From: Desulfosporosinus nitroreducens
Lineage (GTDB): Bacteria; Bacillota; Desulfitobacteriia; Desulfitobacteriales; Desulfitobacteriaceae
DNA length: 64,000 nucleotides
Direction: 5' to 3'
Assembly (NCBI RefSeq): GCF_023897015.1
Contig: NZ_JAMHFY010000008.1
Span: forward strand, 62,001 to 126,000
The notes under the pieces are model-generated. The model saw nothing but the letters and a program-made list of their open reading frames with translations. It was not told the DNA's origin and searched no databases. A program made the position numbers and the translations under genes. This document shows positions 1 to 64,000 of this stretch, one piece after another. How positions within the stretch are numbered: the stretch's first letter is position 1; each line of letters opens with the position of its first letter.

Positions 1-2
1 TA

Positions 3-197
3 TATTCAGGAAGCGGGCGTGAGGAGTTTGTACGAGTTAGGATCATACCGAAGGGTGAAGGATGGCAGGTTGAGCCGGTTCGAGGAAAATCCGGCTTAAT
101 AAGAACAATGGTACTAGCTGATGCCATAGTTCACATTCCCTTAGATACAGAAGGTATTGAAGCAGGGAAAGAGGTTTCTTTCCGGCTCTTGCGTTAA
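3..197 (+). CDS. moeA: Molybdopterin molybdenumtransferase MoeA, C-terminal part (cut by window edge)
   Basis: The open frame enters from the left edge and stops at 195-197, giving the last 64 residues. It shows the GREEFVRVRI segment and the closing beta-rich domain typical of MoeA domain IV, and it resembles the equivalent part (about residues 338-400) of the MoeA-type protein encoded next. MoeA inserts molybdate into adenylylated molybdopterin. The next gene follows after 33 bases on the same strand, so the two are probably co-transcribed. Only the tail is visible, so the catalytic part cannot be judged. Confidence 0.75.
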   Translation, partial: YSGSGREEFVRVRIIPKGEGWQVEPVRGKSGLIRTMVLADAIVHIPLDTEGIEAGKEVSFRLLR

Positions 198-230
198 AAT
201 ATAACTGTCTTGAAGAGGAGGTAAAGAAAC

Positions 231-2138
231 TTGGAACGACAAATATATCTTGAAAATACGGCTTGGCAAGAAGGTCTAAAGTTAATGATGGACAAGCTTG
301 CCGGGCGTTGTCTTCCCCAAAACGAATCGATAGATGTTCGTCTAGCATTGCATAGAATCACGGGGGCAATTGTCAGAGCCAAAAAAAGTTCGCCTCATTT
401 TGCGGCTTCAGCGATGGACGGATATGCTGTTAGGGCTAAGGATACCCATGGAATCTCGGAGCGTGAGCCTCGTTGGTTAGAACTTGGAGTTCAAGCAATT
501 CAAGTAGATACTGGTGATCCGCTTCCTGAAGGAATGGATGCAGTCGTCATGCTCGAAGATGTCTTGGAATTGGGCGAAAAGGGAATTCTGCTCCAAGCAC
601 CTATCGTTCCTTGGAATCATGTTCGCCCAGTAGGGGAGGATATTGTTGAAGGGGAAGTGCTGCTGCCTATTCATCACCGCATTCGGCCTCAAGACCAGGG
701 GGCATTACTGGCTGCTGGGGTTATAGAGGTTGAAGTCCGATGCAAACCTAAGGTAGGAATCTTGCCGACTGGTGATGAAATCCGGCCCGTTGAAGCTGAT
801 CTGCAGGTGGGAGATATTGTAGACAGTAATTCGACTGTGCTTGCTTCCTTAGTGGAAGAATGGGGTGGATCTGCAACGATATGGCCGATTACACCGGATA
901 AACAAGAGCAACTGGAAGCTGCAATCTTGCAAATGGCAGCTTCTCAGGATATTCTAGTCATCATTGCCGGATCATCCCAGGGGCGGGACGATTATACGTC
1001 TCATTTAGTTGGCAAGCATGGAACCCTTTATCTGCATGGTGTTGCCATTAAACCAGGCAAACCTGTTGTCTTAGGAGAAGTTCAAGATAAGCCTGCTATT
1101 GGGATCCCGGGCTATCCGGTGTCGGCTTACTTGACCGCGCATTTATTTTTGGAACCTTGGGTGAAGCATTATCAAGGTTTGGGTAAAGATACTCAGACTT
1201 CGTTAGATGCTGTGATCAGTAAAAAAGTCTTTTCCTCACTCGGCAGCGAAGAGTTCGTGCGGGTTAAGGTGGGGAAAGTCGGAGAGCGTTGGGTTGCCGC
1301 TCCTTTGAGCAGAGGGGCGGGTGTCACGATGAGCTTGGTAAGGGCGGATGGGATGCTCCGGGTTCCTCGCTTACAGGAAGGGTTTCACGAGGGAGAAACA
1401 GTGCCAATAGAACTTTTGCGCCCTGTTTCGGAGTTGGAAGAAACTCTCGTATGCATTGGCTCCCATGATCTTACCCTGGATGTTTTAAGCAGTCATATGA
1501 AGGCTAGAGGCGGGTATGGGGGCATTGCTTCAGCACATGTAGGCAGTCTTGCTGGAATTCTGTCCTTGCGCAAAGAGGAAGCCCATTTCGCAGGAATTCA
1601 CTTGCTCGATCCTGAGACAGGGGAATACAATCACGCCTATTTAAAACGGTTTTTACCGGGAAGAGATATCGCCTTGATGAACTTGGTCTATAGGACTCAA
1701 GTTCTTATCGTACCCAAAGGTAACCCGCTGAATATTAAGACCCTGGCGGATTTTACTAAGCCGGGTGTTCGATTTATTAATCGTCAGGGCGGTTCCGGGA
1801 CCCGAGTGCTTTTTGATTTCTTGCTCCAGCAACAAGGGCTTAGCAAAGAGCAAATTTTAGGGTATGAGCGAGAAGAATTTACGCATTTAGCGGTTGCTAT
1901 AGCAGTTGCCTCGGGGGCAGCCGATGTTGGATTGGGTATTCAAAGTGCGGCGGAAGCCTTGGGCTTAGATTATGTTGTGATTGGTGAAGAACGATATGAT
2001 CTGGCAATTCCACGTGAATATCTTGAAGAACCCCGCATGAAGGCGATGATTTCTGTTATCCAAAGTAAAGCCTTCCAAGAGGATGTTCTGGCACTTGGCG
2101 GGTATGATGTCCGAGAGACCGGGGTATTTTACGCATAA
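231..2138 (+). CDS. MoeA fused to a PBP-like (molybdate/tungstate-type) substrate-binding domain
   Basis: 635 residues from a TTG start with ribosome site AAGAGGAGG at 213-221. Residues 1-400 are a full MoeA: FAASAMDGYAV at 57-67, PTGDE at 179-183, GIPGYPVSAY at 291-300 and the EEFVRVKVG strand near 340. Residues from about 405 to the end form a periplasmic-binding-like domain (GSHD near 410, GIHL, FINRQGGSGTR, a stretch ending in ERYDL) of the type found in putative molybdate or tungstate sensors. There is no signal peptide, so the sensor is cytoplasmic. The family is known as a molybdopterin-biosynthesis/LysR-substrate-binding fusion; its ligand is not established. It lies directly behind another moeA, so it is probably specialised rather than a spare copy. 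A terminator follows. Confidence 0.85.
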   Translation: MERQIYLENTAWQEGLKLMMDKLAGRCLPQNESIDVRLALHRITGAIVRAKKSSPHFAASAMDGYAVRAKDTHGISEREPRWLELGVQAIQVDTGDPLPEGMDAVVMLEDVLELGEKGILLQAPIVPWNHVRPVGEDIVEGEVLLPIHHRIRPQDQGALLAAGVIEVEVRCKPKVGILPTGDEIRPVEADLQVGDIVDSNSTVLASLVEEWGGSATIWPITPDKQEQLEAAILQMAASQDILVIIAGSSQGRDDYTSHLVGKHGTLYLHGVAIKPGKPVVLGEVQDKPAIGIPGYPVSAYLTAHLFLEPWVKHYQGLGKDTQTSLDAVISKKVFSSLGSEEFVRVKVGKVGERWVAAPLSRGAGVTMSLVRADGMLRVPRLQEGFHEGETVPIELLRPVSELEETLVCIGSHDLTLDVLSSHMKARGGYGGIASAHVGSLAGILSLRKEEAHFAGIHLLDPETGEYNHAYLKRFLPGRDIALMNLVYRTQVLIVPKGNPLNIKTLADFTKPGVRFINRQGGSGTRVLFDFLLQQQGLSKEQILGYEREEFTHLAVAIAVASGAADVGLGIQSAAEALGLDYVVIGEERYDLAIPREYLEEPRMKAMISVIQSKAFQEDVLALGGYDVRETGVFYA

Positions 2139-2176
2139 TCAATCGCTTTCGTCTTTAACATTGTCGATAATTTAAT

Positions 2177-2212
2177 TAAAAGCACCTTCCTAATGATGGG
2201 GAGGTGCTTTTA
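2177..2212 (+). terminator. Rho-independent terminator after the MoeA fusion gene
   Basis: Arms AAAGCACCT (2178-2186) and AGGTGCTTT (2202-2210) form a stem that runs into a short T stretch. It separates the MoeA genes from the sigma-54 operon downstream. Confidence 0.8.
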
Positions 2213-2290
2213 AATTTGTGCGATGAATATGTCAAGCGCGAATGCTCTTCTCACTGTCATGTATATATTCCATAATTTAGCTGTTATTTT

Positions 2291-2495
2291 TCGACAAATT
2301 ATTCCAATTAGTAGTGCTGTTTTATGTGTGGAAATACATCTGGATCGGCAAATATGGAATTGTCGAAATATTGGCATGAATATTGCATAGATCATAAGTA
2401 TATCCAAGTAGAACAAATAATATCAAACTAAACCAAATTAAAAAATTGTCGCTAATGACAAGAGAAAAAGAAATGGAGGTTTGGAAATTCGACAA
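2291..2495. promoter_or_regulatory. Repeated TTGTCGA heptamers around the sigma-54 promoter
   Basis: Exact TTGTCGA or its complement occurs at 2291-2297 (complement), 2360-2366 and 2489-2495 (complement), with a further copy at 2161-2167 and a one-mismatch TTGTCGC at 2446-2452. The first two form an inverted pair next to the -24 element. This could be a regulator-binding array. No experimental family is recognised. The rest of the 431-base gap holds only the terminator and promoter listed separately. Confidence 0.35.
2372..2387 (+). promoter_or_regulatory. Sigma-54 (-24/-12) promoter of the aldehyde oxidoreductase operon
   Basis: TGGCATGAATATTGCA matches the RpoN consensus TGGCAC-N5-TTGCW, with GG (2373-2374) and GC (2385-2386) spaced exactly 12. 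It lies about 180 bases before the first gene. Such promoters need an enhancer-binding activator, and none is encoded in this window. Confidence 0.8.
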
Positions 2496-2569
2496 GACAA
2501 TAACTCGATAGACTTAATGAAGTAACCAGAACAGAGAGTAAATGTGATTTAGAAAAGGAGAGAAAAAGA

Positions 2570-5296
2570 TTGATTAAAAAACATGTCATTATTAACGGTG
2601 TCCCTCAGACATTGATAGTCGATGGTGAAGTGACCCTAGCAAATGTGTTGCGGGGACAACTGCACATGACCGGAACGAAAATTGGGTGCGGAAAAGCTCA
2701 ATGCGGTGCCTGTTCTGTCATTGTGGATGGAAAAGTCATCCGGTCTTGTGTTACAAAAATGAAACGAGTAGCCGATGATGCTCAGATTACTACGATTGAA
2801 GGCGTAGGTACCAAGAATAACTTACATCCCGTACAGCTGGCATGGATGGTCCATGGAGCTGCTCAATGCGGTTTCTGCAGTCCAGGATTTATTGTATCTG
2901 CTAAACAGCTCTTAGATGATAATACCAATCCTACAAGAGAAGACGTCCGCGACTGGTTCCAAAAACACAGAAATGCCTGCCGTTGCACAGGGTACAAACC
3001 CTTGGTTGACGCGGTTATGACTGCAGCCAAGTTGATTCGCGGCGAGATGAAGACCGAAGATCTATGGGAAAAACTGCCGTCCAGTGGTTCTATCTGGGGA
3101 AGCAATTACATTCGTCCATCCGCTTTGGCCAAGGTTACCGGTACTTGTGACTTTGGCGCAGATTTAGGGGTTAAAATGCCTTGTGGTACTCTGCAGTTGA
3201 AACTGGTTCAGGCCAAGGTTTCTCATGCCAATATTATATCTATCGATACCTCTGAAGCTGAAAAAATGCCTGGTGTATATAAAGTTATCACTCATAAAGA
3301 TGTCAAAGGCAAAAACCGGATTACCGGCTTAATCACCTTTCCGAATAACAAAGGGGATGGTTGGGACAGGCCGATCCTTTGCGACGAAAAAGTGTTCCAA
3401 TTTGGTGACGCCATCGCCATTGTAGCGGCCGATACCGCTGAGCATGCTCAAGCTGCAGTTGACAAAGTTAAGGTGGAGTTGGAAATTCTCCCTGCCTACA
3501 TGAGTGCCCCAGCAGCCATGGCAGACGACGCTATCGAGATTCATCCCGGAACTCCTAACGTTTATTGGGAAACCAAGGTGATTAAAGGCGAGGAAACAGC
3601 TCCTCTGATGGAAAAAGCAGATATAGTTGTTCAAGACGACTTTTATGTAGGACGCCAGCCCCACCTGCCCATCGAGCCTGACGTTGGTTTTGCCTTTATT
3701 GATGAAGAGGACCGCGTAGTGATTCATTCCAAAAGCATCGGCATTCATCTCCATCAGGCTATGATTGCCCCGGGGCTGGGACTGGAACTAGACAAATTGG
3801 TTATCGTACAAAATCCCTCTGGCGGTACCTTTGGTTATAAGTTCAGCCCAACCATAGAAGCCTTACTAGGGGTAGCTGCGTTGGCTACAGGTAAACCTGT
3901 ATTCTTGGAGTTTGACTACTATCAACAAATTACTTACACCGGGAAACGTTCACCGTTCTTTATCAATCTTAAATACGGGGCTACTAAAGAAGGTAAACTG
4001 GTTGCCATGGAAGCCGATTGGAGCTGCGATCATGGTCCGTATTCTGAGTTTGGTGATCTGGTTACCCTGCGGGGCAGCCAATTCATTGGCGCCGGTTATA
4101 TGATTCCTAATATTCGCAGCAATGGCCGAACTGTCTGCACAAATCATGCTTGGGGTTCGGCTTTCCGGGGTTACGGATCTCCGCAGAGCCTGTTCGCAAC
4201 CGAGGTATTGATGGATGAACTGGCCGAAAAACTAGGGATGGACCCCTTTGAGCTGCGTTACAAAAACGTTTACAGACCTGGTGATACTACTCCTACCGGC
4301 AGTGAGCCTGACGTACACAGTATGGTGGAAATAATGGATAAACTTAAGCCCCTCTATGATGCAGCTAAGAAAAAGGCCGAAGCTGAATCCACTGCCGACA
4401 AGAAACGCGGCGCAGGCATCTCTCTCGGCGTCTACGGTGCCGGTCTGGATAACCCCGACGGTTCAGAGGCTTGGGCTGATTATACTGAAACCGGTGTCAC
4501 AATTTTCAACGGTTGGGAAGATCACGGCCAAGGTGCGGACATGGGGACACTGGCTACTTCCCACGAGGCCTTGCTTCCCTTGGGAATTAAACCCGAACAA
4601 ATCAAATTGGTTATGAATGACACCTCTAAAGTCCCCGCCAGCGGACCTGCCGGTGGCAGCCGTTCGCAAGTAATGACCGGCAATGCCATCAAAATTGCTT
4701 GCGAAGAACTGTTAAAAGCAATTCAAAAACCCGATGGAACTTACCGGACCTATGCAGAACAGGTTGCAGCTGGGTTACCAACCCACTTTGTAGGCAAATA
4801 TAGCACTCCAGCCGGGTATAATGGTTGTGACCTTGAAACCGGACAAGGAGTCCCCTTCACCACTTATATGTATGCAGCGTTCCTCTCTGAAGTGGAAGTC
4901 GATGTCAAGACAGGTAAAACCAAGGTTCTTGGCATGAACGGAATATTTGATGTTGGCACCCTTGCTAATAAGCTAGTCGTTGACGGGCAAATGTTTGGCG
5001 GAATGGTACAAGGTATTGGCTTGGCCCTCAGCGAAGATTTCGAAGATCTTAAAAAGCATATTGATCTGGTTAGCTGCGGTTTGCCCTTCATTAAAGACGC
5101 ACCTGACAAACTTGTCGTCGATTATGTTATGACTCCAAGAGAACATGGTCCCTTTGGAGCTTCTGGTGCTGGTGAAGCACCGCTGACCTCTCCTCATGCT
5201 TCCATCATTAATGCAATTACAAACGCCTGCGGGGTAAGGATTACCAAGTTACCAGCCCTGCCTGAAAAAGTACTTGCGGGATTAAAGGCTCAGTAA
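2570..5296 (+). CDS. mop: Mop-type molybdenum aldehyde oxidoreductase (xanthine oxidase family)
   Basis: 908 residues from a TTG start behind AAAAGGAGAG. The length and sequence track the Desulfovibrio gigas aldehyde oxidoreductase (907 residues). The plant-type [2Fe-2S] domain has C40, C45, C48 and C60. The second [2Fe-2S] domain has C100, C103, C137 and C139. There is no FAD domain, as in Mop, and the molybdenum domain follows. The C-terminal GASGAGEAPLTSP motif carries the catalytic glutamate. The family oxidises aldehydes to acids using molybdopterin cytosine dinucleotide and passes electrons to an external acceptor. Twin-arginine features are absent, so it is cytoplasmic. It is the first gene of the sigma-54 operon, and the next gene is a likely electron partner. 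The substrate cannot be read from the sequence. Confidence 0.93.
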   Translation: MIKKHVIINGVPQTLIVDGEVTLANVLRGQLHMTGTKIGCGKAQCGACSVIVDGKVIRSCVTKMKRVADDAQITTIEGVGTKNNLHPVQLAWMVHGAAQCGFCSPGFIVSAKQLLDDNTNPTREDVRDWFQKHRNACRCTGYKPLVDAVMTAAKLIRGEMKTEDLWEKLPSSGSIWGSNYIRPSALAKVTGTCDFGADLGVKMPCGTLQLKLVQAKVSHANIISIDTSEAEKMPGVYKVITHKDVKGKNRITGLITFPNNKGDGWDRPILCDEKVFQFGDAIAIVAADTAEHAQAAVDKVKVELEILPAYMSAPAAMADDAIEIHPGTPNVYWETKVIKGEETAPLMEKADIVVQDDFYVGRQPHLPIEPDVGFAFIDEEDRVVIHSKSIGIHLHQAMIAPGLGLELDKLVIVQNPSGGTFGYKFSPTIEALLGVAALATGKPVFLEFDYYQQITYTGKRSPFFINLKYGATKEGKLVAMEADWSCDHGPYSEFGDLVTLRGSQFIGAGYMIPNIRSNGRTVCTNHAWGSAFRGYGSPQSLFATEVLMDELAEKLGMDPFELRYKNVYRPGDTTPTGSEPDVHSMVEIMDKLKPLYDAAKKKAEAESTADKKRGAGISLGVYGAGLDNPDGSEAWADYTETGVTIFNGWEDHGQGADMGTLATSHEALLPLGIKPEQIKLVMNDTSKVPASGPAGGSRSQVMTGNAIKIACEELLKAIQKPDGTYRTYAEQVAAGLPTHFVGKYSTPAGYNGCDLETGQGVPFTTYMYAAFLSEVEVDVKTGKTKVLGMNGIFDVGTLANKLVVDGQMFGGMVQGIGLALSEDFEDLKKHIDLVSCGLPFIKDAPDKLVVDYVMTPREHGPFGASGAGEAPLTSPHASIINAITNACGVRITKLPALPEKVLAGLKAQ

Positions 5297-5329
5297 TAAT
5301 TAGTTTTACCACAGGGGACCAAAAATTGT

Positions 5330-7693
5330 TTGAACAAGTTTAGGTTCCCTGTGGTTACCCACACAGCAAATATTAAAGAAGTTGGTGCTGCTATGGATCA
5401 GGTTGAACTGAGAAGGCTAGAAAGTAAGTGCAGCCAAGAAAATCCTCCCGCTTGTACAGCTGGGTGTCCAATCCATGTAGATGTTCGTAAGCTGATGCAG
5501 GCCATTCAAAATCAAGACTGGAAAAGCGCCGCATCAATACTACAGCAGAAACAGCCCTTTCCGGGAATTATTAGCAGGATTTGTGACCATCCCTGTGAGG
5601 ATGTGTGTAAACGTAAAGATGTTGGAGCAACCGTAGCTATTTCTAACTTAGAAAAATTCTGTCTGGAAAACCATGCTCCCAAAATTGCCAATGTCGGAGC
5701 TGTTCCCCCTAAAAGCCAGACCGTTGCGGTGGTTGGCAGTGGGTTAAGAGGCCTGACTACAGCCTATGACCTAGCACGAAAAGGGTACATTGTTACGCTG
5801 TTTGAAAAATCAGATCGCTTGGGCGGAAACTTGTGGAAACATCCAGAGCAACAACTTCCAGCTCAGGTAATTACGAACGAACTTTCAGTTTTGAATCGTC
5901 CAAATGTGACAATTGAGCGTAATGCAGGAATAACCCGACAGGATTTGTCTCAACTAAAAGAACGGTTTGATGCTTTATATATTGGCTTTGCTGCACAATC
6001 TGAAGACGCCTTGGAACTGTTGGGTGAGAATAGCAGAATTGACCCGATAAGTTGCACTACGCCAATAGCAGGTGTATTTGCTGGTGGACAGCTTGGCAAT
6101 AATTCCCCAATCAATGCTGTTGCTGATGGCCGGAGAGGTGCAGTATCTATCGACAGGTACCTGCAAGGAGCCTCTCTAACTGCCTCCCGCGATGGCGAAG
6201 GGGCCTTCGAATCGAATCTATTCGTCAACCTGAACAAAATCCCATCCCTGCCTGCTGTACCCATGAGTCATGAATCCGGGGGTTACACTGGCGAAGAAGC
6301 TGTCCGGGAAGCCGGTAGGTGCTTAAATTGTCAATGCCTTGAATGTGTAAAAGCCTGCAAATATTTGGAGTCCTATGGTGGTTATCCCAAAAAATATTTG
6401 CGGGAAATATACAATAACGAATCTATCGTCATGGGCACACGCCACGCCAACAAGATGATTAATTCCTGCACCCAGTGTGGGTTGTGCGCTGAAGTATGTC
6501 CGAATGATCTAGACATGGGACAGGTTTGTCTTGCATCCCGGGAAAGTATGGTTAGGAGAGGGAAAATGCCACCGTCTGCCCATGATTTTGCCCTGCGGGA
6601 TATGGCTTTTAGTAACAGTGAACAATTTGCTTTGACTAGACATCAACCAGGGTTTGATTCCAGCAAATATGTTTTCTTTCCAGGCTGTCAATTGAGCGGC
6701 TCATCTCCGGAACATGTGGAAAAAGTATATGCCTATTTAACAGAACAGCTTGCCGGAGGAGTAGGGCTGATGTTGCGTTGCTGCGGCGCTCCTGCGCATT
6801 GGGGCGGTGATCAGGGACAGTTTCAAACCAGCTTTGAGGAGATGGTTGCGGAATGGGAGAGCTTGGGTAAACCGCAGCTGATTGTAGCCTGTTCTACCTG
6901 TCACAGTATATTTAGGGAAAAATTACCCGGAGTTGTTTCTCTTTGGGAATTAATAAAAGATATGGACTTACCCGTTCAAGGGGCCGGTACAAATTACGGG
7001 AAAGTAGCTGTACAGGATCCCTGTACCACTAGATATGAACAAGGAATACATGAAGCAGTTCGCCATATCTTGCTCAGGCTAGGTTGTGAAATTGAAGAAT
7101 TGCCTTATAGTAAAGAACTAACTAAGTGTTGCGGTTTTGGCGGCCTAACAGCCTTCGCCAATCCGGGACTTGCGCGGAAGATCGTTGAAAATAGGATAAA
7201 AGAAAGCACAGCGGACTATGTAGCCTACTGTGCCATGTGTAGAGATAGATTTGCTGCTCATGGTAAGCGTACATTACATTTATTAGATCTCATTTTTGCT
7301 GATGATCTGCAAAATGCTGCCACCAGACCTGATTCGGGATTTTCTCAACGGCATGAGCACCGGGCAAGACTAAAAAGAACGTTACTGCATAGATTCTGGC
7401 AAACGCCGCAGGAAAAGGAAAGGGGTTATAGGACTATAAAAATAATATGTAATGAAGAAATAAGTAAGCTTATGGAAGAAAGACTAATCTTGCTCGAAGA
7501 TGTTCAACAGGTAATTGAACATGCGGAAGGCACGGGAAGAAAATTTATCAATCCGGATAACGACAACTATTTAGCCTATTTTCGCCCTGCCAGAGTGACA
7601 TATTGGGTTGAATACCAACCTCAAGAGAATGGTTTTGTAGTCTTGAACTCATATAGCCACCGGATGGAAATTGTCGAGGAAGTGAAACCATGA
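5330..7693 (+). CDS. Fusion of GltD-like Fe-S/FAD module with HdrD-like CCG Fe-S module (DVU_1558-like)
   Basis: 787 residues, TTG start. Residues 34-111 are a GltD-type [4Fe-4S] entry domain (ACTAGCPIHVDV at 41-52, further Cys at 85, 89 and 93). Residues 131-280 hold an FAD fold with GSGLRGLTTAYDLARKG at 136-152, but the NAD(P)H Rossmann insert normally found in the GltD family is missing. Cys groups follow at 331-343 and 380-390 (SCTQCGLCAEVC). Two CCG domains then occupy about 448-640 (LRCCGAP, ACSTC, TKCCGFGG, YCAMC), as in heterodisulfide reductase HdrD. The last ~115 residues are unrecognised. It probably moves electrons between aldehyde oxidoreductase and a thiol/disulfide or quinone partner. 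Its stop overlaps the next start (ATGA). The role is inferred from order and domains. Confidence 0.8.
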   Translation: MNKFRFPVVTHTANIKEVGAAMDQVELRRLESKCSQENPPACTAGCPIHVDVRKLMQAIQNQDWKSAASILQQKQPFPGIISRICDHPCEDVCKRKDVGATVAISNLEKFCLENHAPKIANVGAVPPKSQTVAVVGSGLRGLTTAYDLARKGYIVTLFEKSDRLGGNLWKHPEQQLPAQVITNELSVLNRPNVTIERNAGITRQDLSQLKERFDALYIGFAAQSEDALELLGENSRIDPISCTTPIAGVFAGGQLGNNSPINAVADGRRGAVSIDRYLQGASLTASRDGEGAFESNLFVNLNKIPSLPAVPMSHESGGYTGEEAVREAGRCLNCQCLECVKACKYLESYGGYPKKYLREIYNNESIVMGTRHANKMINSCTQCGLCAEVCPNDLDMGQVCLASRESMVRRGKMPPSAHDFALRDMAFSNSEQFALTRHQPGFDSSKYVFFPGCQLSGSSPEHVEKVYAYLTEQLAGGVGLMLRCCGAPAHWGGDQGQFQTSFEEMVAEWESLGKPQLIVACSTCHSIFREKLPGVVSLWELIKDMDLPVQGAGTNYGKVAVQDPCTTRYEQGIHEAVRHILLRLGCEIEELPYSKELTKCCGFGGLTAFANPGLARKIVENRIKESTADYVAYCAMCRDRFAAHGKRTLHLLDLIFADDLQNAATRPDSGFSQRHEHRARLKRTLLHRFWQTPQEKERGYRTIKIICNEEISKLMEERLILLEDVQQVIEHAEGTGRKFINPDNDNYLAYFRPARVTYWVEYQPQENGFVVLNSYSHRMEIVEEVKP

Positions 7694-7902
7694 ATAAGAC
7701 AGATAATCTGCCGCCCAAACCCGTATGGAAGTGCGGAAAATGTGGTGGTGAACTAAAGCATGGTACGGTAAAAATAACCTATCTAGGAAATGATCTTAGA
7801 GTTGAAGAACTGAAATGCCTTAATTGCGGCTTGGTGTTGATCACCGAAGAGCTGGCTTTAGGCAAAATGTTTGAAGTAGAACAAAGCCTTGAGGATAAGT
7901 AG
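7690..7902 (+). CDS. Small zinc-ribbon/CxxC redox protein (DVU_1557-like)
   Basis: 70 residues. Two CxxC pairs (CGKCGG near residue 15, CLNCG near 43) are separated by a beta-rich stretch, giving a rubredoxin- or zinc-ribbon-like layout. Small proteins of this kind sit beside the aldehyde oxidoreductase/HdrD-like gene pair in other anaerobes and are named only as redox proteins. The ATG overlaps the stop of the previous gene, so translation is coupled. Function unknown; metal binding is an inference from the cysteines. Confidence 0.7.
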   Translation: MNKTDNLPPKPVWKCGKCGGELKHGTVKITYLGNDLRVEELKCLNCGLVLITEELALGKMFEVEQSLEDK

Positions 7903-7915
7903 AGGGGGGAGCAGA

Positions 7916-8362
7916 ATGGCAGTCGATGCCTTTCGCCTGTTTCAATTAGCCACTCAGGGATTCTGTTGTAGTCAGATTATGTTAATTCTCGGGTTAGATG
8001 AACAAGGAAAGGAAAACTCTGACTTAATTAAAGCAATGCAAGGGTTATGTGGTGGTATAGGCAGGTCGGGGAAAACCTGTGGTGCACTTACCGGGGGGGC
8101 ATGTTTAGTAGGATTGAACGCAGGGAAGGGGAGTCCCAGCGAGTTCAGCCACGCTAAAATTAACCGTATGATTAATGTCTTACTGGAGTGGTTTGAAGAA
8201 ACCCATGGCAGTATCAAATGCTCAGGAATTTTAGATCACTCTCTGGATGAGGGCAATGAGTATCCTGTACAATGCGGCAATATTGTTTCAACCACCTTTA
8301 GTAAGGTATATGAAATTTTAGCGGTCTATACCGAAGACCCTGAGTCGATGGACGAGGATTAA
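7916..8362 (+). CDS. C-GCAxxG-C-C family protein (DVU_1555-like)
   Basis: 148 residues from the ATG at 7916, chosen because AGAGGGGGGAG lies just before it; an in-frame upstream start at 7889 lies inside the previous gene and has no ribosome site. The family signature is visible: CC at 17-18, GLCGGIGRSGKTCGALTGG at 43-61 (the C-GCAxxG core), C63 and C102. This family is thought to bind a metal cluster or be redox-active and often accompanies molybdenum enzymes or electron-transfer genes. No reaction is established for it. Confidence 0.75.
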   Translation: MAVDAFRLFQLATQGFCCSQIMLILGLDEQGKENSDLIKAMQGLCGGIGRSGKTCGALTGGACLVGLNAGKGSPSEFSHAKINRMINVLLEWFEETHGSIKCSGILDHSLDEGNEYPVQCGNIVSTTFSKVYEILAVYTEDPESMDED

Positions 8363-8367
8363 AGACT

Positions 8368-9123
8368 ATGAAAAATGATACGTTTAAATTGTATGAGAGT
8401 GACCTGCTGAGTCAGACCACAGGGGTTACTTTGAGACCGGGCGGGTTTGCTTTAACCGACCTGGGAATCGGAAAATGTGACTTGCTCACGGGAGCACGGG
8501 TTCTGGATGTAGGATGCGGCAGCGGTGCAACGGTAGAACGTTTAGTTTCTCAGTATCAGCTCCAAGCTATAGGGTTGGATTCTTCAGAGGTATTGCTAGA
8601 GAGTGGAAAAAAGAGGAATCCGGACTTAAACCTGATACGAGGGCTGGGGGAAGACCTGCCCTTTCCAGTGAACCACATGGATGGAGTGTTGGCTGAATGT
8701 GCCTTGTCTGTGATGGAAGACCTGGATCAAGTCCTAAACGAAATTTTTAGGGTGCTTAAACCGAGGGGATGGTTGCTCGTAAATGATGTATATGCACGCA
8801 ATCCTGAGGGTCTCCAAGGGCTTCGGGAGCTCAAGATTGACTCTTGTATCCGAAGAGCGTTACCCAAGGAGCAATTCGTTAATAAACTTGTCGTACATGG
8901 GTTTAAGATCGTTGATTGGACGGATCATACGAACCTATTGACCCAGCTGACTGTCGATCTAATCATGGCCCATGGCTCTATGACCCAGTTTTGGCTAAAG
9001 ACCTCTTTAGGCTCATGCTCAGGCGCAGATTCGGTTGAGCCCAGCCTGGTTCAGGTTGCGTTAAAGCAGGCGAAGATGGGATATTTTCAACTAATCGCCC
9101 AAAAGGATGCTCACTGCAGTTAG
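8368..9123 (+). CDS. trsM: Class I SAM-dependent methyltransferase (TrsM/DVU_1556-like)
   Basis: 251 residues. SAM-binding motif I is VLDVGCGSGATVE near residues 46-58, followed by the acidic loop IGLDSSE and motif III RVLKPRGWLLV near 127. The C-terminal third is not recognised. Its position directly before the radical SAM gene (14-base gap) matches the methyltransferase that accompanies TrsS in similar clusters. The methyl acceptor is unknown; the name rests on family order and is less certain than the methyltransferase fold. Confidence 0.75.
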   Translation: MKNDTFKLYESDLLSQTTGVTLRPGGFALTDLGIGKCDLLTGARVLDVGCGSGATVERLVSQYQLQAIGLDSSEVLLESGKKRNPDLNLIRGLGEDLPFPVNHMDGVLAECALSVMEDLDQVLNEIFRVLKPRGWLLVNDVYARNPEGLQGLRELKIDSCIRRALPKEQFVNKLVVHGFKIVDWTDHTNLLTQLTVDLIMAHGSMTQFWLKTSLGSCSGADSVEPSLVQVALKQAKMGYFQLIAQKDAHCS

Positions 9124-9136
9124 AGAGGGATAGCAT

Positions 9137-10486
9137 ATGGACATAATGGATAAATGTTTAATTGCCACGGCCGAAAGTTCATGTACCGAGAGTTTGTGTC
9201 CGGAATGTTTGCAGAGGATTCCAGCGCAAAGAGTGGTTCAGGGAGAAAAGGTTTATATGGTGAAACAATGCCCTGAACACGGGGAGTATCGAACTCTGCT
9301 TTGGCGGGGGAACCCTCAATGGGATTTATGGGTCAGACCAACGATTCCAACCCCTCCCAAGGAGTGTTTTACCCAGGTTGAGAGAGGCTGTCCTTTTGAT
9401 TGCGGCTTATGTGAAGATCATTACAAGACGACTTGTACAGCCTTGATAGAAGTTACGCAGCGTTGTAATTTGAACTGCCGATTTTGTTTTGCTAATGCAG
9501 GAACGGAGCTCGACGAACCTTCCTTGGCCGTCATAGAAGGGTGGTACAAAAACGTCCTTGCTGCCAGCGGCCCTGTCAATATTCAGTTATCCGGCGGTGA
9601 GCCAACCCTCAGAAATGACTTGCCGGCAATACTGGAGATGGGAAGGACATTGGGTTTTAACTTCATCCAGCTTAACACGAATGGCTTGCGACTGGCGGAA
9701 GATCCTGGCTTTGTGGGCCGATTGAAGGAAGCTGGTCTTAGTTCCGTGTTTTTGCAATTTGACGGTACAGAGGATTCGATTTATCAGGCAATCAGGGGTC
9801 GCAGGCTCTTTGAGGTTAAAGCCAAAGCGATAGAGAACTGTGCCCAACATGGGATTGGGGTTGTGTTAGTACCTACGCTGATACCAGGGATAAACACTCA
9901 TAATATCGGAGGAATCATCAAGTTTGCCCTGGAAAATCTTCCTGCAGTCCGAGGGGTGCACTTTCAACCTGTCAGTTATTTTGGGAGAATTCCTAAAGAA
10001 CCCCTGGATCAAGACCGGATCACACTCCCCGAAGTCATTCAAGCCATCGAGGAACAGACGGATGGACTCATCAAAGCAGCCAACCTGAAACCTCACAATG
10101 GACGCTGTTCTTTTAGCGGCAACTTCACGAGACAACAGGATGGCAGCTTGAAAGCAATTATCAATAATTCGTGCTGTGCCGGACCAGAGCGAGCGGATGA
10201 ATTAGCCAGAAAAACACGAACCTTTGTGGCCAGGCAGTGGTCAGGAGCAGAAAAGCTAACAATTGAGTCTCCCGTTAATAACTCATGGGATAATCTAATC
10301 CAACAGCTAAAAACCTATGCTTTTTCCATCAGCGGTATGGCCTTTCAAGACGTGTGGAATCTGGATATTGACAGATTAAAGAATTGCTGCATACATGTGG
10401 TAAGCCCTGAAGGCAAGTTAATTCCTTTTTGCGCCTATAACCTCACGGATAAGTTTGGGCACTCAATTTATCGAAGGGAGAGATAG
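9137..10486 (+). CDS. trsS: Radical SAM protein of the MJ0619/Tes-like type (TrsS-like, Cys form)
   Basis: 449 residues. The N-terminal part carries CPECLQRIPAQ (21-31), CPEHGEY (45-51) and GCPFDCGLC (84-92), a cysteine-rich preface known from the MJ0619 pterin methylase and tetraether synthase relatives. The radical SAM cluster motif CNLNCRFC is at 110-117, followed by SGGEPTLR. The tail contains NCCIHVVSPEGKLIPFCAYN, also typical of that group. No in-frame TGA is present, so this is not a selenocysteine version, although related proteins can be. The reaction is unknown. Its companions (methyltransferase, AMP ligase, nucleotidyltransferase, molybdenum enzyme) suggest modification of a cofactor or small acid. 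Confidence 0.8.
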   Translation: MDIMDKCLIATAESSCTESLCPECLQRIPAQRVVQGEKVYMVKQCPEHGEYRTLLWRGNPQWDLWVRPTIPTPPKECFTQVERGCPFDCGLCEDHYKTTCTALIEVTQRCNLNCRFCFANAGTELDEPSLAVIEGWYKNVLAASGPVNIQLSGGEPTLRNDLPAILEMGRTLGFNFIQLNTNGLRLAEDPGFVGRLKEAGLSSVFLQFDGTEDSIYQAIRGRRLFEVKAKAIENCAQHGIGVVLVPTLIPGINTHNIGGIIKFALENLPAVRGVHFQPVSYFGRIPKEPLDQDRITLPEVIQAIEEQTDGLIKAANLKPHNGRCSFSGNFTRQQDGSLKAIINNSCCAGPERADELARKTRTFVARQWSGAEKLTIESPVNNSWDNLIQQLKTYAFSISGMAFQDVWNLDIDRLKNCCIHVVSPEGKLIPFCAYNLTDKFGHSIYRRER

Positions 10487-10488
10487 GC

Positions 10489-11832
10489 TTGGGCATCAAA
10501 ACCACCTCCCTGGAGGGTTGGATAAAGCACAAGATTACCGGAGAAAGTTCAGGCGTCTTAACCCGAAAGTTGATTGAGGACTATCAGTTGGGCAAACTTC
10601 AAGAAACACTCAACTTGGTAACCAGTAAAAGTCGATTTTATCAACGTTTGTACTCTGGAGTAGATTGTAAGCTGTCAAGTTTACAAGACATCTCAAAACT
10701 GCCCTTTACTTCAGCCGAAGATTTAAAGGATAATCCTCTCGATTTCTTGTGTGTTCCTCAAAATGAGATCGACAGGATCGTCACTTTGCAGAGTTCCGGT
10801 ACCACGGGTAAACCTAAACGTTTGTTCTTTACTGAGGCGGATCAAGAATTGACCATCGATTTTTTTCAACATGGCATGTTAACCTTGGTAAAGCCCGAGG
10901 ACAGGGTTTTGATAATGTTACCTGGAGATACACCGGGAAGTGTCGGGGATTTATTGCGTATAGGTTTAGAAAGAGCAGGAGCAACAGGGGTTGTCCATGG
11001 TCTGGTTACGAATCCAGAGTCCACCCTAGAACAAATTAAACGGGACAATATCAACGTATTAGTAGGGATACCTACTCAAGTATTGAGTTTAGCGAGGTAT
11101 AAAGATTCCCAGGGCAACACTCCCTCTTTGAGTTTGAGAAATGTTTTATTAAGTACAGACCATGTACCTTGGGCTATTGTGGAAGAACTCGAAAGGGCAT
11201 GGGGGTGTAAGGTGTTTAATCACTATGGCATGACTGAGATGGGGTTGGGAGGCGGACTGGAATGTGAGGGCTTCTGTGGTTACCACCTCAGAGAAGCAGA
11301 CCTCTTTATCGAAATTATCGATCCCAGTTCAGGGCTGCCGGCTGTGGATGGGCAACTGGGCGAGATAGTCTTTAGCACTTTAACCAGATCAGCTATGCCT
11401 TTAATTCGTTATCGTACGGGTGATATTTCTAGGTTTCTGATAGGCCCTTGTACCTGCCACACGGTACTAAAGCGACTGGAACGAATAAAGTCCAGAGAAA
11501 AGGTTTATCTGACTTCAGCAGATTTCTTAACTATGGCAGACTTTGATGAGGTTTTGTTTGCGCTTGATAACGTTCTTGATTTCGAGGTGTCCCTAACAAA
11601 GAGCCTGCTAGAAAAAGCAAACTACTTACAACTCGATATTCAGCTAAAGGGACCTGTTTCCTTAGAAGCGAAAAGAAATGTTCAACTGGCTTTAGATAAA
11701 ATCCCTGTACTAAAGGGTGCCAGACAGAGCGGCAGGTTGAGGGTGCTCTTTTATCTATTCTCAAGCTCTGAAGTGACAGTTAGAAAAAGTACAGCTAAAC
11801 GACAGATTCAAGACAAGAGAGGGAGTGCCTAA
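10489..11832 (+). CDS. AMP-dependent acyl-CoA ligase, phenylacetate-CoA ligase-like (DVU_1553-like)
   Basis: 447 residues from TTG at 10489, ribosome site GAAGGGAGAG. The AMP-binding motif SSGTTGKPK is near residue 104 and the adenylate-forming YGMTE motif near 250; RYRTGD follows near 305. These match the PaaK/adenylate-forming superfamily. Such enzymes activate a carboxylic acid with ATP to acyl-AMP, then usually to acyl-CoA. In this operon it could activate the acid made by the aldehyde oxidoreductase or a biosynthetic acid. The gene starts 2 bases after trsS. Substrate unknown. Confidence 0.82.
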   Translation: MGIKTTSLEGWIKHKITGESSGVLTRKLIEDYQLGKLQETLNLVTSKSRFYQRLYSGVDCKLSSLQDISKLPFTSAEDLKDNPLDFLCVPQNEIDRIVTLQSSGTTGKPKRLFFTEADQELTIDFFQHGMLTLVKPEDRVLIMLPGDTPGSVGDLLRIGLERAGATGVVHGLVTNPESTLEQIKRDNINVLVGIPTQVLSLARYKDSQGNTPSLSLRNVLLSTDHVPWAIVEELERAWGCKVFNHYGMTEMGLGGGLECEGFCGYHLREADLFIEIIDPSSGLPAVDGQLGEIVFSTLTRSAMPLIRYRTGDISRFLIGPCTCHTVLKRLERIKSREKVYLTSADFLTMADFDEVLFALDNVLDFEVSLTKSLLEKANYLQLDIQLKGPVSLEAKRNVQLALDKIPVLKGARQSGRLRVLFYLFSSSEVTVRKSTAKRQIQDKRGSA

Positions 11833-12985
11833 ATTGCTTGCTAAACCAGGTGAGGATTTCTTAGCAGCGATCATAGTTGCCGCAGGATACTCTTTTCGAA
11901 TGAAACGCTTTAAACCACTTTTATCGTTGGGGGGAGACACAGTCTTAGAGAAAGCTGTGAATAGTTTTCTGAAGAGCGGGGTTGAGGATATCCGAGTGGT
12001 GGTTGGGCATCGGGCCAATGAATTGTGTCCAGTCTTAGATAGATTAGGAGTACAGACCATTGTTAACCCCAATTTTTCGGAAGGAATGTTCTCCTCAGTG
12101 ACAGCAGGAGTTAAAAGCTTGTTACCAACAGTCAAAGGATTTTTCCTATTACCGGTCGATAATCCTATCGTGAACAGGGAGACTTTGGAAAAGCTTCAGA
12201 GCACGTTCTTCACAACGGAGTTCGGCATTATCTATCCAACTTATCAGGGAATGAGGGGACATCCCCCCTTAATTTCCAGCCGCTATGTGAACAAGGTAAT
12301 GTCTTGGGATAAACCGGGGGGAATGAGAGCTTTATTGGAACAGTATGAACATGATGCCATCAATGTTGAGGTTGATGATCCGGGTATTTTACTCGACATG
12401 GATACACCGGAGGATTACCGGCAGATGCTGAAGTACTGTGGTGATACCGATCCCCAAGTCCCCACAGAAGAAGAGTGTTATACAATCTTAAAAAATGCTA
12501 ACACGTCTGTAAAGGTGTTTAATCATTGCAAGCAGGTAGCTCAGTTAAGCAGTGCAATGGGAAGCCATTTAATCAGGTCTGGCAGTAATTTGGACCTCGA
12601 ATTAATCAGGGCAGCTGCACTGTTACATGACTTGGCCAAAGGTGAACCCCACCATGCCCAAGTTGGAGCCGAAATGCTTGTCAATTACCCAAAGGTAGCA
12701 GAAATTGTTGCAGAACATACGGATATTTGTCTGAACCCGGGTGATTCATCCATAACAGAAAAAGAAATCGTCTATTTGGCCGATAAGCTTGTCATAGATG
12801 ACCAGATTATTTCACTCCAGGCTAGATTTTCTGGCCCCGTAGAGCAGTATAAAAACGATCAAGAGGTAACGGAGAAAATTAAGCAACGCTTAAGTAACGC
12901 CGAAAGAATCCAGACAAGAATAGAACAAATTATTAAGATACCTTTACATGAAATAAGGAAGGTTGATCTAGGGGGACAAGGCTAA
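11825..12985 (+). CDS. MobA/MocA-like nucleotidyltransferase fused to an HD hydrolase domain (DVU_1551-like)
   Basis: 386 residues, GTG start overlapping the previous gene by 8 bases. Residues 14-200 are a nucleotidyltransferase: IIVAAGYSFRMKRFKPLL near 16, LLPVDNP near 107, DMDTPEDY near 189. Residues 230-350 are an HD domain with NHCKQVAQLSS, LLHDLAKG and an EHTD motif. MocA makes molybdopterin cytosine dinucleotide, the cofactor of Mop-type enzymes, and that fits the operon. The HD domain, a metal phosphohydrolase fold, has no known job here. The specific nucleotide is an inference. Confidence 0.8.
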   Translation: MPKLLAKPGEDFLAAIIVAAGYSFRMKRFKPLLSLGGDTVLEKAVNSFLKSGVEDIRVVVGHRANELCPVLDRLGVQTIVNPNFSEGMFSSVTAGVKSLLPTVKGFFLLPVDNPIVNRETLEKLQSTFFTTEFGIIYPTYQGMRGHPPLISSRYVNKVMSWDKPGGMRALLEQYEHDAINVEVDDPGILLDMDTPEDYRQMLKYCGDTDPQVPTEEECYTILKNANTSVKVFNHCKQVAQLSSAMGSHLIRSGSNLDLELIRAAALLHDLAKGEPHHAQVGAEMLVNYPKVAEIVAEHTDICLNPGDSSITEKEIVYLADKLVIDDQIISLQARFSGPVEQYKNDQEVTEKIKQRLSNAERIQTRIEQIIKIPLHEIRKVDLGGQG

Positions 12986-14097
12986 TGGAAAAGGAAATAT
13001 ACCAAGGGCTTAAAAAAGCGAGTGACAAATATTTGGATGTGGCTCTAATTACAATTATAAGTGTGCTGGGGTCAACTCCCCGTAAGCCTGGCGCTAAAAT
13101 GTTAGTGTTTGCTGACGGAACGACTGTGGGAACCATCGGCGGAGGATGTGGAGAAGCAGAGGGGCGGCGGGAGGCTCTTAATGTTTTAGCATCTCACGCT
13201 CCGAAAGTTCATTATTTGAATATGACCGCAGACATTGCCCAGGAGGAGGGAATGGTTTGTGGAGGAATCATGGGATTGTTCATTGAATATTTAGGTTCTC
13301 AGAGCCCAGTGGAACAGGTCACTCTCATGAAGGATTATCTGTCAGCTGTCAATGAAGCTGCAAATCCTGTTCTCGTAACGGTGATAGAGGCAACTGAAGG
13401 GCGATTAGCAGGAAAAAAAATGTTCGTTAAGGATAACGGGGAGGTAACAGGTGATCTGGGTTTAGAAGAACTCACGAGAGTGGGACTGGAGAGCATCAAA
13501 TTAGGGGGTAAACGGTGTCAGCCGCTCTTAGTTAGTTTAGATTCTGAGTTTGAGCCGTGTGATACCACCGTAAACAAAGCAACATTCCGTTTTTTGGTGG
13601 AGACCCCGACTACAGTTGTCCAATTGTTGATTTTAGGAGCAGGCCATATTGCACATCCCCTCGCCACCATGGCCAAAATCGTTGGCTATGAGGTTACAGT
13701 GGTCGATGATCGTCGATCTTTTGCCAATTCGAATCGTTTTCCTACAGCTGATAAGATCATATGTGATGATTTTGAACGTGCCTTAGATGAAATAACGATC
13801 AATCCGCAAACTTTTGTCGTCATTATTACTCGTGGGCATCGTTATGACAAAATGTGTCTGTGCAAAGTAATTAATCAGTCAGCCTCCTATATTGGCATGA
13901 TCGGCAGCCGGAAGAGGGTTAAAGCCTTGCTTGAAGAATTGGAGGAAGAAGGAATTTCCTGTGAAGCCTTGCAAAGGCTGTATTCACCAATCGGCCTGAA
14001 AATTGGGGCAGAAACTCCTGAGGAAATAGCCGTAAGCATTCTTAGCGAGCTGATTAAGGTTCAGCGGGAGTCGAATCAGAACGGTAAACTAAAATGA
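12985..14097 (+). CDS. xdhC: XdhC/CoxI family molybdenum-enzyme maturation factor (copy 1)
   Basis: 370 residues. N-terminal XdhC domain with VLGSTPRKPGAKM near residue 28, TIGGGCGEAE near 51 and EEGMVCGG near 88. The C-terminal Rossmann domain has LGAGHIAHPLA near 217. XdhC proteins bind the molybdenum cofactor, help its sulfuration and insert it into xanthine-oxidase-family enzymes. The start overlaps the previous stop (TAATG). A close paralogue lies at 17800-18897. Its place here makes Mop the likely client. Confidence 0.9.
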   Translation: MEKEIYQGLKKASDKYLDVALITIISVLGSTPRKPGAKMLVFADGTTVGTIGGGCGEAEGRREALNVLASHAPKVHYLNMTADIAQEEGMVCGGIMGLFIEYLGSQSPVEQVTLMKDYLSAVNEAANPVLVTVIEATEGRLAGKKMFVKDNGEVTGDLGLEELTRVGLESIKLGGKRCQPLLVSLDSEFEPCDTTVNKATFRFLVETPTTVVQLLILGAGHIAHPLATMAKIVGYEVTVVDDRRSFANSNRFPTADKIICDDFERALDEITINPQTFVVIITRGHRYDKMCLCKVINQSASYIGMIGSRKRVKALLEELEEEGISCEALQRLYSPIGLKIGAETPEEIAVSILSELIKVQRESNQNGKLK

Positions 14098-14109
14098 GCA
14101 TAAAGAAGC

Positions 14110-14733
14110 ATGGTTAGAAAGCTTATTTATTTAGTAAGACACGGAGATATCGGACTAGAAAAAGAGAAACGCTTTATTGGACAGTCTGATCTGCCGCTAA
14201 GTACCCTTGGTCGTGAACAAGCCATCCTATTGAAGAAAATATTTAGCCGAGTACCTATAGATAACATATATTGCAGTGATTTATTAAGAGCTCAACAAAC
14301 TGCAGAGATCATTGCCTCTGCCCACCCTATCATTCCTACTACTTGTGCGGAGTTGCGGGAATTGCATATGGGCGTTTGGGAGGGAAAATCCTTCGCCGAA
14401 ATTAAAGCTAAGTATCCTGAAGAATTTAAAGAACGTGGTAAGGATATCGTGAATTACCGTCCACCCAAGGGAGAAAGTTTTTCTGACTGCTACGGTAGAG
14501 TGAAGCCAGTCTTTGAATACCTTTCCGAATCCGTTGAAACGACAATTTTAATTGTTGGACATGCAGGGGTAAACAGAGTAATCTTATGCCATGTACTAGG
14601 GATACCTTTAGAAAATGTCTTTCGACTTGAACAAAATTATGGTTGTGTTAACTTAATCACCAAGGAGGGTTTAAAGAACCGATTGAAATATTTTAACTAT
14701 ATAATAAATCGGGATCTATACAGAATGGATTAA
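14110..14733 (+). CDS. Histidine phosphatase family protein
   Basis: 207 residues. The catalytic RHG motif is at about 10-12 (LVRHGD), GQSDLPLSTLGREQA follows, and the second histidine lies in VGHAGVNR near 150. The fold is shared by phosphoglycerate mutases and alpha-ribazole phosphatase (CobC). It ends the sigma-54 operon, 12 bases after xdhC, so a phosphate removal step in the same unknown pathway is plausible. The substrate cannot be read from sequence. Confidence 0.8.
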   Translation: MVRKLIYLVRHGDIGLEKEKRFIGQSDLPLSTLGREQAILLKKIFSRVPIDNIYCSDLLRAQQTAEIIASAHPIIPTTCAELRELHMGVWEGKSFAEIKAKYPEEFKERGKDIVNYRPPKGESFSDCYGRVKPVFEYLSESVETTILIVGHAGVNRVILCHVLGIPLENVFRLEQNYGCVNLITKEGLKNRLKYFNYIINRDLYRMD

Positions 14734-14760
14734 ATTGTTCATAAACAATTTAATCCATTC
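14723..14760 (+). terminator. 17-bp perfect hairpin overlapping the end of the operon
   Basis: Arms 14723-14739 and 14744-14760 are perfectly complementary around a 4-base loop, and the gene's TAA (14731-14733) lies inside the left arm. It is followed by TTAGTTT rather than a long T run. Probably the operon terminator. Confidence 0.65.
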
Positions 14761-14805
14761 TTAGTTTAAGCATCGATTCGTTAATCTGTATTCTGAATAT
14801 CAAAA

Positions 14806-14856
14806 AGTGTTCCAAAACTTAACTGTGTTCCGAGCAAAGTGAGTTAAATTAGAACA
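14806..14856. promoter_or_regulatory. Possible upstream activator sites for the alcohol dehydrogenase promoter
   Basis: GTGTTCC occurs twice (14807-14813 and 14825-14831) in direct orientation 18 bases apart, and TGTTC (14826-14830) pairs with GAACA at 14852-14856. They lie 100-150 bases before the -24 element, where enhancer-binding proteins usually act. No activator family is recognised. Confidence 0.3.
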
Positions 14857-14952
14857 GTAAATAGTTTTAATTTAAGATAAAATTAGGATTATTTTTAATA
14901 ATGTCTTGAGAATCAATGGTTAGGTCCCGACGAAATCAAATATTCAGATTAT

Positions 14953-14968
14953 TGGCATGGGTCTTGCA
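14953..14968 (+). promoter_or_regulatory. Sigma-54 (-24/-12) promoter of the alcohol dehydrogenase gene
   Basis: TGGCATGGGTCTTGCA matches the RpoN consensus with GG (14954-14955) and GC (14966-14967) spaced 12. It shares TTGGCATG-N4-TTGCA with the promoter at 2372. Confidence 0.8.
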
Positions 14969-15019
14969 ATACTTTAAAGACAAGCGTAACAAACGCCAAG
15001 AAAAAGGAGGCAAATGTAT

Positions 15020-16183
15020 ATGTCAATTGTTCATCAAGTTTATGGGTATTTCATGCCTACAGTTAACCTTATGGGTGCTGGAGCAGCACAAGAAACAGGA
15101 AAGCAAGCAAAATTACTGGGTGGAAAAAAAGTTCTGCTAGTGACCGATGCCTATCTCGAAAAAATGGGTATGGCTCAGGAAATTGCTGACATAATTGAAA
15201 AAGAAGGCGTCAAAGTTGTAATTTATGGCGGTGCTGAACCAAATCCGACCGATAAAAACGTACATGATGGGTTTGACATCTATACCAAAGAAGGATGTGA
15301 CCTGATCGTTTCAGTTGGCGGGGGATCTTCCCATGACTGCGCCAAGGGGATTGGCCTTGTTGCAGGTAATGGCGGAAAGATTAATGACTATGAAGGCGTA
15401 GATAAATCTCCGTTGCCTATGGCTCCAATGATTGCGATTAATACCACTGCTGGTACGGCAGCTGAAATGACGAGATTCTGTATTATCACGGATGCTGCAC
15501 GACATATTAAAATGGCTATCGTTGATTGGCACGTAACTCCTAATGTCTCGATTAATGATCCCTTATTAATGATGAAACAACCTCCTAGTTTGACAGCTGC
15601 TACCGGAATGGATGCGCTCACTCATGCGGTTGAGGCATATGTATCTACAGCCGCCACACCACTGACCGATTCGGCCGCCTTAATGGCATTTAAACTAATC
15701 CCTAGATATCTGCGTCGTGCTGTAGCAAATGGTGATGATTTTGAGGCTCGGGACAAAATGGCTTATGCCCAATTATTAGCTGGAATGGCATTCAATAATG
15801 CTAGTTTAGGTTATGTTCATGCAATGGCCCATCAATTAGGTGGATTCTATAATTTACCTCATGGTGTATGTAATGCAATTCTTCTCCCCCACGTCTCACG
15901 CTTTAATATGATCGGAAATCTCGATCGTTTTGCAGAGATTGCTGAGGCAATGGGAGAAAATATTGATGGACTTTCTGTCAGGGATGCAGCAGAAAAATGC
16001 TTAACTGCAATCGCTACATTGTCTGCTGATGTTGGAATTCCTTCCGGGTTGAAAGAACTGAATGTCAAAGAAGAAGACTTTAAACTAATGGCTGGCAATG
16101 CCAAATTAGACGCTTGTCAATTCACCAATCCTCGTACTGCGACACTTGAACAAGTAATTCAAATCTATAAAAACGCTCTGTAA
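15020..16183 (+). CDS. Iron-containing (group III) alcohol dehydrogenase
   Basis: 387 residues from ATG at 15020. AGGAGG at 15005-15010 lies 9 bases before this ATG but only 3 before the in-frame ATG at 15014, so the later one is preferred. The NAD-binding loop is GGGSSHDCAKG near 95, and the metal site is HAMAHQLGGFYNLPHG near 262 with several histidines. The family interconverts primary alcohols and aldehydes with NAD(H) and Fe2+. It is a single-gene unit with a sigma-54 promoter and a strong terminator. Sharing the promoter type with the aldehyde oxidoreductase operon suggests a common alcohol-to-aldehyde-to-acid route. Confidence 0.93.
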   Translation: MSIVHQVYGYFMPTVNLMGAGAAQETGKQAKLLGGKKVLLVTDAYLEKMGMAQEIADIIEKEGVKVVIYGGAEPNPTDKNVHDGFDIYTKEGCDLIVSVGGGSSHDCAKGIGLVAGNGGKINDYEGVDKSPLPMAPMIAINTTAGTAAEMTRFCIITDAARHIKMAIVDWHVTPNVSINDPLLMMKQPPSLTAATGMDALTHAVEAYVSTAATPLTDSAALMAFKLIPRYLRRAVANGDDFEARDKMAYAQLLAGMAFNNASLGYVHAMAHQLGGFYNLPHGVCNAILLPHVSRFNMIGNLDRFAEIAEAMGENIDGLSVRDAAEKCLTAIATLSADVGIPSGLKELNVKEEDFKLMAGNAKLDACQFTNPRTATLEQVIQIYKNAL

Positions 16184-16212
16184 TTGGGAGTGTCTAATCA
16201 AATGAAATATAC

Positions 16213-16249
16213 AAAAAGCTCGTTGGGGAATTCCTCAACGAGCTTTTTT
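16213..16249 (+). terminator. Rho-independent terminator after alcohol dehydrogenase
   Basis: A stem AAAAAGCTCGTTG...CAACGAGCTTTTTT with a short GG-AATT-CC top is followed by a T run. Confidence 0.9.
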
Positions 16250-16257
16250 GTACTAGT

Positions 16258-16456
16258 CAGAAAGTATAATCTTTCCGTATATACTTTCTGGAAAGTCCCT
16301 TCTCGCCATCACGACACCTTGTCATCTATGGCGGTATACTAACCTCGAACATCCCTGTTCGAGTCTTGGCTACAGGGAGATTCGGCTATCCTTGGCCAGC
16401 GCATAAATGCAACTAAGGCTACCTCCGCGCCTGCAGCTTAGCGGTAGCCTTAGTTT
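16258..16456. other. Hairpin-rich non-coding block
   Basis: Three strong inverted repeats sit in tandem: 11-bp arms 16258-16268/16280-16290; 8-bp arms CTCGAACA/TGTTCGAG with a 4-base loop at 16344-16363; and 13-bp arms 16411-16423/16443-16455 followed by TTTTCTTT. No gene is seen in this 329-base gap. The last stem is oriented as a plus-strand terminator, so a small plus-strand RNA is possible. No known riboswitch class was recognised. Confidence 0.45.
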
Positions 16457-16512
16457 TCTTTACCAATATTTATATGCTCTTAAGACGTTCAGCTTGTCGA
16501 CATGCTAACTGA

Positions 16513-17535
16513 TTATTTTCCAAAGGAACAATGGGGATAGGTGCAGACCGGGCAGTCGAGACAAAGACCGCCACTTCCAAGTTTGACAATGTCGTGGCGT
16601 GTCAATCTCTCTCCCGTGAGCAATCTTGGAGCGACTAAATCAAAGGCCGTTGTCTTAGAATACATGACGCATCCAGGTAATCCCATAATGGGGACATCTC
16701 CCATATAGGCAAGCAGAAACATAGCACCAGGTAAAACAGGCGCACCATAAGTGATCAGTTCCGCTCCCATCTCTTTAATGGCTGTCGGGGTGACATCATC
16801 GGGATCGACAGACATACCGCCGCTAACTAGGATCATTTCTGCTCCCTTAGCGAGTTGATCACGAATGCTACCTTGTATCAGGGATACATCATCACTTGCA
16901 TAGGTTTGCTCTAAGACGGTTGAACCCCAATTTTCGACTTTTGAGCGCAGTACTGGACCGAATTTATCCTGAATTCGCCCGTGAAAAACTTCGCTGCCGG
17001 TTATCGTAATGCCGACCTTTGCAGGCTTTAGTGGCTTAACTTCCAAAATAGGAGTTGTAAATGTTTGGACGATTTCCTCTGCTTCGAGAATTACCTTCTC
17101 ATCAATCATTAGAGGAACAACACGGGTTCCCGCGACTTTGGCACCTTTTTTCACAGGGTAATGATTGTGAAGTGTGGAGAGAATGACCCCATCTAAGGTA
17201 TTCAAAGCTAAAATTCCGTCCACTGAAGAGTATAGAAGCCCATCGTGGGCAGCCATTAGGGTGATTTTCCCTTCTTTGGGCTCGTCAAGGATTAATCCGG
17301 AACCGGATACTGCGTGGGCGAGTCGCTCCGCGGCTTCATTCTCATGTATAAGGCCGGGCTTTTGATCCCAGACGTAAATATGTTCTTTGCCCATACTTAA
17401 GAGAACAGGGATATCCTCTTCACTTATGACATGTCCCTTGCGAAATCGAGGGCCTTTAATAACACCTGGGATAATTTGCGTCATGTCATGAATAAGAATG
17501 GCACCAACAGAATCACGCACTTTAATTTTTTCCAT
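16513..17535 (-). CDS. Molybdopterin-binding (MoeA/MogA-domain) protein with Cys-rich tail
   Basis: 340 residues; ATG at 17533-17535 behind GGAGG. The N-terminal half resembles the linker and substrate region of MoeA-like proteins. The C-terminal half carries the molybdopterin-binding fold: VGITITGSEVFHGRIQDKFGP near 173, LVSGGMSVDPDDVTP near 234 and MGLPGCVMYSKTTAFD near 284. The tail CLDCPVCTYPHC has four closely spaced cysteines, which standard MoeA lacks and which suggest an Fe-S or metal site. It is divergent from the second xdhC, so both probably act in molybdenum cofactor handling. Confidence 0.8.
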   Translation of the reverse strand: MEKIKVRDSVGAILIHDMTQIIPGVIKGPRFRKGHVISEEDIPVLLSMGKEHIYVWDQKPGLIHENEAAERLAHAVSGSGLILDEPKEGKITLMAAHDGLLYSSVDGILALNTLDGVILSTLHNHYPVKKGAKVAGTRVVPLMIDEKVILEAEEIVQTFTTPILEVKPLKPAKVGITITGSEVFHGRIQDKFGPVLRSKVENWGSTVLEQTYASDDVSLIQGSIRDQLAKGAEMILVSGGMSVDPDDVTPTAIKEMGAELITYGAPVLPGAMFLLAYMGDVPIMGLPGCVMYSKTTAFDLVAPRLLTGERLTRHDIVKLGSGGLCLDCPVCTYPHCSFGK

Positions 17536-17581
17536 GTGGCAGCCTCCAATACATCATAAAGGTAAGTTTGTATGATACATA

Positions 17582-17597
17582 TTTCAGTCAGCTGAAA
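17582..17597. promoter_or_regulatory. Palindrome in the divergent intergenic region
   Basis: TTTCAG-TCAG-CTGAAA is a perfect inverted repeat 47 bases before the start of the minus-strand gene, within a 264-base divergent region. It is a candidate operator; no regulator is assigned. Confidence 0.35.
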
Positions 17598-17746
17598 AGG
17601 CCAAAGAGTAAGGCGTGACCGTGACACAAATGACCTGTTCTTACTAAATGGTATCGCATTCTCAGCAGGAGGTCAAGTAATGAGCCGGTCCTAAGCTCTG
17701 GAATTGGTAAAAGGTTCTTATACTATTCCCATCAACTGTGCTAAAC

Positions 17747-17755
17747 TGATATAAT
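17747..17755 (+). promoter_or_regulatory. Extended -10 promoter of the second xdhC
   Basis: TGATATAAT combines the extended TGn element with a perfect TATAAT 45 bases before the start codon. No convincing -35 is seen. Confidence 0.5.
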
Positions 17756-17799
17756 AAAGATGCCTTTGAAGTGAAGACGGTTCCAGAGGGAGAGAACTT

Positions 17800-18897
17800 A
17801 TGGATAAACAAGTGTATCTTGGACTAAAAAAAGTATTTGAACAAAACTTAGAAGCTGTCCTTATTACCGTAACCAGTGTACTGGGGTCGACACCTCGCAA
17901 GCCCGGGGCGAAAATGCTAGTTTTTGCGGATGGTACGACAGTTGGTACCATCGGTGGCGGATGTGGAGAGGCCGAGGCGAAACGGGAGGCTCTCAATGTT
18001 CTAACAAAATACGACTCTAAAACATATAGTTTGAATATGACCGCAGATATAGCCCAGGAGGAGGGGATGGTCTGCGGGGGTATTATGGAATTATTCATGG
18101 AGTATATAGGGACGCATACCCCCGTTGAAAATGCGGATCTTAATAAGGATTATCTTGCAGCTGTAGAGAGTCATAATCATCCGGTACTTGTAACTGTGAT
18201 CGAAGCGGCGGAAGAGTCATGGCTGGGAAATAAGCTTGTCATTAAGACTAATGGAGACGTTACGGGCGATCTAGGTAAAAAGGAACTAAATAATATTGGG
18301 TTTGAGAAAGGCAAAATAGGTAGCAGAAAATGTCAGCCATTCTTAATCTGTTTAGATTTTGAGTTCAATCCGTGTGAAAGCTCATCCCCAAAAGCAGCTT
18401 ACCGCTTACTGGTTGAGCCACCGACAACGGTTGTACAATTGTTGATTTTAGGCGCAGGACATATTGCTGTCCCGCTTGCAACAATGGCTAAAATAGTAGG
18501 GTATGAAGTAACTGTCGTCGATGACCGTCCATCCTTTGCCAATGTCAACCGATTTAGCACGGCTAATAAAGTTTTATGCGCCGACTTTGAAAGAGCCTTA
18601 GAGACTATTGATATAAATCCTCAAACATTTGTCGTGATTATTACCAGAGGGCATCGTTATGACAAGGTGTGTCTGAAGAAAGTAATTAATCACCCTGCCG
18701 CATATATCGGGATGATTGGCAGTCGAAAACGGGTTAAATCATTACTCGTTGACTTGGAAGAGGAGGGAGTAGCCAAAGAAGCCTTGCAAAAGCTGTATTC
18801 TCCTATAGGTCTGAAAATTGGTGCGGAAACTCCGGAAGAAATAGCTGTCAGCATTCTCAGTGAGTTGATTAAAGTTCAAAGGGGAATTGGAGAATAA
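17800..18897 (+). CDS. xdhC: XdhC/CoxI family molybdenum-enzyme maturation factor (copy 2)
   Basis: 365 residues; ATG behind AGAGGGAGAG. It shares long identical stretches with the protein of 12985-14097, for example VLGSTPRKPGAKM, TIGGGCGEAE, GAGHIAVPLATMAKI and the C-terminal KIGAETPEEIAVSILSEL. The paralogue is single-gene with its own sigma-A-type promoter and terminator, while copy 1 is in the sigma-54 operon. This suggests a housekeeping and an inducible version, or two different client enzymes. Confidence 0.9.
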   Translation: MDKQVYLGLKKVFEQNLEAVLITVTSVLGSTPRKPGAKMLVFADGTTVGTIGGGCGEAEAKREALNVLTKYDSKTYSLNMTADIAQEEGMVCGGIMELFMEYIGTHTPVENADLNKDYLAAVESHNHPVLVTVIEAAEESWLGNKLVIKTNGDVTGDLGKKELNNIGFEKGKIGSRKCQPFLICLDFEFNPCESSSPKAAYRLLVEPPTTVVQLLILGAGHIAVPLATMAKIVGYEVTVVDDRPSFANVNRFSTANKVLCADFERALETIDINPQTFVVIITRGHRYDKVCLKKVINHPAAYIGMIGSRKRVKSLLVDLEEEGVAKEALQKLYSPIGLKIGAETPEEIAVSILSELIKVQRGIGE

Positions 18898-18969
18898 ACT
18901 GCTAAACGAAAAAAACGAATTTGTAAGATTTAACGATATTTTCGGATAGATTTAATTTAATTTTTGTAT

Positions 18970-19024
18970 AAAGGATAGGCTGTAACAAGCTGGAGAAAAT
19001 TTGTTGCAGCCTATCCTTTCTTTA
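18970..19024. terminator. Bidirectional terminator between xdhC copy 2 and tupC
   Basis: Arms AAAGGATAGGCTG (18970-18982) and CAGCCTATCCTTT (19007-19019), with inner ACAA/TTGT pairing, are followed by T-rich sequence on both strands. It serves converging genes. Confidence 0.8.
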
Positions 19025-19075
19025 TAATTGAATAATGTTTAATGTACATGATACAGTTTGCTGGAAGCAGTTCGC

Positions 19076-19819
19076 TTAAAGCGAGAAATACGCGAGGAAA
19101 CGGTCAACCTCTTCTATATGGCTACTCTTTTGAAGTTCAGCTTTATGGCTATTCTTTAGAAGTTCAGAGGGAGGACCTTCTGCCAGGACTTGTCCATTAA
19201 GGAGAATCAAGGCTCTGCTTGTTAAATGTGCGATGTCCTTGAAATCATGACTAACTAAGACGGTCGAAGTTTGAGTAGATTTGAAAACCTTAGCCAGATC
19301 GATACGCAGTCCTTCTTTGGTGGGTGCATCCAGGGCTGAAAATGGTTCGTCCAGAAATAAAACATCAGGCTCTATAGCAAAAGCTCGTGCCAGACTAACA
19401 CGTTGGGCCTCTCCGCCTGAAAGGGAGCGTGCAGATTGTTTAGAAAGATGGATCACTCCAAACTGTTCCAACCAATAGTCCACCTTTTCTCGAATCCTTT
19501 CTTTGGGGAGGCCACGAATTTTGAGTCCCATGGCAACATTGTTAAAAACGCCAGTGTTTAATAAGAGAGATTCCTGAAAGACAATCGCAATTTTACGCCT
19601 AATCGTAAGCGGAACCGACTTTGGAACTGCTTGCCCTTGGAAATAGAGTTGTCCAGAAGTTGGAGATTCTAAAAAGGCGAGAATTTTCAACAAGCTGCTT
19701 TTGCCAGAACCATTGGGACCGATTAGCCCAACACATTCTCCGGGCAATAGATGAAAATGAAGAGGGTGTAAAATAGTTTTATGGTCCTGTATCCAGCTTA
19801 TCTCCTTCGCTTCAAGCAA
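19076..19819 (-). CDS. tupC: Tungstate ABC transporter ATP-binding protein
   Basis: 247 residues. Walker A GPNGSGKSS near 35, signature LSGGEAQ near 133 and Walker B VLFLDEPFSALD near 153 are intact. It is the last gene of a minus-strand tupA-tupB-tupC set and starts one base after tupB stops. It powers oxyanion uptake. The TupA partner has the tungstate-type motif, so tungstate is the likely substrate; molybdate is the alternative. Confidence 0.88.
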   Translation of the reverse strand: MLEAKEISWIQDHKTILHPLHFHLLPGECVGLIGPNGSGKSSLLKILAFLESPTSGQLYFQGQAVPKSVPLTIRRKIAIVFQESLLLNTGVFNNVAMGLKIRGLPKERIREKVDYWLEQFGVIHLSKQSARSLSGGEAQRVSLARAFAIEPDVLFLDEPFSALDAPTKEGLRIDLAKVFKSTQTSTVLVSHDFKDIAHLTSRALILLNGQVLAEGPPSELLKNSHKAELQKSSHIEEVDRFLAYFSL

Positions 19820-19820
19820 A

Positions 19821-20531
19821 CTAAGGCCCTCCTTGCTGTTTTTGTTGAAGTAAGGTTAAACCTAAGGTAGCTCCGTAAGCTAGCAAGCATAAGATAATAC
19901 TTAAGGCAATAGCAATGTCGAAGTTGCCTTTAGAGACTTCCAAGACTGTTGCAGTTGTTAAAACACGGGTCTGTCCTTCAATGTTTCCCCCTACTGCCAT
20001 AGAAGCTCCAATCTCTGATACAACAGCCCCAAACCCGGCGATAATGGCTGCAAGCAGAGAATAACGGACTTCTTTTAGAAGGAGCCATATATACTGCAGG
20101 CGAGTGGCACCTAGTGCTTGAATTTGCAGCCTGAGTTTGGGGTTGGTTTGTTGAAGAGCGGCACAGGTTAAGGCAGCGACAATGGGAGAGGCGATGATTG
20201 CCTGAGCGATAATTATGGCCGTTGGGGTATACATAATGTTCAAAAAGCCAAAGGGGCCTGAGCGCCAAAGGAAGATTGAGACCCAAAGTCCAACGACTAC
20301 CGGAGGCAAGCCCATCCCCGTATTCACGACACTTAAGACAAGTCGACGGCCCGGAAAGGGTTTCAGCGCTAGAAGGGTGCCAAATGGAATGCCGATAAGC
20401 AGGCTGATAAAAGTTCCGGTGCCCGATATTTTTAGGGTGAGGAGCGTGATGTCAATCACCTCAGGATCCCCGGTTAGGAGGAGGTGCAGGGCGGCTAAAA
20501 TTCCTTGCCAGATCATTTCCATACGTTGCAT
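19821..20531 (-). CDS. tupB: Tungstate ABC transporter permease
   Basis: 236 residues with about five or six hydrophobic segments and the permease EAA-type loop (LGATRLQYIWLLLKEVRYS near 140). The start at 20531 has GAAAGGGA before it; ATGs 3 and 5 codons later are alternatives. It matches the TupB/WtpB permease pattern between a TupA-type binding protein and an ATPase. A 161-base gap with a stem-loop separates it from tupA. Confidence 0.87.
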   Translation of the reverse strand: MQRMEMIWQGILAALHLLLTGDPEVIDITLLTLKISGTGTFISLLIGIPFGTLLALKPFPGRRLVLSVVNTGMGLPPVVVGLWVSIFLWRSGPFGFLNIMYTPTAIIIAQAIIASPIVAALTCAALQQTNPKLRLQIQALGATRLQYIWLLLKEVRYSLLAAIIAGFGAVVSEIGASMAVGGNIEGQTRVLTTATVLEVSKGNFDIAIALSIILCLLAYGATLGLTLLQQKQQGGP

Positions 20532-20560
20532 TTCCCTTTCGATGCAAGGATTAAAACGAA

Positions 20561-20589
20561 GTTCGAAGCTCGATGTGCGAGGTTCGAAC
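20561..20589 (-). other. Intercistronic stem-loop between tupA and tupB
   Basis: 12-base arms at 20561-20572 and 20578-20589 pair with one mismatch around a 5-base loop, and further TTCGA-containing segments follow to 20620. In the minus-strand transcript this stands between the binding-protein gene and the permease gene, a usual place for RNA processing or partial termination. Confidence 0.5.
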
Positions 20590-20692
20590 CTAGACTAAGA
20601 TCGCGAACTACGGCTTCGAGCCCCAAACTTCATGCTTACACTAATACGGATATTCAAGTAAACTATAGGACAGTATCTAGCTTAGATCCTAT

Positions 20693-21580
20693 TTATTTAA
20701 CTGCATCTGCGAAGAAGAGGGCTTGACCATATTTATCTTTACCAAAGGAGCCAATGGTTGCTTGGGTTTCAGCATCAATCATAAAGTCGACAAAGGCTTT
20801 AGCACCATCAGCATTGACTTTAGGGAATTTTTCAGGGTTAACTTGCATGACATGATAAATATTTAAGAGAGAAGCGTCGCCCTCTAGGACAATATCAAGT
20901 TGTAAATTTTTCTTGGTAGCCAAATAGGTTGCACGATCGGTTAGAGTATACCCTGCTTTTTCCGAGGTGATTGTGAGAGTTTGTCCCATGCCTTGACCAG
21001 TCGACTGGTACTTATCTGTCGCTGGTTTGATATTAAGCTTTGTCCATAATCCTTTTTCCATTTTATCGGTTCCGGAATCATCCCCACGGGTAACAAAGAT
21101 TGAGGAACTATCAACAATCCGCTTAAAGGCATCTGCGATAGTTTTAGTTTCTTTTACTTTAGCAGGGTCCGCTGCCGGTCCAACGATGATAAAATCGTTA
21201 TGCATTACAAGTTGATAGTTAATAGCCGATTTATTATCCACTAATTTTTTTTCTGAGGCGGGAGCATGGACTAACAAAACGTCAGCATCTCCTTTTTCCC
21301 CCATGGCTAAAGCAGCACCTGTGCCAACAGCAATAGTTTTAACTTTGTAGCCGGTTTTTTTCTCAAAATCGGGAACAAGCACATCAAGTAAACCGCTGTC
21401 TTGTGTACTGGTAGTAGTTGCTAAGATAATATCAGGTCGTTCTGGTTTGGGAGTTTCGGCTTGAGGTGGGGGTGTTGTTTGACTTGGTGTTGCAGTTGTT
21501 CCGCATCCGACGAGGGTCACCATGATGACAATCATAAATAAAGCGAAAAAGTTTAAACGGGTAAGTAAGTTCTTTCTCAT
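20693..21580 (-). CDS. tupA: Tungstate ABC transporter substrate-binding lipoprotein
   Basis: 295 residues. A hydrophobic signal segment ends in the lipobox LVGC near residue 26. The mature part begins with ILATTTSTQDSGLLD, the TTTS motif that marks TupA tungstate-binding proteins. GTGAALAMGEKGDADVLLVHAP and DDSGTDKMEKGLW are further family segments. It is anchored outside the membrane and delivers the oxyanion to TupBC. The preceding 181-base region holds repeats that may mediate Mo/W control. Confidence 0.92.
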   Translation of the reverse strand: MRKNLLTRLNFFALFMIVIMVTLVGCGTTATPSQTTPPPQAETPKPERPDIILATTTSTQDSGLLDVLVPDFEKKTGYKVKTIAVGTGAALAMGEKGDADVLLVHAPASEKKLVDNKSAINYQLVMHNDFIIVGPAADPAKVKETKTIADAFKRIVDSSSIFVTRGDDSGTDKMEKGLWTKLNIKPATDKYQSTGQGMGQTLTITSEKAGYTLTDRATYLATKKNLQLDIVLEGDASLLNIYHVMQVNPEKFPKVNADGAKAFVDFMIDAETQATIGSFGKDKYGQALFFADAVK

Positions 21581-21630
21581 TAAATAGTTTCCTCCTCTAA
21601 TTTAAGTTATTTTTCACATGGTTGCGCCCA

Positions 21631-21666
21631 TTCCTAAGTAGGCATGCAAGGAATGCAAGTTAGGAA
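21631..21666 (-). promoter_or_regulatory. Repeat cluster upstream of tupA
   Basis: Outer arms TTCCTAA (21631-21637) and TTAGGAA (21660-21666) enclose two direct repeats GGCATGCAAG and GGAATGCAAG. It lies 50-85 bases before the tupA start, next to a putative Mo/W-sensing regulator gene, so a regulator-binding site is a reasonable guess. Confidence 0.4.
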
Positions 21667-21761
21667 CCGCCCCAAACAATTTCCACAACTTGCAAACCCA
21701 CTTGAAAATACCTAACGACCAGAAACAAGGGGAAATTGCAAAGAGAACACATTAGTGGAGT

Positions 21762-22679
21762 TCACGGATTCAAAAGGATTTTCCCTGTCAAAGAAGTATC
21801 ATACCCATTTTGTTGATGAACAGCTTGAATAAATCCTGGTGATTTTAGAATATTAATCAGTTGTTGCCAGACTGGGGTTTTGGTGGTTTTTCCCAAGCAA
21901 ACCAGATCATAACGTTCTTGGAATAATGGGATGAAATCGAGGCCCAGGCGTTGGGCGGCTGCTTTTACACCGACTCCGACATCAGCTTGTCCATTGGCAA
22001 CGTGACATGCAACGCCCGAATGAGTGGTTTCTTCATTTTCATAGCCTAGGATTCGACCCGGAGAAATCTTTGCCGCTCGCAGGTAAGCGTCGAGACGGAG
22101 GCGGGTTCCGGATCCTTTCTGACGATTAATAAAGTTCAGACCTTCAATAGTGATATCATCCCAAGTTTGAAGATTTAAGGGATTGCCTGGGGCGACAATA
22201 AAACCTTGCTCGCGTTGAACCAGATTAACAATACATACAGATTCGCCGGGGATAACATGTTTAACGAAGGAAATATTATAGTCTTGTGAGACATCGTCCC
22301 AGAGGTGTATTCCGGAGATATCAGCCTCTTGCCGATAAAGAGCAATGAGTCCATCCATGCTTCCTTTAAAGGAAAGTGAGGATTCTACAGGGAAGGGAGC
22401 ATGTTTAAGAAACTCAAACAGAAGTTCAACGACAGGATCGTGGCTTCCTATGAAGCGAATCGTTGGCGACACAGGAGGGGGCGCAGATACAGCCGCAGGC
22501 GGAGTATTGGCGGCGCCATAGGTTCCTCTCAGGTATTGGTCTAAAACGGCAGGGTCAATTCGAAGCTGGCGACCAATGTGGTGCGCTGGTATCTCTCCCC
22601 GTTTTACAAGTTCGTAAAGAGTATACTTAGAAACCTTTAGAATTTTAGCTGCTTCAGCAGCCGTTAAGGTTAGGCTCAA
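21762..22679 (-). CDS. Excisionase-type HTH regulator with PBP-like Mo/W sensor domain
   Basis: 305 residues. Residues 3-50 are a MerR/excisionase-like helix-turn-helix (LTAAEAAKILKVSKYTLYEL). A proline/alanine linker follows at about 55-72. Residues 73-305 are the same periplasmic-binding-like domain seen at the C-terminus of the MoeA fusion at 231-2138: GSHD, GIHL, APGNPLN, FINRQKGSGTR, GYENEETTH and ERYDL. No signal peptide, so it senses in the cytoplasm. It lies directly upstream of tupA on the same strand; control of tungstate uptake is the likely role. The ligand is inferred. Confidence 0.8.
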   Translation of the reverse strand: MSLTLTAAEAAKILKVSKYTLYELVKRGEIPAHHIGRQLRIDPAVLDQYLRGTYGAANTPPAAVSAPPPVSPTIRFIGSHDPVVELLFEFLKHAPFPVESSLSFKGSMDGLIALYRQEADISGIHLWDDVSQDYNISFVKHVIPGESVCIVNLVQREQGFIVAPGNPLNLQTWDDITIEGLNFINRQKGSGTRLRLDAYLRAAKISPGRILGYENEETTHSGVACHVANGQADVGVGVKAAAQRLGLDFIPLFQERYDLVCLGKTTKTPVWQQLINILKSPGFIQAVHQQNGYDTSLTGKILLNP

Positions 22680-22941
22680 ATAATTTCACCTCTCTTTATA
22701 CCTCGTCATTTTAAGTTTAGAATAACTGGTGCTTGCAAGTCAATAGAGATGATAGGATAAATAGGATTTAATTTGGTTAAGCTGGTTATCCTAAAGTTTA
22801 GTTAGCTTCATCAAACGGATTTAGTTAACGTTTTTGTCAAAATAATATGTGTGTTTAAGTCTGGTTTTAATTGTAAAGAATTTTAACGACACATATTGAA
22901 GTGAGGCTGAGTAGAATGATTTGATATAAAATAAAATTTTA

Positions 22942-22969
22942 TTGACAAGACCGTACTTTATGCTAAAAT
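22942..22969 (+). promoter_or_regulatory. Sigma-A promoter of speD
   Basis: TTGACA (22942-22947) and TAAAAT (22964-22969) are spaced 16 and the -10 is preceded by TG (extended -10). The remaining part of the 385-base gap (22680-22941) is AT-rich without a visible gene. Confidence 0.7.
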
Positions 22970-23008
22970 TTAACGTGATGGAAATTTGGGGATGATCTGA
23001 GGAAAATG

Positions 23009-23038
23009 AAGATCGGGCCCAGATCTTTCCTGTTTTTT
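23009..23038 (+). terminator. Terminator-like hairpin in the speD leader
   Basis: AAGATC (23009-23014), GGGCCC and GATCTT (23022-23027) form a short stem followed by TCCTGTTTTTT, inside the transcribed leader 27 bases before the start. It may attenuate speD transcription. Confidence 0.4.
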
Positions 23039-23064
23039 AGTAGAAAAGGGGGCAAAGATCACAA

Positions 23065-23442
23065 TTGGCAAATTCTCTTGGACGTCATGTGTTGGCTGAG
23101 ATTTATGGGTGTAGCTTCGACATTTTAAATGATCGTGAGAAGGTCGAAGCACTAATGGTCAACGCAGCTTTGGAAGCTGGTGCCGAGGTTCGTGAGGTTG
23201 TATTTCACAAGTTTAGTCCTCAAGGGGTGAGTGGTGTGGTAGTTATTTCTGAATCACACTTAGCCATCCATACGTGGCCAGAACTCGGATACGCGGCGGT
23301 AGACGTCTTCACGTGCGGGGACAGTGTCAATCCCTGGGATGCCTGTAACTATCTAACCGACCATTTCGAAGCAGGGCATATGACAGCAACAGAAATGAAG
23401 CGTGGTATTGTTGAGGATCCAAAGGAAGCGGTAAATATTTAG
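23065..23442 (+). CDS. speD: S-adenosylmethionine decarboxylase proenzyme, short (class 1B) form
   Basis: 125 residues from [14 protein letters not shown] is at 6-16 and the self-cleavage motif [12 protein letters not shown] is near 61-72, where the serine before HLAIHTWPE becomes the pyruvoyl group. A conserved Cys follows in VDVFTCGD. It makes decarboxylated SAM for spermidine synthesis. It is a lone gene here: no speE neighbour is visible. A terminator follows. Confidence 0.92.
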
Positions 23443-23518
23443 GAGGGATATTTATTTTACTCCGGACTAAGTTGAGTACGGATGAAGAAGACAGGTTATT
23501 CTTTATTACGGGTACTAG

Positions 23519-23570
23519 ATAGACCTTGTAACTTACGAATATAAAGTTGCAGGGTCTATTTATATTTTAG
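23519..23570 (+). terminator. Terminator after speD
   Basis: ATAGACC (23519-23525) pairs with GGTCTAT (23553-23559), with inner AACTT/AAGTT pairing, and is followed by TTATATTTT. Confidence 0.6.
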
Positions 23571-23702
23571 GAAAAGGTACATATTCTTTCGATAATAATG
23601 TCATATTATCAGAGTATATTGCATATATAGGGCAGGAGATTGAATAAATATATCGAATACATAATAGGTTAATGTCTGAGTGGGAAGGCAAGGAGCGATA
23701 AG

Positions 23703-24470
23703 ATGGTTCCGGTAGATTTCAGCTTCCGTGGGGAACTGAACACAGTTCAGGCGCATTTGCGCGAGGAAATTAATTTTAAGCCAGCTGGTTTTGAGGAATT
23801 AGTACACCTAGAAATGAATGAGCTGGATCAAACGGTTAATCCCGCTATAGTATTAGCTGTAAGTGGGTCGTGTGCAGATAATAACCGTAAATCAGAAGCG
23901 TTGGCTGGTATTATTCAGTTTATATTTATGGCTAATAAGGTTCATAGGCTCATGAAGGATGATGATGATCTTGCTGAAGAGCTGAGACAATTTCCAGTGC
24001 TCGTCGGAGACTTGTTATATGGAAAGTTTTTTCTGGAACTTTGTCGAGAGAAGCTATTGCTCTTCTTAGAACCCCTAGCTCAAGTGATGGGAACAATGAG
24101 CCAAGGGGGTATTTCGCGATGGCTTTCTCGAGATAAGAAGTTAAGCGTGAATGAGTTGCTTCAAATTATTGAATTAGAGAGTGCCTCCTTAACTGGGACG
24201 GCTGCTCGACTCAGTGCTGAACTCGCGGGGGTCTCACTTCCTTTGCAAGAAAAACTGGAGGCTTTCGGTTGGGAAATAGGATTAGCATGGGGAGCTTGGA
24301 AGGAAAGCATGGAGGTTACAGTTGTTCAGTCAATTCTACAGCGGGCGAATGATATCTTAGAGGATATTTCGGCGGAATCACAACTTGAACTCTGTCCTCT
24401 CCGTGAAGTTCATCAGTATTTGGCCATGCAATTGAGTGGAGATTATAAACCTCTTGAGATAGGATCGTAA
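23703..24470 (+). CDS. Degenerate trans-prenyl synthase-like protein (menaquinone side-chain context)
   Basis: 255 residues, all-alpha by composition. The segment SEALAGIIQFIFMANKVHRLMKDDDD followed by LVGDLLYGKFFLELC parallels the ALELIHMSSLVHDDVVD and GDYLLAKSLMLISK region of the active synthase at 28312-29280. The normal DDxxD motif is not conserved (KDDDD is displaced) and the second aspartate motif is absent. It may be a regulatory subunit, as in two-component heptaprenyl diphosphate synthases. MqnP follows after 15 bases. The assignment rests on visual alignment. Confidence 0.6.
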   Translation: MVPVDFSFRGELNTVQAHLREEINFKPAGFEELVHLEMNELDQTVNPAIVLAVSGSCADNNRKSEALAGIIQFIFMANKVHRLMKDDDDLAEELRQFPVLVGDLLYGKFFLELCREKLLLFLEPLAQVMGTMSQGGISRWLSRDKKLSVNELLQIIELESASLTGTAARLSAELAGVSLPLQEKLEAFGWEIGLAWGAWKESMEVTVVQSILQRANDILEDISAESQLELCPLREVHQYLAMQLSGDYKPLEIGS

Positions 24471-24485
24471 CGAACGGGGTGGAGT

Positions 24486-25340
24486 ATGCATAAACTAAAA
24501 GTTTTCTTCGAAATGATTAAATTTGAACATACAATTTTTGCGCTACCCTTTGCTTACTTAGGGGCCTTTTTGGCAGCGGAAGGTATTCCTTCTGCTATGA
24601 AGCTTTTGTGGATAACGCTGGCTATGGTAGGGGCTAGAACAGCCGCAATGTCTTTGAATCGGTTGGTTGATCGGCATATTGATGCGCGTAATCCTCGGAC
24701 GGCCCAGAGAGCACTGCCCGCGGGCCAGCTTAGAGTAGATGAGGTTTACCTATATGTTGTATTCTCATTTCTGCTTCTGGGCATTTCTGCGTATCAACTT
24801 AATTTACTGGCACTGTACTTGATGCCGATCGCTGTGTTTTTTCTGGTTTTATATTCTTATACTAAACGGTTTACTTGGGCCTGCCATTTAGTATTAGGAA
24901 TTTCACTGGGCTTAGCTCCGGCAGGAGCTTGGATCGGGATAACCGGTCATTGGGCTCTGGCGCCTGTTCTCTTAGGGTTGGGAGTCATGACCTGGGTGGC
25001 AGGTTTTGATGTGGTTTATGCCTGTCAAGATGTCGAGTTTGACCGCAAGGAAGGACTGCACTCTATTCCCGCCGTTTTTGGATTACAGAGAGGGTTAGAG
25101 ATTTCAGCATTTCTGCATACCATCGCACCGTTGCTTTTTATCGCTGTCGGAGTGGTAATGTCATTGAGTTGGCTCTACTATGCGGGGGTCGCGATCGCAA
25201 TCGTATTGCTTTTTCGTCAACATCGTCTTGTCTCGGCAGACGATTTCTCAAAGATTGGAGTTGCTTTTTTCGACCTTAACGGTTACTTAAGCATCCTGCT
25301 TTTTGTTTTCTCGGTTTTGGATATAATCTTATTGAGCTGA
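24486..25340 (+). CDS. mqnP: UbiA-family prenyltransferase of the futalosine menaquinone pathway
   Basis: 284 residues with about eight membrane segments. The first aspartate motif NRLVDRHIDARNPRT (near 58-72) and the second, DVVYACQDVEFDRKEGLHS (near 177-195), are those of UbiA/MenA-type enzymes; the pattern is that of MqnP. It attaches the polyprenyl chain to the dihydroxynaphthoate product of the futalosine route. It sits in the plasma membrane and is followed by MqnE- and MqnC-like genes. Confidence 0.88.
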   Translation: MHKLKVFFEMIKFEHTIFALPFAYLGAFLAAEGIPSAMKLLWITLAMVGARTAAMSLNRLVDRHIDARNPRTAQRALPAGQLRVDEVYLYVVFSFLLLGISAYQLNLLALYLMPIAVFFLVLYSYTKRFTWACHLVLGISLGLAPAGAWIGITGHWALAPVLLGLGVMTWVAGFDVVYACQDVEFDRKEGLHSIPAVFGLQRGLEISAFLHTIAPLLFIAVGVVMSLSWLYYAGVAIAIVLLFRQHRLVSADDFSKIGVAFFDLNGYLSILLFVFSVLDIILLS

Positions 25341-25360
25341 AATAAAGGAGGGGTAGGCTT

Positions 25361-26053
25361 ATGCCCTCGCTGTACGCGCAAAGCGAACTTTGGGACCTGA
25401 TCGTCAAGGTTGAAGAGGGTCAGCGATTGAACTTTGATGAAGGCTTACGCCTGATCAACAGTCAAGAGATTTTGACACTTGGATATATGGCTAATCTCAT
25501 ACGCGAACGTAAAAATGGCAACCAAACCTATTTCATTGTCAATCGTCCGATTGATTATAGGGATATCTGTGCTTCGTTTGAAGAAAATGAAAACCGCTCT
25601 AACGCAATGATGGTCTACGGTAAAAAAAACCAAGAGGAATTGATTAAGGGTTTATTAGAACTTCGAACACTTCAAGACCAGACCAAAGAATTTTTAAGCT
25701 TTAGCCCAATTCCTTTTTTCTCGAAAACTGCGAAATTGGAAGGAACTATGGGTGTCGGAAATACAACAGGGTATGAAGATCTGAAGATGCTAACGATTTC
25801 GCGGATTCTGCTAGATAATTTTGATCATATTAAAGCTTTTTGGATGATGTTAGGTCCCAAATTGGCACAAGTTTCATTGGCTTTTGGAGTAGATGATTTA
25901 GACGGTACCGTTATTGAAGACCGAAGTACTTCTATGGCCGGGGAAGGGTCAGATCACAGTATGAGTAAGCGTGCCTTGATCCAACTCATTCAAAAGGCAG
26001 GGCGAGATGCCGTGGAGCGGGATACTCTCTATCGGGTCTGCAAGACCGGCTAA
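25361..26053 (+). CDS. MqnE-like protein with the radical SAM core deleted
   Basis: 230 residues, against roughly 360-370 for MqnE. Residues 10-70 match the MqnE N-terminus (a VNRPIDYRDIC segment stands for VNRHINYTNIC). Residues 80-230 match its C-terminal third (NAMMVYG for NATMLYG, LDNFDHIKAFWMMLGPKLAQVSLAFGVDDLDGT, VERDTLY). The ~135 residues between, with the CxxxCxxC cluster site and most of the barrel, are gone in frame. It cannot be an active aminofutalosine synthase. It has a good ribosome site (AAAGGAGGGG) and an intact frame. A scaffold role or a decaying gene are the alternatives. Confidence 0.75.
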   Translation: MPSLYAQSELWDLIVKVEEGQRLNFDEGLRLINSQEILTLGYMANLIRERKNGNQTYFIVNRPIDYRDICASFEENENRSNAMMVYGKKNQEELIKGLLELRTLQDQTKEFLSFSPIPFFSKTAKLEGTMGVGNTTGYEDLKMLTISRILLDNFDHIKAFWMMLGPKLAQVSLAFGVDDLDGTVIEDRSTSMAGEGSDHSMSKRALIQLIQKAGRDAVERDTLYRVCKTG

Positions 26054-26074
26054 GCTGGGAAGGAGGAGAAGTGC

Positions 26075-27157
26075 ATGCAAACGGAACCCTTAAAAATTAT
26101 TGAAAAACGTTTGGCTGGTGAACGGTTGTCCATAGCAGATGGAATTGAACTGTTGCAAAATGCCGATCTCCTTTCTTTGGGACAAGGAGCAAATCTCGTC
26201 CGAGGTCAGATGCATCCCCAAAAAGTGGTGACATTTGTTATTGACCGAAACATTAACTATACAAATATTTGTTCCTGTCAATGTAAATTTTGTGCTTTCT
26301 ATTGTAAACAGGGAGATCCTGAAGGATATATTTTGTCACAGGACGAATTACATGCTAAAATTGAACAAACTATTGCAGTCGGGGGAACTCAGCTCTTAAT
26401 TCAAGGAGGACTGCATCCTGAGTTGAATTTAGAGTACTTTGAAAACCTGTTGCGTGATATTAAAGCCCATTACCCCATTCACATTCACTCATTTAGCCCT
26501 CCTGAAATATGGGACCTTGCGAATAAATCTGAATTGCCGATTGAGGAAGTTATCATTCGCCTTCGAAATGCAGGGTTAGATTCCATTCCGGGGGGAGGAG
26601 CGGAAATCTTGGATGATCGTGTACGACATCTGATTAGCCCTAATAAGATTGGTTGGCAAAAATGGATGGACGTCATGACCACGGCACACAAGCTTGGGAT
26701 GAAAACCACTGCGACCATGATGTTTGGACACGTCGAAACCTTTGAAGAACGAATTTTACATATGGTACGTGTTCGGGAAGCCCAGGACCAAACGGGTGGG
26801 TTTACTGCGTTTATCCCTTGGAGTTTTGCTCCTTCAAACACTTTATTGGGTGGAGAGAGCAGCACAGGGGTTGAATATCTTAGGACACTGGCAGTAGCAC
26901 GTTTGATGCTGGATAATGTACCTAATATCCAAGCGTCTTGGGTGACTCAAGGTTCTAAGATGGCTCAAGTTGCCTTGAGTTTCGGGGCTAACGATTTTGG
27001 CAGCACTATGTTAGAGGAAAATGTGGTTCGAGCTGCTGGTGTGCAGACGCGTGTCCCGTTACAGGAGATTATTCGTTGTATTGAAGATGCCGGTTTCCAA
27101 GCTGTGCAACGTAATACGCACTACGAATCCCTAAAGGTGTACAGGAAGGAAGTGTAG
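26075..27157 (+). CDS. mqnC: Cyclic dehypoxanthinyl futalosine synthase (radical SAM)
   Basis: 360 residues. The cluster motif is C66-x3-C70-x2-C73 (CSCQCKFC), followed by IQGGLHPEL, SIPGGGAEIL and TTATMMFGHVET, all typical of MqnC. It closes the ring of dehypoxanthine futalosine during menaquinone synthesis. ATG at 26075 has AAGGAGGAG before it. Other steps (MqnA, MqnB, MqnD and an intact MqnE) are not in this window. Confidence 0.92.
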   Translation: MQTEPLKIIEKRLAGERLSIADGIELLQNADLLSLGQGANLVRGQMHPQKVVTFVIDRNINYTNICSCQCKFCAFYCKQGDPEGYILSQDELHAKIEQTIAVGGTQLLIQGGLHPELNLEYFENLLRDIKAHYPIHIHSFSPPEIWDLANKSELPIEEVIIRLRNAGLDSIPGGGAEILDDRVRHLISPNKIGWQKWMDVMTTAHKLGMKTTATMMFGHVETFEERILHMVRVREAQDQTGGFTAFIPWSFAPSNTLLGGESSTGVEYLRTLAVARLMLDNVPNIQASWVTQGSKMAQVALSFGANDFGSTMLEENVVRAAGVQTRVPLQEIIRCIEDAGFQAVQRNTHYESLKVYRKEV

Positions 27158-27161
27158 GAGA

Positions 27162-27929
27162 ATGCGCAGGCGCAAGCGACAGCTTAGTGAGGCGAATTTG
27201 CCTTTATTGGAACATCTGAAAGCCTTACGTAAAGTCCTGATTATTTCTGCCTATGCAATATTATTAGGTACTGTTATCGGCTGGTTTTTCAGTGATCGTG
27301 CCTTTGCCTATCTTGCAGATCCGATAATCCAACTACAAGAAATTACGTTCATAACGACAACGCCCTTGGAGCCAATGTTAGTCAAAGTTAAAGTTTCTAT
27401 GCTCATTGGGGTAGTCCTGGCTCTCCCTTTGGTATTCTGGCAAATTTGGAGTTTCGTCCTGCCAGCTTTAAAGCAAAATGAACGGAAATACTTATATCTT
27501 ATTTTTCCAAGCTCAGTACTCCTCTTTCTCAGCGGAGTTGGGTTATGTTTTTTTGTGGTATTGCCAATTGGGCTTAAGTTCTTGCTTTTTGTAGGTGGTG
27601 ATGCCGTAACTTCGTATACCCCATTGCTGACGAAGACCTCCTACATTGGTTTTCTTATGACAATGTTCTTAACCTTTGGGTTAGTGTTTCAACTTCCCAT
27701 TGTCTTGTTAGTTTTAATTAGAATAGGCGTATTAACACCTCAGATGTTAGCTGCCAAAAGACGTTGGGCGATCCTCACGATTGTCATTTTGGCGGTAGTT
27801 GTTTCGCCAACTCCAGATTTACTGACCCAACTCCTTATGGCTGGGCCAATGTATCTCCTCTATGAAATGAGCATCTGGCTAGGCTATCTTGTCGCTCGCA
27901 GCAGAGAAAAAGAGCTAGCATTAAAGTAA
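27162..27929 (+). CDS. tatC: Sec-independent protein translocase TatC
   Basis: 255 residues with six hydrophobic segments. The N-terminal LLEHLKALRK matches the conserved L-HL-ELR motif and VVSPTPDLLTQLLMAGPM is the typical late periplasmic loop. It forms the receptor for twin-arginine signal peptides in the membrane. Client proteins are visible in this window (RR motifs at 53296 and 57859). It starts 4 bases after mqnC and is followed by tatA. Confidence 0.93.
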   Translation: MRRRKRQLSEANLPLLEHLKALRKVLIISAYAILLGTVIGWFFSDRAFAYLADPIIQLQEITFITTTPLEPMLVKVKVSMLIGVVLALPLVFWQIWSFVLPALKQNERKYLYLIFPSSVLLFLSGVGLCFFVVLPIGLKFLLFVGGDAVTSYTPLLTKTSYIGFLMTMFLTFGLVFQLPIVLLVLIRIGVLTPQMLAAKRRWAILTIVILAVVVSPTPDLLTQLLMAGPMYLLYEMSIWLGYLVARSREKELALK

Positions 27930-27941
27930 GGGGGGCAAAAC

Positions 27942-28304
27942 ATGGGTTTAAGTGAGATCCTCTTGATTTTGGTTGTTGTACTAATCCTGTTTGGACCTGA
28001 AGACCTACCGGTTATCGCTCGGTCGATTGGTAAACTTGTTTTAGAAATTCGCAAAGCAACGAATGAATTAACTAAAGAATTCCAAAGTACAATAAATACA
28101 CCTAGCAATATTATTAATAAAGCATTCGAACAAACTACTGCGCCACGTGCTTCCGAAAAGGATACAGACGCACCCCAAAGCGGGGCGGAAAATCCTAAAT
28201 CAGATGAAGAACTTCTGACCTACGAGGATGAAATCCCGAAGGACCCACTGGCGGAACTGCCATTAGATATGGTATCTTATGAAGAAAAGGGTGCGAGCAG
28301 GTGA
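27942..28304 (+). CDS. tatA: Twin-arginine translocase TatA/TatB-type subunit
   Basis: 120 residues. One N-terminal membrane helix is followed by FGPEDLP (18-24, the FGP hinge) and an amphipathic helix (IARSIGKLVLEIRKATNELTKEFQ, in part). The acidic tail of ~70 residues is longer than in most TatA and recalls TatB. It overlaps the upstream edge of the polyprenyl synthase frame. Confidence 0.88.
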   Translation: MGLSEILLILVVVLILFGPEDLPVIARSIGKLVLEIRKATNELTKEFQSTINTPSNIINKAFEQTTAPRASEKDTDAPQSGAENPKSDEELLTYEDEIPKDPLAELPLDMVSYEEKGASR

Positions 28305-28311
28305 ATCGGTT

Positions 28312-29280
28312 TTGAAACAACTCTGGCTCTTCAATCAGATAAATTCAGATTTACAACGGGTTGAAAAAGAACTGACTAAATTCGTGGAGACGGGTTATCC
28401 GATTCTCCAAGATTCTGCTGTCCATTTATTGGCTGCCGGCGGTAAGCGATTACGCCCTGCATTTACGCTCTTAGCCGGTAAATTTTATGGCTATCCGTTG
28501 GAAAAAATAATGCCAGTTGCGATGGCTTTAGAACTTATTCATATGTCTTCCCTTGTCCATGATGATGTCGTAGATGCGTCAATGACCAGAAGAGGGCGGG
28601 CGACGGTTAAAGCGAAATGGGGCAATATCGTTTCGGTGGAAACGGGTGATTATCTATTGGCAAAATCACTGATGCTCATCTCGAAGATTGATCATCCAGA
28701 GGTGGCACGCATTTTAGCAGAAATCAGTGTTGAAATGTGCCAAGGAGAGATTCAGCAGATTAAATGTTCCTTTGACGTAGAGCAAACTCTAAAACAGTAC
28801 TATTACCGTATTAAACGTAAAACAGCCTTATTGATTTCTGCCTGTTGCAAATTAGGAGCTTTGGTTTCGGGAGCCCCTAAACGACAAGTATGGGCCTTAG
28901 GGGCTTACGGTCACTCTCTTGGAATGGCCTTTCAGATTGTCGATGATGTTTTAGATATTACAGCTAAGGCCTCAGAATTCGGGAAACCAATTGGGGGGGA
29001 TTTGCGTCAAGGGATAATGACCTTACCCATGATCCTTGCCCTAAATTCTTCCCCGGAGTCTTCCCAATTAAAGTCTTTACTCAAGAAAATGGATAAGACG
29101 GATGATGAAGTAGGGGAAACTATAGACCTTATTAGATCCACCGGGGCGATTGATCAGTCAATGCAGCTTGTGGATTTATATATTGAGAAGGCTAAAAAAC
29201 ATCTGCAGGAACTGCCTAAGATTCCTACACGTAAAGCCTTGGAAGAGCTGGCTGAATTCATTCGGACCCGCAAGTTTTAG
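28312..29280 (+). CDS. Polyprenyl (probably heptaprenyl) diphosphate synthase, catalytic subunit
   Basis: 322 residues from TTG at 28312, chosen because GCAGGTGA lies just upstream; an in-frame ATG at 28279 lies inside tatA without a ribosome site. GGKRLRPAF is near 43, the first aspartate motif is HDDVVDAS near 80 and the second is QIVDDVLD near 207. It makes the long isoprenoid chain for menaquinone, matching mqnP upstream. It may pair with the degenerate homologue at 23703. Confidence 0.88.
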   Translation: MKQLWLFNQINSDLQRVEKELTKFVETGYPILQDSAVHLLAAGGKRLRPAFTLLAGKFYGYPLEKIMPVAMALELIHMSSLVHDDVVDASMTRRGRATVKAKWGNIVSVETGDYLLAKSLMLISKIDHPEVARILAEISVEMCQGEIQQIKCSFDVEQTLKQYYYRIKRKTALLISACCKLGALVSGAPKRQVWALGAYGHSLGMAFQIVDDVLDITAKASEFGKPIGGDLRQGIMTLPMILALNSSPESSQLKSLLKKMDKTDDEVGETIDLIRSTGAIDQSMQLVDLYIEKAKKHLQELPKIPTRKALEELAEFIRTRKF

Positions 29281-29302
29281 AAGAAACCACAAGCTTATAA
29301 GC

Positions 29303-29347
29303 AAATTGATCAAGCCCTGCAGTTCGTCTGCGGGGCTTGATTAATTT
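29303..29347 (+). terminator. Terminator of the menaquinone/Tat gene block
   Basis: About 20-base arms (29303-29322 and 29328-29347) with two mismatches around a TTCGT loop end in TTAATTT. Confidence 0.75.
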
Positions 29348-29390
29348 ACAAGAAGTTTCAAAGATAAGATAAGCAAAAAGCCCTATTAAT

Positions 29391-29600
29391 ACGGACGTCG
29401 TCAGTGAACTCGTTCAGCTAAAGCTGAACATTGAGATCGGGAGTCTACCTCCTTCGCCGCCAAGTATTTCTATATAGGAAGGCGGCTCGGCGATTCTCTA
29501 TCCTACGCCGGTAGGATTTCCTATTGGGACCACGACTTCGCCGATACTCTCCACCGGAGACTATCGTACTGGAGAGTATCGTCACCGAAGTAAAAAAAGG
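29391..29600. other. Hairpin-rich GC-rich non-coding block
   Basis: Four inverted repeats are clustered: GTTCAGCT-AA-AGCTGAAC (29412-29429), CGCCGCC with GGCGGC (29455-29486), ATCCTAC-GCCG-GTAGGAT (29500-29517), and a long hairpin with perfect 12-bp arms 29542-29553/29570-29581 plus an outer ACTTCG/CGAAGT pair (29535-29591). No coding frame is convincing. It lies between a terminator and the tetR promoter. Confidence 0.45.
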
Positions 29601-29631
29601 AACACCCACTTGAAGAAGTCGGAATTGATTA

Positions 29632-29651
29632 AAAATGAATGCATTCATTTT
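29632..29651. promoter_or_regulatory. Upstream TetR-type operator (20-bp perfect palindrome)
   Basis: AAAATGAATGCATTCATTTT is a perfect palindrome just before the -35 of the tetR promoter. It matches the downstream site with consensus AAARTGAAT..ATTCAYTTT. Confidence 0.65.
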
Positions 29652-29654
29652 CGG

Positions 29655-29683
29655 TTGACAACGTATGTATCTGCAAATATAAT
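29655..29683 (+). promoter_or_regulatory. Consensus sigma-A promoter of the TetR gene
   Basis: TTGACA (29655-29660), a 17-base spacer and TATAAT (29678-29683): a perfect match to consensus. Confidence 0.9.
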
Positions 29684-29703
29684 AAAGTGAATTGATTCAC
29701 TTT
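29684..29703. promoter_or_regulatory. Downstream TetR-type operator at the transcription start
   Basis: AAAGTGAAT-TG-ATTCACTTT is an inverted repeat directly after the -10. Its centre is 52 bases from that of the upstream site, close to five helical turns. Confidence 0.65.
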
Positions 29704-29761
29704 TAACATATAAGGTGAACACGAACATTCAAAAACGGGTTGAATCTCTGGGGGGATAAAA

Positions 29762-30367
29762 ATGATGCAGGAAATGGGCAGACGTGAGAGAAAGAAAATT
29801 CAGACGAAAAAGACGATAGCAGAAATTGCTTTAAAATTATTTTTTAGCAAAGGGCTGAATGAAACTACAATCGCGGAAATAATGGAGAAAGCGGCTCTTG
29901 GAACGGGTACTTTTTATAATTACTTCGAATCTAAGGAAGCTATTCTTAAATACTGCCTTGCTGAAAGAATAGAGAATGCTAAACAAACTTGTGAAGATAT
30001 AAAGACATCGACTTTAAATGCAACCCTAAAATTATCCCAAATGCTGCAAGCCGTAGGAAAAACTCATGAGGAAAACCAGTTACTGATAAGTTTATATATG
30101 AAATTTTACCATAATCCCGATAAAGGTGATAAGAAGGCACCCCATGGGGAATGGTTTAAGGAGATTCTATCCGCTATCATTATAGAAGGACAAGTCAAAA
30201 ATGAGTTCAGAAAAGACATTCCACCCGAAATAATCATTGAGATGTTCTCTGGTATTCTTCAGTCCACAATGAGTAGTAAGCTGGAATTTTCCTTTATAGC
30301 TAATATCAATTATAAACATTCTTTGCTCTTAGAGGGTGTTATTAAGAGGAACGATGGCGAGGTGTGA
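29762..30367 (+). CDS. TetR/AcrR family transcriptional regulator
   Basis: 201 residues, ATG behind CTGGGGGGAT. The helix-turn-helix covers about residues 12-58 (AEIALKLFFSKGLNETTIAEI, in part, then GTGTFYNYFESKEAIL). The C-terminal ligand domain is not assignable. Two nearly identical palindromes bracket its promoter, so it is very likely self-repressed. Whether it also controls the resB/heme operon starting 137 bases downstream is open; that operon has its own promoter. Confidence 0.88.
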   Translation: MMQEMGRRERKKIQTKKTIAEIALKLFFSKGLNETTIAEIMEKAALGTGTFYNYFESKEAILKYCLAERIENAKQTCEDIKTSTLNATLKLSQMLQAVGKTHEENQLLISLYMKFYHNPDKGDKKAPHGEWFKEILSAIIIEGQVKNEFRKDIPPEIIIEMFSGILQSTMSSKLEFSFIANINYKHSLLLEGVIKRNDGEV

Positions 30368-30404
30368 TAACTGATAACTGCTACCTCCTACCCTTTGCCC
30401 AAAC

Positions 30405-30433
30405 TTCATATCCATCATATTTTGGGGTATAAT
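30405..30433 (+). promoter_or_regulatory. Sigma-A promoter of the cytochrome c/heme operon
   Basis: TTCATA (30405-30410), 17 bases, then TATAAT (30428-30433), 72 bases before resB. Confidence 0.6.
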
Positions 30434-30504
30434 AAAAAACGTATGAAGCATTTGCTTGATTTTCCATAATAATGAAATGAGATAGCTAGAGAAGGGGCGA
30501 TTTA

Positions 30505-31809
30505 GTGAAAGAACAACGCGAGGGCATTGTAGAGTATATATGGCGCGTGTTCAGCTCAATGAAATTAGGGCTGATATTATTAGGCTTAGTAGCTCTTGTC
30601 TCAGGAGTGGGAACCGTTTTTCCTCAAGTGAACTTAGACCCAGAGAAGGCCAAAGAAGTAGGCCAGATTTGGCAAACTCTTGGTTTTACACAAATTTATA
30701 GTACTATTTGGTTTCGCTTATTAATGGGTTTACTTTGTATCAATTTGATAGTTTGCAGTATCCAACGTTTTCAGGGGATTTATAATCGAACCTTTGCGCT
30801 TAAGCCGCCTGAAAGTGTTTCTACCGTGCCCAATAAGGTTAAAGCGAGATTAGCTGGAGAAAGTGAACCTCTGAAGAGTTCTGTTCAAGAAGTGCTGCAA
30901 CGAAGTGGGTTCAAAGTTACAACCAATACAGGAGATAAAGGCTGGAGTTTTATAGCGATTAAACGACGCCTAGGAAATTGGGGGTCACTTATTTCCCATA
31001 TTTCATTTGTTGTCTTAGTCATCGGAGCGATCTTAGGAACAACGATGGGTTTTAAGGGTTTTATGATGACCAGTGCTGGTACAACTATACCTATAAACTC
31101 GATTAATGTATCAAGAGGAACGGTTAAACAAGATTTTAGTGTCCATATCTACTCAGCCGAGGATCGTTTCTTGGCAAATGGGGAACGAGATAATTGGTAT
31201 ACAGATATGGGGATTATCGAAAACGGAAAGGAAGTACTCCGTAAAACAATCTCCGTGAATCATCCACTTACATATAAAGGGGTAACATTTTATCAATCCA
31301 GTTTTGCCAATGGAGCTCGTCTGTCAGTTGACTTGAAGGGACAAAAGATCCCTGTAGTTTTGCAAGATCGCGGAGGGAATTATTTTCAGGCTCCGGGAAC
31401 TGAACTCTATCTTATTGTCGCAGCAATAAAAAGCGATCCACAAAAGCCGATTATTCAGTATCAAGTCTATAAAGGTAAAGGCGTCCAACCTGTACAAACG
31501 GGGCAACTCAACACAGGACAAACTATTGACGTTCAGGGTGAATATAAGTTAACTCTCGAGGGGAGCGCAGGATTTACCGGATTACAAGTAAAACAAGACC
31601 CTGGTGTAATGGTCGTTTGGCTCGGATGTGCCTTATTGCTTTTAGGACTGTTGTTATCGTTCTATTGGCGTCCCATGGTTGTATTAGGAGTTTTTGAATC
31701 TGGACAGGGAACCAATGGAGAACTGACAATGGGGACGATGGCTGGCAAAGTTACAGGTGGGGTTCAGCAAGAGTTTGATCGTTTGATTCATGACATTCAA
31801 GCAAAATAA
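30505..31809 (+). CDS. resB: Cytochrome c biogenesis protein ResB (system II)
   Basis: 434 residues, GTG start. Hydrophobic segments lie near 20-37, 70-85, 165-185 and 370-390, with a large extracytoplasmic loop between the last two. The N-terminal SMKLGLILLGLVALVSGVGT and GFKG(F)MMTS segments are typical. ResB and CcsA/ResC carry heme across the membrane and attach it to apocytochromes. The c-type clients in this window are the small protein at 43303 and the multiheme protein at 59540. Confidence 0.9.
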   Translation: MKEQREGIVEYIWRVFSSMKLGLILLGLVALVSGVGTVFPQVNLDPEKAKEVGQIWQTLGFTQIYSTIWFRLLMGLLCINLIVCSIQRFQGIYNRTFALKPPESVSTVPNKVKARLAGESEPLKSSVQEVLQRSGFKVTTNTGDKGWSFIAIKRRLGNWGSLISHISFVVLVIGAILGTTMGFKGFMMTSAGTTIPINSINVSRGTVKQDFSVHIYSAEDRFLANGERDNWYTDMGIIENGKEVLRKTISVNHPLTYKGVTFYQSSFANGARLSVDLKGQKIPVVLQDRGGNYFQAPGTELYLIVAAIKSDPQKPIIQYQVYKGKGVQPVQTGQLNTGQTIDVQGEYKLTLEGSAGFTGLQVKQDPGVMVVWLGCALLLLGLLLSFYWRPMVVLGVFESGQGTNGELTMGTMAGKVTGGVQQEFDRLIHDIQAK

Positions 31810-31866
31810 CTCAACATAAAGCCTGACTGTCTAAAGATTAGTACAGAAAAAGGGAGGATAAGCACT

Positions 31867-32748
31867 GTGGATCAGGGATTGCAAAACCTTGAAACTTCAT
31901 CATTTTATGTTATGTTAATGGCCTATACCCTTTGTATGTTGTTTTATTGGGCTTGGATAGGCACAAAAAAAGAATTAATGGGCCGATTTGCAACATATCT
32001 TACAATTGTTGGCTTAGTCGCTAACACTGCGGCTATCATCTTGCGTATGATTATTGCAGGACGTCCGCCGCTTTCGAATTCCTACGAGTTTTTGTTGTCG
32101 TTTGTCTGGGGTATTATATTTGTTTATCTGTTTATAGAGTATCGCTATAAGCTGAGGTCCCTCGGCGCTTTTGTCATGCCCATCGCTTTTTTAATCTTGA
32201 TGTTTATTATCATGAGCATGGGACCGGAGGAGAGAATTGCCCAGGCAATTCCACCAGCACTTAAAAGTAAGTGGCTAACCTTTCACGTAGTGACAGCCAT
32301 GTTTTCCTACGGTGCTTTTGCCATATCCTTCGGATTAGGAATCATGTATTTGCTAAAAATAGGTGAAGAAGGCAAAGGGAAAAAATCAAATCCACATGGA
32401 ATAATTTCGCGTTTCCCTGCCTTAGACATAATCGATGAGCTGTCATACAAGGTCATTGGATTTGCGTTTCCATTACTGACTCTTTGCATTATTACAGGTG
32501 CAATTTGGGCAAATTATGCTTGGGGTACATATTGGTCATGGGACCCTAAAGAGACGTGGTCGCTGATCACCTGGATTATCTATGCGGCGTACTTACATGC
32601 CAGGTTGATGTATGGATGGAAAGGGAAAAGGGCGGCCTGGATGACGGTATTTGGGTTTGCTGCGGTGTTGTTCACGTTCTTTGGTGTAAATTACTTTTTG
32701 CCAGGGTTGCATTCTTACGCGATTAGTCAACCTAATATACTTGTATAA
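31867..32748 (+). CDS. ccsA: Cytochrome c biogenesis protein CcsA/ResC (system II)
   Basis: 293 residues, GTG start behind AGGGAGGAT. About eight membrane helices. The tryptophan-rich heme-handling motif WGTYWSWDPKETW is near residue 220. Histidines flanking it (H in TFHVVTAMFSYG and in LPGLHSYA) fit the family. It works with ResB, whose gene ends 57 bases upstream. Confidence 0.93.
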   Translation: MDQGLQNLETSSFYVMLMAYTLCMLFYWAWIGTKKELMGRFATYLTIVGLVANTAAIILRMIIAGRPPLSNSYEFLLSFVWGIIFVYLFIEYRYKLRSLGAFVMPIAFLILMFIIMSMGPEERIAQAIPPALKSKWLTFHVVTAMFSYGAFAISFGLGIMYLLKIGEEGKGKKSNPHGIISRFPALDIIDELSYKVIGFAFPLLTLCIITGAIWANYAWGTYWSWDPKETWSLITWIIYAAYLHARLMYGWKGKRAAWMTVFGFAAVLFTFFGVNYFLPGLHSYAISQPNILV

Positions 32749-32856
32749 GACAATTGTACAATTGATAATTCGAGAATCTATGAGTTTTAGCAGGAAATAT
32801 GTCCAAATAGAACGAATTTAAATCTAGGAGAAAAGTGGAGAAGGTGACTATTGTTT

Positions 32857-33495
32857 ATGTCGCAGTATTATCCCATATTCATAGACTTAAACGCTCTGCC
32901 GGTTTTGGTCGTCGGTGGAGGAAATGTAGCATTAAGGAAAGTTCAAACCCTTTTGCACCATGGATCTTTGGTGCGAGTTATCTCTCCCCGTCTTGTTCCT
33001 GAGCTACGGGAGCTGATTGATGGAAAATCATGTTTTTGGGTCGAAAAAGAATATTCATCTGACGATATTCAAGATGCCAGGCTTGTTTTTTCATGTACAG
33101 AAATCGAGGAAGTCAACGCGCAAGTCTCACAGGATGCTAAAGCCAGTTATCGCCTTGTGAATGTTGTTGATGATCCAGAGAAATGCAGTTTTATAGTACC
33201 TTCCATTATGGAACAAGGAGATCTGAAGATTGCAGTATCAACTGGAGGAAGCAGCCCCATTGTAGCTCGACAAGTGCGAGCAGAGTTAGAAGATTTATAC
33301 GGTCATGAAATGGCTGAATATCTAACATTGCTTAAAAGTTGGAGAAAGAGAGCTAAGTCTGACTTGCCTCCGGAAAAGCGAAGTATTTTTTGGAATCGTG
33401 CTACAGACGGAGAAGTTAGAACGCTTATTAAAGCTCAACGATTGACCGAAGCGAAAGGGGTGTTAGAAAAATGTTTCCTGTCGCAATCGGATTAA
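32857..33495 (+). CDS. Precorrin-2 dehydrogenase / siroheme synthase N-terminal type
   Basis: 212 residues from ATG at 32857; a TTG two codons upstream is closer to the AAGGTG ribosome site and less likely. The NAD-binding motif is VLVVGGGNVALRK near 16-28, then SCTE and STGGSSPIVARQVR near 127. The family oxidises precorrin-2 to sirohydrochlorin and some members insert iron. It overlaps hemA by 25 bases. It supplies siroheme for the Ahb genes downstream. Chelatase activity is not certain. Confidence 0.88.
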   Translation: MSQYYPIFIDLNALPVLVVGGGNVALRKVQTLLHHGSLVRVISPRLVPELRELIDGKSCFWVEKEYSSDDIQDARLVFSCTEIEEVNAQVSQDAKASYRLVNVVDDPEKCSFIVPSIMEQGDLKIAVSTGGSSPIVARQVRAELEDLYGHEMAEYLTLLKSWRKRAKSDLPPEKRSIFWNRATDGEVRTLIKAQRLTEAKGVLEKCFLSQSD

Positions 33496-34808
33496 ATCAC
33501 AGGAGCGCTCCTGTTGAAATAAGGGAAAAAATGAGCTTTCACCCTTCTCAAATGCAGAAGGCCCTCAAAGAATTAAAAAACTGTCAAGCAATTCAAGGGG
33601 TTGTAATACTCAGCACTTGTAATCGTACTGAGGTTTATGCTGCTACTACGGATGTAGAAACAGGGATTCGCTCCATTAAGGACTTTTTTGCCAGTCACCA
33701 TGGAATTGAAGAAAATATCCTGGAGCAATATTTGTACGCGCATACCTTGTATGATGCTGTCCGCCACTTGTTTCGGGTAGTATCTGGGTTGGATTCGATG
33801 GTCCGAGGTGAAACACAAATCCTTGGACAGGTCAGTCAGGCATATCAACAAGCAAATGATGCAGAAGCCACTAATAAAGTGATCAATGTGTTTTTTCAAA
33901 CTGCTTTAGCAGTAGGCAAGCGCGTACGCACAGATACATTGATTGATCAACATCCAGTTTCCATAAGTTATACAGCCGTTGAGCTTGCCAAACAACAATT
34001 TGGAGAACTTGAAGGTAAAGGGATTCTTATTATGGGAGCGGGGGAAATGAGTACTCTGACTGCCAAACATTTGGTTTCAGCAGGAGCCACCACTGTTTTA
34101 GTGTCGAATCGGTCTTATGAAAAAGCCGTTGTATTAGCAAAGGAGTGCAGCGGTCGGGCAGTACGGCTTGATGATGTAGATCAGTATCTTGAAGAAGTGG
34201 ATATAGTGATATCCGCAACTGCCTCGAAACATTTTGTGTTGCTTCCTGAGCGTATGCAGGAAATTATGAAAAACCGTAAGAATCGCCCTATGTTGCTCAT
34301 TGATATTGCGGTGCCTCGAGATATACACCCTGAAGTAGGGGAAATTCCTCATATTACTTTATTTGATATTGATGATTTGCGGGGAGTTATCGATCATCAT
34401 CATCAAGAACGTGAAATCGCAGCAATCAAGGCAGAAAAGATTATCGACGAAGAGATGGAATTATTTCTGAACTGGCACAATTCATTGTTTGTTGTACCGA
34501 CGATTTTAGCCTTACAGGAAAAAGGTGAACAGATCAGAGATATGCAAGTGGAGCGCGCTCTGGGGCATTTGACAGGGTTAACTCCAAAACAGGAAAAGGT
34601 AATACGTTCTATGGCTAATTCCATCGTCAATCATCTCTTGCATCTGCCAATTATTAACCTTAAAGAGTATGCCAATACAAGCCAAGGTCATCTCTATACA
34701 GAAATATTACAGAATTTATTTGATTTAAATGTTAAAGAAGAGGGCGAACGCCCAAATCTGATGTTGAAAAAGAGTCATAAGCAAGGGTATCATAGGAGGG
34801 CTGAATGA
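33471..34808 (+). CDS. hemA: Glutamyl-tRNA reductase
   Basis: 445 residues. The start [12 protein letters not shown] (near 8-19) and the catalytic [10 protein letters not shown] (near 48-57) are the hallmark; [13 protein letters not shown] near 190 is the NADPH site. The C-terminal dimerisation helix follows. It makes glutamate-1-semialdehyde, the first committed tetrapyrrole step, with hemL at 41938 completing aminolevulinate formation. Confidence 0.95.
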
Positions 34809-35716
34809 AGAACATCCGCATTGGAACTCGGGATAGTCAATTAGCAATGTGGCAAGCCGAGTGGGTACAAAGTCAATTAACCGAGCTTTATCCTCATCTT
34901 AACTTTGAGCTTGTCTCTATGAAAACCAAAGGGGATAAAATATTGGATGTTCCCCTTTCTAAAATTGGGGACAAGGGATTGTTTACTAAAGAGTTGGAAC
35001 AGGGTCTGCTGAACGATGAACTTGATATGGCAGTTCACAGTCTTAAGGATATGCCGACATTATTACCCCCAGGATTAATCATCAGTGCTTTTTGTGAACG
35101 GGAAGAACCTAGGGACGTTTTTCTAAGCCGAAACGGGGTCCCAATTGAGGACTTACCCGAGGGCGCTATTATCGGCACAAGTAGTTTGCGTCGTAAATCA
35201 CAGCTTAAGCATTATCGTCCGGATCTTAATTTTATGGATCTGAGAGGTAATCTGCAAACCCGATGGAGGAAATTGCAAGAGTCTGACATGGCTGGTATTG
35301 TCCTTGCTGCAGCGGGGGTGAAACGGTTAGGATGGGAAGAGCGAATCACTCAAATCTTACCCGAAGATATGATGCTTTCAGCAGTCGGGCAAGGGTCCAT
35401 AGCTGTGGAAATCGACGAGAAGCGTTCAGATATCGCGGAATTGCTGTCTGGTCTAAACCATATTGCCACTGAAAAAGCGGTAAAGGCAGAGCGTGCATTA
35501 ATGCGTAAGCTTGAAGGCGGTTGCCAAGTTCCCATTGGGGCTTTAGGACAAGTGGTTGAGGGAGAAATTATTCTTCGGGGAATGGTGGCAAGCCTGGATG
35601 GAACTCGCTTGATTAAGTCGGAAGCCAAAGGGACCGATCCCGAATCAGTGGGCATCGAAGTCGCCAATCGTCTGATAGAACTAGGGGCTAACTCGATATT
35701 AGCGGAAATTCGATAG
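34805..35716 (+). CDS. hemC: Porphobilinogen deaminase (hydroxymethylbilane synthase)
   Basis: 303 residues, overlapping hemA by 4 bases (ATGA). [15 protein letters not shown] opens the protein; HSLKDMPT near 80, [11 protein letters not shown] near 127 and the cofactor cysteine in [11 protein letters not shown] near 240 are intact. It joins four porphobilinogens into hydroxymethylbilane. Confidence 0.95.
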
Positions 35717-35730
35717 GGAACATAGGGAAC

Positions 35731-36040
35731 TTGCGTTACAACGTTCACCTCGTGATGTCGTGGGCCAAACTAGGGCTAAAGCGGTCTGATGCGAGAGGGC
35801 GGCGCGAAACACATGTGTTTCGGCCAAAGCGGCGGCAGTGTGCTATGCCATCCATGGCGCACCCTGCACTAGGCACGTCTTGTGCCGTCATCCGCAGGCC
35901 ATGGATGGCCAAGTGTCACCGGAGCCCGAAGACACTGTCTTCGCACGGATTAGCCTTCTTGCAGGAGGGCGGGCCACTTTATCAAAGAGGTTCGCTTTTG
36001 TAAGCGCGAAGTTCCGGGCCAGGAGACGAAGGTAAGATGA
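35731..36040. other. Hairpin-dense GC-rich non-coding block between hemC and cobA-hemD
   Basis: Clustered perfect inverted repeats: CGAAACACATGTGTTTCG (35805-35822), GCCATCCATGGC with GCCATGGATGGC (about 35848-35910) enclosing GGCAC-GTCTT-GTGCC (35872-35886), CGAAGACA-C-TGTCTTCG (35927-35943), and TTCGCTT/AAGCGCGAA (about 35990-36010). Local GC is visibly higher than in flanking genes. The frames that cross it have no ribosome site and no recognisable protein. It lies inside an otherwise tightly packed operon. Confidence 0.5.
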
Positions 36041-36059
36041 TTGAATAGGAGTGTTTGGT

Positions 36060-37565
36060 TTGAGTAAGGGATATGTATATTTGGTGGGTGCTGGTCCAGG
36101 AGACCCTAAGTTGATAACCATTAAAGGGTCAGAATGTATTGCCAAAGCAGATGTTTTAGTCTATGATCGGTTAGCTTCGCGGCGCCTTTTAACATTAGCC
36201 CGCCCTGATTGTGAACTCATCTATGTGGGGAAATCTCCGGATCGCCATACACTTAAACAAGATGAAATTAACCAAGTTCTTGTGGATAAAGGACTAGAAG
36301 GAAAAATAGTAACCCGCCTAAAAGGAGGGGATCCTTTTGTCTTTGGTCGGGGGGGCGAGGAAGCCGAAGCTTTACTCAACGCAGGGATTCAGTTTGAAGT
36401 AGTACCTGGCATTACGTCCGCTATTGCAGTTCCAGCATATGCAGGTATACCCGTAACCCATAGAGATCTGACGTCTTCCTTCGCGGTTATCACAGGACAC
36501 GAAGATCCTACGAAAAATGAAACAAGCATTCATTGGGACCACCTTGCCCTATCCCATGGAACCCTTGTGTTCCTCATGGGCATGGAAAATCTCCCCTTAA
36601 TTGCTCAAAAACTAATGGAGAATGGGAAGAAGCCAACGACTCCAGTCGGAATCATTCAATGGGGTACCCGACCAGAACAACGAACCCTCGTAGGGCAACT
36701 GGATACTATTGCCGAAGAGGTTAAAATGCAGGAATTTACGAATCCCTCTATTATTATCGTCGGCGAAGTCGTCTCTCTGCGAGAAAAACTCCAATGGTTC
36801 GAAAAGAAGCCCTTATTTGGGAAAAGGATTGTGGTTACTCGGGCGCGTCATCAGGCCAGTGTGTTATCACAGGAAATCGAAGCTTTGGGCGGAGAGGCCT
36901 GGGAATTTCCGACGATTGACATTGCCCCTCCCACTGACAATTCGCATATAATCAAAGCGCTGAATGATCTTGGACAGTTCCAATGGCTTATTTTTACCAG
37001 CGTTAATGGGGTAGAGGCGTTTTTTGAAGAGCTTAAGAATCAAGAACGAGATGTTCGTGATTTGATAGGCTTAGAGATAGTTGCTATAGGTCCGGCTACG
37101 CAAGCGGCTATTGAGAAAAGAGGACTTCGTGCGGCCTACGTTCCGGAAGAGTACCGCGCCGAAAAGATTGTTGAAGGTCTTACCGGCCGTGTTTCAGCCG
37201 GTCAAAAGGTGCTGCTGGCTCGGGCGGAAGAGGCGCGAGATATTTTGCCCGAATCGCTTAAGGCTATGGGCTTGGAAGTCTGGGATGTGCCAGTATATAA
37301 GACAGTACTCGGAGGAGCAAATCGAGAAGAATTGCAACGTATGCTTCGTGAAAAAGAGATTCATATGGTCACATTTACAAGCTCTTCGACAGTGCGCAAT
37401 TTTGTAGAACTTTTGGAAGGAGAAATCTCTTTACTAAAAGGTGTCTCTCTCTTTTCCATCGGGCCTATTACCAGTGGAACTGCTCGAAAGCTTGGTCTGA
37501 CGGTCTATAAAGAGGCTAACGAATATACGATTCAGGGATTAGTGGAAGCCTTATTGGAGGGGTGA
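36060..37565 (+). CDS. cobA-hemD: Fused uroporphyrinogen-III C-methyltransferase / uroporphyrinogen-III synthase
   Basis: 501 residues from TTG at 36060; AGGAG at 36047-36051 overlaps an in-frame GTG at 36051, so the TTG 8 bases later is the better start. The CobA domain is about 1-245 (LVGAGPGDPKL, GGDPFVFGRGGEE, VVPGITSA). The HemD domain is about 250-500 (RARHQASVLSQEIE, FTSVNGVEAF). It closes hydroxymethylbilane to uroporphyrinogen III and methylates it to precorrin-2, steering flux to siroheme. Confidence 0.94.
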   Translation: MSKGYVYLVGAGPGDPKLITIKGSECIAKADVLVYDRLASRRLLTLARPDCELIYVGKSPDRHTLKQDEINQVLVDKGLEGKIVTRLKGGDPFVFGRGGEEAEALLNAGIQFEVVPGITSAIAVPAYAGIPVTHRDLTSSFAVITGHEDPTKNETSIHWDHLALSHGTLVFLMGMENLPLIAQKLMENGKKPTTPVGIIQWGTRPEQRTLVGQLDTIAEEVKMQEFTNPSIIIVGEVVSLREKLQWFEKKPLFGKRIVVTRARHQASVLSQEIEALGGEAWEFPTIDIAPPTDNSHIIKALNDLGQFQWLIFTSVNGVEAFFEELKNQERDVRDLIGLEIVAIGPATQAAIEKRGLRAAYVPEEYRAEKIVEGLTGRVSAGQKVLLARAEEARDILPESLKAMGLEVWDVPVYKTVLGGANREELQRMLREKEIHMVTFTSSSTVRNFVELLEGEISLLKGVSLFSIGPITSGTARKLGLTVYKEANEYTIQGLVEALLEG

Positions 37566-37569
37566 AAGT

Positions 37570-38745
37570 ATGATTAGTGTCACAAAGCTCTTATTTGATA
37601 CAGAATACTTCGGAGACTCTCTGCGCTATAATAAAAACTCGCATGGTGCTCGAAATGGAACAACCACTCTTTCTGGGCCTGTGGTCGTTTGGAATTCGAC
37701 CAAGACCTGTAACTTGAAATGTGCGCATTGTTATATGGAGTCTGATGCTCAAAAATATGAGGGAGAAATGACCACAGAAGAAGCTAAGCGCTTTATCGAT
37801 GACCTGGCTGAATTCAAATCTCCCGTTCTGCTCTTTTCTGGAGGAGAGCCGCTGATTCGCCCCGATTTTTTCGAGTTGGCAGAGTATACTATTTCCAAAG
37901 GGCTTAGGGCAACACTTTCAACAAATGGCACTTTGATTACGCCTGAAGTGGCAAGCCGCATAAAAGAGATTGGGATCTCCTATGTCGGTATCTCACTCGA
38001 TGGGCTTGCAGATGTTAACGACAAATTCAGAGGTAAAGAAGGAGCCTTTAAAGCGGCAATGCAAGGAATTCAAAATTGCGTCGCTGTAGACCAACGTGTA
38101 GGACTTCGTTTTACAATCAATCATCATAATATTAAAGAACTAGACAAGATCTTTGATTTCATCGAAGAAGAGAATATTGATCGCGTTTGCTTTTACCACC
38201 TGGTCTATTCGGGCCGAGGAAACCAAATGATTGCAGAAGATGTGACGCCGGAAGAGTCCCGTCAAGCGATGGACACGATAATTCGCAGAACTCGAGATTT
38301 CGAAGAACGCGGCTTGAAAAAGGAAATCCTAACGGTTGATAATCATTGCGATGGAGTATATATGTACATCCAAGCGTTAAAAGAGGATCCCGCCAGAGCT
38401 CAAAGAATCAAGGATCTAATTGGCCTTAACGGGGGAAACCGTTCGGGTATAGCTTTTGGAGAAGTTGATCCCCTAGGGTATATGCATCCAGATCAGTTCA
38501 CCCAGCACATCTCGTTTGGAAATGTTCGCGAACGAAAAATCGCAGAGATCTGGACAGATGTCACCCATCCCATCATGGCTGGACTCAAAGACCGCAAAGC
38601 CTTGCTCAAAGGACGATGCGCAGCTTGTCAATACTTAGACATGTGTAACGGTAATTTCCGGACACGGGCGGAAGCTGTTACCGGTGATTTCTGGGAGTCC
38701 GATCCGGCATGCTATTTGACGGATGAAGAGATCGGGATAAAGTGA
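37570..38745 (+). CDS. ahbC: 12,18-didecarboxysiroheme deacetylase (radical SAM AhbC)
   Basis: 391 residues. Radical SAM motif CNLKCAHC near 47-54, FSGGEPLIRPD near 91, and a C-terminal SPASM-like cysteine set ending in CAACQYLDMCNG near 357-368. The neighbours hemB, ahbD and ahbA/B identify it as AhbC, which removes acetate chains to give Fe-coproporphyrin III in the siroheme-dependent heme pathway. It starts 4 bases after cobA-hemD. Confidence 0.9.
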   Translation: MISVTKLLFDTEYFGDSLRYNKNSHGARNGTTTLSGPVVVWNSTKTCNLKCAHCYMESDAQKYEGEMTTEEAKRFIDDLAEFKSPVLLFSGGEPLIRPDFFELAEYTISKGLRATLSTNGTLITPEVASRIKEIGISYVGISLDGLADVNDKFRGKEGAFKAAMQGIQNCVAVDQRVGLRFTINHHNIKELDKIFDFIEEENIDRVCFYHLVYSGRGNQMIAEDVTPEESRQAMDTIIRRTRDFEERGLKKEILTVDNHCDGVYMYIQALKEDPARAQRIKDLIGLNGGNRSGIAFGEVDPLGYMHPDQFTQHISFGNVRERKIAEIWTDVTHPIMAGLKDRKALLKGRCAACQYLDMCNGNFRTRAEAVTGDFWESDPACYLTDEEIGIK

Positions 38746-38862
38746 ATGATATAGAAATGAAATTGAATGAATAGAAATGAAATTGCACGTTCACCAAAGC
38801 TTCAGGAAGCGGTTCTTTGTGGTTGGCTTAATGGTTCTCTTTGCAATTTCATTTCATTCATT
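38744..38862. repeat. Nested direct and inverted repeat between ahbC and hemB
   Basis: A near-identical ~20-base unit (GAATGA-TAGAAATGAAATT) is repeated at 38744-38764 and 38765-38784, and 38766-38786 pairs with 38842-38862 with one offset, enclosing about 55 bases. The first unit overlaps the ahbC stop. The 175-base gap breaks an otherwise compact operon. Confidence 0.6.
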
Positions 38863-38920
38863 GGCCTGGATACGACGAGGTAAATGACGAGGTTTAGGAC
38901 GAGAGGGGGGTCTATTAAAG

Positions 38921-39898
38921 ATGGAATTGAAAAGGCGTCCCCGCCGTTTGCGGGCTAACGAGACTATCCGCAGTATGGTACGGGAAAACCATATCAGAAT
39001 TGAGAACTTAATTTACCCAATGTTTGTGATGCCTGGAGAAAAGAAAAAGATGGAGATTTCCTCCATGCCTGGAGTATATAATTATTCACTCGATGAATTT
39101 ATAGTTGCACTTCATGAAGTTGTAGAACTGGGAGTACCTGCTGTCTTGTTATTCGGGATTCCGGAGAGCAAGGACAGTGTGGGGTCAGGGGCTTACCATG
39201 AGCATGGAATTGTACAGCAAGCTGCACGATTAGCTAAACAACATTACCCAAACCTCTATGTTATTACGGACGTCTGTTTGTGTGAATATACGGATCATGG
39301 ACACTGTGGCCTGATTGAAAATGGACAAGTATTAAATGACCCGACGCTTGACTTGCTTGCCAAGACGGCTCTTTCTCAGGTCCGTGCAGGTGCGGATATG
39401 GTTGCCCCTTCCGATATGATGGATGGGCGAGTCGCAGCTATCAGGGAACTGTTAGATAAAGAAGGTTTTTCTCATATTCCGATTATGGCCTATTCGGCTA
39501 AGTTCGCCTCCGGATTTTATGGACCTTTCCGAGAGGCAGCGGGATCGACCCCTCAGTTTGGAGATCGCAGAACCTATCAAATGGATTCAGCCAATGGCAA
39601 TGAAGCTATGCTGGAGACGGATTTGGATATAGAAGAGGGAGCCGACATGATCATTGTAAAGCCGGCTTTGTCTTATGGAGATATAATATATCGAACTAAA
39701 GAGAAATACGGTGTACCACTTGCGGCCTATAATGTCAGCGGAGAATACGCCATGGTCAAGGCTGCTGCTGCCAATGGGTGGATTGATGAGAAGCGCATTG
39801 TCTTAGAGGCCCTTCTGAGTATGAAGCGTGCCGGTGCAGATTTGCTGATCACTTATCACGCTTTGGATGTGGCCCGTTGGCTTAGAGAGGAGCGTTAA
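38921..39898 (+). CDS. hemB: Porphobilinogen synthase (delta-aminolevulinate dehydratase)
   Basis: 325 residues; ATG behind [28 protein letters not shown] opens the protein. The zinc site [14 protein letters not shown] is near 120-133 and catalytic lysines lie in [13 protein letters not shown] and MIIVKPAL. It condenses two aminolevulinates to porphobilinogen. Confidence 0.95.
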
Positions 39899-39900
39899 GT

Positions 39901-40896
39901 ATGATTGTTTCTTGGAATACGACAAATGATTGCAATATGTTTTGTGATCATTGCTATCGTGATGCAGGTTGCAAAGCAGAAGATGAACTCAGCACGTCTG
40001 AGGCAAGGACTTTGCTAGAGCAAATTGCTAAAGCAGGGTTCAAGATTATGATTTTTAGTGGGGGAGAGCCTTTATTAAGACCGGATATTGTTGAACTAGT
40101 AGCCTATGCCACCTCACTTGGATTGCGACCTGTTTTCGGAACGAACGGAACTCTAATTACCATAGAGTTAGCGCGTCAACTAAAAGAGGCCGGTGCCATG
40201 GGAATGGGTATATCACTAGACTCTCTTGACAAAGCAAAGCATGATAAATTTCGCAAATTTCCGGACGCCTGGGACGGGGCAGTGCGTGGGATGAAAAATT
40301 GCCGCGAAGTCGGGCTCCCATTCCAGATTCATACAACAGTTATGGATTGGAATGCACACGAGGTGGAGGCCATCACGGATTTTGCTGTAGAAATGGGCGC
40401 AGTAGCTCACCATTTCTTTTTCCTCGTACCGACAGGGAGAGCTGTGTCCATCGAGGAAGAGTCCTTAAGGGCTGAGGCCTACGAAGATATCTTAACTCGA
40501 ATCATGAAAAAACAGCAGACCGTCGATATCGAATTAAAACCTACATGTGCCCCGCAGTTTATGAGAATTGCTAAACAAATGGGCGTTGATATGCGCTTTA
40601 GCCGCGGTTGCTTAGCTGGTACGGCTTATTGCATCATTGGACCAAAGGGCCAAGTCCAACCCTGTGCTTATTTAAATATTCCGCTAGGGGATGTTAGAGA
40701 GACTCCCTTTGATGAAATTTGGCGTAATCACGAAGTATTGCAGACCTTGCGTACCCTTGATTATAAAGGCGGCTGCGGATCATGTCAGTATAAACGTGCT
40801 TGTGGCGGTTGCCGTGCACGTGCTGCCTATTATAACGAAGGGGATTACATGGCCGAGGAGCCGTGGTGCTTATATCACGGAAGGAAGGGGGTTTAG
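39901..40896 (+). CDS. ahbD: Fe-coproporphyrin III synthase/heme synthase-type radical SAM protein AhbD
   Basis: 331 residues. Radical SAM motif CNMFCDHC near 11-18, FSGGEPLLRPD near 50, and a C-terminal cluster motif GCGSCQYKRACGGCRARA near 297-314. AhbD converts the propionates of Fe-coproporphyrin III to the vinyl groups of heme. It starts 2 bases after hemB and ends just before ahbA/B. Confidence 0.9.
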   Translation: MIVSWNTTNDCNMFCDHCYRDAGCKAEDELSTSEARTLLEQIAKAGFKIMIFSGGEPLLRPDIVELVAYATSLGLRPVFGTNGTLITIELARQLKEAGAMGMGISLDSLDKAKHDKFRKFPDAWDGAVRGMKNCREVGLPFQIHTTVMDWNAHEVEAITDFAVEMGAVAHHFFFLVPTGRAVSIEEESLRAEAYEDILTRIMKKQQTVDIELKPTCAPQFMRIAKQMGVDMRFSRGCLAGTAYCIIGPKGQVQPCAYLNIPLGDVRETPFDEIWRNHEVLQTLRTLDYKGGCGSCQYKRACGGCRARAAYYNEGDYMAEEPWCLYHGRKGV

Positions 40897-40897
40897 T

Positions 40898-41920
40898 ATG
40901 GATGCAACCGATCGGTCCTTACTGAATGCCATCCAAAATGATTTTCCGATAGCCGAATATCCCTATCGAATCTTAGGGGAAGCAGTTGGAATAAATGAAA
41001 CAGACGCCTTTAAACGAATTCAACAACTTAGACAGGAAGGGATTATTCGTCGCTTAGGCGGGGTTTTTGATTCCCGCCGTTTAGGGTATTACAGTACATT
41101 ATGTGCCGGTAAGATCACTGAAGAGAAAATCCCTGTTTTGGCTGAACTCCTTGACGGAATTTCCGGGGTGACACACAACTATATTCGTGATCACGCCTAT
41201 AATGTTTGGTTTACTCTAATAGCTCGCTCACACGCTGTCGCAGAAAGCATCCTTCAAAACATTCGTGAAGTGATGGGAATAACCGACATCTTTACCCTTC
41301 CGGCCTCCCGGGTTTTTAAAATCAACGTGAATTTCGATTTTGATCAGTCTATTGACGATATGGAACGCGAAGAAGGCCAGAATGCTTCTGGGGATGATGT
41401 ATTGCGCGGTGCGCATAATGAAGAAGTCTCTCCTTATGAATTAACGAATGATGAGATAGCCCTAATTCGAGTAATTCAGGGTAATCTACCGGATTCCCCA
41501 ACTCCCTTTACAGTCCTGGCCGAAAGCATCCATTGGCCTACTGACAAGGTTATTTCCGTTGCAAATCGTTTGTTAGAAGTAAAAATCCTGCGGCGTTTTG
41601 GAGCAGTTCTTCGTCATCAAAAAGCGGGCTTCGTAGCCAATGCTATGGGAGTATGGCAGGTTGATCCAGAAGAGGCGGATACGGTCGGGCAAATCATGGC
41701 ACGCTTTAAGGAAGTTAGCCATTGTTACCAGCGGCCAACACTTCCTGATTGGCCCTATAACCTCTTTACCATGATACATGGTCGCTCGGCGGAGGATTGT
41801 GAAGACATCATGAGGAGAATTTCGCTGGCAACTGGGGTAAAGACTTATTCTATGCTCTTTAGTGTTGCTGAATTAAAAAAGAGCAGTATGCAATATTTTC
41901 TAGAAGAAGAGGCTGATTAG
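40898..41920 (+). CDS. ahbAB: Siroheme decarboxylase, AhbA and AhbB halves in one chain
   Basis: 340 residues from ATG at 40898 (AAGGAAGGGGG before it). Two Lrp/AsnC-like repeats are joined: about 1-150 ([23 protein letters not shown] in part, then [17 protein letters not shown]) and about 182-335 ([15 protein letters not shown], then [18 protein letters not shown]). They are linked by an acidic stretch near 150-175. AhbA and AhbB are separate chains in the classic Desulfovibrio case; here the heterodimer is covalent. It removes two carboxyls from siroheme, the step before AhbC. Confidence 0.9.
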
Positions 41921-41937
41921 AAAGGGGCTGCAAAATA

Positions 41938-43230
41938 TTGAGCTTTGTAGATGAAAAAAGCCGCCAAGCGTTTGCCAGGGCCCAGGTTGTTATTCCCGGA
42001 GGAGTAAATTCGCCGGTTAGGGCCTTCAAATCCGTAGGTCGTGACCCAGTATTTATAGATCGGGGACAGGGAGCCCATATCTGGGATATTGACGGTAATC
42101 AATATCTTGATTTTGTCGGTTCTTGGGGCCCATTGATTGTTGGACATGCTCATCCGGATGTTGTGGCTGCGATTAAGCGAGTAGCCGAGCGCGGAACGAG
42201 TTACGGTGCACCTACCGAAGTTGAAACTGTATTAGCAGAGGAAGTCTTGAAAGCTTATCCTTCCATGGAGATGATACGCATGGTCAATTCCGGAACGGAA
42301 GCGACCATGAGTGCCTTACGTCTGGCTCGAGGGGTGACTGGCAGGGCCAAAATTGTTAAATTTGAGGGTTGCTATCATGGTCATGCTGACCAACTTCTGA
42401 TTAAGGCTGGGAGTGGAGCTCTTACCTTTGGTGTTCCAACTTCTCCAGGAGTTCCGGCCCAAACGGCAGCCACCACAATCTCTGCTCAGTTTAATGATCT
42501 TGAAGGGTTAAGAGAAATCTTTAAACGCGAAGGGGAAGAGATTGCTTGTGTAATCTTAGAACCAGTTGCAGGAAACATGGGTGTAGTTTTACCTGAGGGA
42601 GAGTTTTTACAAGGGGTTCGACGTCTAACAGAAGAGTATGGTGCTTTACTTATCTTTGATGAAGTAATGACTGGTTTTAGAGTAAGTTATGGAGGGGCCC
42701 AGGCCCATTATGGGATAGATCCGGATTTGACCTGTCTAGGCAAAGTCATTGGCGGGGGACTTCCAGTAGGCGCTTATGGTGGAAAGCGTCAATACATGGC
42801 CCAGATATCCCCTAGCGGACCAATTTATCAAGCGGGTACTTTGTCGGGTAATCCCTTGGCGATGAACGCCGGTTTAGCGACTTTAAAATTACTTCAACAA
42901 CCAGGTACATATCAAAATTTACAAGCCAAGACGACTCGGCTTGCTGAAGGTTTAAAACAGCTTGCGCAAGAAGCCGGACTTCCTATTTGGACCAATGCCG
43001 TTGGTGCCATGTTTTCCGCGTTTTTTACAAATATACCGGTCAAAGATTATGCCAGCGCCTGTACATCAGATGTAGAACGGTTTGCTAAGTTCTTCAGGGG
43101 AATGTTAGAGCGTGGCATTTACTTAGCTCCCAGTCAATTTGAAGCAGTCTTTTTATCAATGGCACATACAGACTCAGACATAGACCAAACCTTAGAGCAA
43201 GCTCGGATCGTCCTTAAAACTCTCTCGTAA
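41938..43230 (+). CDS. hemL: Glutamate-1-semialdehyde 2,1-aminomutase
   Basis: 430 residues, TTG start. [10 protein letters not shown] near 21, CYHGHAD near 143, the PLP lysine in [16 protein letters not shown] near 263 and QAGTLSGNP near 295 are all present. It makes 5-aminolevulinate from the HemA product. It closes the tetrapyrrole gene set. Confidence 0.95.
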
Positions 43231-43302
43231 GCTAGTCCTGAAAGAGAACAGAGGGGTAAACTGGGTTATTTATGGTAACCTTATTAGAGAGGTGTCTTCT
43301 GC

Positions 43303-43599
43303 ATGAAATCTAAAAGGGTCGTGAGAACTCTTATTACGTTAGGCCTAATAGCAGCCTTGATAGCTGTGCTTTATGCTTCACAAAATAGCGATCCATCGAA
43401 TCCACATTCATCGGTGCCGGAAGAAACTTGGATTCATGGCCCCAAAGGACACGGGTATGCTGTCATGAACAACCAGCAACCTTGGAAACAGTGCTATGAA
43501 TGTCATGAAAAGAAAGGTTTGGGCGGCGAAGTTTATTGTCAGAGTTGTCATGATCAATCAGGTGTAAACGTACTGATACCCCAAAAACCTTCGCAGTAG
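43303..43599 (+). CDS. Small membrane-anchored di-heme cytochrome c-like protein
   Basis: 98 residues. An N-terminal signal anchor covers about 9-25. Two heme c motifs follow, CYECH at 64-68 and CQSCH at 79-83, only 15 residues apart. The remainder is hydrophilic and unrecognised. It lies 72 bases behind hemL with a good ribosome site (AGAGAGGTG), at the end of a heme and cytochrome c maturation operon. It could be an electron carrier or a maturation partner. No named family is recognised. Confidence 0.7.
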   Translation: MKSKRVVRTLITLGLIAALIAVLYASQNSDPSNPHSSVPEETWIHGPKGHGYAVMNNQQPWKQCYECHEKKGLGGEVYCQSCHDQSGVNVLIPQKPSQ

Positions 43600-43652
43600 T
43601 TGTTAGGCTCTACTGATCCAAGAAATATTTATTTACTGTCTGTTACTTAAAT

Positions 43653-43689
43653 AAAACGCTGAAAAAGATGATCTTTTATCAGCGTTTTT
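43653..43689 (+). terminator. Terminator of the heme operon
   Basis: AAAACGCTGA (43653-43662), inner AAAAGAT/ATCTTTT, and TCAGCGTTTT (43679-43688) form a long hairpin ending in TTTTT. Confidence 0.9.
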
Positions 43690-43805
43690 GCGATTTCAGC
43701 TATTCTTTTCGAAGCAGACTAAACGACTAAACACTCCTGCTGAAAACTAAGAGCTAAAAGATAATTCATTAATTATTAGGCAGGCAGCAGTAGCTTCGTG
43801 AACCC

Positions 43806-43883
43806 TTAGAGATAATCTTTCAAGTCTTGATAGAAGTTTGCCTTGGCTGTCTCGTAGTAAGGAGAGGCATGTTTAGTCTCCTT
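43806..43883 (-). pseudogene. Possible C-terminal remnant of a lost gene
   Basis: A 25-codon open stretch ending in TAA (43806-43808) reads like a genuine protein end (SPYYETAKANFYQDLKDYL) but has no start codon. It lies in a 602-base gap (43600-44201) that otherwise holds a terminator, a 32-codon frame at 43991-44089 and AAAGATA-type tandem repeats near 44110-44135. The assignment is tentative. Confidence 0.2.
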
Positions 43884-43990
43884 TCATCTTGCCCTGATTG
43901 ATAGGCAGAGCTTAAAGCAGTATTATGAGAATATAATGTAAAAGTGGTTTATTATGATATAAGTCTCACTATTTAAACCTTTTATTAAGT

Positions 43991-44089
43991 ATGCGAGGTT
44001 TGCTCAATCGGTTACGCAACGAAATCCTTGAGGACCAAGATCAACTGCTGGACAAAGGCAAAAGTCAACGTGAACAGGTTTTAGTATAA
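43991..44089 (+). CDS. Very small hypothetical ORF
   Basis: 32 codons from ATG to TAA with a charged, helix-like product (NRLRNEILEDQDQLLDKGK). No clear ribosome site precedes it. It may be a gene fragment or non-coding. Function unknown. Confidence 0.2.
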   Translation: MRGLLNRLRNEILEDQDQLLDKGKSQREQVLV

Positions 44090-44201
44090 ATTAGTGTTAA
44101 AGTAATGAGTAAAGATAAAGACAAAGATAAAGATATATAGTTAAGAGCTAATATTAGATAAAGAGTTAAGAGTAGAGACAACAGACAGGGGGACAGTTAT
44201 T

Positions 44202-45155
44202 TTGATTCGAACCTTTGGACTAAAGAAGGACTCAGACGCTTCTTTTAACTTCAATTTAGATAGTTTAGTTGAAAATGACTTTCAATGGTATTGGGTTGAT
44301 TTTAATAATCCGAGCGAACCTGAAATAGACTGGTTACGCAAGTACTTTAATTTTCACCCGTTGTCTATTGAAGACAGTATTTACTCATTAAACAAACCAA
44401 AATTAGACTACTATGAAGGATACAGCTTTTTTATTCTTAATGCTTTAAAAAGGGATACTCTTGGCCCAACGGAAATATCCTTATTTGTTGACCAAAATTA
44501 TATTATATCCTTCCATACAGAAAGTTTGACCGAAATAGATGAAGCCTGGGAACGAGTGACTGGAGAACGAAGCAATTGGGAAAAAGGGCCCTCATTTGTC
44601 GCATATCAAATTCTTGATAAAATAGTAGATCAGTATTTCCCGGCTGTTTATGAGATAGAGGATAAATTAGATAGGATAGACTCAAATCTGGATAATAAAT
44701 CAAGCCATAAATTGTTAGATGATGTATTTCAAATAAGAGGAGATTTACTGAAATTACGAAGAATCGTAACTTCGATGAGAGACTTGTTGTATAGAATATT
44801 AAATTCTGAGCGCCTACCCAGCTTCAAAGAGCATAAACTGTATTTTTCTGATATTCATGATCACTTATTAAAGCTCACGGATATGATTGAATCAAACCGA
44901 GAAATAACTTCTGACCTGCGTGACAGTTATTTATCGATGAACTCAAATTGGATGAATAAAAATATGATGGTATTGACGGTGATAACCACCATTTTTATTC
45001 CGTTAAACTTCGTAGCCGGAATTTACGGCATGAACTTTGTAAATATGCCGGAATTGAATTGGAAATATGGTTATTTCATAGTTTTAGGAGTAATGATCGG
45101 TATCGGTATCTCCATGTTCCTGTGGTTTAAACGCAAGGGGTGGTTTAATACATAA
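44202..45155 (+). CDS. corA: CorA family magnesium/divalent metal transporter
   Basis: 317 residues, TTG start. A long soluble helical N-terminal domain is followed by two C-terminal membrane helices (about 255-275 and 288-308) with the pore motif YGMNF between them, as in all CorA proteins. It forms a pentameric channel for Mg2+ (or Co2+/Ni2+). It is a single-gene unit. Confidence 0.93.
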   Translation: MIRTFGLKKDSDASFNFNLDSLVENDFQWYWVDFNNPSEPEIDWLRKYFNFHPLSIEDSIYSLNKPKLDYYEGYSFFILNALKRDTLGPTEISLFVDQNYIISFHTESLTEIDEAWERVTGERSNWEKGPSFVAYQILDKIVDQYFPAVYEIEDKLDRIDSNLDNKSSHKLLDDVFQIRGDLLKLRRIVTSMRDLLYRILNSERLPSFKEHKLYFSDIHDHLLKLTDMIESNREITSDLRDSYLSMNSNWMNKNMMVLTVITTIFIPLNFVAGIYGMNFVNMPELNWKYGYFIVLGVMIGIGISMFLWFKRKGWFNT

Positions 45156-45213
45156 TAGTGTCTTTATTAAATTTGTAAAAAATTATTATATTAATCCCAT
45201 TATAGGTTATAAA

Positions 45214-45222
45214 TGGTATAAT
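45214..45222 (+). promoter_or_regulatory. Extended -10 promoter before the monooxygenase-like gene
   Basis: TGGTATAAT at 45214-45222, 38 bases before the start codon. No clear -35. Confidence 0.45.
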
Positions 45223-45260
45223 TAGAACATGTAATCTTGAAGTAATGAGGGGGTAAGAAT

Positions 45261-45548
45261 ATGATTAAAGTTATTGCTAAGCTAACGATTAAAGAGGATA
45301 AGATTGAAGAATTAAAGAGCATCATTCCTGAATTGGTTGCAGAAACCAGAAAGGAAGATGGATGTCTTAGTTATCAGTTGTTTCAGGATGTTAAAAATAA
45401 AAAGATGCTAAGTTTTGTTGAAGACTGGGTAAGCAATGAAGCGTTGCAAAGACATATAAACTCAAAACATTTTCAGGAAGCGATGCCTAAGATAGCTGAA
45501 CTTCAAGAAAAGGAAATGGAACTTAGCGTATGTACATTAGTTATTTAA
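45261..45548 (+). CDS. Antibiotic biosynthesis monooxygenase (ABM) domain protein
   Basis: 95 residues, ATG behind GAGGGGG. The dimeric alpha/beta-barrel pattern is visible: an N-terminal strand (IKVIAKLTIKED), ETRKEDGCLSYQLFQD, FVEDWVSNEALQRHINSKHF. Members include YgiN-type quinol oxidases and heme- or aromatic-modifying enzymes. The substrate cannot be assigned. Confidence 0.8.
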   Translation: MIKVIAKLTIKEDKIEELKSIIPELVAETRKEDGCLSYQLFQDVKNKKMLSFVEDWVSNEALQRHINSKHFQEAMPKIAELQEKEMELSVCTLVI

Positions 45549-45582
45549 ACAAAACCATATAGTCATAGTCACGCTGCAATCA

Positions 45583-45617
45583 TTAGCCGGGGAAAAACTC
45601 TTAGTTTCCCGGCTTAA
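45583..45617 (+). terminator. Hairpin after the ABM-domain gene
   Basis: TTAGCCGGGGAAA and TTTCCCGGCTTAA pair around a 9-base loop. No long T run follows, so terminator function is moderately supported. Confidence 0.5.
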
Positions 45618-45699
45618 ACTATTACTAAGACTTTTGTACTTGTAAATTTGAATCTGTGAAATAATAAAGGTAGAATCAGACATAAGGAAGGTGAATGCC

Positions 45700-47394
45700 A
45701 TGAAATTTAAAGAGTTTGCTTATATACGGCCAGACTTAAGAGAGGTAGAGACCAAGTTTTCTGACCTTTTAATAAAGTTCGATCAGGCTGAAGATTTTCA
45801 GCAACAGGACGTTGTGATGGTAGCGCTTAATAAGCTAAGAAGCGAATTTGAGTCAATGGAGCAACTTGTACATATACGGCATACCATTGATACTACGGAC
45901 CCTTTTTACGAGGAAGAGCAGGCCTTTTTTGACGAAGGAACACCGATTTATCAGGGCTTGATCTCCCGATATTATCGGTCCTTGGTCAAATCTAAATTCA
46001 GACAGGCCTTAGAAGAAAAATGGGGAAAACAGCTTTTTGTCAAAGCCGATCTAACAATCAAAACCTTCGAACCAGAAATCATTGAAGACTTGCAACAGGA
46101 AAACAAACTATCTAGTGAATATACCAAACTCATTGCTTCGGCGAAGATAATGTTTGAAGGTGAAGAAAGAAATTTGCCGGGGTTGGTTCCTTTTCAGCTA
46201 TCAACTGATCGAGCCACGAGGAAACGTGCCAATGAGGCTAAATATGCTTTCTTTAAGGCTAATGAAGTAAAGCTGGATGAAATCTATGACGGCTTGGTTA
46301 AAATCAGGACACGGATGGCCCAAAAGCTGGGTTTTGCAAATTATATTGAACTTGGTTATGCCAGGATGCTTAGGTCAGACTACACCCCAGAAATGGTGGC
46401 AGACTTCCGTAAGCAGGTTAAAGAGTCTATTGTCCCAGTGGGAAGCAAGTTGCGAGAACGACAAAGAAAACGGCTGGAGTTAGATACTCTGCCATATTAT
46501 GATGAGAAATTCAGTTTTCAAACGGGTAATGCTACTCCTCAAGGGGATTCTGAATGGATAGTGAGCAACGGTCGACGTATGTATAATGAGCTGTCAAAAG
46601 AGACCAGTGAATTTTTTGAGTTTATGGTGGAAAATGAACTAATGGATTTGGTAAGTAAAAGGGGCAAGGCGGGGGGCGGCTATTGCACTTATATTAGTCA
46701 ATATCAGGTTCCCTTTATCTTCTCGAATTTTAATGGGACATCAGGGGATATCGATGTTTTGACGCATGAAGCAGGACATGCTTTTCAAGTTTATTGCAGC
46801 AGAAATTTTCAAATTCCCGAATATCATTGGCCAACATACGAAGCATGCGAGATCCACTCGATGAGCATGGAATTTTTCACGTGGCCTTGGATGGAACTTT
46901 TTTTCAAAGGTGACACTGATAAATATAAGTTTAGCCATTTGAGTGATGCCTTACTGTTTATCCCTTATGGGGTCAGTGTGGATGAATTTCAGCATTTTGT
47001 CTATGATCATCCAGAGGCCTCTCCACAGGATAGAAAAGCAGCCTGGAGAGAGATTGAAAGAAAATACCTGCCGCATAGAGAATATGAAGACAATGACTAT
47101 CTTGAAAAGGGCAGTTACTGGCATCAACAAGGGCATATTTTTGGGGACCCGTTTTATTATATAGACTACACCTTAGCTCAAATATGTGCCTTCCAGTTCT
47201 GGATAAGGTCCCGTGAAAATCGCGAATCCGCTTGGGCAGATTACCTGAGGCTCTGTCAGGCCGGGGGCAGTCAATCCTTTATAGATTTAACTAAGTCAGC
47301 TAACTTAGTTTCTCCATTTCAAGATGGATGCATCGCCTCCGTGGTTAAGGTCATAGAAGACTGGCTTGACGGAGTGGACGATACTAAACTGTGA
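45700..47394 (+). CDS. M3 family oligoendopeptidase (PepF-like)
   Basis: 564 residues from ATG at 45700; the in-frame GTG at 45691 overlaps the AAGGAAGGTGA ribosome site. The zinc motif LTHEAGHAFQVY is near 354-365, followed by the conserved YEACEIHSMSMEFFTWPW with the third zinc ligand. It is a cytoplasmic zinc peptidase of short peptides. It is a single gene with a strong shared terminator. Confidence 0.92.
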   Translation: MKFKEFAYIRPDLREVETKFSDLLIKFDQAEDFQQQDVVMVALNKLRSEFESMEQLVHIRHTIDTTDPFYEEEQAFFDEGTPIYQGLISRYYRSLVKSKFRQALEEKWGKQLFVKADLTIKTFEPEIIEDLQQENKLSSEYTKLIASAKIMFEGEERNLPGLVPFQLSTDRATRKRANEAKYAFFKANEVKLDEIYDGLVKIRTRMAQKLGFANYIELGYARMLRSDYTPEMVADFRKQVKESIVPVGSKLRERQRKRLELDTLPYYDEKFSFQTGNATPQGDSEWIVSNGRRMYNELSKETSEFFEFMVENELMDLVSKRGKAGGGYCTYISQYQVPFIFSNFNGTSGDIDVLTHEAGHAFQVYCSRNFQIPEYHWPTYEACEIHSMSMEFFTWPWMELFFKGDTDKYKFSHLSDALLFIPYGVSVDEFQHFVYDHPEASPQDRKAAWREIERKYLPHREYEDNDYLEKGSYWHQQGHIFGDPFYYIDYTLAQICAFQFWIRSRENRESAWADYLRLCQAGGSQSFIDLTKSANLVSPFQDGCIASVVKVIEDWLDGVDDTKL

Positions 47395-47401
47395 CTTTAG
47401 C

Positions 47402-47432
47402 AAAAAGGCCAACCATCGTGGTTGGCCTTTTT
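47402..47432. terminator. Bidirectional terminator
   Basis: Perfect 14-bp arms AAAAAGGCCAACCA/TGGTTGGCCTTTTT with a TCG loop stand between converging genes. Confidence 0.92.
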
Positions 47433-47436
47433 CATA

Positions 47437-48366
47437 TTAACGTGGCAGTATCCAAGTAACCCCTGTTTCTTGGATAGCAACCTTTTCGATTTGCCCTGAT
47501 GCAGCTTGACGGAAACGGATAATGGGTTCTTCCATGGGCTCTCGGGATAGGCTGAACGATCCCCAATGCATGGGTATAATCCATTTCGCCGAGATTTCCT
47601 CGGCCATTTTCCAGGCCTGTTCTGGAGTAGCATGGCTAGCTTCAAAGGACTTTGGAGAGTAGGCGCCAATACCCATTATGGCTAAATCAATCGGTACCTC
47701 ACTCAGTTGTTGTTTAATGAGTTCAGTATAGCCAGTATCGGCTCCGAAAAATAGATTAACATCGTTTTTAGATAATAGCAGACTGTTTGCTTCCATACCT
47801 TTCTTCCATGGTATTCGGGCTCCCCAGTGTTTGCCTTCGATTGCCTTGACGTTGACTCCGGCCAAAGACTTGCTTTCTTGCCAGTGCATTTCTTCTATGG
47901 ACTTAAACTTCATACCGTTCCACAAGGGAAGGGTATTTTTGGCGGTAATGACAAGGGTATCGGGTGATTGCAACTTGCGTAAGGTTGGATAATCGAAGTG
48001 ATCTGTATGAGCATGCGATAGAAGTAATAAATCAATAGGACCAACTTCGTCACTTTTCAGAGCCGAATCTATATAACGGCTGGGCCCTATTGTTAGGTTA
48101 CCTATGGGTGTAATACCTATATGTGAGTTTAGGGCAGGATCAATAAGAATTCTTGTACCAAAGAAGTTGATCAAAAAACTGGCGTGTCCAAGCCAAGCGA
48201 CAGTGACTTCATTGTTTGACCATTTGTTAGGAGTAGGAATATTGTTAGGTTTTATTAAATTATGTCCAGTCGTTTCCCCTTTTTGCTCACGGAAGACAAT
48301 ATCTATAGCACAATCACCCCAGTCAATTCTAGAGTACTTAAAAAGGCCTAGGTCAATGAATTTCGT
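47437..48366 (-). CDS. MBL-fold metal hydrolase (UlaG-like) with a non-standard or lost start codon
   Basis: The metallo-beta-lactamase motif is SHAHTDHFD; later HWG motifs are present. The first standard start is TTG at 48172-48174, but the conserved opening strand of the fold (TVAWLGHASFLINFFGT) begins upstream of it. The frame stays open to 48384 with no ATG, GTG or TTG. At 48364-48366 the codon is ACG, followed by a peptide beginning KFIDLGLFKY, where an ATG would be expected. From there the product has 309 residues. Either ACG is used or the start was mutated. Confidence 0.7.
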   Translation of the reverse strand, partial: TKFIDLGLFKYSRIDWGDCAIDIVFREQKGETTGHNLIKPNNIPTPNKWSNNEVTVAWLGHASFLINFFGTRILIDPALNSHIGITPIGNLTIGPSRYIDSALKSDEVGPIDLLLLSHAHTDHFDYPTLRKLQSPDTLVITAKNTLPLWNGMKFKSIEEMHWQESKSLAGVNVKAIEGKHWGARIPWKKGMEANSLLLSKNDVNLFFGADTGYTELIKQQLSEVPIDLAIMGIGAYSPKSFEASHATPEQAWKMAEEISAKWIIPMHWGSFSLSREPMEEPIIRFRQAASGQIEKVAIQETGVTWILPR

Positions 48367-48579
48367 TAAGTGACTCTTTGTTAATTAAATTGCCCTATAA
48401 GAGTATCACTCCTATATGCAAATGTGAAGTTTTTGATTCGATTATCTTAGGGGTTTCTTAACCAGCCTGACAGTTGTTCATAGAATATATTGAAGAAAAG
48501 GGAAACTGCTTACCCAGTGGCGAAGAAGAATTCAGCTGAAAGAAAATAGAGTGAATCAAAGGAAAAGGGGTGGAAAAAA

Positions 48580-49578
48580 ATGAAGATAGGGCGGGTGCTT
48601 AATAATTGGTGGAAGCGGATCTGTTACTTTTTCCGGCGGTTCCCTAAGAAAACACAGATTCAACCAACGTTCGGCAGCTCTTTCATTCAATATTGGTACT
48701 GTCAAAACTGGGACTTTGATCGCTGGATTGAAGAGTATAAAATGTTACAAAAAATAGGCATCAACGAAATAATCCTTCAGAACATCGCTGATACCAAATC
48801 ACATTACGCTGTTTATCCGACAAAGATGGATGGATATACTTGCAACAGTATTGATATGGTTGAGACGGCCCTGTGTGCTGCTGATACCATTGGCATGAAT
48901 GTCCGTATCGGTCTAGGGTTTAATGATGACTGGTGGTCAAAAAACATTTATGATCAGACGTGGTTAGATGATGAGGCCGAAGTTAACAAAGTGATCGTCA
49001 CAGAGATTGTTACGATGTATGGTGGGCATAGAGCACTTACTGGTTGGTATATTCCCTATGAGTTTCACCCGTTGACGGCTCTAAGTTTTGTCCAACAAGC
49101 CGAGTTAAACCGATTCTTCCAAAAAATCGCTGGTACGATCAAGGTTTATAGTAAGAAAAATATCATGATTGCCCCATTTTATAAGGCTCAGTTGACTTGG
49201 AATATAACCTTGGCCTCTTGGTCATATTTTGTTCACCATATTCTTAAAGATACGGGGATAGATATTCTTGCTTTGCAAGATAGCATCGGGGCAGGTTTTA
49301 ACACGTTGGAGCATTTAGATGAAATCTATGCTTACACCAAGAAGGCTGCCGACGAAATCGGCATGATTCTTTTTGCGATTACCGAAACTTTTGAGGTGAA
49401 TGCAACGGAATATTTGCCAGCGCAACAAAGTCGAATCCGTGAGCAATTATCCATAGAGTCAGCCCATGTAAGTGGATTCGTGGCTTTTAGTGCAGACCAC
49501 TATCAAAATGGTAACGAGCTTACTCAAGTAACGGGTTATGAGGATTACTACCGTTATTATCTCGATCATCGAAAGTAG
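48580..49578 (+). CDS. DUF4434-type (glycoside hydrolase-like TIM barrel) protein
   Basis: 332 residues. After a basic N-terminus it reads as a beta/alpha barrel: FGSSFIQYW, INEIILQNIADTKSHYAVYPT, ALTGWYIPYEFHP with the acidic residue of the presumed active site, IDILALQDSIGAG, and LFAITETFEVN. This matches the DUF4434 pattern. No signal peptide is evident. The substrate is unknown; a carbohydrate is an inference from the fold. Confidence 0.7.
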   Translation: MKIGRVLNNWWKRICYFFRRFPKKTQIQPTFGSSFIQYWYCQNWDFDRWIEEYKMLQKIGINEIILQNIADTKSHYAVYPTKMDGYTCNSIDMVETALCAADTIGMNVRIGLGFNDDWWSKNIYDQTWLDDEAEVNKVIVTEIVTMYGGHRALTGWYIPYEFHPLTALSFVQQAELNRFFQKIAGTIKVYSKKNIMIAPFYKAQLTWNITLASWSYFVHHILKDTGIDILALQDSIGAGFNTLEHLDEIYAYTKKAADEIGMILFAITETFEVNATEYLPAQQSRIREQLSIESAHVSGFVAFSADHYQNGNELTQVTGYEDYYRYYLDHRK

Positions 49579-49681
49579 TCTTTTTGCATGAGTAATATCA
49601 CAATTTACATTGCCAACACCCTTAAAGTCCTAAAGGCACTGTAACAAACAATTTACTGCTTGAAACGTATCTTAAGAACAA

Positions 49682-49726
49682 AATATGCGAGAAGCAAGTT
49701 GATTGCCAACGTGCTTCTCGCATATT
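49682..49726 (-). terminator. Terminator of the TraB-family gene
   Basis: 15-base arms AATATGCGAGAAGCA/TGCTTCTCGCATATT, with an inner GTTG/CAAC pair, lead into ATTTTGTTCTT on the minus strand. Confidence 0.75.
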
Positions 49727-49751
49727 AGAAGAGCTCATCATTCATATCGCT

Positions 49752-50924
49752 CTACAAATTCTCTATGAATAAACGGACTACATCAGCCCCGCCAATTATT
49801 GTCCCTATAGAGCCGCCTAAGTTTGCTAATGTAACTATAAGCAGAATCCGTGTCACCTTATTATTCCAAAAACCTTTAAGAGTAAAAACATCCTCAGAAA
49901 GATTTTCGAAATCTCTTACGCTGGGGCGTCGGATATAAGCTTGTACAATACCAGCAAACCATCCAGCTGCAATTAGTGGATGTAAGGTAGTTATGGGAGC
50001 GACTACAAAGGCTGTAAGAATAGTAAGAGGATGTCCAAAAGCAAGCGCAGTTCCCAGCGCTGCAAAAGATCCAGTCCATAGCACCCAACTTATAGTTTGC
50101 TGAACTCCAGCAGAAGGATTTGCTATGAAAGTATAGACAATAACCGCCAAAATAAGGAGTGGAACTGACCAACCAATAACTTTAAGAGCCTTTGATTTAG
50201 CAGGAAGTTGAGATAAAAGCGCTAAATCATGCTCTTTTTTTAGTTCTTCTTTAATACCAGGAACGTGAGCCGCTCCTAAAACTGCGACAATCTTACTGCC
50301 TGGAGCTTCTTTAATTTTCTGAGATAAATACTGATCTCGCTCATCAATTAGAGGAAGCTTTAATTTAGGAAAATTTACAGTAAACTCATTAAGTATAGAA
50401 TTAAGCATATCTTGAGATTTCATCTTTTCAAGATCCTCTTCTGAAATGTCTTCATCATCAAAAATACTAAAGAAAATCCCTGTCAGAAGCTTAGCTTTAC
50501 CCCAAAACCCTACACCTTTCCAAATACGAGCAAAGGTTATTTGAATATTTCTATCAGCCAATACCAAGTTTGCACCTATTTCTTTGGCCGATTCAGCTCC
50601 CTGAATCATTTCTTGACCAGCATTAATACCAAATTGTTTTGCTATACGCTTTTGAAAGGAGGATATTACAAGATTTATCAAGAGTAAAGTGGCTTTTTTA
50701 TCTTTAATAATCTTAAAAATATCGGTCTCTTTCCACTTGTTACCCTCAATAATTGTCTGATATCTAGGTTCATCCAACTCGATACAAACAGAGTCCGGCT
50801 TTTCGAATTCAATAACTTCCTTCACTAGTTCAGCACTTTGCTTTGATACGTGTGCAGTTCCGATAAGAATAAATTCCTTACCATCTAAATTTATTCTAGT
50901 AATGTTTTGGTTTTCTTCAAACAT
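49752..50924 (-). CDS. TraB/PrgY family membrane protein
   Basis: 390 residues. The N-terminal domain holds LIGTAHVSKQS near 21 and VCIELDEPRYQ near 46, and a second VLGAAHVPGI near 214, the paired GTAH motifs of the TraB family. The C-terminal third has about four membrane segments from 245 onward. Members may be metalloprotease-like and inhibit pheromone signals in enterococci; the role elsewhere is unclear. Confidence 0.85.
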   Translation of the reverse strand: MFEENQNITRINLDGKEFILIGTAHVSKQSAELVKEVIEFEKPDSVCIELDEPRYQTIIEGNKWKETDIFKIIKDKKATLLLINLVISSFQKRIAKQFGINAGQEMIQGAESAKEIGANLVLADRNIQITFARIWKGVGFWGKAKLLTGIFFSIFDDEDISEEDLEKMKSQDMLNSILNEFTVNFPKLKLPLIDERDQYLSQKIKEAPGSKIVAVLGAAHVPGIKEELKKEHDLALLSQLPAKSKALKVIGWSVPLLILAVIVYTFIANPSAGVQQTISWVLWTGSFAALGTALAFGHPLTILTAFVVAPITTLHPLIAAGWFAGIVQAYIRRPSVRDFENLSEDVFTLKGFWNNKVTRILLIVTLANLGGSIGTIIGGADVVRLFIENL

Positions 50925-51153
50925 AAACTACCTTCCTTTATAACTTTCTTTTCTAAACCATTTTACTCATTTTTCCCCGCATGTTTTATTGTACTCTAAC
51001 TTACCCGTGTCCGACAAATCAGTTTTGGATCATATTGCTTGAGCATATCAATTTCCGATTTAACCTGCCTAGGTTTCTTTCAAGATGGTAACGACTCTTA
51101 TGTATACGAGGATGCCACGAGGTTGAGCAGTTAGAAGCTATAGTGATACATTT

Positions 51154-51196
51154 AAAACGAAAGAAGAGATGGCTAAGCCATCTCTTCTTTCGTTTT
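51154..51196 (-). terminator. Terminator of the tandem-rhodanese lipoprotein gene
   Basis: Perfect 20-bp arms (51154-51173 and 51177-51196) around TAA, with TTTT at the end on both strands. The rest of 50925-51231 shows no gene. Confidence 0.9.
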
Positions 51197-51231
51197 ATTA
51201 AAGGTGGTTCTGTTTCTGATATTAAAAGCAA

Positions 51232-52233
51232 TTATTGAACAACTTCGTAAGATTTGTCAGAACTCCAGCCTTTGCTAAAGCCAGCCATACCGAATCCGTA
51301 ATTCAGACTCTTTGTGGGAATGCCAAAGATATTAAGCAAGGAGTCGGTCTGTCCAGCCGTTTGTCCGGTATAACAATAGACAACGACAGTTTTGCCTTTG
51401 CTTTTATCCTTGATCGAATCGAGGTTTTTCGCGACGTCAGGACCGTAGGGAATGTTCACGGCGCCTTTAATGTGGCCTTTGGCGTAATCTACTGCTGTGC
51501 GAACATCAACAATGTAGTATTTGTCAGCTTCTTTAGCCAGGGCATCTTTCATAACCGGGAGATCAATCTTATAGGAGTCTTTCGGTACTTCATTAAAATA
51601 CTTCTTGACTGCCTCGTCAATTGCTTTGCTCTTACTAGCAACTGCGGGAACCGTCGGCATTGCAGTCGGTTCTGTTACTGTCGGGTACTTCTGTCCCAAC
51701 CAGCCTCTGGTCTCAAAGCCTACAGTACTGCTGCCACCCATACCAGAGTTTAAGGAGAGGGTCTTGATTCCTGCAACGTTGAGAAGTGAATTCGTTTGCC
51801 CAGCGGTCTGTCCGGTATAGCAAGCAACGATTAAGGTTTTGTCTTTGGCGATTGCACGAATGCTATCGAGGTTTTTGGCGATATCTGGGCCATAGGGCAC
51901 GTTAATCGCTCCCTTGATATGCCCTTTAGCATAATCTTCTGCTCGACGAAGATCCAATACTGCGTATTTATCAGGGTTTTTATCGAGCTCATCCTTTAAG
52001 TCTTTCTCAGCAATCTTATAGGAATTTTTAACATTGGAGCCAATATCATTGAAATAAGTTTCAATAGCCCCTTTAATTTCTTTTGCGGGGTCTTCCGCAG
52101 GAGTAGATGAAGTTGTTACTGGTGGAGTTGACGGAGTAGTGGCAGCGGGCTGTGCTGCTTGACCACAACCAGTAACAAGAAAGCCGACAATCAGGAAAAG
52201 GGACAAGATGGGAGATAATTTCCTTTTTAGCAT
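51232..52233 (-). CDS. Lipoprotein with two rhodanese domains
   Basis: 333 residues. A signal peptide ends in the lipobox LVTGC near residue 23, followed by a Ser/Thr/Pro linker. Two rhodanese domains follow, each with a DLRRAEDYAKGHIKGA- or DVRTAVDYAKGHIKGA-type entry and the active-site loop CYTGQTAGQT (near 145 and 293). Both keep the catalytic cysteine. It probably transfers or binds sulfane sulfur outside the membrane, supporting polysulfide or thiosulfate reduction by the divergent operon. Confidence 0.88.
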   Translation of the reverse strand: MLKRKLSPILSLFLIVGFLVTGCGQAAQPAATTPSTPPVTTSSTPAEDPAKEIKGAIETYFNDIGSNVKNSYKIAEKDLKDELDKNPDKYAVLDLRRAEDYAKGHIKGAINVPYGPDIAKNLDSIRAIAKDKTLIVACYTGQTAGQTNSLLNVAGIKTLSLNSGMGGSSTVGFETRGWLGQKYPTVTEPTAMPTVPAVASKSKAIDEAVKKYFNEVPKDSYKIDLPVMKDALAKEADKYYIVDVRTAVDYAKGHIKGAVNIPYGPDVAKNLDSIKDKSKGKTVVVYCYTGQTAGQTDSLLNIFGIPTKSLNYGFGMAGFSKGWSSDKSYEVVQ

Positions 52234-52342
52234 TTAAAACATCCTTTCAACTTTAAACTATATTCTAAGCTTAATTTAGAATATGTAATTTAAGTTAACA
52301 TTCGATGGGTATGTGAAAAATACCTTTATCACAATTGAATTA

Positions 52343-52386
52343 GCCTATAAACTTTTATTATATACCTATAATAATAAAGAATAAGA
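52343..52386. repeat. 44-bp direct repeat, copy 1
   Basis: It begins GCCTATAAACTTTTATTATA and matches copy 2 at 40 of 44 positions. It lies in the 376-base divergent region between two rhodanese lipoprotein genes. Confidence 0.75.
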
Positions 52387-52437
52387 TAAATGTTCTCTAA
52401 GTATGAACTAGTTTATTAATGATAAACAAAATATATG

Positions 52438-52481
52438 CCTATAAATTTTTATTATATACTTATAACATTAAAGAATAAGAG
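52438..52481. repeat. 44-bp direct repeat, copy 2
   Basis: It begins GCCTATAAATTTTTATTATA, 95 bases after the start of copy 1. The two may be regulator sites or duplicated promoter segments. A TTGACG/CTTAAT pair (52542-52570) downstream is a weak promoter candidate for the plus-strand operon. Confidence 0.75.
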
Positions 52482-52609
52482 CATTAATTAATAGTAGCAG
52501 GAGAAATTTGCTGTTTAGCGAATAATATATCAATAAGTTTCTTGACGATAATTGAAGAAACCATCTTAATTGGACTTGTGAATTAATTATTAAGAGGAGG
52601 GCGAAAACT

Positions 52610-53233
52610 TTGAAAGCTAAGTCGATGTCAATGCGATCCATGGGTTTGACCGTTATCTATTTATTGTTATTAGGTTTTGGCATGACTTTTTTAGTCGGCT
52701 GCGGCAATAGCTCGTCAACGGTGGGCACCGTTGACAAGGAGCAAGACCCGTCGAAGGCTAACGTTAACCAGAATACCACCCAACCGGTCCAAGGCGTTCC
52801 CGCCGATATACCGTCTACAGCCAACTTATCGGTCGATGAATTGGAGGCGGCCATAGAGGATAATAAAGGGTGGCAGTTAATTGACGTACGGGAAGCCAGA
52901 GAATTTGCCACTGGGCATATTAAGATGGCGCTTAACAGACCTTTAGGTGATTTGAAGAACAACCTTGCCCAGATTAGTAAGGACAAAGACCTTGTATTAA
53001 TCGATCTTAATGGCAGCCGCGCCCAATCAGCGTGGAATGTTCTGGTAGAGAATGGCTATGACCAAAACAAAGTTAAAGTCTTAACTGGGGGCATGTTACA
53101 GTGGAGAGGGATCGTCAGCTCAGCCGGCAACAACAGCGGCGCTGACACAATTAAAAGCAGTGAAACAAATACTAGCGGTGGTAATGCTGCAGAGCCGAAG
53201 CCTGAGGTCCAGGAAATGGTAGGCGGCTGTTAG
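52610..53233 (+). CDS. Rhodanese-like lipoprotein with Asp in place of the active-site Cys
   Basis: 207 residues, TTG behind AAGAGGAGGG. Lipobox LVGC at 28-31. The rhodanese domain is about 72-170 (LIDVREAREFATGHI near 90). The active-site loop reads LIDLNGSR where the family has YCRSGNR, so D132 replaces the catalytic cysteine. The chain ends in a cysteine (MVGGC). It cannot transfer sulfur by the usual route. It starts the Psr/Phs-like operon. Confidence 0.8.
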   Translation: MKAKSMSMRSMGLTVIYLLLLGFGMTFLVGCGNSSSTVGTVDKEQDPSKANVNQNTTQPVQGVPADIPSTANLSVDELEAAIEDNKGWQLIDVREAREFATGHIKMALNRPLGDLKNNLAQISKDKDLVLIDLNGSRAQSAWNVLVENGYDQNKVKVLTGGMLQWRGIVSSAGNNSGADTIKSSETNTSGGNAAEPKPEVQEMVGGC

Positions 53234-53295
53234 AATAGTTGTGGTTGTCAAATTATCAAGGCTGTCATGATGTTGTGAGGGATGGAGGGAAAACT

Positions 53296-55542
53296 ATGAA
53301 ACGAAGAAATTTCTTAAAGGGTGTACTTTATGGAACTGGCGCTACCATGGCGCTCGTGGGTGGGTTCGGTACCTTTAATAAACTGGACTCGTTAAAAGCT
53401 GAGGCTATAGATAAGGATCTTGAAACAAATGTTTTTTCTTCCTGTGAAATGTGTAGAAACCAGTGTCCCATTGCTGTTAAAGTCAAAGACGGGAAAGTTG
53501 TCAAGATTGATGGTCATCCGGATGATGCAGCTTTCGGTGGCGTAATCTGTGCTAGAGGAAATGCAGGTCCGTCGCTGCTATATGACCCCCAACGGATTAA
53601 GAAACCGATGATTCGTACAGGTGAACGAGGGGAAGGGAAATTTAAAGAAGTAAGTTGGGACGAAGCATACACCTATATATCTGATAAATTATATAACGTC
53701 AAGGATCAATACGGCGGGGAAGCGATCGCCTTGGCTAGTCGTAAAGGACCCCATGATTGGTTTTTCCGGTCGATTGGCAAAGCTCTGGGTTCCCCGAATG
53801 TGTTTTCACATGAGGCAACTTGCCCTATGACTCGTTCCGTGGCCTTAGACACTACCTTTGGGAATGAAGCGATTGCTGCTGATTATGCCAATACCAAATA
53901 TCTTATCTCGATTGGTCGAAACTGGTTTGAAGGAATTCACGTTGCTCAGACCAGAGCTGTTTCCAAAGCGCTTAGCAATGGGGCTAAACTGGTAGTACTC
54001 GATCCGCGTTTTAGTATTACTGCCTCAAAAGGAGAATGGCTTCCTATCAAAGCCACCACTGATTTGGCCTTTGTGATGGCCATGGCTAATATCTTGATTC
54101 AGGAAAATCTCTATGATCAAAACTTTATCTCTCAATATACTGAGGGTTTTGAGAAATGGGCTGAAGAAGTAAAGGATAAAACTCCTGAATGGGCAGAGAA
54201 AGAGACTGGAATCTCGAAAGACAAAATCATTCAGATAACTAGAGAGTTTGCGGCTGCCAAACCTCAAGCTATCTTAGACTTTGGCTGGCGAACAGCTTAT
54301 ACACCCAATGACTATCAACTGCGTCGGGCAATTCTGATCGTTAATATGATGATTGGAAACTTAGAAGTTCCAGGTGGATATTATCGAACCAAACCGGCAA
54401 ATTTCTTAAAAGATTTCCCTGATCAAGCCGTTCACGCTAAAGTGTTAGGGAATATTACACAACCGAGTTTCCCCAAGGCTTCTAAAGGAAGAATTGATGG
54501 CACAGGCGTTAAAGGCACACCCGGTCAAATCATTCCGGCTTATGATGGGGCCGTGGGGAAAATTGTAGAGAGCATCTTAACTGAAGAGCCCTACCCTATC
54601 CGAGCATGGCTTGTCCATCGATTTAATCCCTATATATCGCTTACTGAAAGTCCGAGGGTTTTAGAGGCGTTCAAAAAGCTAGACCTCTTGGTAACTTGTG
54701 ATGTTTATATGACTGACACCGCTTATTTTTCGGATGTGGTATTACCGGAATGCACCTATTTAGAACGCTATGAACCGATTTTTGATATGGCGGGATTAAC
54801 TCCAAAATATGTGATAAGGCAACCTGCGGTACCACTGGTTTATCCGGATACAAAACCCTACTGGCAGATTTATAAAGAACTTGGAGAGAAAATGGGCCTT
54901 GGTGATTATTTTGAATTTAAGGATATGGAAGACTTTGTGACTCAACAACTCCGTCCTACGGGTATAACCTTAGACAAAATGAAGGAAATGGGGGTTTGGA
55001 CTCCTCCTGGGATGAACGCGTTCTATGTTCGTGCTAACGATGCCAAAGCCTCCATGGATACCGTTTTGTCGAACCATAGTAAAAAGATTGAAATCTTCTC
55101 TGTAGATGTTGAAGAAGCAACAAAACAAGGTGTTCCGAAATATGTTAGTCATCCTCAACCAGAAGAAGGGAAATTCCGTTTTGTCCAGGGTAAAGTAGCT
55201 GTACACACGAATGCAGGAACGGCCAATGTTCCGATCCTGAATGAGTTAATGCCGACAAACACGTTGTGGATGAATCCAATAAGCTGTACGAAACTCAGCT
55301 TGAAAGACGGAGATGAGATTGTTATATCCTCTGGTCTAAATGAGCATAAGGGTAAAATAAAAATGACCGAAGGAATTCGACCGGATACAGTTTTCTGTTA
55401 TCATGGTTTTGGTCGAGTTTCACCGGAGCTTAAAAGAGCCTTTGGTAAGGGCATCAATGATAATCACTTAATCCCGAATGAAATTGGGGAAGTTGGCAAC
55501 ACTGTTACCTCGACCACGTTCGTAACGGTTCGGAAAGCCTAA
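53296..55542 (+). CDS. Polysulfide/thiosulfate reductase-type molybdopterin oxidoreductase, catalytic subunit
   Basis: 748 residues from ATG at 53296 with GGAGGGA before it; a frame open 19 codons further upstream is unsupported. Twin-arginine signal MKRRNFLKG at 1-9. [4Fe-4S] ligands C50, C53, C57 and C85. The molybdenum ligand is predicted as C176 (HEATCPMTRS), as in PsrA/PhsA. C-terminal cofactor-binding domain with RVSPELKRAFGKG. It is exported by Tat and reduces a sulfur compound with electrons from menaquinol. Tetrathionate or other oxyanions are possible alternatives. Rhodanese neighbours favour polysulfide or thiosulfate. Confidence 0.88.
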   Translation: MKRRNFLKGVLYGTGATMALVGGFGTFNKLDSLKAEAIDKDLETNVFSSCEMCRNQCPIAVKVKDGKVVKIDGHPDDAAFGGVICARGNAGPSLLYDPQRIKKPMIRTGERGEGKFKEVSWDEAYTYISDKLYNVKDQYGGEAIALASRKGPHDWFFRSIGKALGSPNVFSHEATCPMTRSVALDTTFGNEAIAADYANTKYLISIGRNWFEGIHVAQTRAVSKALSNGAKLVVLDPRFSITASKGEWLPIKATTDLAFVMAMANILIQENLYDQNFISQYTEGFEKWAEEVKDKTPEWAEKETGISKDKIIQITREFAAAKPQAILDFGWRTAYTPNDYQLRRAILIVNMMIGNLEVPGGYYRTKPANFLKDFPDQAVHAKVLGNITQPSFPKASKGRIDGTGVKGTPGQIIPAYDGAVGKIVESILTEEPYPIRAWLVHRFNPYISLTESPRVLEAFKKLDLLVTCDVYMTDTAYFSDVVLPECTYLERYEPIFDMAGLTPKYVIRQPAVPLVYPDTKPYWQIYKELGEKMGLGDYFEFKDMEDFVTQQLRPTGITLDKMKEMGVWTPPGMNAFYVRANDAKASMDTVLSNHSKKIEIFSVDVEEATKQGVPKYVSHPQPEEGKFRFVQGKVAVHTNAGTANVPILNELMPTNTLWMNPISCTKLSLKDGDEIVISSGLNEHKGKIKMTEGIRPDTVFCYHGFGRVSPELKRAFGKGINDNHLIPNEIGEVGNTVTSTTFVTVRKA

Positions 55543-56123
55543 TGGACAAAAGCATGATTGCCGAACTGTATTTGTCGTTTGCAGCAGTTTTTCATCGACC
55601 TAATCAAGATGTCTCGGATCATTTAGAAGAGTTAGTTGATCTTTGGTCTGAAGTAATTCCAGAAATAGACGAAGCGGTTCAAAAATTATCAACCTTTTGC
55701 AGGGGATTTCCCCCAGGGGAGCAGCGGCTCAATGCTTTATGGGAACACTATATTCCACTTTTTGAAACGGGTGCAGTTGAAGCCTCCCCTTATGCCTCGG
55801 TTTATAGCGGGGAAAAAGGTTTAGTGCTAGGTAAAGAGGCTTTTAATGTTCAACAATTCTACGCAAATTGTGGGTACGTTATGGGAGAAAAAAGTGCAGA
55901 ACTTCCTGACCATTTAGCGGTGGAATTAGAGTTCTGTGCCTTGCTAGCCCGAAATGGACAGGCTGAAGCCTTGATGGAGTTTCAAAAAAAGCATTTAACC
56001 CCTTTTTTAAAAAGTATTTTACCAAGGATTAAGAATTCTGATCGTCCAGTTTACTCTGAGATTGCCACAATTCTTGAAGTTAGACAGCTAAATTTACAGA
56101 AAGAGGGTGATTTTGTTGGCTAA
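55542..56123 (+). CDS. TorD/DmsD-type chaperone for the molybdoenzyme
   Basis: 193 residues, all-helical. LWEHYIPLFETGAVEASPYASVY near 67-89 carries the family E-Y-LF-G...P-Y pattern, and the helix with LPDHLAVELEFCALL near 125-139 is the second conserved block. It starts on the last base of the reductase stop (TAATG). It would hold the reductase and its Tat signal until the cofactor is inserted. Confidence 0.88.
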   Translation: MDKSMIAELYLSFAAVFHRPNQDVSDHLEELVDLWSEVIPEIDEAVQKLSTFCRGFPPGEQRLNALWEHYIPLFETGAVEASPYASVYSGEKGLVLGKEAFNVQQFYANCGYVMGEKSAELPDHLAVELEFCALLARNGQAEALMEFQKKHLTPFLKSILPRIKNSDRPVYSEIATILEVRQLNLQKEGDFVG

Positions 56124-56679
56124 AAAGTATACCATGATCATTAATCTGGCGAAATGTATTGGCTGTCAGGCGTGCACAGTCGCTTGTAAGTTCCAAAATA
56201 ATGTACCAGATGGAAAGTTTAGAACGAAGACTCCTGCAAATGAGCTGAAGGGAACCTATCCAAATGTTTCGCTATATTTTGTAAAAGAAGCCTGTCAAAT
56301 GTGCCAAAAAGCACCTTGTGTCAGTGTTTGTCCGACAAAAGCTTCTTACTACAATGAAGATGGAGTGGTCTTAGTCGATGAGGATAAGTGTGTTGGTTGC
56401 CTGTATTGTATGACTGCCTGCCCCTACGATGCTCGTTTTCTCAACAATGAAACTGGTGCGGTAGACAAATGTACCTTTTGTTACGAATTAAAGGTTTCTA
56501 AAGGGGAAAAACCTGCTTGTGTTTCAACCTGCGTCGGGGGTGCATTAATCTTTGGCGACCTTAATGACCCACTTAGCCAAGCTTCTCAGTTCTTGGCAAA
56601 GCATAAAGGAGAAGTTCGCAAACCTGAGTTAGGCACTCACCCAGGTGTTTATTACATTTATGAAGGGGTGGTGAAGTAA
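56116..56679 (+). CDS. Four-cluster ferredoxin-like electron-transfer subunit (PsrB/PhsB-like)
   Basis: 187 residues from TTG at 56116, just behind AGAGGGTGA; GTG 56107 overlaps that site. Four cysteine groups for [4Fe-4S] clusters: CIGCQACTVAC, CQMCQKAPCVSVC, CVGCLYCMTAC and CTFCYE..CVSTC. It lies between the catalytic and membrane subunit genes and passes electrons from the NrfD-like subunit to the molybdenum subunit. Confidence 0.92.
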   Translation: MAKKYTMIINLAKCIGCQACTVACKFQNNVPDGKFRTKTPANELKGTYPNVSLYFVKEACQMCQKAPCVSVCPTKASYYNEDGVVLVDEDKCVGCLYCMTACPYDARFLNNETGAVDKCTFCYELKVSKGEKPACVSTCVGGALIFGDLNDPLSQASQFLAKHKGEVRKPELGTHPGVYYIYEGVVK

Positions 56680-56680
56680 C

Positions 56681-57595
56681 GTGGATGTTATTTGGGGTGT
56701 TAGTGTCAATGAAGTTGCTTGGGGCGGATTGATAGCTATTTATTTATTCCTGGCTGGGATTGCCGGCGGAGCCTTCTTAACTGCTTCATTGACGGATCTT
56801 TTCAGCAAACAGCAGTATCCAAAGGTAATTCGGTCCGGGGCCTACCTTGCTGTGGTTAGTATTATTGTCGGTTTGGGGTTATTAGTTGTTGACTTAGGTC
56901 GTCCGTTAAGCTTTTGGAAGCTTCTTCTTAATGTGAATATGGGATCCGTCATGTCGATCGGCGTCTTTATCGTCTCAGGTTTCACAGCCTTGTCAGTTGT
57001 CTATGGTTATCTTGTATGGTCAAGTGCTGTAGCGCAAAAACAGATTCAGATTACATCTGCGAACAAAGAAGTAGCCGCTGCTTCTGCAGGCCAGGGCCTT
57101 CAAGCGTTTCGTAAACCGGTGGCTGGCTTGGGAGTTTTATTTTCTATTGGGACTGCGACCTACACTGGTTTCTTATTATCCGCTGTTACAACCAATAACT
57201 TCTGGCACACACCGTTTCTTGGTATTGAGGCAGTTCCATTCTTGCCGATTCTATTTTTAGTGTCTGCTTCTTCGACTGGTTTAGCAGCAACCTTGATTGG
57301 TGCTTGTAACTGCGGGGATCTAACAGCCTATAAAAAAGTTGATATGGTTCTAATTATGCTTGAGATAGTTTTAATCGCCATTCTTTATCTATCGGTTGAA
57401 CCTATATTCTTTGGTGGAAGCATGGCTGCCCTGTTCTGGTTAGGCGTCGTTATTGTAGGATTAATAGTTCCCTTACTTTTATCATTCTATGGTATCACAA
57501 AGCACAAAAATGTGATTTTACCGGTTTGCGGGATGGTAGTCATTGGGGGATTGAGTTTGAGATATTTCGTTGTGTATACTGGACAGCTGTTTTAA
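56681..57595 (+). CDS. NrfD/PsrC-like membrane subunit
   Basis: 304 residues, GTG start, with about eight membrane helices. IYLFLAGIAGGAFLTAS near 21-37 and VDLGRPLSFWKLL near 75 are the NrfD/PsrC signature. It oxidises menaquinol and anchors the reductase. It is the last gene of the operon; an inverted repeat and an AT-rich gap follow. Confidence 0.92.
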   Translation: MDVIWGVSVNEVAWGGLIAIYLFLAGIAGGAFLTASLTDLFSKQQYPKVIRSGAYLAVVSIIVGLGLLVVDLGRPLSFWKLLLNVNMGSVMSIGVFIVSGFTALSVVYGYLVWSSAVAQKQIQITSANKEVAAASAGQGLQAFRKPVAGLGVLFSIGTATYTGFLLSAVTTNNFWHTPFLGIEAVPFLPILFLVSASSTGLAATLIGACNCGDLTAYKKVDMVLIMLEIVLIAILYLSVEPIFFGGSMAALFWLGVVIVGLIVPLLLSFYGITKHKNVILPVCGMVVIGGLSLRYFVVYTGQLF

Positions 57596-57673
57596 ATGAT
57601 CTTGTCAAGTTATGTTAAATTTTCTATTCTATTCTTACTTATACGGGCTTAGAGCTCGTTTCTTTTAGCATCA

Positions 57674-57752
57674 AAGGCATGATTCAACTGTAAAAGTAAA
57701 AGTATTTAAATTATACGATCCACTATGGTTTTATGCAGGAGAATCATGCCTT
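57674..57752. repeat. 12-bp inverted repeat with a 55-base loop
   Basis: AAGGCATGATTC (57674-57685) pairs perfectly with GAATCATGCCTT (57741-57752). It lies between the Psr-like operon and the Rieske gene; it may be a terminator variant or a regulatory structure. Confidence 0.45.
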
Positions 57753-57858
57753 AACCTTAAAATTGAAAATAACATTAATAGCATAATAGACTAAATTATC
57801 CTTCCTAAAGTTTTAGAGTGCGAAGTTTACAAACATCGTTTAAAAGGGGGTGGACCTG

Positions 57859-58287
57859 TTGACAATTGATCAGTCACTCTATAGCAGGCGGCAAGTATTA
57901 AGTCTGGGGCGAAAGACTCTGTTAGTGCTAGGGGTAGGTTGTCTTTACCCTGTCAGTCACTATTTAAGAGCTAAAGAAAATTCGCTGGCTGTGGCCCGTA
58001 TTGCCAGCAGTGAGATGCCCTTGAAGATAAATTGGCAACGACTAGGCCAAACCCGCTTTTGGTTGCGGCAAGGAAACGATAGAGTGGAAGCGATGTGGGC
58101 CAGTTGCACTCATTTGGGGTGTGAGGTGAATTACGACTCTGAACAGGATCAGTGGCTTTGTCCCTGCCACGGAAGCCACTTCGACAGGGATGGGCAGCCT
58201 GTATTAGGTCCGGCGGTGAGTCCCTTAGTTCGGGCTGAAGTGAAGGAGAAAGACGGTTTTTATCTGCTACACCAACCAGCAGTATAG
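57859..58287 (+). CDS. Rieske [2Fe-2S] protein of a bc-type complex
   Basis: 142 residues from TTG at 57859, 8 bases behind AAAAGGGGG; the in-frame GTG at 57850 overlaps that site. Twin-arginine N-terminus YSRRQVLSLG with a hydrophobic segment. Cluster motifs CTHLGC and CPCHGSHFD with their Cys/His pairs are intact, and GPAVSPL closes the site. It takes electrons from menaquinol and passes them to a cytochrome c. It is the first of four genes for the complex. Confidence 0.93.
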   Translation: MTIDQSLYSRRQVLSLGRKTLLVLGVGCLYPVSHYLRAKENSLAVARIASSEMPLKINWQRLGQTRFWLRQGNDRVEAMWASCTHLGCEVNYDSEQDQWLCPCHGSHFDRDGQPVLGPAVSPLVRAEVKEKDGFYLLHQPAV

Positions 58288-58401
58288 GACATTAGATGGC
58301 TGTCAAATAATAGCTTTACTGCTAGTGCCGCTGGTCTTAACTGGTAGGCAAAGTGATGAGCAGGGAAGGCAATTCTGATTAAGCTGGATGGGGAGAATAA
58401 C

Positions 58402-59028
58402 ATGGGAAAGCAAGGAGACAATTCCTTTACGGGACATATTCGCCCCCGCCAAATAAGAGCGGGTGCTCTACGGTTAAGAGCCACATTCTGTTTGGGTGGA
58501 TTTTCTTTTTTGGCCTTTATAGTATTGACTATTACGGGTGTGTTACTCTTGTTCTATTACCAGCCCGGAGATAGGGCTTTTGCTTCTCTGAGTGAAATTA
58601 ATTCGGTGCTGCCTTACGGGGGATTCGTCCGATCCCTGCATTTCTGGGCAGGCCAGATGATGGTGATCAGTGTTTTTCTGCATATGGTACGGGTTGTATG
58701 GTCAAGGGCTTACCGACCTTTACGCGAGCTTAATTGGATTACGGGGGTAGTGCTTTTTGGCTTGACAGTAATCTTAGATTATTCCGGTTACCTGCTTCGA
58801 GGGGGGCAAGAAAGCGGGGCCGCGGCAACCGTTGGTCAAGCTTTGTTTACATCGTTACCAGGGGGACAAGCTTTGGCAACTGTTTTTTTTGGACAACCAT
58901 CCCCCCTCAATGGCAGTACCTTAAATATGTTTGTCTGGCACGTTTTTATTTTAGCAGGTGCCGTTGGTTTTCTGCAGATGTTTCATTTTTGGCGGATCCG
59001 ACGAGGCGGTGGGGTGCGACCTTTATAA
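58402..59028 (+). CDS. Cytochrome b6-type subunit with predicted extra heme
   Basis: 208 residues, four membrane helices. Heme ligands H80/H94 and H180/H195; the X14 spacing in the second pair is of the b6 type. FCLGG near 29-33 aligns with the cytochrome b6 YCLGG cysteine, which attaches heme c-n (c-i). The b6 length and a separate subunit IV gene confirm the split arrangement. It is the quinol-oxidising membrane core of the complex. Confidence 0.9.
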   Translation: MGKQGDNSFTGHIRPRQIRAGALRLRATFCLGGFSFLAFIVLTITGVLLLFYYQPGDRAFASLSEINSVLPYGGFVRSLHFWAGQMMVISVFLHMVRVVWSRAYRPLRELNWITGVVLFGLTVILDYSGYLLRGGQESGAAATVGQALFTSLPGGQALATVFFGQPSPLNGSTLNMFVWHVFILAGAVGFLQMFHFWRIRRGGGVRPL

Positions 59029-59109
59029 GAACGGCTTTGTAGGTGGAGACTAGATTAGGGTAAAGAAAACTTATAAAAACGAACATGCTCTGACGTGAGG
59101 TGAGAATAC

Positions 59110-59523
59110 ATGGACCTAAAAGAAAGTGACAGGCCTCAAGTGCCTGCAGAGGTTGAGCAGAGCGGACGTCAGGAAAAAGTACCGTTGATTGAATTACAGG
59201 TAAGGGAGTATATTGGTATTTTTCTTTGGTTGGGTCTTTTATTTGCGTTGACTGCTAGTGTGAAAGTTCCTTTGGACAGCTCACCGAAGGCTGAGGCGGT
59301 AAGTATATCCAAAGCTCCCTGGGTATTTGGCGCAATCCAGTGGCTGTTACAACAGTGGCCGGCGTGGCTGAGTGGGTGGGTTCTACCTCTTCTGTCTATG
59401 GCAGTATTATTAATCCTGCCTTGGTGGGGGCGAAAAGTGGGAAAGACATGGGCCTGGATAATTTTCCTGATCCTAAGTTTGGTTTGGGTAGGATTAACTT
59501 TCTTATATATGTTTATGGGGTGA
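59110..59523 (+). CDS. Subunit IV (PetD)-like component of the bc complex
   Basis: 137 residues. A charged N-terminus is followed by about three membrane helices. SPKAEAVSISKAPWVFGAIQWLL parallels the subunit IV segment with the PEWY-type quinone loop, but here it reads APWVF, so the canonical PEWY glutamate is not visible. Its place directly behind cytochrome b6 supports the call; the sequence match is modest. Confidence 0.7.
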   Translation: MDLKESDRPQVPAEVEQSGRQEKVPLIELQVREYIGIFLWLGLLFALTASVKVPLDSSPKAEAVSISKAPWVFGAIQWLLQQWPAWLSGWVLPLLSMAVLLILPWWGRKVGKTWAWIIFLILSLVWVGLTFLYMFMG

Positions 59524-59539
59524 AGGAGGATTTTTCGAC

Positions 59540-61003
59540 ATGACCAAGCGATTACGATTAATAGTACTTCTGGGGTTAGCCATTATCTTTTGCCTCACCA
59601 TGGTTTTCCTGGCGATCAATTCGTTTAGCGCATCCCCTTGGCAGGATTGGCAAAGAAAGTATTTCCAAGCGCAGATTGAAGAGCTTCAAGGAACTATGTC
59701 CACTGTTCAAGGAGAAGAGCATGTAAAAAAACTGGCACAGGAAATTAAGGTGTGGCAGGATAAGAAGCCGGCTCTGCAGGAGATACGCTTATCAAATGGT
59801 CGCATTGAACGTTGCACCACTTGTCATTTGGGAATCGAAGAAATTTCTGTTTCTCACCCCAGTGATAGTATTGGCTGTACAGTTTGTCACGGAGGGAATG
59901 CCCTGTCTGTGGATGAGCAGACTGCCCATGAGGGGATGTTTGGCGGGGGGCATCCTGGTCAGTTAGAGGTGACTCGCCTAAGTTGTGGAGGGAACTCGGA
60001 AGTAGGGCAATGTCACAGCGGAAATCGGCAAGAGTCTGACAATCAAGTAGATTTGCTGACCACTGCCTTGATGGCCAGCAAAGGAGGAGAACTCTCCATG
60101 AGCAGATATATGCACGGGCTGGATATTCCGCCACGGGTGCTGCTGAAACCTGGAGAGACCGCGGCGGATTTTCCAGCGCCTTTTAACCAGCGTGGGGAAG
60201 AGCCGAAATTTCAGCAGAACTGTTTAGCAGTTTGCCACCTGACCGGGGGAGAACTACTGGGGCAAGAAGTCCAGGCCAACGGGTGTGAGAGCTGTCATGT
60301 ATTAAGCAATCCACAACACACCTATGAGGGAAAGGATGTCACGATCCCTCGGTCAAAATCAGGTTATGGGATGTCCCACTCTCTAACCGTGCAAATCCCC
60401 TACACCCAGTGTAATCAATGTCATAATCAGGGAGATTATAAGGTCGATACTATGGATTTTATTCCTCGCTCTGATTTAGACCGTGTTAAATCTTCGCCAC
60501 CCCCGGATAAGGAAAGTCTGGAGACGCGCTGGCAGAATGTATATTCCCCGGGATTGGTCTTTACCAAATGCGAAGTCAACTTGGACTGTGTAGACTGCCA
60601 TACCCGCCAGGAGACCATGGGAGACGGGGAGATGTATTCCTCTGAATGGAAAGCGTTGAAAATCCAATGTCGGGATTGCCATGGAAGTACGGTTAGTAAG
60701 CCCATTGAGTGGGAGATAACGGATAAATCCGATATGGCCTGGGTGGAAGCACGCATCAATCCAGCCTTTCCATCTCTCGAAATGGGGGATGTCATTCTGA
60801 AGACGGCAAAGGGCGAGGAATTAGCTTACGTCCGTCAGGAAGACGGCAAATGGTTCAGTTATCGTAAAACAAATGGAGAAAAATATCTAATTCCGCAGGT
60901 TATTGATAGTCAATGTCGTCAGGACCCGGATAAACAGTCTTCCGATGACTGCCATAAATGTCATGATGTCTCGAAGGATAAACCTTCCTCGGGAGGAGAA
61001 TGA
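59540..61003 (+). CDS. Membrane-anchored multiheme cytochrome c
   Basis: 487 residues with an N-terminal anchor at about 6-26. Seven canonical CxxCH motifs start at 92, 113, 249, 291, 350, 377 and 471. Two unusual candidates are CLAVCH (228-233, CX3CH) and C149...C158-H159 (CX8CH). It would be matured by ResB/CcsA. As the fourth gene of the bc cluster it likely accepts electrons from the Rieske protein. No closer family is recognised. Confidence 0.88.
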   Translation: MTKRLRLIVLLGLAIIFCLTMVFLAINSFSASPWQDWQRKYFQAQIEELQGTMSTVQGEEHVKKLAQEIKVWQDKKPALQEIRLSNGRIERCTTCHLGIEEISVSHPSDSIGCTVCHGGNALSVDEQTAHEGMFGGGHPGQLEVTRLSCGGNSEVGQCHSGNRQESDNQVDLLTTALMASKGGELSMSRYMHGLDIPPRVLLKPGETAADFPAPFNQRGEEPKFQQNCLAVCHLTGGELLGQEVQANGCESCHVLSNPQHTYEGKDVTIPRSKSGYGMSHSLTVQIPYTQCNQCHNQGDYKVDTMDFIPRSDLDRVKSSPPPDKESLETRWQNVYSPGLVFTKCEVNLDCVDCHTRQETMGDGEMYSSEWKALKIQCRDCHGSTVSKPIEWEITDKSDMAWVEARINPAFPSLEMGDVILKTAKGEELAYVRQEDGKWFSYRKTNGEKYLIPQVIDSQCRQDPDKQSSDDCHKCHDVSKDKPSSGGE

Positions 61004-61158
61004 GACTGCAACTGAAGCGACGAGGGGGAAGAAGTATGTGGCAGATAGTCAGAAATGACTGGAGGCCAAAGCTTGGTTGATTGAATTCTATAGTGCTTGG
61101 CTATACAATACTGATATATGTTTAATTCCTTAGAAACTTAGAGGATGGTGAAATTGTA

Positions 61159-62061
61159 TTGGATAGTAACCAACTCAAGATCTTTTGTATGGTAACGCGT
61201 CAACAAAGTTTTTCAAAAGCAGCAAAATTATTGCATATGAGTCAACCAGCCGTTAGCACACATGTTAAAAATTTAGAAGAATACTACCAGGGGCAATTGC
61301 TTGACCGAACTCCACAGGGCGTGACGCTTACCAAGGCTGGCGAAGTCTTTTATAACTATGCACAAAAGATCCTTGACCTTCAAGACGAAATGGAACAACA
61401 AATCGAAACTGTCTTCAAGCATGAAAACAATCAAGTCATAATTGGGGCAAGTACCACTATCGGAAATGTCTCTCTTCCCTGTTCGATCTATTTGTTTAAA
61501 GAACAATACCCGGAGGTCGAGCTTTGCCTAAATATCGCCAATGCCGAAGAGGTCCTTAGTATGGTGATTTCTGATGTCGTTGATATCGGTGTTGTGGAAG
61601 GGGACACAGAGTCTTCTACCCTTAAATCCCTTCATGTTGCATCGGATGAATTAGTACTTATTGTTCCTCCTCAGCATCCTGCTGAAGGAGACGTTATCTC
61701 CCTACAAGACTTCCTCAAACAACCGCTAATTATGCGAGAAGATGGATCAGGCACACGTAAGATTTTAGCAACAGCTTTAGCTCGTCATGGCTATTCTGTG
61801 AATCAGCTGAAAGTGATTACCGAGATGAAGAATATCTATGCCATTAAATCTGCCGTTGAGGCAGGATTAGGGGGATCAGTTATGCCACTGCTCGCAGTTC
61901 GCAAAGAAGCTTACACGGGGACGCTTAAAGTCCTAAGGATTATGGACATGGAAATGCCTCTCATCTTTAATATTGTTTATCCTAATAATCGACCACTTAC
62001 GACGAAGGCAAAGCTGTTTATTAAATTCCTTACGAATCCTGAAGAAAGTTGCCTTTGTTGA
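61159..62061 (+). CDS. LysR family transcriptional regulator (CysB/CysL-like)
   Basis: 300 residues, TTG start behind GAGGATGGTGA. The helix-turn-helix is at 1-60 (FCMVTRQQSFSKAAKLLHMS in part, QPAVSTHVKNLEEYYQGQLLDR in part). The co-inducer domain has VIIGASTTIGN near 92 and MREDGSGTRKIL near 194. Its neighbours, a converging YeeE-TusA-YeeE set, suggest control of sulfur metabolism. The inducer is unknown. Confidence 0.9.
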   Translation: MDSNQLKIFCMVTRQQSFSKAAKLLHMSQPAVSTHVKNLEEYYQGQLLDRTPQGVTLTKAGEVFYNYAQKILDLQDEMEQQIETVFKHENNQVIIGASTTIGNVSLPCSIYLFKEQYPEVELCLNIANAEEVLSMVISDVVDIGVVEGDTESSTLKSLHVASDELVLIVPPQHPAEGDVISLQDFLKQPLIMREDGSGTRKILATALARHGYSVNQLKVITEMKNIYAIKSAVEAGLGGSVMPLLAVRKEAYTGTLKVLRIMDMEMPLIFNIVYPNNRPLTTKAKLFIKFLTNPEESCLC

Positions 62062-62072
62062 AAATAGGAACA

Positions 62073-62108
62073 AATGTAAAGAGACAGCGTCGGCTGTCTC
62101 TTTACATT
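62073..62108. terminator. Bidirectional terminator between LysR and YeeE genes
   Basis: Perfect 16-bp arms (62073-62088 and 62093-62108) around GTCG. The minus-strand stop codon (62102-62104) lies inside the right arm. Confidence 0.8.
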
Positions 62109-62593
62109 AAATATTTAAGGAGGAGTTTTGATCCTAGCCATGTTCCCAAAAAGACCGCGAATGCAAAAATCCATCCAGTAAGAGAACTAGAAGCAATTCC
62201 ATTTAACAGGGCGCCTACATTGCAACCATACGCAATTCGTGCTCCGTATCCCATGAGCAGTCCACCGATTAATGCAGAAAAAAAGAACTTTTTATCCCGG
62301 ATTGGTCGAAAGCGAACTTGTGAAGCCACCAATGTTGCCCAAAAAGCACCCAGTAACAAACCGAGGTTCAAATAGGTTCCTGAGGCAGCCATTAATCCCT
62401 CAAACGTAAATCCTCGGTCACTGAGAACTCCAAGGTTAGTACCGATCCATTCCGCCCAAATTTCTATATTCCAAGTAACTCCCCAGGGTTGGCGCCTCAC
62501 GATCAGCACAAGTATGTTTAGCAGACCTAAAATAATTGCCCCTATCCAATAAGCCCAAGGGCCATGGATGATTGTCTGTAAAGTCTTTTTCAT
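62102..62593 (-). CDS. YeeE/YedE family sulfur-compound transporter, short subunit B
   Basis: 163 residues with about four membrane helices. The conserved cysteine segment ARIAYGCNVGALLNGIA near 121-137 is the YeeE/YedE signature; TsuA-type members carry thiosulfate through such cysteines. It is the third gene of the minus-strand set and starts 15 bases after the TusA-like gene stops. Thiosulfate or selenium compounds are the candidate substrates. Confidence 0.85.
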   Translation of the reverse strand: MKKTLQTIIHGPWAYWIGAIILGLLNILVLIVRRQPWGVTWNIEIWAEWIGTNLGVLSDRGFTFEGLMAASGTYLNLGLLLGAFWATLVASQVRFRPIRDKKFFFSALIGGLLMGYGARIAYGCNVGALLNGIASSSLTGWIFAFAVFLGTWLGSKLLLKYLM

Positions 62594-62608
62594 TGCTACA
62601 CACTCTCT

Positions 62609-62848
62609 TTAATCATGCGTTTTTGTCAGCTCAAGATGCCATATTCCATTCGCCACTTCTTTTTCTTCAATAATATATCGATTGGCTTTTGCCCATACAA
62701 CAATACCCCTTGAGGTACAACTGTGTTCAGTTTCTAGGACTAAAATATCACCGCATTGCATGGACGACAACTTCTGTTTTGCTTTAATTAGGGGAATTGG
62801 ACACATTTCTCCCCATATATCAATTGAAAAACGAGTCATAGCTTTCAC
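62609..62848 (-). CDS. TusA/YedF family sulfur-carrier protein
   Basis: 79 residues. The CPxP motif is GEMCPIPLIKAK near 13-24, with the persulfide-carrying cysteine intact. The usual two-layer fold pattern follows. It lies between the two YeeE genes, directly after the first, so it likely takes sulfur from the importer. Confidence 0.9.
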   Translation of the reverse strand: MKAMTRFSIDIWGEMCPIPLIKAKQKLSSMQCGDILVLETEHSCTSRGIVVWAKANRYIIEEKEVANGIWHLELTKTHD

Positions 62849-63481
62849 CTATTCCCCTAATTGTTTTTTTTGCCACCATCTAGCTAACTGCCATAAGGTT
62901 AATAAAACGATTATTTCAAGAATAAGGGTTGGAACCCAACCGAAAATGTCCGGCAAAAAAATTCCAGGCCATTCACCAAAGGTATATCTCCAGCTTTTCA
63001 ACGATCGCTCTCCTAAAACTGAGCCTACAGCTAAACCGAAAAAAGCCAGCATCTGCATTGCAAAACCTTCTCCGATACGGATTATAATTCCGGTTGAACA
63101 GCCGCCAGCCAACACCATCCCTATCCCGAACAACAAACCACCGACAACAGTATGCACGCCCATGGGAAAAACATTGAGGGATAACGGGATGTTTCTCTGC
63201 GAAGCTCCCCAGGAAACCAGTGCAAAACCAAGGATACTAATCCCTAAAAGCAAAAGAAAGGCTCGAGTAAGTTGAGTCATACCGATCAATATAGGATCAC
63301 GTAATGCAGACACAAGACAAAAGCGAGACTTCTGTAAAACAAAACCCAAACTTATTCCTAGAGCCGTAATTAGCGTAAGACGGATACTTATTTGAGAAAG
63401 GAGAACGAGCAACAATGTGAGAAAAAGGATAAACCCGATATTCCATTTCCTTTGGGAATGAAAAGCACTATTGATCGACAC
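62849..63481 (-). CDS. YeeE/YedE family sulfur-compound transporter, subunit A
   Basis: 210 residues with about six membrane helices. KSRFCLVSALRDPI near 50 and LAGGCSTGIIIRIGEG near 124 carry the conserved cysteines. Its stop abuts the TusA-like start. With the short subunit it makes up a two-part YeeE. The 303-base region upstream (63482-63784) holds a terminator and an inverted repeat but no gene. Confidence 0.87.
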   Translation of the reverse strand: MSINSAFHSQRKWNIGFILFLTLLLVLLSQISIRLTLITALGISLGFVLQKSRFCLVSALRDPILIGMTQLTRAFLLLLGISILGFALVSWGASQRNIPLSLNVFPMGVHTVVGGLLFGIGMVLAGGCSTGIIIRIGEGFAMQMLAFFGLAVGSVLGERSLKSWRYTFGEWPGIFLPDIFGWVPTLILEIIVLLTLWQLARWWQKKQLGE

Positions 63482-63656
63482 TGACCAATCTCCCCCTCAC
63501 ATAGTCACCTAAAACAATATAGACAATAAATATCATATCATAAATATTGTTGTAAAGTTCAGGCTATAGAGGTAATTAATAAATTTCTTCCATTTAGACC
63601 ATATTTTTTGGAGGGAGTATCTCAACTTTTGCTAAGGAAGGAAGTTTTAACAATAT

Positions 63657-63692
63657 GAAAAGCACGTTGATTGTCCACGTCAACGTGCTTTC
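63657..63692 (-). terminator. Terminator of the partial rhodanese-domain gene
   Basis: AAAGCACGTTGA and TCAACGTGCTTT pair around a 9-base loop, with TTTTC following on the minus strand. A further inverted repeat TTCCTGTCA/TGACAGGAA lies at about 63700-63750. Confidence 0.7.
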
Positions 63693-63784
63693 ACTATGAT
63701 TCCTGTCATGTTTCCTCTATGAATAAGGCGAGGGAGGATGGTGACAGGAAAGTCAAGGAAATACCTTCTCAACAGCCGGAGGGA

Positions 63785-64000
63785 CTACTGTTTAAAGAAG
63801 GCACTTCCAACATTAAGTCCTCCTTGGAGAAACGCCACTTGAGAGAGACCTTTGCTTTGGAGCATGCATGCCGCTTCGTAGCCCCTTATTCCTAATCCAC
63901 ATACAGTTATAATCAAAGAATCCCTTGGGATCTCTTCCCAACGATCTCGCAGTTCGCCTAACCCAATCACCATGGTCCCATTCAGGGACAGCGGGTTAGC
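63785..64000 (-). CDS. Rhodanese-domain protein, C-terminal part (cut by window edge)
   Basis: 71 residues are visible up to the edge, with no stop upstream. ELRDRWEEIPRDS, ITVCGLGIRGYEAACML (cysteine in the active-site position) and FLQGGLNVG match the rhodanese domain that ends CoA-disulfide reductases and related flavoproteins. The larger protein cannot be confirmed. An internal ATG exists but the homology continues upstream of it. Confidence 0.7.
   Translation of the reverse strand, partial: ANPLSLNGTMVIGLGELRDRWEEIPRDSLIITVCGLGIRGYEAACMLQSKGLSQVAFLQGGLNVGSAFFKQ

Follow-up and report, generated by a model that had tools for sequence, protein, structure and literature searches.

TrsS, a Tes-fold radical SAM enzyme, in an aldehyde oxidoreductase cassette of Desulfosporosinus nitroreducens

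The closest solved relative of the protein considered here is Tes, the archaeal tetraether lipid synthase, a radical SAM enzyme that works on lipids. Tes and MJ0619 are one protein, and the authors of the Tes structure, who were unable to corroborate pterin methylation by MJ0619, called that annotation incorrect on the grounds of a long, hydrophobic tunnel (PMC9433317). The same work notes that bacterial homologues exist in organisms without known tetraether chains (PMC9433317). Such bacterial homologues were counted by Zeng et al. using E < 1e-50 and identity > 20% (PMC8941075), and surveys report Tes homologues from Desulfobacterota (PMC11868695).

A bacterial family of this kind, the radical SAM (seleno)protein TrsS (NF045646), is already named and its gene cassette is known to curators, with curated NCBI models for nearly all of its genes. 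The paper defining TrsS is reportedly that of Haft and Tolstoy from 2025. A literature search on the D. vulgaris locus tags DVU1551-DVU1559 returned no functional data for TrsS, which gene order places at DVU_1554 in D. vulgaris Hildenborough. Here we describe a copy from the window, by which we mean the whole 64,000-nt stretch of D. nitroreducens DNA that was analysed. What is added is a near-perfect coupling of TrsS to one aldehyde oxidoreductase (AOR), a constraint from the D. gigas enzyme, the separation of TrsS modules from molybdenum-cofactor maturation genes, and a caution regarding lipid biomarkers.

Identity and metal sites of the window TrsS

The open reading frame at 9137..10486 (+) starts with ATG and encodes 449 aa. 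The protein scores 664.7 bits (E 4.8e-200) against the NCBIfam TrsS model NF045646, above the curated cut-off of 490, and 380.9 bits against the Tes/GDGT-MAS model NF045702, below the curated cut-off of 450. Pfam Radical_SAM and Zn_ribbon_HMPTM both match above their cut-offs. Among solved structures, the one closest in sequence to the window TrsS is that of Tes (7tol, E 9.6e-95). Furthermore, an AlphaFold model of the protein (pLDDT 88.6, pTM 0.91) aligns with Tes 7tom in VIA-align at Z 46.3 and an rmsd of 2.2 Å over 390 residues with 42% identity, and the fold ranked after Tes is MoaA, at Z 21.8. In trees TrsS forms a single clade (support 100/98) with the window copy inside it, nearest to Desulfosporosinus TrsS; Tes is represented there by one partial sequence, lacking chain residues 332-443, and the root placed on it is arbitrary. 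The closest named organism by TrsS is D. lacus (99% identical). There is next to no doubt that this ORF is TrsS and has the whole Tes fold. The earlier note had drawn the kinship with Tes from the letters of the DNA, and both the search and the predicted structure bear it out. It had also counted MJ0619 and Tes as two precedents, which are a single protein (PMC9433317), the one on which the class D (MJ0619-type) pterin methylases were founded.

The motifs listed in that note are all present, namely CPEC (C21/C24), CPEHGE (C45/H48), GCPFDCGLC (C85/C89/C92, then H95), CNLNCRFC (C110/C114/C117) and IPFCAYN (C432). We aligned 78 TrsS proteins with the available parts of Tes. Residues C21, C24, C45 and H48 (9197..9280, +) correspond to a rubredoxin-like Fe site and are invariant or nearly so, and identical in Tes. 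An N-terminal auxiliary [4Fe-4S] site is represented by C85, C89, C92 and H95 (9389..9421, +), and C110, C114 and C117 (9464..9487, +) make up the radical SAM CX3CX2C motif. The ligand roles at the rubredoxin-like and N-terminal sites are those described for Tes (PMC9433317), and the ligands of the three metal sites are identical between the two proteins.

The C-terminal auxiliary cluster region (10106..10432, +) includes C324, M401, C417/C418 and C432, with its cysteine ligands predicted from the alignments. M401 is the equivalent of Tes Met439, a labile ligand of the C-terminal cluster (PMC9433317); like this Met, C417 and C432 are shared with Tes in the alignment. Because C418 is frequently Ser, whereas C324 is conserved across TrsS and the majority of the remaining Tes-like clades, the likely cysteine ligands of this cluster are C324, C417 and C432.

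Other positions distinguish TrsS from Tes. The invariant C100 and Q404, the nearly invariant H275 and, in most members, W407 are TrsS features. Tyr459 of Tes, which is strictly conserved across about 1,000 archaeal homologues (PMC9433317), is replaced by Val421 in the window TrsS and by Val or Ile in 43 of 48 TrsS. Between the barrel and the C-terminal cluster region TrsS is shorter than Tes by about 45 residues; these are missing from the stretch that matches the amphipathic helices of the second Tes lipid pocket, where the TrsS model predicts only two helices. Barrel positions near the SAM-binding residues are more polar in TrsS (S152, N180 and H275, versus A, A and N in the one Tes sequence compared), and S152 and N180 are found in other Tes-like clades as well.

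The window copy matches the TrsS family in score, cassette and clade position. It lacks the Cys or Sec that most members have ahead of C324, a residue that is optional for membership. This position is absent from the window lineage, and a selenoprotein reading of the window TrsS was therefore rejected. Among 77 homologues, an in-frame TGA at the variable position before C324 occurs in L088 only. A Sec codon in the TrsS of G657 was also rejected, as the reported TGA appears to be the terminal stop.

The AOR cassette and separable TrsS modules

In the window TrsS lies within an AOR cassette composed of DVU_1551-DVU_1559 families, all of whose genes run on the + strand. The first gene encodes a Mop-type molybdopterin-dependent AOR of 908 aa (2570..5296; NF045668, 1658.8 bits, cut-off 1100), the presumed client of the cassette. 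It is followed by DICL, an FAD/4Fe-4S dicluster/CCG-domain oxidoreductase with CCG and Fer4 domains (5330..7693; NF045663, 1075.8 bits, cut-off 530), a small CxxC..CxxC protein of the DVU_1557 family with 70 aa (7690..7902; NF045645, 85.1 bits, cut-off 60), a C-GCAxxG-C-C redox protein of the DVU_1555 family (7889..8362, likely start 7916; NF045669, 166.5 bits, cut-off 103) and a class I methyltransferase of the DVU_1556 family (8368..9123; NF045667, 235.4 bits, cut-off 155). Downstream of TrsS are a PaaK-like AMP-forming acid ligase of the DVU_1553 family (10489..11832; NF045666, 460.2 bits, cut-off 300), a MocA-like NTP transferase with an HD domain of the DVU_1551 family (11825..12985; NF045665, 445.8 bits, cut-off 315), an XdhC family AOR maturation factor (12985..14097; NF045664, 317.3 bits, below the cut-off of 350, with Pfam XdhC_C and XdhC_CoxI) and a cobC-like histidine phosphatase (14110..14733; TIGR03162, 180.6 bits, cut-off 162.9). 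A molybdopterin-binding-domain protein that is part of the cassette elsewhere (Pfam MoCF_biosynth) is encoded at 16513..17535 (-). The closest solved structures to the window AOR are those of D. gigas (1sij) and D. desulfuricans (1dgj), and its identity to D. gigas AOR is 67%.

The earlier note had placed TrsS beside a molybdopterin enzyme. The association holds at the level of the cassette and of co-occurrence (see below), but the two genes are not adjacent, and one of the four genes between them, that for the 70-aa protein, was not listed. This gene overlaps the DICL gene upstream at its stop codon and was missed by the ORF length filter.

Several further genes surround the AOR region. A second XdhC-type paralogue is found at 17800-18897, and both XdhC proteins score slightly under the curated cut-off. 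Flanking the region are a MoeA that carries a fused PBP-like domain (231-2138), a TupABC-type transporter (19076-21580) and a separate protein (21762-22679) homologous to the PBP-like C-terminal part of the MoeA fusion. Rfam and tRNA scans of the 64-kb window gave no matches.

The cassette recurs in 80 loci from other genomes, distributed among Bacillota, Desulfobacterota, Campylobacterota, Chloroflexota and others. The genes accompanying TrsS in these loci, many of which end at contig ends, are those for the ligase (78), the C-GCAxxG-C-C protein (76), the methyltransferase (72), DICL (70), AOR (67), XdhC (62), MocA (60), the histidine phosphatase (54) and the molybdopterin-binding-domain protein (44). 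The ligase is the most constant neighbour and is the very next gene to TrsS in 77 of the 80 loci, in agreement with the functional link to methyltransferase and ligase that the earlier note had drawn.

TrsS and AOR also occur together at the level of whole genomes. Among 99 Desulfovibrionaceae genomes, 58 carry both genes and 38 neither; one has TrsS alone (G017) and two have AOR alone, of which one has its AOR at a contig end (G043) and the other has an AOR that is only 45% identical (G068). In the class to which the window belongs, 83 genomes were compared: the 29 with TrsS are exactly those with AOR, and 54 have neither gene. When the two lineages are pooled, TrsS and AOR are together in 87 of 182 genomes and apart in 3. 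Fisher tests, uncorrected for shared ancestry, give p values of 8e-24 for Desulfovibrionaceae and 5e-23 for the window's class. In one genome (G169) both genes are present in four copies. The link between TrsS and Mop-type AOR is nearly certain, and one large bacterial Tes-like branch is now tied to a single well-characterised enzyme.

The AOR of D. gigas has been studied for decades, with flavodoxin as putative acceptor. The AOR encoded in genome G031 has the same sequence as the crystallised D. gigas enzyme (100% identity), and TrsS is encoded downstream of it in the same cassette. The structure of this AOR at 1.28 Å has well-defined pterin rings, and the cofactor is described as molybdopterin cytosine dinucleotide, MCD (PMC10223205). 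Since an AOR with ordinary MCD is encoded in a TrsS cassette, a stable modification of the pterin by TrsS is unlikely, though a labile or partial change is conceivable. The existing AOR structure therefore already speaks against a pterin substrate.

Some TrsS genes are found apart from AOR. In L086 (Sporomusa) and L135, genes for DICL, the DVU_1557 protein, the methyltransferase, TrsS and the ligase are accompanied by genes for a DUF5714 protein and a small lipoyl-domain protein (L086:5707-13870; L135:3952-10962). No AOR, MocA or XdhC is present within these stretches, and AOR genes are located elsewhere in both genomes. This module can thus stand apart from molybdenum-cofactor maturation genes. 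Conversely, L141 has AOR, XdhC and MocA without TrsS, and divergent TrsS genes in L136, L140 and L147 retain a ligase. These arrangements associate TrsS less with cofactor maturation than with ligase and electron-transfer genes, which further downgrades pterin modification. AOR cassettes in L144 and L145 have no ligase and methyltransferase nearby, and so these two genes may not be obligatory, which counts against the explanation favoured below.

Additional features were noted at the separate loci. Genes of the 2-hydroxyacyl-CoA dehydratase/double-cubane family lie beside the divergent TrsS and ligase in L136:3578-15404 and L140:8231-13316. L086 also carries a lipoate-protein ligase; a link of TrsS to a lipoyl carrier was dropped as too rare, being seen in L086 and L135. 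In L134:8808-10964 TrsS is fused to DUF5714 in a protein of 718 aa, encoded upstream of a TupBC-like ABC transporter.

Candidate roles of TrsS

The explanation that we tentatively favour, giving it as a whole a little under an even chance, is that TrsS carries out radical chemistry of the Tes type, with a small substrate that contains an acid group and is not a pterin, and that the product serves the electron-transfer chain of AOR. Tes-type chemistry is likely by analogy with the solved relative, and the electron-transfer role of the product is a guess from gene order. If TrsS operates as Tes does, it would cleave SAM and abstract hydrogen from an unactivated carbon, and the carbon radical would be captured at a sulfur of the C-terminal auxiliary cluster. 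A C-C bond would then be formed as in Tes, or a C-S bond as in other cluster-sulfur enzymes. The kind of neighbour genes suggests an acid-containing substrate, which would be small, more polar and other than a pterin, and would be handled jointly by TrsS, the PaaK-like ligase and the DVU_1556 methyltransferase. The alternative offered in the earlier note, in which the enzyme acts on an acid that the ligase has activated, is accordingly a better lead than its pterin reading. The product would serve an electron chain running from AOR through the DVU_1557 protein to DICL. Because several maturation-type genes are in the same cassette, TrsS may have a role in the maturation of AOR.

A bolder proposal is that TrsS, the methyltransferase and the PaaK-like ligase cooperate to build a small molecule with a dedicated role as redox carrier or prosthetic group, by Tes-type C-H activation and cluster-sulfur capture, and that Mop-type AORs, that of D. 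gigas included, need it to pass electrons to DICL. We consider this speculative and unlikely. Should the product of TrsS indeed serve AOR, in vitro work on the textbook D. gigas enzyme would have been done without its true partner.

Many radical SAM enzymes are maturases, and TrsS might likewise act on a peptide or protein, namely AOR, the C-GCAxxG-C-C protein or the DVU_1557 protein. The last of these is a candidate target, as it accompanies TrsS even where AOR is not nearby (L086, L135) and, in an alignment of 95 homologues, combines two CxxC knuckles common to all with a nearly invariant tail ending in LEDK (LAxGKM..E..LEDK). However, that tail may be a mere docking segment, the DVU_1557 protein was not found at the divergent-TrsS loci L136, L140 and L147, and the closest relative of TrsS works on lipids rather than peptides. 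A maturase function is for these reasons unlikely, though credible.

In a catabolic route, the acid formed by AOR would be activated by the ligase, and TrsS would then rearrange its carbon skeleton or couple it. Such a route would account for the PaaK-like ligase that nearly always adjoins TrsS, acids being the products of AOR. An iron alcohol dehydrogenase gene follows the cassette in the window and is present in 16 of the 80 loci, which speaks for such a route. Yet ligase and TrsS occur together without AOR near them in L086, L135, L136 and L140, and genes for a thiolase, dehydrogenase or mutase did not recur beside TrsS. We judge this route to be distinctly unlikely.

A role of TrsS in joining lipid or fatty acid tails, as the brGDGT literature proposes for bacterial Tes homologues (Zeng et al.; PMC8941075), is very improbable. 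The Tes fold extends over the whole length of TrsS, with metal ligands in common, and some members of another Tes-like clade lie near an Lgt-like gene; but TrsS has the AOR cassette as its surroundings where Tes has lipid genes, lacks about 45 residues of the post-barrel stretch, has Val in place of Tyr459, and falls below the Tes model cut-off (381 versus 450 bits). Lipid geochemists should note that TrsS nevertheless passes the loose filter of E < 1e-50 and identity > 20% for brGDGT candidates (PMC8941075).

The least probable role is alkylation of the molybdopterin or MCD of AOR by TrsS with the methyltransferase, the pterin substrate of the earlier note: TrsS is tightly linked to a molybdenum enzyme, and two Tes-like clades keep molybdenum company, but with MJ0619 being Tes and its methylation uncorroborated (PMC9433317) the precedent falls away, the D. 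gigas cofactor is ordinary despite the Trs-cassette gene (PMC10223205), and TrsS and the AOR maturation set each occur without the other (L086 and L135; L141).

Other Tes-like clades

The second clade with a molybdenum enzyme nearby (L125-L132, support 100/100) lies inside operons for a molybdopterin oxidoreductase, 4Fe-4S proteins and NrfD. Its members resemble TrsS in the ligands of the rubredoxin-like, N-terminal and SAM sites, but they form a separate clade and accompany a different class of molybdenum enzyme, and L125 scores 395 bits, below the TrsS cut-off. Neither a ligase nor a DVU_1556-type methyltransferase was found in the surroundings of L125-L132. These operons contain an additional, second molybdopterin oxidoreductase.

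On haloarchaeal and mycobacterial plasmids (L164, L165 and L167) a Tes-like gene is immediately followed by a methyltransferase nearest to the DVU_1556 family, at 130-136 bits. The pairs are located at L164:6893-9171, L165:6956-9324 and L167:5977-8140, and the two genes overlap in L164 and L165. These enzymes score below both curated cut-offs (TrsS and Tes) and have no AOR cassette nearby, and no annotated molybdenum genes were found near the pairs. The pairing of enzyme and methyltransferase therefore recurs without molybdenum genes annotated nearby, which likewise speaks against a pterin substrate. Finally, in L152 and L154 Tes-like genes are near a homologue of prolipoprotein diacylglyceryl transferase (Lgt), a possible lipid context.
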